This document shows positions 1 through 19,577 of a stretch of 19,577 nt of DNA, piece by piece (position 1 is the stretch's first letter; each line of letters starts with the position of its first letter). This DNA is from an uncultured Clostridia bacterium. GTDB lineage: Bacteria > Bacillota > Clostridia > Peptostreptococcales > Anaerovoracaceae. Under the pieces are notes generated by a model. The model did no database searches. It was not told the DNA's origin and saw nothing but the letters and a program-made list of their open reading frames with translations. A program made the translations under genes and the position numbers. The stretch is taken from the NCBI GenBank assembly GCA_934277655.1, contig CAKQVC010000009.1, forward strand, positions 1 through 19,577, read 5' to 3'.

Positions 1-205
1 GAGGAATATGTCCAGTGCCCGTAGGAAAGCTTCCGACAGCTCCTGCTGTGACGGATGACACCCTGGTTGCCTTTGCCCGCCATGGCTTCCATGTGAAGTT
101 TGCTCCGCCGTAAGCTTTGCCTGATGTCTTGTAATAGTTATCGTAGATATTTCTCTTCATCACATCGTAACCACCACCGTAGTAGCCGATAAGCTGTTCT
201 AGCAC
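1..205 (-). CDS. Unrecognised partial ORF abutting the truncated transposase
   Basis: A minus-strand frame stays open from just inside the 3' end of the transposase remnant to the left window edge. It reads ..LEQLIGYYGGGYDVMKRN.. and then a Tyr/Lys-rich stretch and a Gly/Thr/Pro-rich stretch (..AGAVGSFPTGTGHIP). I do not recognise the family. It is offset from the tnpA frame and open past the tnpA stop, so it may be the gene that lies to the left, joined to the IS relic by a deletion or rearrangement. The start is uncertain: GTG near 205, or ATG at 158-160, neither with a convincing ribosome site. About 67 codons are visible, so chance openness cannot be excluded. Confidence 0.3.
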   Translation of the reverse strand, partial: MLEQLIGYYGGGYDVMKRNIYDNYYKTSGKAYGGANFTWKPWRAKATRVSSVTAGAVGSFPTGTGHIP

Positions 206-540
206 CACCCTCTGCACCAAAAATGTCGGTTTCCATACCTATATTTTAAATTCGCACTGTCAAAAATCATCAATGCACTTTTACGCTTGAGGGTACCAAC
301 GAATTGTGCTACACTCATATATGGTGGAATACTAACCAACATGTGTATGTGATCCGGGCATGCCTCAGCTTCGATTATCTCGACTTTCATTTCTTTACAC
401 AGCTTTCTAAGAATTCCGCCAATATCTTTTTTTAAGTTTCCACAGATGGCTTTACTTCTAAATTTTGGTGCAAAAACAATATGATATTCGCAGCGGTAGC
501 TTGAATGCGCTGTATGGTTTATTTCATTCTTCTTTGTCAA
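199..540 (-). pseudogene. tnpA: IS200/IS605-family TnpA, C-terminally truncated
   Basis: This is a Y1-type HUH transposase that would cut and join single-stranded IS ends. The N-terminal segment (CEYHIVFAPKFR, residues 17-28), the HUH metal-binding pair H64-I65-H66 in CPDHIHMLVSIPP and the segment RYGNRHFWCRG (101-111) are all typical of the family. The frame then stops after 113 residues, whereas family members run to about 130-150 and carry the catalytic tyrosine in the helix after this point. That tyrosine is absent, so the product should be inactive. The start is TTG at 538-540 with an AGGAGG at 544-549, only 3 nt away. The junction with foreign sequence is at about position 205-211. The family is secure; inactivity is inferred. 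Confidence 0.88.
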
Positions 541-604
541 AAACCTCCTGTTATTTTTAGTGATGCGGTCGCCAAACCAACATCATTATAACACGGAGGT
601 TTTT
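539..604 (-). promoter_or_regulatory. tnpA leader stem-loop that hides the ribosome site
   Basis: Arms at 539-554 and 588-604 are complementary over 16 pairs (AAAAACCTCC-TGTTAT against ATAACA-C-GGAGGTTTTT, one bulged base) with a 33-nt loop. In the tnpA transcript the right arm of the stem contains the AGGAGG ribosome site (544-549), so the folded leader would block translation. A ribosome-site-sequestering stem-loop in the tnpA leader is known for IS200; its presence here is seen directly, its action is inferred. Confidence 0.65.
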
Positions 605-629
605 ATTACATATACTAAAGTTTTTTTAC

Positions 630-651
630 CTACCCCTGGTAGAGACAGGGG
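630..651 (-). repeat. Subterminal hairpin of the IS200-like left end
   Basis: CCCCTG (633-638) and CAGGGG (646-651) form a perfect 6-bp stem with a 7-nt loop. An overlapping alternative, CTACC (630-634) with GGTAG (638-642), is also possible. IS200/IS605 transposases recognise imperfect hairpins of this type near the element ends. The sequence is adjacent to a T-run at 621-627, which in the tnpA direction is an A-run. Confidence 0.5.
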
Positions 652-662
652 GTTTATTGCCG

Positions 663-788
663 CTAAAGCGCACAACAATCCAGACAGGCTCTGCGCATAT
701 GATTTCTGAATTGTTCAAAATTTTCACATTCACACGCATCAAAACCTGAAATTACGACACTCTCACAGTAAGTATACCATGTTGCCAT
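663..788 (-). CDS. Possible 41-residue Cys-rich small protein
   Basis: The ORF starts at ATG (786-788) and ends at TAG (663-665). The product reads MATWYTYCESVVISGFDACE and then a Cys-containing helix-like tail, with six cysteines (residues 8, 19, 21, 35, 38, 39) in 41 residues. I do not recognise it. There is no clear ribosome site (AAAAGAAA precedes the ATG) and an in-frame stop lies five codons upstream. It sits between the IS remnant and the Rpn promoter and could be chance or the tail of a decayed gene. The remaining sequence between it and position 911 is AT-rich and I see no gene in it. Confidence 0.2.
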   Translation of the reverse strand: MATWYTYCESVVISGFDACECENFEQFRNHMRRACLDCCAL

Positions 789-911
789 TTTCTTTTGTTA
801 TGCACTGTGCATAGAAACGTATAAAATATGGGGATTTACAAGGAAATTTCGAAAGCCACAGTTATAAATTTTGTAGCCACCATCATTTATGTTATAATTT
901 TACATTAATTC

Positions 912-940
912 TTGCATTCTCCTCAACCCTGTTGTATAAT
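912..940 (+). promoter_or_regulatory. Sigma-A-type promoter for the Rpn-family gene
   Basis: The -35 TTGCAT (912-917) and -10 TATAAT (935-940) are separated by 17 bp. The -10 is a perfect consensus and the -35 matches at four of six positions. A start near 947 would give a leader of about 143 nt before the ATG at 1090. A weaker TATAAT (893-898) lies upstream without a good -35 box. Confidence 0.65.
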
Positions 941-1010
941 ATGATTACATTATTTTCTATTTAAGTAATTAAATTCTAACTCCGTTCTGTACAAGCACGT
1001 AAACAGCATA

Positions 1011-1056
1011 GACAGCAAGATCGGTAATTCCATACATACCGGCTGTCGGGATTTTT
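1011..1056 (+). promoter_or_regulatory. Leader hairpin followed by a short T-run (possible attenuator)
   Basis: GACAGC (1011-1016) pairs with GCTGTC (1042-1047), and inside it CGGTA (1022-1026) pairs with TACCG (1037-1041), giving a two-step stem in the leader of the Rpn gene. It is followed by GGGATTTTTA. It lies 43 nt before the start codon and could reduce read-through or affect mRNA stability. The T-run is short, so a complete terminator is doubtful. Confidence 0.35.
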
Positions 1057-1089
1057 AGACAAAATCTTTCATGGTAGAAAGGAGAAATT

Positions 1090-2052
1090 ATGCCAGAAGA
1101 CGCAATCCAAACAGTAGATGAAATCAGAAAATTATACACTGATACCTACCGAACAAAAATGCCCCTATATAACGATTATGTATTTCACCGGATTTACGGA
1201 AGTGACACGGAAGAATCCCGGGCAGCCCTCATGGGTCTTCTTAACATCATCCTGGAGCGCAGCGATGATCCCATCAAGCATGTGGAAATTAAGAATCCGG
1301 TTGACTATGGTGAACTTTTAAAAAGCAAAGACACCGCCATGGACATTAAGGCGGAAACCGAATCAAGAGAAATCCTTGATATCGAAATGCAAGTTGACCA
1401 TTTGGAATTTTATCGGAACCGTTCCCTGTTTTATGGCGGAAGGCTGGTGAATTCATCATTGAACTCCGGTGAGGACTATGATAAAATGAAGAAAAGCATT
1501 GTAGTTTCCATCATCCATACGAAGCTGTTTCCAGGGGACATCGGTTGCCACAGCGTGTTCAATGTCAGAGAAAATGATACAGGGTATCTGCTGACCGACC
1601 GTCTGGAACTTCATTTTCTTGAGCTTGGCAAGGTAAATCCCGACAAATCCATAGAGGAAATGTCACAAATGGAGAAGCTGGCTTTCTACCTGCGATACGC
1701 TGCCGATGAAAACTACAAGGACTCTGTACAGAAAATCTGTAGTAAGGAGGATGGAATCTTTATGGCTGAAAATTTATACCGTAAGGCTACAAAGGAAGAA
1801 AGAGAGGCTGCCTGGGCCGAATCCAGGTTTTACTTCCAGCTTGAGCAGAATACCATAAAAGCAAGGGCGATCAAGCAGGGACTTGAGGAAGGACGTGCCA
1901 AAGGTCTAGCTGAAGGACGAGCTGAAGGACGAGCTGAAGGTGCTGCCCGTGAGAAGCGTGAGATTGCAGAAAAGATGCTCCGGGAGGGTATGTCCAAAGC
2001 TACGATCGCAAAAATAACAGGTCTATCTCCTGACGCATTAGAAAGCCTATAA
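1090..2052 (+). CDS. Rpn-family PD-(D/E)XK nuclease (recombination-promoting nuclease/putative transposase)
   Basis: The protein has 320 residues. The N-terminal two thirds is an Rpn-type nuclease domain, which includes DYVFHRIYGS (29-38), the catalytic acid D85 in MDIKAETE and the E-x-Q of DIEMQ (E99, Q101), so the active site looks intact. The family makes DNA breaks; E. coli members act in RecA-independent recombination and anti-phage defence. The C-terminal third (about 225-320) is a charged helical segment with AEGR repeats and ends in a short helix-turn-helix-like tail (AKITGLSPDALESL). The ribosome site GAAAGGAG lies 6 nt before the ATG. It is a monocistronic plus-strand gene with its own promoter, convergent with the surface-protein cluster. 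An older annotation style calls these genes transposases, but no IS ends surround it. Confidence 0.9.
   Translation: MPEDAIQTVDEIRKLYTDTYRTKMPLYNDYVFHRIYGSDTEESRAALMGLLNIILERSDDPIKHVEIKNPVDYGELLKSKDTAMDIKAETESREILDIEMQVDHLEFYRNRSLFYGGRLVNSSLNSGEDYDKMKKSIVVSIIHTKLFPGDIGCHSVFNVRENDTGYLLTDRLELHFLELGKVNPDKSIEEMSQMEKLAFYLRYAADENYKDSVQKICSKEDGIFMAENLYRKATKEEREAAWAESRFYFQLEQNTIKARAIKQGLEEGRAKGLAEGRAEGRAEGAAREKREIAEKMLREGMSKATIAKITGLSPDALESL
1762..2052 (+). CDS. Candidate internal product: C-terminal RpnS-like inhibitor
   Basis: An ATG at 1762-1764 is in frame with the nuclease gene (codon 225) and is preceded by AAGGAGG at 1744-1750, with 11 nt between them. Translation from here would give a 96-residue protein starting MAENLYRKATKEEREAAWAE, consisting of the helical C-terminal domain without the nuclease domain. 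In characterised Rpn loci the variable C-terminal domain is translated separately (RpnS) and blocks the toxic full-length protein (RpnL). The start and ribosome site are seen; separate translation and inhibition are inferred from the family. The 11-nt spacing is longer than optimal. Confidence 0.5.
   Translation: MAENLYRKATKEEREAAWAESRFYFQLEQNTIKARAIKQGLEEGRAKGLAEGRAEGRAEGAAREKREIAEKMLREGMSKATIAKITGLSPDALESL
1909..1941 (+). repeat. 12-bp in-frame tandem repeat (Ala-Glu-Gly-Arg codons)
   Basis: GCTGAAGGACGA occurs at 1909-1920 and 1921-1932, followed by a 9-bp partial copy at 1933-1941. Each unit encodes AEGR. Being a multiple of three, copy-number change would lengthen or shorten the C-terminal helix without a frameshift. 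Repeats of this kind are common in Rpn C-terminal regions. Confidence 0.8.
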
Positions 2053-2154
2053 AGGATTCAGCAATAATTTGTAAACAACGACAAAGCCTACTATATTTTG
2101 TGCTATAACTGCGTAGCGATAACGCCAGCAGCGCAGATGCAAAACATGCTATAT

Positions 2155-2219
2155 AAAGAGAGACCGTTTCCTTAACAGAGGGCATTTCCGCACAACTGCT
2201 AAGTCACAGTCTCTTTTTT
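2155..2219. terminator. Bidirectional terminator between convergent genes
   Basis: AAAGAGAGAC (2155-2164) pairs with GTCTCTTTTTT (2209-2219), and an inner stem is formed by CTTAACAG (2171-2178) and CTGCTAAG (2196-2203) with one mismatch, which is a G-U wobble in the minus-strand RNA. A-run and T-run flank both sides, so it could end transcripts of the Rpn gene (plus) and of the FN3 protein gene (minus). A smaller hairpin, CTGCG/CGCAG near 2109-2135, precedes it. The remaining bases of 2053-2252 hold no gene. Confidence 0.55.
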
Positions 2220-2252
2220 ACTGAATCACATATTACATTGACCCTATTCTTC

Positions 2253-3239
2253 CTATACGCTTCCGCTTACCACATTCGACCATCGAGTGTAATATATATG
2301 ATTGTCAATGGTACGGTATCCGCGTATCTTATAATATTTAGTCGTTCCGGATGCAACGTTATGGTTATAGCATTCGTTGCCTTCCAGGGTATGTGCTTTC
2401 TGATAGACAATTCCGTCAAAGGAATGATGGATTTCGTATCCGTCAAGCTTGAAACCCTTGGATTTTGTCCAGTTGAGACCTACATAGCTTAATCTTCCGG
2501 ACTGCGCTTTTTCAGCAGCGGTTACCTTTGCTTTGATCCTGGTATTTTGTATGCCGCTGATAAGTCTTGCTGTTTCCATCTCTGCTTTATCTCCGACGAT
2601 AAAGGTTCCCTGCAGGCTTCCTTTTACTTTGCAGGCAAGCTTCGTTCCGCTGGCTTTTTCTTCTTCTGATAAAGAAAAGGTATTGCAATAGATCTTGCCT
2701 CCGGTAATCATTCTGCAAAGACTGATTTCATCCGTCGACACATTATTCCCATTCTTATCCATATAAAAGACTGCGGATGCACCGCTGCTGTCCGGATTCA
2801 GGATCGTTTTGCCTGCTGAACGGAAGGAGATCTTCCACCCGGCCGCCTCATCTCCGTAAATTCGTTTCTGCTCCTGGGTCAGTTCCACTTGTTCCATGAT
2901 GATGCTGATCTTCTTTCCCTTTGCTTTGTTAACCAGGGATTTTGCCAGCTTTTTGTCTAAAGTTATGCTTCCCATGTCGGTATAAAGTTTCAGAGATTTC
3001 TTTGTTCCCTTTTGGAAATTCTTTAAGCGTGTCTTGCTGACTGTAACCTGGCTTTTATTCGCTTTCGCTGCGGGAATAGCGGTCATATCCGACATATCCG
3101 CCCCGGCTTCCGTATCCTGCACACCGGTCGTCGGCAAAGTTTCTGCATATGCGGTAACCGGCCCGATCTCGCTCTGTGAAAACGGTATTGCAGCCAGCAT
3201 CATTACAGTCATAATTCCTGCAATCAGTTTTTTTCTCAT
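2253..3239 (-). CDS. Secreted protein with C-terminal FN3-like domain, function unknown
   Basis: The product has 328 residues. A signal peptide covers about 1-33 (basic MRKK, hydrophobic core, then VTAYA before ETLP). The middle (about 55-220) contains a Lys-rich segment (VSKTRLKNFQKGTKKSLKLY) and beta-rich sequence that I do not recognise. The C-terminal 90 residues are FN3-like: a LNWTKSKGFKLDGYEI strand and the ending YYKIRGYRTI..YYTRWSNVV. That ending closely resembles the C-terminus of the beta-propeller protein encoded at 11524-13527, so the two may share a partner or anchoring role. The start is ATG with AGGAA 8 nt upstream (CAGGAACGAAAATG). It is the last gene of the minus cluster, after a terminator, so it is probably transcribed partly on its own. 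Confidence 0.75.
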   Translation of the reverse strand: MRKKLIAGIMTVMMLAAIPFSQSEIGPVTAYAETLPTTGVQDTEAGADMSDMTAIPAAKANKSQVTVSKTRLKNFQKGTKKSLKLYTDMGSITLDKKLAKSLVNKAKGKKISIIMEQVELTQEQKRIYGDEAAGWKISFRSAGKTILNPDSSGASAVFYMDKNGNNVSTDEISLCRMITGGKIYCNTFSLSEEEKASGTKLACKVKGSLQGTFIVGDKAEMETARLISGIQNTRIKAKVTAAEKAQSGRLSYVGLNWTKSKGFKLDGYEIHHSFDGIVYQKAHTLEGNECYNHNVASGTTKYYKIRGYRTIDNHIYYTRWSNVVSGSV

Positions 3240-3280
3240 TTTCGTTCCTGTTCCTTCCTGCTTTCGATTCCGATATTGTT

Positions 3281-3318
3281 ATATTTCCTGCACAATATTT
3301 CCTGCACTCTCAGAGTGC
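3281..3318. repeat. Direct repeats plus perfect palindrome upstream of the FN3 protein gene
   Basis: ATATTTCCTGCAC occurs at 3281-3293 and again at 3295-3307 (14-bp period). The second copy runs into GCACTCTCAGAGTGC (3304-3318), a perfect 7-bp inverted repeat around one central base. The block lies 42-79 bp upstream of the start codon at 3239, where a promoter and operator would be expected, and downstream of the adhesin terminator. I infer a regulator-binding region; no convincing -35/-10 pair could be fixed. Confidence 0.45.
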
Positions 3319-3332
3319 TTTGATTTCTTAAG

Positions 3333-3363
3333 AAAAGAGGAGCGGACCATGCCGCCCCCTTTT
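3333..3363 (-). terminator. Intrinsic terminator of the giant surface protein gene
   Basis: In the minus-strand RNA, AAAAGGGGGCGG pairs with CCGCTCCTCTTTT around a CATGGT loop (GC-rich stem, one bulge), followed by CTTAAG. It begins 25 nt after the stop codon of the 2666-residue protein. The symmetric A/T tails make a weak effect in the other direction possible. Confidence 0.65.
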
Positions 3364-3387
3364 CATCATAAATTTATCTGTCTGCTG

Positions 3388-6300
3388 TTATTTTTTTGCA
3401 GAATGATCTTCCTTTTTCTTTCTGCTCCATGCACCAAAGATGATGATAGCAATGACTGCAAGCAGAATGGCTGCAGATGCAACCGGATTATCTCTTACAG
3501 TATCGGTTACGGATTTTATCAGTTTATAGATCTTGCTTTCCGGCTTGATCTCACCTTGTTCTCCGCCGCCCTGGCTCTGTCCGCCGCTGTTTGTCTGGTC
3601 GAGCTGCTGGCTGTTTTCCTCATCTGAAGCATTAGAAGCCTGAGAAGGTTCCGGATCAGCTGCAATATCCTGTGCGTTTACCGGCTCCACTGAAGGAGTG
3701 ATCGATGGTTTTGGTGCTACACCCGGTGCGAAATCGGTTCCTGTACCGTTTCCGCCATGTGGTTTATCGCCCTTGCTTCCTGTCTGACCGGTTCCTGTAC
3801 CTGCGTTTCCGCCGGTGCCGGTTCCATCACCTTGCTGACCACCGGTTCCGTCACCGCCTTGCGTGCCGTCGCCTTGTCCGTCTCCGGTTCCTGTTCCGTC
3901 ACCGCTTCCCGGCTGTTCTACGGTTCCGTCTCCACTGCCGGTGCTGCCGCCGCTTCCGGATCCTGCACCTGTGGTTGTTGTACTGCTGCCGCCGCTTCCG
4001 CCTGCTGACAGGTCACGTATAATCGTTACGTCTGCTGTAGGATTTGCAGAATCAAAGAGTATCTGATTTCCGTTTTTATCCTTAATTCTTACATCGTAGC
4101 TTGTGGTCGTCGTGCTGCCGTCACTGTTCTGTACCACCTTTGGAGCCGGAATGCCGGTTACGGTAGTCGTCACTTTTTCACCTTTTTTCACGAAAACCTT
4201 ATCGCAGTCTGTAAGCCCTGCTTTTTCGCTGAGGCTGCTGGAAACAGTAGTGGTGATTGTTGCCGTAGTACCGTCAGACCAGGTGATATCCTGCTCCTTA
4301 TCCACTTCAACTTTGTAGATAATTCCATTTTCGCCGTCCTGGTTAAATACCGGACCGTTTTCGCCCTGAGTCCAGGTTCCCCTTGGTTCATGATTCTTGT
4401 CAAGTTCGTATGCAAGTTCTCCGCTGACAAATGCGGAATCCGGCATACCCTTTGCACCTTCCCGGCTGCTTTCGTAGCCGTCGGACTCTGCGTAATAGGT
4501 GTTGGATACTGTTGTATGTGTATTTCCTGCAATCGGATCGAAGGTCGGGCTTGGATTTGTTACCTTTCCGTTCCAATATGCATTTTCGATCCGGGATGTA
4601 TTGCCCGGTGAGAAAATGTTCGGAACAGAACCCATAATGCCTCCGACGTTATCTCCGCAGCTCTCGCCAAGATCTAAGGTGCCGCTGGCGTAAACATCCT
4701 TCAGTACCGCACCCTCTGTCTGGTAATCCATGTTGCTGCCGAGTATTCCGCCGACACTGTCTGCGTTTTTAGCCGTGATCGTTCCGGTAAATCCGCAGCG
4801 TTCGATCTGCATCTTACCCTGGGTTGTACCTTTGACACCGACAATACCGCCGATACCATAAGCTCCTTCTCTGCCGGCTTCCACGGATGCATTCGCCATA
4901 CAGCCGCGGATAGTACCTGCACCATATCCTAAAATGCCTCCAAGACCTCCGGCACCTTTGTTATCTGCCGGATTGTCACTGCAGCCGGCACCCTTTATCG
5001 TTGCCGCACCAACTTCGCAGTTTTCGATCACTGCAGTTCCGCCTTGTCCGGTAACACCGCCTGCGATGCCGCCGACATAGCTTCCTCCGCTGATGGATAC
5101 TCCATCTTCGATTCTGCATCCTGAGATAGTTCCATTCGGCTGGGTAACTCTGCCTACGATTCCTCCCGCAAAGTCTCCGCCTTCAAAGCTGCTTCCGGAT
5201 TTTACCCGGCAGTCTTCAATCGTTCCGCCGTTCAGAATGCTTGCAATTCCGCCGTCTACTTTACCGGTTCCGGTAACTGCAACGTCAGAAACACGACCGG
5301 ATACGTTTCCGAATAGCGGCTGTTTTGCATCTTTATAAGTAAGGGTATGTCCATTCCCCACAAAAGTACCCGCAAAATCTATTCTTGCACCGATTGCTTC
5401 CCAATCTTCTGCAAGGGTAATATCATTCCCCAGCTGGAAAGTTCTTCTGCTACAGCTGTTTCCTGCGTTTACATATGCTGCCAGAGCTTTTAATGTCTCA
5501 TAATCGCTGATGGTAATGGTATCGAATTCGCCGTTCTCGTTCGGACGCTGATTTTTGATATAGTCTTCGAAGTTCTTAACCGGATCATCGGAATCCGAGC
5601 CGCTTGCTTTCCATTTTGCAACCAGCTTCATATTCCCGCTGATTGCCGCAATCACATCAATTACTTCCTCACTTCCTTCCGGCGACCATCCGATGAACTG
5701 GTAACCGCGACCCTGCACCATGTCATGCTTAGCCTCAGGAATTTCAAGGTCTGCAATAGCAAGATTTTCGGTGTTATTCTTTACTTTTATATAGTATTCT
5801 GTGCTTTGATGACCATCAACAGCAAAGTATCCGCTATCTGCATCAAAGGTCAGTATGCATTCATCCTCTGCAAGCCATCCTGCATACAGCGTCAGATTGT
5901 TTGTGAACGTATCGTCTTTAAACTTTATGTGCGTTCCTGCATCAACGTACCATCCATTGAAGGTATAGCCGTCTCTAGTCGGTTCTGCTCCTGCCGGTAT
6001 CTGTGCTGCACTGCCTGTCTCTGCGTCAAACGCATAAACAGACTGATCTTCGACAACCTCGCCTGCAAACAGCTTTTCATCGAAAAATGCCGGATCTGTC
6101 TCATCTCCGTTTGCATTCAACGTGATGGTAACAACATCAATCTTTTCCCATCCTGCATACAGCATTAACGGATGTTCCTCTGCATCATAGCCGCTGAGGA
6201 TCTCACCATAATCAAATGGCTGCAGGCACTGGCTGTCGGTATACCATCCTGTGAAACGATAACCCTTGCGGCTTATCTTATCATTGATGACTTTTTTTGC

Positions 6301-9300
6301 AATTTCTTTGTCCAGCACTTCCTTGCTCAGACGATCACCGTTTTGATAATCAAATGAGATTTCTGCAGCCTTCTTCGGTGGTGTGATAAGAGGAAGCAGT
6401 GTCCATAGTTTTTCATCACCGGCATTGCTGCTGAGAACAACTTTCATTTCATTTCCGTAATCATTCGGCATTTTGATGAAGTTCAGATACAGATTCAGAT
6501 CTGCTCCTGCATCTATGGTCACAGTTACGGTGGATGTCAGCGTAATCTCTCCGGTTTCTTTATCCTTAATCTCTTTATCTTTAATCTTAAGACTGTCTTC
6601 CTTGATGCCGCTGCCACTTGCACTGCGAAGCACGTAGCCCTCCGGCGTGTTTACCTTAAAGGTAATTTCCTTTTCTTCCTCAGCATTCTTCGCAAAATAT
6701 TCCGTCGTTACTTTTGCCTGCCCGCTGAGTTCCATCTGCTGCGGCAAAGCTTTTGCAAACGGCAGTGTTTCCTCATCCTGAATACCTTCAATGTCATCCA
6801 GCCCTGCTGCATGAATGCTCATCTTATATACAGAGTCTGTTGTTGAAAACTCCGGATGCTGCGTTCCCTGCTTAAAGTAGTTTGTACGCTTTGAAGCGGA
6901 ATTGCCCTTATCCAGCAGGTAAGCCAGCTTACCGTTTGTTAATGTCTCTTTTTCTACCGCTTCTGCCAGTTTAGCGTCCTGCAGGCTGCTGCCTTCCTCT
7001 AATGTATTGCTGTAATAGTTCGTATTGCTATCTGTACCAACCTTTGTGAAGGTAGAGATCGCACCTGTGGTTTCTCCGTTTATATCGCCTGTGCTGAAGC
7101 AGTTTCCGATCTGCATGGCATTGCTGTAGGTGCCGCTGATCAGATCCGTACTGCTTGTTCCCAGACGTACACCGCTGATACCTGCGGCTCTTCCGTTTGT
7201 TTGCGGAGCTGTAACATTACCCACATTATATGAGTACTGAACCGGCAGTGCCCGGTCAGACCATTTACCCGGTCCCGCATTTCCGCTGTAGCTGTAATGT
7301 ACACCGATCAGTCCTCCTGCACAGTTGAAAGTTCCGGCAGAGGATTCATTGGTAATGGTTCCGGTATTGAATACAAACCGCATTTCACCATCCCTGCTGA
7401 ACAGAGAATCCGAACCTCCGTCTGCATTTCCGATAATACCTCCCGCACCGGTCAGTGACACTTTCACTCCGGAATACGTTATATTAGTATCGAGTTTTCT
7501 TTTACCGTCCAGCAGTGTGACATCTGCATGGTTTTCTGCATTTGTAATTATGATGTCCTCTTTTGTTGCAGTTGTATAATTGGAGCAGTCTGTCTGTGCA
7601 CGACCGACCATACCGCCCACAGCTATAGCTGCAGCCTGAACAGAGCAATCTTCTGCAACATTTACATTGCTGATGGTAAGATTCTTGGTACTTCTTCCGA
7701 TCAGCATACCTACATAGCCTTTTTCATTGCTTGTTTCACCGGTATCGCAGATAATGGAATTACGCATCGTCAGATTTCGGATTTCTGCATTTGCCGTCAT
7801 GCCGAAAAGGCCTGCATTCGCACTGCTTCCTAATGTGTTAAGATCCATATACATTCCGGAAATGCTGTGTCCCTGTCCATCGAAAGTACCGCTGAAGGCT
7901 GTGCTGATTCCGATCGGATTCCAGGAATCTCCATTTTTGCTGCAGATTCCGGAAAGTTCAATGTCTTTTCCCAGCTTTACTGTCTGACCTTCAAAGTTGT
8001 TGCCTGCGTTGACCATTTCTTCGAAACTTTTCATCTGACCGGCTGTATGAATGATCACTTCCGATGCGTTCTTATCATACCATCCGTCAAAAACGAAGTT
8101 TTCGTAGTTTGCTTCATCACCGTAATATACTGTGATACTGCGCTTTTCGGTTTTTACTTTCAGGTTATCTGCATCCTGCAATTCGCTCAGCTCACCGGCT
8201 ATTGCAACGATAGCCTTGGCACTGTTATCTCCGCTTGCATCCTTAATGCTGATCTTCCCTGTGAATCCCACCGGAATGTCGCAGAATTTGCTTCCGCTTT
8301 CCTGGGTTAAGGTCATCCCTTCCTGACCCTGCTTAACGGTGATCTCATATTTTTGAGCATCCTCAGTGCTGAACGGGATGAACCGCAGTTCAATGAGAGG
8401 ATAGTCTTCAAATCCGTTGAACACCGGATAATCTGCCTCCGGGTTATAGCCCCAGAAGTCTTCTCCGCCTGCTTTATTCAGGTTCTTTACCAGCTTCGGA
8501 GTTTTAAACACTGAGGCCTTTATATTCTGCGCGGTATCGGTATCTGCAGGAAGTACTTCTGCACCCTTGGATTCATCCAGATTATACACAGCCTGCACGG
8601 TATTTTTTCCTTTTCCGTCTTGCTTACCGATTGAAGAAGCTGTAGAATCCCCATAGGCGAAGCATCCCTTGATGCTTGCTTCTGCAGTTGCCTGCGTTCC
8701 TGTTTTCTGCCAGCCCACCAGGGTACCCACATTCGTTGTTCCTGTTACCGTTCCTGTGCTGTAACAGTTCAGTACTTCTGCAAGATTATTGCCGGTATTG
8801 ACAAATAGGTATCCCACCAGACCGCCGCTGGCATTTCCGGTGATCTTTCCTTTATTGATACTTTTTTCGACTTTGTTTACATAGGTATTGGCAAGCCCGT
8901 TAAACTGACCCACCAGTCCGCCAACATAATTTTTTCCGGTGGCATTGACAGTACCGTTATTTAAACAGTCGCTCATCCACCCGGTGAAGGTTCCGGCAAT
9001 GCCGCCGGCTACATTTCCTTTGGATGTAATGCTGCCTTCGTTTGTGCAGCCGCTGATGGACGGTGCTTTCAGATTGCTTTTCACGGAATAAGTTGCTGCA
9101 ATACCTGCCGCATTACCCCCTGTTGCGGTTGCTGTAATATTGCCATAATTATGACAATCTGTAATTACCCCTACGCTGCTGGAAGGTACATTGGCAAGGA
9201 TACCTGCAGCTTTCGTGCTTGCACTGACCTGTCCATAGTTTTTACAGCCTTCGATCCTGCAGTCTCCTGCAGTTACTGCTGAGATACCTGCCGCAATCTG

Positions 9301-11388
9301 CGCAGTACTGGTTATATTTACCCGGTTCACGCAATCCGTAATGGTACTCTTTATGATGCTGGCAGCAAGGCCTGCCCCATACTGACCCTTTGTTTTTACC
9401 TCTCCGGATACGGTCAGATTGCGAATCTGCGCATCCTCCACATAGCTGAAAAATGCCTGATATTGGGTACTGTCCGTTGCTTTATCAATCTTGTATGTCA
9501 CCTGGTGATCGGCTCCATCGAATGAGCCTTTAAATGGTGTAGTCTTAGCGGCACCGATCGGTTCCCAGGTTTCTGCGCTTACATCAACGTCCTGCCCGAG
9601 TTTTACCGTCTGTCCGCTGAAGTCGTTTCCTGCATTAACCAACTGAGCAAAGCCCCACAGTTCCCCCGGTGTTCTGAGTGTAAACGCAGACTCCTGCTTT
9701 GAGTACCAGAGTATATTCGGTTCCTGTTCATAGGCTTCCATATCACCATACTGCAGGGTGATATTCTTGCCATTTACCTTCAGAGTAAACTCCAGGATAT
9801 CCTTTTTTTCTTCATTGGATTCGAATCTTCCCTGTCCGAAACCCGGTTCACCGTTTCCGATCTGGGTAATGGTGCAGACCGGATAATTTTCATCTGTACC
9901 CTGAACAGTTACCTTAATTTCACTTCCGTCTGTTACATAATATTCCTGTGCATTGACTTTACCCAGTGGGTTTTCAGTTTCAGCGGCAGCTGTAACCGGA
10001 TTTTCATCTGCCTTATATTCGTAAGGCAGAAGTTCTACCTTATAAAAGGCTTCGCTTCCGGCTTCTGCCCACTGCAGTTTCCCATCCTTAAGGGTATATG
10101 CCGGAGTTTCATCCGCCTGATTCAGTGTCCAGGCTGTCTTCCAGCTGTGGATTTCTTCTTTCGGCACATAGGTTGTTGCATTTACTGCATTCCGGAATGC
10201 CGATACAAAGCTTCGTTTATCATAGGTAACGCCAGTATAACTAAAAAGCAAGTCGCATGTTTCATCTGCACCATAGCATCCATGGACTTCCTTAAAGTAT
10301 TTTAATTGTGCCCTTGATAGCTGCCGTACGTAGGTTGCACTGGCTGCAGTGATCTTTCCTTCGTTGAAGCAATTGATCATTGTTTGTGCTTCCTTGGCAT
10401 AGTTACCCACATATGCGATCATACCTGCCGCATATGAGCTGCTTCCCACTACACTGATGTTTCCGTAGTTGGCACAATTTCTTAAGGTTGCGATTCCGGA
10501 AGAACCAACAGTTGCCACAATTCCTCCTGCAGAGTTATTCGAATTTAATGTTGATGTAACGGTCACATCACATTTGTTGATCACATAACTCAGTTCACTG
10601 CTGCCGGCAAGATGGCCGACTACAGGTGAAATACCGCCTCCGGTTGAAACTGCACCTGCAAACTGTGTAATGTTCATGGTACCTTCCACAGTCAGGTTCT
10701 TGATCACCGCATTCTCAATGCAGCCAAACAGTGCGACAGAATGACTTTCATAGGCTTTCTCACTGTCGTTTACTGCAATAGTTACGGTGTTTCCCTGTCC
10801 GTCAAAGATCCCTGAAAATTTAGAATCCATAACGCCTGCTTTCGTATTCATGAGACCTACCGGCTGTAACTCTAAGCTGCTCAGGTCCACATTCTGCGTC
10901 AGGACTACAGTCTTTCCTGCCAGAGTGTTTCCTGCATTGACAGAGGCTGCGAAGGCTTCCCAGTCTGCAGCATCCTCAATTGCATAGTAGCTGAAACTGT
11001 CTCCGCTTGCAGCTGCGGCTTCTTCTCCTTCGCCGGTTACGATACCTGTTTTCCAGGTACCTGTGCCTGCATCAAAGGCATCTGCCATCTTCACTGCTTG
11101 CTGTCCTTCATAGATCATGCGCATTCCCGCATGTGGCAGAATCTGAGGCAGACTGGAATCTGCCAGGTTCTTTGCTGTTTCCAACAGTTCCTCTGCCGAC
11201 TTTTCTGCATTTTCCTTCGCCGGCTCCTGGGATTCATCGTCCTGAATCATTTCCTGTGCTAGCTGCGTTTCGCCTGTATCAACCTTCTCTGCCGGCTGCA
11301 GCTCTGTATCCGCAAAGGCAAATCCCATCTGCGAAAAGACCATCGCCAGGCAAAGAAGCAGGCAAAAAAGCTTGTTGCTTTTTTTCAA
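3388..11388 (-). CDS. Giant GLUG / InlB B-repeat surface protein, membrane anchored
   Basis: The product has 2666 residues and is probably a surface adhesin or scaffold. A signal peptide (1-26, MKKSNKLFCLLLCL.. ending FAFA) is followed by four beta-helix blocks, each opening with a VNAGN..GQTVKLG-type segment (near residues 148, 586, 1128 and 1974) and containing about twenty GLUG-type loops such as AGGIVG, VGGLVG and GGIIGN. Three InlB-type (Listeria-Bacteroides) repeats lie at about 1670-1930 (FTGWY..LYAGW pattern). A Gly/Thr/Asp low-complexity linker spans about 2466-2550, a Ser/Gln-rich stretch follows, then one membrane helix (about 2637-2655) and a KKKEDHSAKK tail. There is no LPXTG, so anchoring looks like plain membrane insertion. 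The start is TTG at 11386-11388 with GAGAGGAAG about 5 nt upstream. It follows the beta-propeller gene by 135 bp. The ligand is unknown. Confidence 0.9.
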   Translation of the reverse strand: MKKSNKLFCLLLCLAMVFSQMGFAFADTELQPAEKVDTGETQLAQEMIQDDESQEPAKENAEKSAEELLETAKNLADSSLPQILPHAGMRMIYEGQQAVKMADAFDAGTGTWKTGIVTGEGEEAAAASGDSFSYYAIEDAADWEAFAASVNAGNTLAGKTVVLTQNVDLSSLELQPVGLMNTKAGVMDSKFSGIFDGQGNTVTIAVNDSEKAYESHSVALFGCIENAVIKNLTVEGTMNITQFAGAVSTGGGISPVVGHLAGSSELSYVINKCDVTVTSTLNSNNSAGGIVATVGSSGIATLRNCANYGNISVVGSSSYAAGMIAYVGNYAKEAQTMINCFNEGKITAASATYVRQLSRAQLKYFKEVHGCYGADETCDLLFSYTGVTYDKRSFVSAFRNAVNATTYVPKEEIHSWKTAWTLNQADETPAYTLKDGKLQWAEAGSEAFYKVELLPYEYKADENPVTAAAETENPLGKVNAQEYYVTDGSEIKVTVQGTDENYPVCTITQIGNGEPGFGQGRFESNEEKKDILEFTLKVNGKNITLQYGDMEAYEQEPNILWYSKQESAFTLRTPGELWGFAQLVNAGNDFSGQTVKLGQDVDVSAETWEPIGAAKTTPFKGSFDGADHQVTYKIDKATDSTQYQAFFSYVEDAQIRNLTVSGEVKTKGQYGAGLAASIIKSTITDCVNRVNITSTAQIAAGISAVTAGDCRIEGCKNYGQVSASTKAAGILANVPSSSVGVITDCHNYGNITATATGGNAAGIAATYSVKSNLKAPSISGCTNEGSITSKGNVAGGIAGTFTGWMSDCLNNGTVNATGKNYVGGLVGQFNGLANTYVNKVEKSINKGKITGNASGGLVGYLFVNTGNNLAEVLNCYSTGTVTGTTNVGTLVGWQKTGTQATAEASIKGCFAYGDSTASSIGKQDGKGKNTVQAVYNLDESKGAEVLPADTDTAQNIKASVFKTPKLVKNLNKAGGEDFWGYNPEADYPVFNGFEDYPLIELRFIPFSTEDAQKYEITVKQGQEGMTLTQESGSKFCDIPVGFTGKISIKDASGDNSAKAIVAIAGELSELQDADNLKVKTEKRSITVYYGDEANYENFVFDGWYDKNASEVIIHTAGQMKSFEEMVNAGNNFEGQTVKLGKDIELSGICSKNGDSWNPIGISTAFSGTFDGQGHSISGMYMDLNTLGSSANAGLFGMTANAEIRNLTMRNSIICDTGETSNEKGYVGMLIGRSTKNLTISNVNVAEDCSVQAAAIAVGGMVGRAQTDCSNYTTATKEDIIITNAENHADVTLLDGKRKLDTNITYSGVKVSLTGAGGIIGNADGGSDSLFSRDGEMRFVFNTGTITNESSAGTFNCAGGLIGVHYSYSGNAGPGKWSDRALPVQYSYNVGNVTAPQTNGRAAGISGVRLGTSSTDLISGTYSNAMQIGNCFSTGDINGETTGAISTFTKVGTDSNTNYYSNTLEEGSSLQDAKLAEAVEKETLTNGKLAYLLDKGNSASKRTNYFKQGTQHPEFSTTDSVYKMSIHAAGLDDIEGIQDEETLPFAKALPQQMELSGQAKVTTEYFAKNAEEEKEITFKVNTPEGYVLRSASGSGIKEDSLKIKDKEIKDKETGEITLTSTVTVTIDAGADLNLYLNFIKMPNDYGNEMKVVLSSNAGDEKLWTLLPLITPPKKAAEISFDYQNGDRLSKEVLDKEIAKKVINDKISRKGYRFTGWYTDSQCLQPFDYGEILSGYDAEEHPLMLYAGWEKIDVVTITLNANGDETDPAFFDEKLFAGEVVEDQSVYAFDAETGSAAQIPAGAEPTRDGYTFNGWYVDAGTHIKFKDDTFTNNLTLYAGWLAEDECILTFDADSGYFAVDGHQSTEYYIKVKNNTENLAIADLEIPEAKHDMVQGRGYQFIGWSPEGSEEVIDVIAAISGNMKLVAKWKASGSDSDDPVKNFEDYIKNQRPNENGEFDTITISDYETLKALAAYVNAGNSCSRRTFQLGNDITLAEDWEAIGARIDFAGTFVGNGHTLTYKDAKQPLFGNVSGRVSDVAVTGTGKVDGGIASILNGGTIEDCRVKSGSSFEGGDFAGGIVGRVTQPNGTISGCRIEDGVSISGGSYVGGIAGGVTGQGGTAVIENCEVGAATIKGAGCSDNPADNKGAGGLGGILGYGAGTIRGCMANASVEAGREGAYGIGGIVGVKGTTQGKMQIERCGFTGTITAKNADSVGGILGSNMDYQTEGAVLKDVYASGTLDLGESCGDNVGGIMGSVPNIFSPGNTSRIENAYWNGKVTNPSPTFDPIAGNTHTTVSNTYYAESDGYESSREGAKGMPDSAFVSGELAYELDKNHEPRGTWTQGENGPVFNQDGENGIIYKVEVDKEQDITWSDGTTATITTTVSSSLSEKAGLTDCDKVFVKKGEKVTTTVTGIPAPKVVQNSDGSTTTTSYDVRIKDKNGNQILFDSANPTADVTIIRDLSAGGSGGSSTTTTGAGSGSGGSTGSGDGTVEQPGSGDGTGTGDGQGDGTQGGDGTGGQQGDGTGTGGNAGTGTGQTGSKGDKPHGGNGTGTDFAPGVAPKPSITPSVEPVNAQDIAADPEPSQASNASDEENSQQLDQTNSGGQSQGGGEQGEIKPESKIYKLIKSVTDTVRDNPVASAAILLAVIAIIIFGAWSRKKKEDHSAKK
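3740..3990 (-). repeat. Gly/Thr/Asp low-complexity spacer in the surface protein
   Basis: Degenerate GDGTG / GTGTGG-type units run for about 80 residues (near 2466-2550), between the last folded region and the membrane anchor. Such spacers usually lift surface domains through the wall. The DNA is correspondingly repetitive (ACCGGTTCC-like units on the plus strand), so length may differ between strains. Confidence 0.7.
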
Positions 11389-11431
11389 TGTTTGCTTCCT
11401 CTCTTTCTATAAATAATATAAAATTAGTTTT

Positions 11432-11460
11432 ATTGAAAGAATCTCCTGCTTTCAGGTCAA
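11432..11460 (-). promoter_or_regulatory. Possible promoter for the giant surface protein gene
   Basis: On the minus strand TTGACC (11455-11460) and TTCAAT (11432-11437) are separated by exactly 17 bp. The -35 matches consensus at five of six positions and the -10 at four of six. It would give a leader of about 37 nt. The 135-bp gap before the gene is much longer than the others upstream in the cluster, which fits a secondary promoter; no terminator was seen in this gap. Confidence 0.4.
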
Positions 11461-11523
11461 TTCCGTCTGTCATATTCTTTGGTTCGATTTTTTATTTTGA
11501 TATTACGTTATAGCTGCACCCTT

Positions 11524-13527
11524 TTATTGTGCTTTCACGTTCTTTACCGAAGACCACTTACTGTAATATTTTGTCCGATTGATGCTGCGGTAAGCCCTTA
11601 TCTTATAATATGCGGTCTGTCCCTTGCTCAGGCTTTTATCGGTGTAGGTCACCGATGCCGCCTTGCTGATGGTTTTTAGTGACTTGAAGCCGCTGCTTTT
11701 TTTAGAAGACCGGTAAATCTGGTAACCCGATGCTCCGCTGACCTTCTTCCAGCTGAGTACCGCCTTCTTCTTACCTACCTTAGCGCTCAGGGACGGTTTG
11801 GCCGATGCGATCTGCTTTTTTGCTTTTTGATTTACTGCACTGGTCCCGGCATTGTTCATCTTGATATCGACAGCTGCGTAGAGGGTATCCAGCTGCTCTT
11901 CATCATTGTACATCTGGTTTGCATAGTAGATGAGCACATCGCTGTCACCGGCTTTCAGCGGATCTGCACTGTACTGCACATACTGACTGATATCCATGCG
12001 TTTCCCGTTTGTCAGAACTGCCTCCACCTTCATGCCGCTCGGATTGAAGGTATCTCCAATGTCATAGGTAGTCTGCGTCGGCATCTTGCTGACAGTGATT
12101 TTTTTGATCTTGCTGCCCAGTGCCATCATCTGTGCGGAATCGTTTTTAAAATAAATCGTACCGTATTCATCTACGATCGGGCTGCAGATGGCATATTGTG
12201 CCTGGGCTCCCTGAGGGGTAAACAGTACAGGTGCACAAAGCCATTCAGTTCCCTTTGCATCGGTCTCCACCACCGCATCCACCGGTTTGGTCAGACCCGG
12301 TTTATCTTTAATATAGCGGAGCTTACCCGGAGTCATGTTTTCAAAGAAATAGATGTAATTGTAACCATCATCTGCACCGGTATATACAAGACCACTGGTC
12401 TGAGGGTATCCCATCGTATAAGCACGATAAGCAATTTTCCATTCCTTCAGGTCGATGACAGTGATATTATGTCCATTATACTTGGCAAACTGTCCTTCAC
12501 CGGAAACACCCACATATGCCCTGCCATTATAAACCGCAGGGGTTGAAGTGCTCATGCCGCCCAGTGCCAGTTCCTTCAGTTCGGTAACCTTTCCTTTCGA
12601 GGAAACCTTCGCTGCATAAAAGCTGCCGCCTTTTGATGTAAAGTAGTATTGATCTGTGATCTTATCATAAGACACATTGCTGCGAATATCCGCATTCAAA
12701 CCGGTTTTTTTGTCCAGTTCCGCACCGGTCTTCGGATCCAGCGAAAGCAGCTTTGATGTCTGGGAGGTATAGGCGCTGTCCCCGTCATCCGTTCCCACCA
12801 ACAAAAAGTTTTTGCAGACATAGGCACCTGCCCAGTAAAATCCACCCTTTGAGGTGTAGGTCCACTCTGCCTTTTTGGCTTCGTTGGTCTTTTTCGTATT
12901 TTCATCCTTAACGCTGATGCAGACAAAGTTTGCATCACGTGTTTCAGAATTCCAAAATCCGGTATAAACGCAGCCGTCATAATAGGTGATCGGACAGTTC
13001 GGCTGTCCCCCCAGCTTATCGGTATAGACCCACAGGGATTTCAGTGTTTTCGCATCAAAGGCCTGAACGATGCCCCCGGCTATTCCCACAAAGATCTTGC
13101 CATCCGCATAAGTCGGCGGTACGATGCTGAAGCTTGAATTGTTTACCATCGCACCGGAAGCAACCCTCTCGCCGCTGACCGCATCCATCTTATTGATGGT
13201 CTTTCCCTGGTTATAATATAGATAACCGTTCACTAAAATCGGGGAACCTACCGCCTGCGCACCATACCCGGTGCCGGATTTGGTCGCCCACAGCAGGGCA
13301 GCATTGGAAGCTCCGGTCGGAACCGGACTGCCTGTTACTGCATTGTGCATGTTGTTTCCGCGAAAATTCGTCCAGTCCGTCTTGATGACCTTCCCCGGAT
13401 CAGGGTTTTTGCATGCCGTTTCCACAAGATCTGCTGCATAGCCGGTTGCTGTGGTGCCAAGAACCAGGCTCAGCATCAGTACGATTACCAGTAGGCGCTG
13501 CATGCCGGAACGCTTCTCTTTTTTCAT
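11524..13527 (-). CDS. Secreted PQQ-type beta-propeller protein with Ig-like and FN3 domains
   Basis: The product has 667 residues. A signal peptide (about 1-31, ending TGYA) precedes a beta-propeller (about 50-470) with repeated blades of the type VGSPILVNGYLYY, PPTYADGKIFVG, PTITYYDGCVYTG-like and STPAVYNGRAYVG. This is the BamB/PQQ-like fold. Cofactor binding is not evident and a structural or binding role is more likely. A bacterial Ig-like (Big_3-type) domain follows (about 475-560, ..TTYDIGDTFNPSGMKVEA..), then an FN3 domain (about 576-667) ending YYKIRAYRSI..YYSKWSSVKN. The ATG has GAGGAGG about 10 nt upstream. It starts 40 bp after the transglutaminase-like gene, so it is in the same transcript. 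The FN3 end matches that of the 2253-3239 protein. The substrate is unknown. Confidence 0.85.
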   Translation of the reverse strand: MKKEKRSGMQRLLVIVLMLSLVLGTTATGYAADLVETACKNPDPGKVIKTDWTNFRGNNMHNAVTGSPVPTGASNAALLWATKSGTGYGAQAVGSPILVNGYLYYNQGKTINKMDAVSGERVASGAMVNNSSFSIVPPTYADGKIFVGIAGGIVQAFDAKTLKSLWVYTDKLGGQPNCPITYYDGCVYTGFWNSETRDANFVCISVKDENTKKTNEAKKAEWTYTSKGGFYWAGAYVCKNFLLVGTDDGDSAYTSQTSKLLSLDPKTGAELDKKTGLNADIRSNVSYDKITDQYYFTSKGGSFYAAKVSSKGKVTELKELALGGMSTSTPAVYNGRAYVGVSGEGQFAKYNGHNITVIDLKEWKIAYRAYTMGYPQTSGLVYTGADDGYNYIYFFENMTPGKLRYIKDKPGLTKPVDAVVETDAKGTEWLCAPVLFTPQGAQAQYAICSPIVDEYGTIYFKNDSAQMMALGSKIKKITVSKMPTQTTYDIGDTFNPSGMKVEAVLTNGKRMDISQYVQYSADPLKAGDSDVLIYYANQMYNDEEQLDTLYAAVDIKMNNAGTSAVNQKAKKQIASAKPSLSAKVGKKKAVLSWKKVSGASGYQIYRSSKKSSGFKSLKTISKAASVTYTDKSLSKGQTAYYKIRAYRSINRTKYYSKWSSVKNVKAQ

Positions 13528-13567
13528 ATAAGTCTCCTCCTCGTCATTTTTTCATTCTGTCATTTAT

Positions 13568-16500
13568 CTATCGCATATCGAAAAGCCTTGACTCTCCGTT
13601 TTTCATTCTTTCGTAAGCTGTCAGTGCGTAAGCTGCCTGCTCGGTTGCCATCTGATTGGTATCACCATCTGCGGTATGTGCAAACCCGCCGTCTTCCTGC
13701 TGGAATGCCAGCAGTGCGTTTAGTGTTCCTTCAAAGCGTGCATCCGCATCTACGTCGATCCCCAGTGATGAAAGTGCCGTGATCACCTGAGCACAACTTT
13801 CGGCATTTTTGCTTCCCCAGCTTTCAAATCCGCCATCGTCCGCTTTTTTCTCTGCAAGACAGTCTATAGCTTTATCTGCCGCTTGCTTCACTTTTTTTCT
13901 TGTTGTTTCCGTGATTTCTCCGCAGAGCTGTGTATCGCCGCAGACATAGGGTGCCATAGCTGTCAGTGCCATAGCTGTCAGATCCACATCTGCTTTTTCT
14001 CCGCTCAGAGTCCATCCCCCATCCGGAGTCTGGTGCTTAAGGATATAGGCAAGCAATGCTTCCCGACTGGTCTTCCGAAAATCTGTATCTTGATCTTTCA
14101 AGCCAGCTGTTCCTTCTGATTTTTTATTTTCTGTCTTCTTTACTGCTTCTGCCGGGACCTCCGGGATTTTATATCCGCCGCAGTCATAGGCGATCAATGC
14201 CCAGATTGGACCGTTGATTCCCTGCCTGCAGACGTTCTCCATATTCGTCAGCTTTTCCAGCAGGTTATAGCCTGCCACATCTTCCGGATCCAGTCCCGCT
14301 GCCGTCCAGCCAAGAATGATTCGTGCATATTCGGTATATTTGTATCCGGTGGCAGTGTTCAGAACACCACCGGCCTTGCGAACTATTTTTTCTGTATTTT
14401 TTTGATAGCACCCAAGAAAGTTCTCCGGCAGATCATAGTCGCCCCGGGTAAGTGCAAGCACAGCCCACTCTCCACCGACAGAGTTGCTTGTGGGCTCAGT
14501 TACGGTTTCACAGATATAGTCCTGCGCCTTTTTTAGTGCGCTTTGGTAAGGTTCTTCATCTTTGGCATCACATCCGGTAAACAGGAGACAAAAGACGATC
14601 AGCAGGCAAAGCATTCCCTTTACTCCGATTCCGGATCTTTTGACTCTGGATCTTTTTTCCGGTCTTCGCCTTTTGGTCTGACGGTAATATTCCCATACCT
14701 TCTGATATTTTTCTTCACTGATCTCGTGCATACTATAACGTGCCTCCAGATAAATTTCTTCGGCTTCCTTTCGCATCCGACTTCGATCATCGACGATGCA
14801 GGATTTATTCTTATGATGTCCCTCTTCCTTACGCTCTCGCTTCCGTATAAAATACATCAAAGCCAGCACCGCTTTTCGTCGATCAGCAGACCTCACGTCT
14901 TTTCGCCGTGGTTTTTGTCTGGTCGCTGTCCTGCTTTTTCTTAATCTGCGGTAAATCTGTCGTATCACCACGGCCAGCAGGATCAGCAGGAAAAGGAGCA
15001 GGATCGTCGGCACCCAGTAATTAACCTCGGACTCTGTCGTTACGATCCGGTTTGTCTTTTTGTCTTCCGGCTTTTCCGCTTTTTTCTCAGGCTGCGGTTC
15101 CTCCCATGCGTTCATATGTATACTTCCGGCACTTCGCATCAACCCGATATAGGTAGGTGTGGTTTCAAACGGAAGCCAACCGATTCCATCTTCGTAATAC
15201 TCTGCCCAGCAATGGGCTTCTGCCGCTGTAACTGTAATTTCTTCTCCGGCTTTTGCTTTCTCTGCCATCTTATCGGTGATCAGATATCCTTCTGCAAATC
15301 TGGCGGGAATGCCATAATAACGAAATGCCATCACGGCAGCTGCCGCAAAGTGCTTATCATATCCGGACTGTCTTTCCAGAAAGCCGGTAACAAAATCCTT
15401 TTCCGTGCTGTCTGAAACGGATTCGTCATACTTCATGCCGCCTAAAGTCTCCAAAATTGCCGTTTTCGCTTCTCCGCTGTTCTTAATTTTTTCGGCGTCC
15501 GGGAAAATTTCCTCAATTGCGTTTCGGCATGCTTGCGGGATTTCGCTGTCATAACGTAATACATAATCTCGATAATTTGTTTCTGCCTGCCGGTATTCGG
15601 TCTGATCGGCCTCGTTGGAAGTCGAAAGTCCGTCGAGGATCTGACCATAGGAGTCTATACTATAGGGCAGTGCTGTCACCGTATACTGCTGCAGCTTTTT
15701 TCTCTCAGGCAGGAACCCTCCGCCCAGCAGCGATGTTCCCTTTGCCTGTATGCTCTGCGCTTCATAGGGTAGATATAGATATCGGCGGCTGGTACCGGTA
15801 TTGACAACGCGGATCACGTTGACATCCTCTTTTTCCGTTGTTATGCCGGCGGACTGCCCTGCATCAGCCATCATAGTCCTGCTGTCGAAATTCATCTTGC
15901 CCAGCTGGTAAAAAAGGGCATTCTCTATATCCACTGTCTCACTGCTCATCGTGCCGGAGTCTTCTGCACTTTTCCAGCCTTCCTTCGTATAGATATCTGC
16001 AGTATATCCCCTAAGATAATAAGGCTGTGGATTGCTCATGGTCACTTTCAACACAGCCGGATCTTTATTCTCCCCTTCAGATTCTGATGCTTTGCTGCGC
16101 TGCGCTGCTGCATCGCTTTCAAAGTTTCCAAAGGTCATGCCGCTTTCTTCACCACCATAAAGGAAAGCTTCTGCTTTCACAGCCAACTTTTCCCTCACAC
16201 CGGCAAGGGTATCCTCAGCTCCGGAGGCGGTAAGAACACCGCCGGAGAAAAGCCCTGTCAGAAGCGTAAATGCCAGAAAGCCGGCTGCTTTTTTTCGATT
16301 TTTTTCAAAGGCTATAAACACCCACGCTGCAGCTGCCAATGCGAAAAAAATGCCTGGTGCCTTTACCTCTGCAGATGGCATGAACACCTGTAAAAGAATT
16401 ACTGGTACGGAAAACCCGGCAAAAGTCAAAAAAAGTGCCGTGCCTCCTCTGCGCATCGCCACGAAGACTCCCAAAGCACAAATGCCGGCCGCCAAAAGTA

Positions 16501-16750
16501 TGATCACTGCAGGAAGCAGCATATTTCCGCTTTCGGTATAAACCCGGTGTACCTCAGCATTATACATCGTCCGTTTTTGCAGATATAAGTTTAAAATACT
16601 GCCAAAGCTTCCGGCATGCCAGACTTTGTACAAGCTGCCGCAGGCTGTTTCCAACAGACTGCATATCCATGCAATACCGCAGACTGCTGCAAAAAGGCCG
16701 TACCCAATGGCTTGTCGGTTAAAAGTTGTAGATTTTTGTTGTTTCATCAT
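13568..16750 (-). CDS. Membrane transglutaminase-like protein fused to a lipoprotein-like alpha/alpha-toroid domain
   Basis: The reading frame encodes about 1060 residues (numbering from the TTG at 16753). Membrane helices lie near 16-36, 78-99, 106-125, 134-149 and 157-175. An extracytoplasmic region follows, with a transglutaminase core at about 455-535 (YYGIPARFAEGY, H514, GIGWLPFETTP). The usual catalytic Cys position (GxCxHFA) reads G-Y-D466-K-H-F-A, so enzyme activity is doubtful. After another helix (580-600) and a basic cytoplasmic stretch comes MLCLLIVFCLLFTGC (714-728), a complete lipoprotein signal with lipobox Cys728, and then a prenyltransferase/squalene-cyclase-type toroid (735-1050) with QTPDGGW, ADDGGF and QEDGGF repeats. 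DVDL (922-925) replaces the DxDD of cyclases. The upstream DUF58 gene overlaps the 5' end. TTG at 16753, ATG at 16750 and ATG at 16747 are all possible starts; I chose ATG 16750. Confidence 0.82.
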   Translation of the reverse strand: MMKQQKSTTFNRQAIGYGLFAAVCGIAWICSLLETACGSLYKVWHAGSFGSILNLYLQKRTMYNAEVHRVYTESGNMLLPAVIILLAAGICALGVFVAMRRGGTALFLTFAGFSVPVILLQVFMPSAEVKAPGIFFALAAAAWVFIAFEKNRKKAAGFLAFTLLTGLFSGGVLTASGAEDTLAGVREKLAVKAEAFLYGGEESGMTFGNFESDAAAQRSKASESEGENKDPAVLKVTMSNPQPYYLRGYTADIYTKEGWKSAEDSGTMSSETVDIENALFYQLGKMNFDSRTMMADAGQSAGITTEKEDVNVIRVVNTGTSRRYLYLPYEAQSIQAKGTSLLGGGFLPERKKLQQYTVTALPYSIDSYGQILDGLSTSNEADQTEYRQAETNYRDYVLRYDSEIPQACRNAIEEIFPDAEKIKNSGEAKTAILETLGGMKYDESVSDSTEKDFVTGFLERQSGYDKHFAAAAVMAFRYYGIPARFAEGYLITDKMAEKAKAGEEITVTAAEAHCWAEYYEDGIGWLPFETTPTYIGLMRSAGSIHMNAWEEPQPEKKAEKPEDKKTNRIVTTESEVNYWVPTILLLFLLILLAVVIRQIYRRLRKSRTATRQKPRRKDVRSADRRKAVLALMYFIRKRERKEEGHHKNKSCIVDDRSRMRKEAEEIYLEARYSMHEISEEKYQKVWEYYRQTKRRRPEKRSRVKRSGIGVKGMLCLLIVFCLLFTGCDAKDEEPYQSALKKAQDYICETVTEPTSNSVGGEWAVLALTRGDYDLPENFLGCYQKNTEKIVRKAGGVLNTATGYKYTEYARIILGWTAAGLDPEDVAGYNLLEKLTNMENVCRQGINGPIWALIAYDCGGYKIPEVPAEAVKKTENKKSEGTAGLKDQDTDFRKTSREALLAYILKHQTPDGGWTLSGEKADVDLTAMALTAMAPYVCGDTQLCGEITETTRKKVKQAADKAIDCLAEKKADDGGFESWGSKNAESCAQVITALSSLGIDVDADARFEGTLNALLAFQQEDGGFAHTADGDTNQMATEQAAYALTAYERMKNGESRLFDMR
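14612..14626 (-). promoter_or_regulatory. Possible internal ribosome site and start for the toroid lipoprotein
   Basis: GGAG (14623-14626) lies 8 nt before an in-frame ATG (14612-14614), codon 714 of the fused gene. Initiation here would produce a separate 348-residue lipoprotein beginning with MLCLLIVFCLLFTGC. Basic residues precede this Met but do not follow it, which makes the separate signal peptide atypical. A former gene boundary is the simplest explanation; current use as a start is uncertain. Confidence 0.35.
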
Positions 16751-17807
16751 CAATTATTATCACTTGTGAGAATGTTTCTTCTCCGTAGCTCTGTAAAAAA
16801 CGTTCTTCTATCGTTTTTCCATCTTCCAGGGTTGTACTGAGCAGACGTCCCAGTTCCTGAATCAAATCCTCAGCCGTATGGATCTCAACGATCTGCAGGC
16901 TTTGGGTTTCCCTGCTCCAGCATCCGATGCAGTGGGAGATTCCCCGGTCAGTTAAGTTTTCAGATAATGCGATCAGCCTTGCACAGGCCTTTTCTATCGC
17001 ATCCTGTGGAGTTCCTTTTTTCGTTTCTCTGCCTGTCTTTAAGGTCCGGCTCTTGCCGGTTTCCGGCGAATAACTGTTTTCCAAAAGTAAAAGCAGGTCT
17101 TTGCCCACCGGCAAGCTGCCCTCCCGGACGATCCAGCTGTCGCCCCGGCTGCTGCGTTTCCAGTGTATACTTCGCAGACTGTCGCCACTGCGATATTCCC
17201 GCAGCTCATGGGTCTGGCTTAAATCCGGTCCGGGACGATCTTCTGCATAGGCATCGCTGTTTTGATCATATTGCTCCGCTATCTCCGGAAGCAGCGGTAC
17301 TTTCACCGTTTCCGGCAGGAGCAGGCATGAAAGTCTCTTCTCCCTGCTTTCCTTTTTATCACCGATCCGGAAGGAAACAAGACCTAACAGATCGGTTATC
17401 CGCATAGACTCCGGTTTAATTTGTAATTTCCCTGCATGACTTTCGTTTATCCAAAGCTGCAGATCATTTGAGTCTCCTCCTCTGCCTGCCAGCACTCCTT
17501 GCCCTCGCAGTCTTCCGGTTTCTCCGGTCAGCTGATTCTGAACTTCCATCTGCAGGCATAACTTAACCGGGATCAAACCCTTATAATCTGTACGGATCTT
17601 CAAGCAGGCCCGGTTCTCCCCGTTCCTGCTCCCCTTGAGAGTGCTGTCTGTTTTCAGGTGTCTTGCGGCAATGCCTGCCTGCATTGCCAAAACCATGGCC
17701 GCCAGTATTGAATCTGTAAGGAGAATACCGGCAAATGTCAGTTCCCCAATCAGCCATAAGACCGCCAGCATTACAGTCCACAGCAAGAAGAATAGTCTGT
17801 TTTTCAT
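16719..17807 (-). CDS. DUF58 family protein
   Basis: The protein has 362 residues. Two N-terminal membrane helices (about 5-22 and 24-46) are followed by a beta-rich region containing ITDLLGLVSF (137-146), the usual segment before the DUF58 core. The signature is ELREYRSGDSLRSIHWK (201-217) ending WIVREG. The C-terminal part corresponds to a von Willebrand A-like fold, but the DxSxS metal motif reads ENSYS (243-247), so metal binding may be lost. DUF58 proteins commonly work with MoxR ATPases and transglutaminase-like proteins at the membrane. The ATG lies 11 bp after the MoxR stop; the only ribosome-site candidate (AGGAA) overlaps that stop codon, which suggests translational coupling. Its 3' end overlaps the next gene by about 30 bp. 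Family assignment is firm; its molecular task is not known. Confidence 0.9.
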   Translation of the reverse strand: MKNRLFFLLWTVMLAVLWLIGELTFAGILLTDSILAAMVLAMQAGIAARHLKTDSTLKGSRNGENRACLKIRTDYKGLIPVKLCLQMEVQNQLTGETGRLRGQGVLAGRGGDSNDLQLWINESHAGKLQIKPESMRITDLLGLVSFRIGDKKESREKRLSCLLLPETVKVPLLPEIAEQYDQNSDAYAEDRPGPDLSQTHELREYRSGDSLRSIHWKRSSRGDSWIVREGSLPVGKDLLLLLENSYSPETGKSRTLKTGRETKKGTPQDAIEKACARLIALSENLTDRGISHCIGCWSRETQSLQIVEIHTAEDLIQELGRLLSTTLEDGKTIEERFLQSYGEETFSQVIIIDDETTKIYNF

Positions 17808-17818
17808 ATCGTAATTTC

Positions 17819-18775
17819 CTATCTCGCGGAAGTTTCCTCTGCCTGTACACTCTCCAGGATCTCCTGCAAAATCTGTCGGTCACTTTTTTCTGCGATCTTG
17901 CCTTTGGCGCTGACCAGTACGCGATGTGCGCAGACATCAGCAAAAACTTCCCTTACATCTTCCGGTATCACATAATCCCGTTCTCTGACAAAAGCACAGG
18001 CTTTCGCCATATGATGCAGAGCTATCACACCTCGGGGGCTGATTCCCAGTGAAAGCATTTCATGCCTTCCTGAGGCTTCGGTCAGGCGTCCCAGATACCG
18101 CAGGATCTCCTCACTGGTATATACGCTGCGTACCGCCTTCTGCATATCCAGCACCTCTTCCCGGGTAAGAACCTGTTTCATTCTTTCCAGCGGATTTTCA
18201 CTCTGCCGGTCTCTTAGGATTTCCACCAGCATATCCAGTGACGGCTGTCCGATAGAAAGTCGTACTAAAAAGCGATCCATCTGTGCCTGAGGCAGCAGCT
18301 GTGTTCCCGCAGATCCTGCCGGATTCTGTGTGGCAATGACAAGAAAAGGTTTCTGTACCTCGTAGCTGGTTCCGTCCACAGTAACCTGCTTTTCTTCCAT
18401 AACCTCCAAAAGTGCAGCCTGAGTTCTGCTTGCCGTCCGGTTGATCTCATCTGCCAAAAGCAGACTGCACTGCAGCACCGGTCCTTCCTGGAATCGAAAG
18501 GTTCCGCTTTGCCGATCGTACATCGTAAATCCTGTAATATCTGATGGCATAATGTCTGGTGTAAACTGGATCCGTTGATACGGCAGTCCCATGGCACGGC
18601 TAAAGGCCAGTGCCATTGTGGTTTTCCCGACGCCGGGTACATCCTCCAGCAGGATATTTCCTTCTGCCAAAATTGCCATCAGAATCCGTTCTATTACAGC
18701 ATCTTTGCCCCGGATGACCTTGTTGATCTCTTCTAAAATCTCTTTGACCTTCTCGTTCATCTTTCCCTTTACCAT
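17819..18775 (-). CDS. MoxR-family AAA+ ATPase
   Basis: The protein has 318 residues, the full length for the family. It has Walker A DVPGVGKT (45-52), Walker B LLLADE (105-110) followed by INRTASRTQAALLEVMEE, the sensor-1 segment ATQNP (148-152), QAQMDRF (163-169) and a lid region with SPRGVIALHHMAKA. All catalytic elements look intact. MoxR ATPases act as chaperone-like remodelling enzymes that help mature partner protein complexes, often with VWA or DUF58 proteins. The start codon overlaps the stop of the upstream DUF4430 gene by 7 bp and the DUF58 gene starts 11 bp downstream, so all three are co-transcribed and probably translationally coupled. A second Met (residue 6) is an alternative start. 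Confidence 0.95.
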   Translation of the reverse strand: MVKGKMNEKVKEILEEINKVIRGKDAVIERILMAILAEGNILLEDVPGVGKTTMALAFSRAMGLPYQRIQFTPDIMPSDITGFTMYDRQSGTFRFQEGPVLQCSLLLADEINRTASRTQAALLEVMEEKQVTVDGTSYEVQKPFLVIATQNPAGSAGTQLLPQAQMDRFLVRLSIGQPSLDMLVEILRDRQSENPLERMKQVLTREEVLDMQKAVRSVYTSEEILRYLGRLTEASGRHEMLSLGISPRGVIALHHMAKACAFVRERDYVIPEDVREVFADVCAHRVLVSAKGKIAEKSDRQILQEILESVQAEETSAR

Positions 18776-19577
18776 TCCTTTCCGTAGCTTTCCAGCACGC
18801 CATAGGTTCCTGCCATGGTTTCATAACCGCCGATATCCTTGCCATATGCCAGCGTAAATCGGATGCGTACCACATCTCCGTCCTGTACATAGGCTTTGTT
18901 GAAGCCGTAAGAGCTGTACAGACCATTAATGGAATACATCCATCCGGAGCCCTGGCAGAAGTCAAATTCTCCCAGATTGCTCAGGCTCTCGTATCCTTTT
19001 TCATCAAACAGGAGCTCATCTTTTTTTATCTTGGCAGCCAGATCTGATGGAATCTTATAATCCTTTATCATATTCTTCTTATGTATCTTAGCTAAATAAA
19101 ATCCATCGTCCAGGTCGCCTGTATAGGAGTAGCTGAAGCCTTCCGCCTTGAGAAATTCATCCACTACATGGGAAAGGGATACGCCTGACTCCACGTCGAT
19201 CTTCTTTGGTCTGACCAGATAAGGAATACCGATCGTTCCTGCTTCCAGGCTGATGGTAATTGTTCCTTTTCCCGTCTGATAGAAGACCGTATACTCCTTG
19301 CGGACAGTATACTGATACTCATCGGTGATCTTGACGCTGATGGTATTCGCCCCGCTGCGCAGCTGGGTGCTGTAGGTCTGGCGGCTCATCTCCCCGATAT
19401 AATCTGCCGGTTCACCGTTGACCATCACTTCCATATCGCTGTAGGCCAGAGCCTTTCCCCGGTAATCCGTTATCCATACATCAAAATTCAGGGTTTCCTG
19501 ATTATAGATACCGTTTTCCTTCAGATTGGTCCGGATTAGCGGCTGTTTTTCAGCAGGTGTACTGCCTTCAGGCCGTA
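18769..19577 (-). CDS. DUF4430 (transcobalamin C-terminal-like) surface protein, 5' end outside window
   Basis: The frame is open from the right edge; 268 residues up to the stop are visible. A beta-sandwich segment comes first (ETLNFDVWITDYRGKALAYS..MEVMVNGEPA, then TQLRSGANTISVKITDE), resembling a bacterial Ig/cadherin-like domain. The DUF4430 domain follows with the diagnostic GSGWMYSINGLYSSYGFNKA, VQDGDVVRIRFTLAYGKDIGG. DUF4430 (Pfam PF14478) is related to the C-terminal beta domain of transcobalamin and intrinsic factor. A secretion signal must lie outside the window. The stop overlaps the MoxR start by 7 bp, so this gene leads into the MoxR-DUF58-transglutaminase unit. Ligand binding is inferred only from the family. 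An internal ATG at 19432-19434 is not needed as a start because the upstream sequence continues the same domain. Confidence 0.88.
   Translation of the reverse strand, partial: RPEGSTPAEKQPLIRTNLKENGIYNQETLNFDVWITDYRGKALAYSDMEVMVNGEPADYIGEMSRQTYSTQLRSGANTISVKITDEYQYTVRKEYTVFYQTGKGTITISLEAGTIGIPYLVRPKKIDVESGVSLSHVVDEFLKAEGFSYSYTGDLDDGFYLAKIHKKNMIKDYKIPSDLAAKIKKDELLFDEKGYESLSNLGEFDFCQGSGWMYSINGLYSSYGFNKAYVQDGDVVRIRFTLAYGKDIGGYETMAGTYGVLESYGKEW

Follow-up and report, generated by a model that had tools for sequence, protein, structure and literature searches.

How do bacteria that have no outer membrane collect cobamides before importing them? To our knowledge this step is poorly understood, and the stretch of DNA analysed here (the window, 19,577 nucleotides from an uncultured Clostridia bacterium) raises the question through a row of minus-strand genes for which an initial annotation had proposed a role in surface capture of a cobamide or similar ligand. 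That reading is partly supported by our analysis, and it is the gene context in relatives that argues for it. We consider it quite probable that the window covers the 3' portion of an operon for surface capture of cobamides, in which a clamp of an alpha/alpha toroid and a DUF4430 domain would feed an ECF importer with the assistance of a MoxR–DUF58 ATPase system. That the ligand would be a corrinoid we infer from genomic context only.

Results

Gene row in the window

Read from right to left, the row consists of genes for a DUF4430 protein, a MoxR-type ATPase, a DUF58 protein, a transglutaminase-like (TG-like) protein joined to a toroid, a PQQ_2/Big_3 protein and a 2666-aa surface-type protein. 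The features are as follows.

18769..19575, minus strand: 3' part (268 aa) of a DUF4430 protein; its start lies beyond the window
18853..18987, minus strand: DUF4430 match, residues 197-241, transcobalamin C-terminal-like (PF14478, E = 2.6e-07)
17819..18775, minus strand: MoxR-type AAA+ ATPase, 318 aa (AAA_3 and AAA_lid_2)
16719..17807, minus strand: DUF58 protein, 362 aa (PF01882)
13568..16753, minus strand: TG-like protein and toroid in a single ORF, 1061 aa (ORF list, hydropathy, Pfam)
15164..15472, minus strand: Transglut_core domain, residues 428-530 (PF01841, E = 6e-16)
15356..15358, minus strand: Asp466, at the position of the TgpA (6g49) cysteine (alignment)
14576..14632, minus strand: hydrophobic segment ending in lipobox-like LFTGC (sequence, hydropathy)
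14623..14626, minus strand: GGAG ahead of an internal ATG at 14614, a possible ribosome-binding site (sequence)
13568..14614, minus strand: alpha/alpha toroid, 348 aa counted from the internal ATG (PF00432, AlphaFold2)
13967..13990, minus strand: DVDLTAMA segment (sequence, alignment)
11524..13527, minus strand: PQQ_2 (BamB-like) protein with Big_3 and an fn3-like tail; adjoins the triad repeatedly in relatives
3388..11388, minus strand: 2666-aa repeat-rich surface-type protein (List_Bact_rpt, Pfam)

From the DUF4430 gene through the TG-toroid ORF, adjacent ORFs overlap or have 11 bases between them, and the gene for the surface-type protein, by its position, is presumably also a member of the operon. 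Several claims of the initial annotation thus hold up: the partial protein at 18769-19575 does end in a DUF4430 domain (31.4 bits against a PF14478 cut-off of 23.8), Pfam finds MoxR, DUF58 and Transglut_core in order in three adjacent genes, and a large surface protein is encoded downstream. In close relatives, the N-terminus of the DUF4430 protein is a hydrophobic segment followed by an acidic linker. The similarity of the MoxR protein to chelatase subunits is below the cut-off, and inverted repeats in the operon amount to seven weak pairs. A cobalamin riboswitch is not found within the window, the 5' end of the operon lying outside it, and none of the eight window proteins scanned is named by Pfam as a transport protein.

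On the opposite strand to the operon, positions 1090-2052 (plus strand) encode an Rpn-family PD-(D/E)XK nuclease or putative transposase (PF12784). The PQQ protein and a 328-aa protein at 2253-3239 have similar C-terminal stretches (YYKIRxYR...), and a toroid of Emergencia timonensis (L082:12479-13771) has an fn3 domain at its C-terminal end; the three proteins perhaps have a surface-targeting tail in common.

One ORF joins the toroid to the TG-like protein

The toroid had initially been described as a free gene at 13568-14614, three genes on from the DUF4430 gene. The fold assignment stands, as the 348-aa piece scores 29.7 bits against PF00432 (cut-off 26.5) and gives an AlphaFold2 model with a mean pLDDT of 91.2 and a pTM of 0.90, but the free ORF does not: no stop separates the toroid from the TG-like part, and the two share one frame from 13568 to 16753. 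The two transcobalamin-like halves are on separate polypeptides, as had been claimed, with the qualification that the toroid half is in one frame with the TG-like protein. Hydropathy gives a layout of five segments at the N-terminus, then the TG-like core and a sixth segment, then a strongly basic stretch, a seventh segment with the LFTGC motif, and the toroid; by the positive-inside rule, the TG-like core and the toroid would both lie outside the membrane. The lipoprotein signal ascribed to the toroid is present in the form of this lipobox-like motif. Eight bases separate the GGAG from the internal ATG at 14614, and since this ATG is so preceded, translation from it could also yield a free toroid lipoprotein. 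Relatives often have the toroid as a gene of its own, although genome G002 likewise encodes the TG-like protein and the toroid as one ORF, of 971 aa.

The VDLTAMA segment is present as first described, and six residues of its region (D209, D211, T213, M215, A216, and L217) are invariant in 27 aligned toroid proteins. The cyclase motif is DxDD, and the toroid had been said to lack its acid; more precisely, the window toroid reads D-V-D-L at this position, so that one DxDD residue is lost and the motif is not wholly absent. Could the toroid then be an exported single-domain enzyme of the terpene cyclase kind? Its best sequence and fold matches are indeed terpene and squalene cyclases, the top structural match of the model is drimenyl diphosphate synthase with a Z-score of 24, and two of the three acidic DxDD residues are kept. 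Against this, the last Asp is replaced by L, M or I throughout the aligned family (D-x-D-[LMI] in relatives), and no isoprenoid gene occurs among the annotated recurrent neighbour clusters of the best 80 toroid loci described below, so that we regard an enzyme as very improbable. The modelled fold is compatible with that of cobalamin carriers. Up to E = 10, the toroid profile matches cyclases, macroglobulin-type and similar chains only, with no match to transcobalamin or any other carrier in the PDB. Likewise PF01122, the family of transcobalamin-like cobalamin carriers, is listed for none of the 27 toroids at E ≤ 10 in a Pfam scan whose filters drop weak matches.

Toroid loci are associated with ECF-like genes and cobalamin riboswitches

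Scanning genome contigs with the toroid alignment gave at least 557 stretches that encode a relative; the best 80 loci were kept and their ORFs clustered by similarity to find recurrent neighbours. The commonest of these are double ABC ATPases, EcfT-like membrane proteins, short DUF4430 proteins, and S components. A member of the ECF-like ATPase cluster, the EcfT-like cluster or both is present in 66 of these best 80 loci, an ATPase of at least 450 aa together with an EcfT-like protein in 54, a short DUF4430 protein in 63, and a separate S component in 32, all of which are lower bounds because the loci are of unequal length. The representative of the ATPase cluster scores above the NCBIfam cut-off for ECF ATPases (TIGR04520), a CbiQ match at or over the cut-off is seen in two of the seven EcfT-like members tested, and the S components match general ECF S families only.

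Rfam model RF00174 identifies 10 cobalamin riboswitches in five of seven toroid loci scanned. A covariance model built from 14 Rfam riboswitch matches, the E-values of which are rough, has a match at E ≤ 1e-4 in 43 of the best 80 loci, or in 38 of 74 once the six loci counted as training are set aside, and 56 of its 59 matches are on the strand of the toroid. Separately, L007:15877-16692, which adjoins an ECF-like set, weakly resembles CbiR, a protein of cobamide remodelling (41.5 bits, cut-off 105), and ORFs similar to it occur in five of the best 80 loci.

These data bear on the possibility that the system captures another large cofactor, or a lipid or polyprenyl-like ligand, at the surface, and that the riboswitch link reflects gene clustering and not the ligand. 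The cyclase-like matches of the toroid would fit such a ligand, toroid homologues are very numerous, and a distinct metabolite in archaea is allowed for by Burroughs et al (2007; PMC1796856). However, the association with riboswitches and ECF-like genes is strong and strand-specific, and the toroid protein is, judged by its sequence, membrane-attached or exported and has lost one DxDD residue. We therefore think another ligand unlikely, and favour cobamide capture.

The operon recurs in the same family

Among 148 genomes of the same family as the window, 17 encode a P0001-like protein. Counting RF00174 matches over the cut-off within 10 kb and on the same strand, we find a riboswitch in 10 of the 17 (upstream in nine), whereas 0.53 of 17 would be expected from the riboswitch density of each genome (Poisson-binomial P = 3e-12, assuming uniform placement). 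Two of the 17, G001 and G002, had suggested the riboswitch test; without them the count is 8 of 15. The initial annotation had named homologous loci with no cobamide link as evidence against its reading, and such loci are not the overall picture, although 7 of the 17 have no over-cut-off riboswitch within 10 kb on the same strand. It had also suggested a search for cobalamin transport genes or a cobalamin riboswitch beyond the window; ECF-like transporter genes and Rfam cobalamin riboswitches are commoner beside related operons than chance would give, but neither is found in the window itself. In gene maps of all 17, the full MoxR-DUF58-TG triad is seen in 11, the toroid in 12, and ECF-like genes in eight, and since some contigs are short, absences from these maps carry little weight. 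Genes for DUF4430, MoxR, DUF58, TG-like, toroid, and PQQ proteins recur together in relatives, in varying order and often beside ECF-like genes and cobalamin riboswitches.

The clearest maps are those of G072 (riboswitch, an unassigned ORF, MoxR, DUF58, TG, toroid, DUF4430, PQQ, DUF4430, EcfT-like, EcfA) and G089 (riboswitch, EcfT-like, EcfA, EcfS, DUF4430, riboswitch, MoxR, DUF58, TG, toroid, DUF4430, PQQ). In G002, a riboswitch and two genes precede DUF4430, MoxR, DUF58, the fused TG and toroid, and PQQ. In E. timonensis, the row DUF4430-MoxR-DUF58-TG-PQQ-toroid is found on a 76-kb contig that also has ECF-like T, AA and S genes and seven RF00174 matches, all of them on the operon strand; in all, this contig encodes two toroids and at least three proteins with DUF4430. 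About 6.5 kb separates the row from the closest riboswitch upstream, an interval occupied by a 106-aa ORF, a 221-aa ORF in the opposing orientation, and a surface-type gene of 1699 aa. CbiF is encoded by both E. timonensis and G002, and the purpose of the system may therefore be to salvage particular cobamides and not to rescue auxotrophs.

Some toroid assignments were dropped: a toroid near a second triad of G072 (contig 8), where the match falls in an Ig/fn3-like tail; the "toroid" labels that some DUF4430 proteins bore in the gene maps, an artefact of fused reference proteins; and a toroid in G081, unconfirmed by toroid-only references.

Other observations concern mobile or unusual neighbours. 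P0144, a close relative, has its DUF4430 tail joined to a serine-recombinase domain (PF00239), and a gene that by eye is recombinase-like follows a toroid in E. timonensis (L001:11173-11814); these recombinase links possibly reflect phase variation or an assembly chimera. In the same species, a Diphthami_syn_2 ATP-pyrophosphatase-type gene is located between cobalamin riboswitches (L001:18130-18837), and a gene with three HNH_repeat (homing-endonuclease-associated) matches is located between a cobalamin riboswitch and an EcfT-like gene (L083:8206-9249, minus strand).

The catalytic cysteine of the TG-like protein is lost

The transglutaminase-like core of the window protein aligns with TgpA (PDB 6g49) over residues 450-535. 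In contrast to TgpA, it has Asp466 in place of the Cys and does not keep the Asp of the VDPT stretch, while the catalytic His is kept (His514 in AHCW, invariant in 12 rows). The loss of the Cys is not peculiar to the window: 14 of 15 aligned TG-like proteins have no Cys, the exception being that of locus L005, encoded on the strand opposite its toroid. None of the 19 TG-like proteins that share a strand with a toroid or DUF4430 homologue has the Cys, its place being taken by D, S or N, whereas it is present in 12 of 14 unlinked proteins. With L005 added to the linked set (20 against 14, two of the latter without Cys), the difference gives a Fisher P of 2e-06, a value that overstates independence, as the kinship of the sequences and their grouping in the tree make a single ancestral loss possible. 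We assigned Cys status by eye from the aligned or motif position, and a few proteins in this comparison are without a visible MoxR or DUF58 gene, at a contig or locus end. The linked set was found mostly via its toroid or DUF4430 context, the unlinked set via TG similarity or, for G072 contig 8, via Transglut_core. The tree joins the linked Cys-lacking forms, with weak basal support, and the loss may be one event kept across many lineages.

As controls, 32 Transglut_core matches were listed in ten of these genomes, 30 of them with loci, of which 10 are operon copies. Eighteen of the remainder, all 18 that are neither operon copies nor the two exceptions named next, keep the Cys. Of the two without it, one (G148 contig 22) adjoins a toroid and riboswitches, and the other (G072 contig 8, L144) belongs to a second MoxR-DUF58-TG triad with ABC-type ATPase genes nearby and no toroid, perhaps the same machinery with another ligand. 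In a class-wide sample, the TG alignment has matches in 99 of 291 genomes, and for 15 of these 99 the gene context was retrieved. The best 30 TG loci of this sample comprise 25 with Cys and five without. Around the 12 mapped Cys-bearing TG genes, contexts of 12-20 kb contain no match to toroid, DUF4430, EcfT or EcfS at E ≤ 1e-8. Both halves, toroid and DUF4430, are present with the Cys-lacking proteins of G434 and G095, and neither is with that of G233. Among the 15 genomes with context, an over-cut-off riboswitch no more than 10 kb from the TG gene occurs in G095 only; in G434 one is located about 17 kb away on the same contig.

Might the row be an ordinary MoxR-DUF58-transglutaminase envelope module, as in bifidobacteria, that acts on wall proteins and has the toroid as a substrate? 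That such a triad can accompany a surface protein is known (PMC6803598), and the window does encode a large surface-type protein. The replacement of the Cys by Asp here, its loss in all 19 linked proteins, and the absence of toroid, DUF4430, EcfT and EcfS matches in the contexts of the 12 Cys-bearing genes nonetheless make this improbable.

Discussion

How might a surface cobamide-capture operon of this kind work? We propose that the toroid and the DUF4430 domain would close on a corrinoid outside the membrane, in the manner of the two domains of transcobalamin, here as separate membrane-attached chains. The corrinoid would then be handed to a DUF4430 lipoprotein and an ECF S component and be imported. 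Given the Asp in place of its catalytic Cys, the TG-like protein may serve as a membrane scaffold rather than as a transglutaminase, and MoxR and DUF58 could spend ATP, on the cytoplasmic side, in assembling the complex or resetting it. With B12 abundant, the operon would be turned off by the riboswitches. What MoxR, DUF58, and the TG-like domain do is the least certain part of this proposal, along with the exact ligand, which could be cobalamin itself, a precursor or a different cobamide.

A bolder version, which we put forward only tentatively and consider rather doubtful, is that MoxR, DUF58, and the catalytically dead TG-like protein form an ATP-driven cobamide-capture machine that opens and closes a split transcobalamin-like receptor, one half of which is covalently joined to the machine in the window. 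If true, it would amount to an energised receptor for small molecules at a Gram-positive-type surface, and MoxR systems would acquire a new role. MoxR-DUF58 systems would gain a concrete candidate substrate, the steady loss of the TG Cys in these operons offers a sequence signature open to searches and tests, and E. timonensis, which bears the whole set, is a named test organism for a split membrane-attached carrier with an AAA+ ATPase.

The core idea is not new. Burroughs et al (2007; PMC1796856) described bacterial fusions of toroid and SLBB domains with CbiO/CbiQ-type neighbours, predicted that they scavenge B12 or its precursors, and proposed that animals acquired transcobalamin-like proteins from such bacteria. 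The window is of the kind they predicted: it has the same two domains and a surface location, and in its relatives the neighbours are of ECF type. It differs in the fusion of the toroid to a TG-like protein, and the presence of CbiF in E. timonensis and G002 departs from the remark in that paper that carriers are usually without key B12 enzymes. A term search of its main text found no MoxR, DUF58, transglutaminase or riboswitch. In the literature we searched by listing, with most subscription papers outside its scope, the triad is unreported as part of B12 scavenging and the TG Cys loss in such operons was not found in print; judged by title, that search also returned no paper about SCO2321. 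The link to the MoxR-DUF58-TG triad and the loss of the catalytic Cys are thus what appears to be new here.

ECF-type import of cobalamin and cobinamide has been shown experimentally for ECF-CbrT (PMC5997447); the S components in relatives of the window, by comparison, match general ECF S families only, and the window itself has none. The bifidobacterial PFNA cluster (PMC6803598) shares the gene order MoxR-DUF58-transglutaminase with the window, which differs from it in having no visible kinase gene and in the lost catalytic Cys, and the relatives of which are linked to toroid, DUF4430, and ECF-like genes and to cobalamin riboswitches. Transcobalamin, intrinsic factor, and haptocorrin, finally, consist of an alpha/alpha toroid and a DUF4430/SLBB domain, both of which are present in the window, where, as far as sequence tells, they are carried by separate membrane-attached chains.
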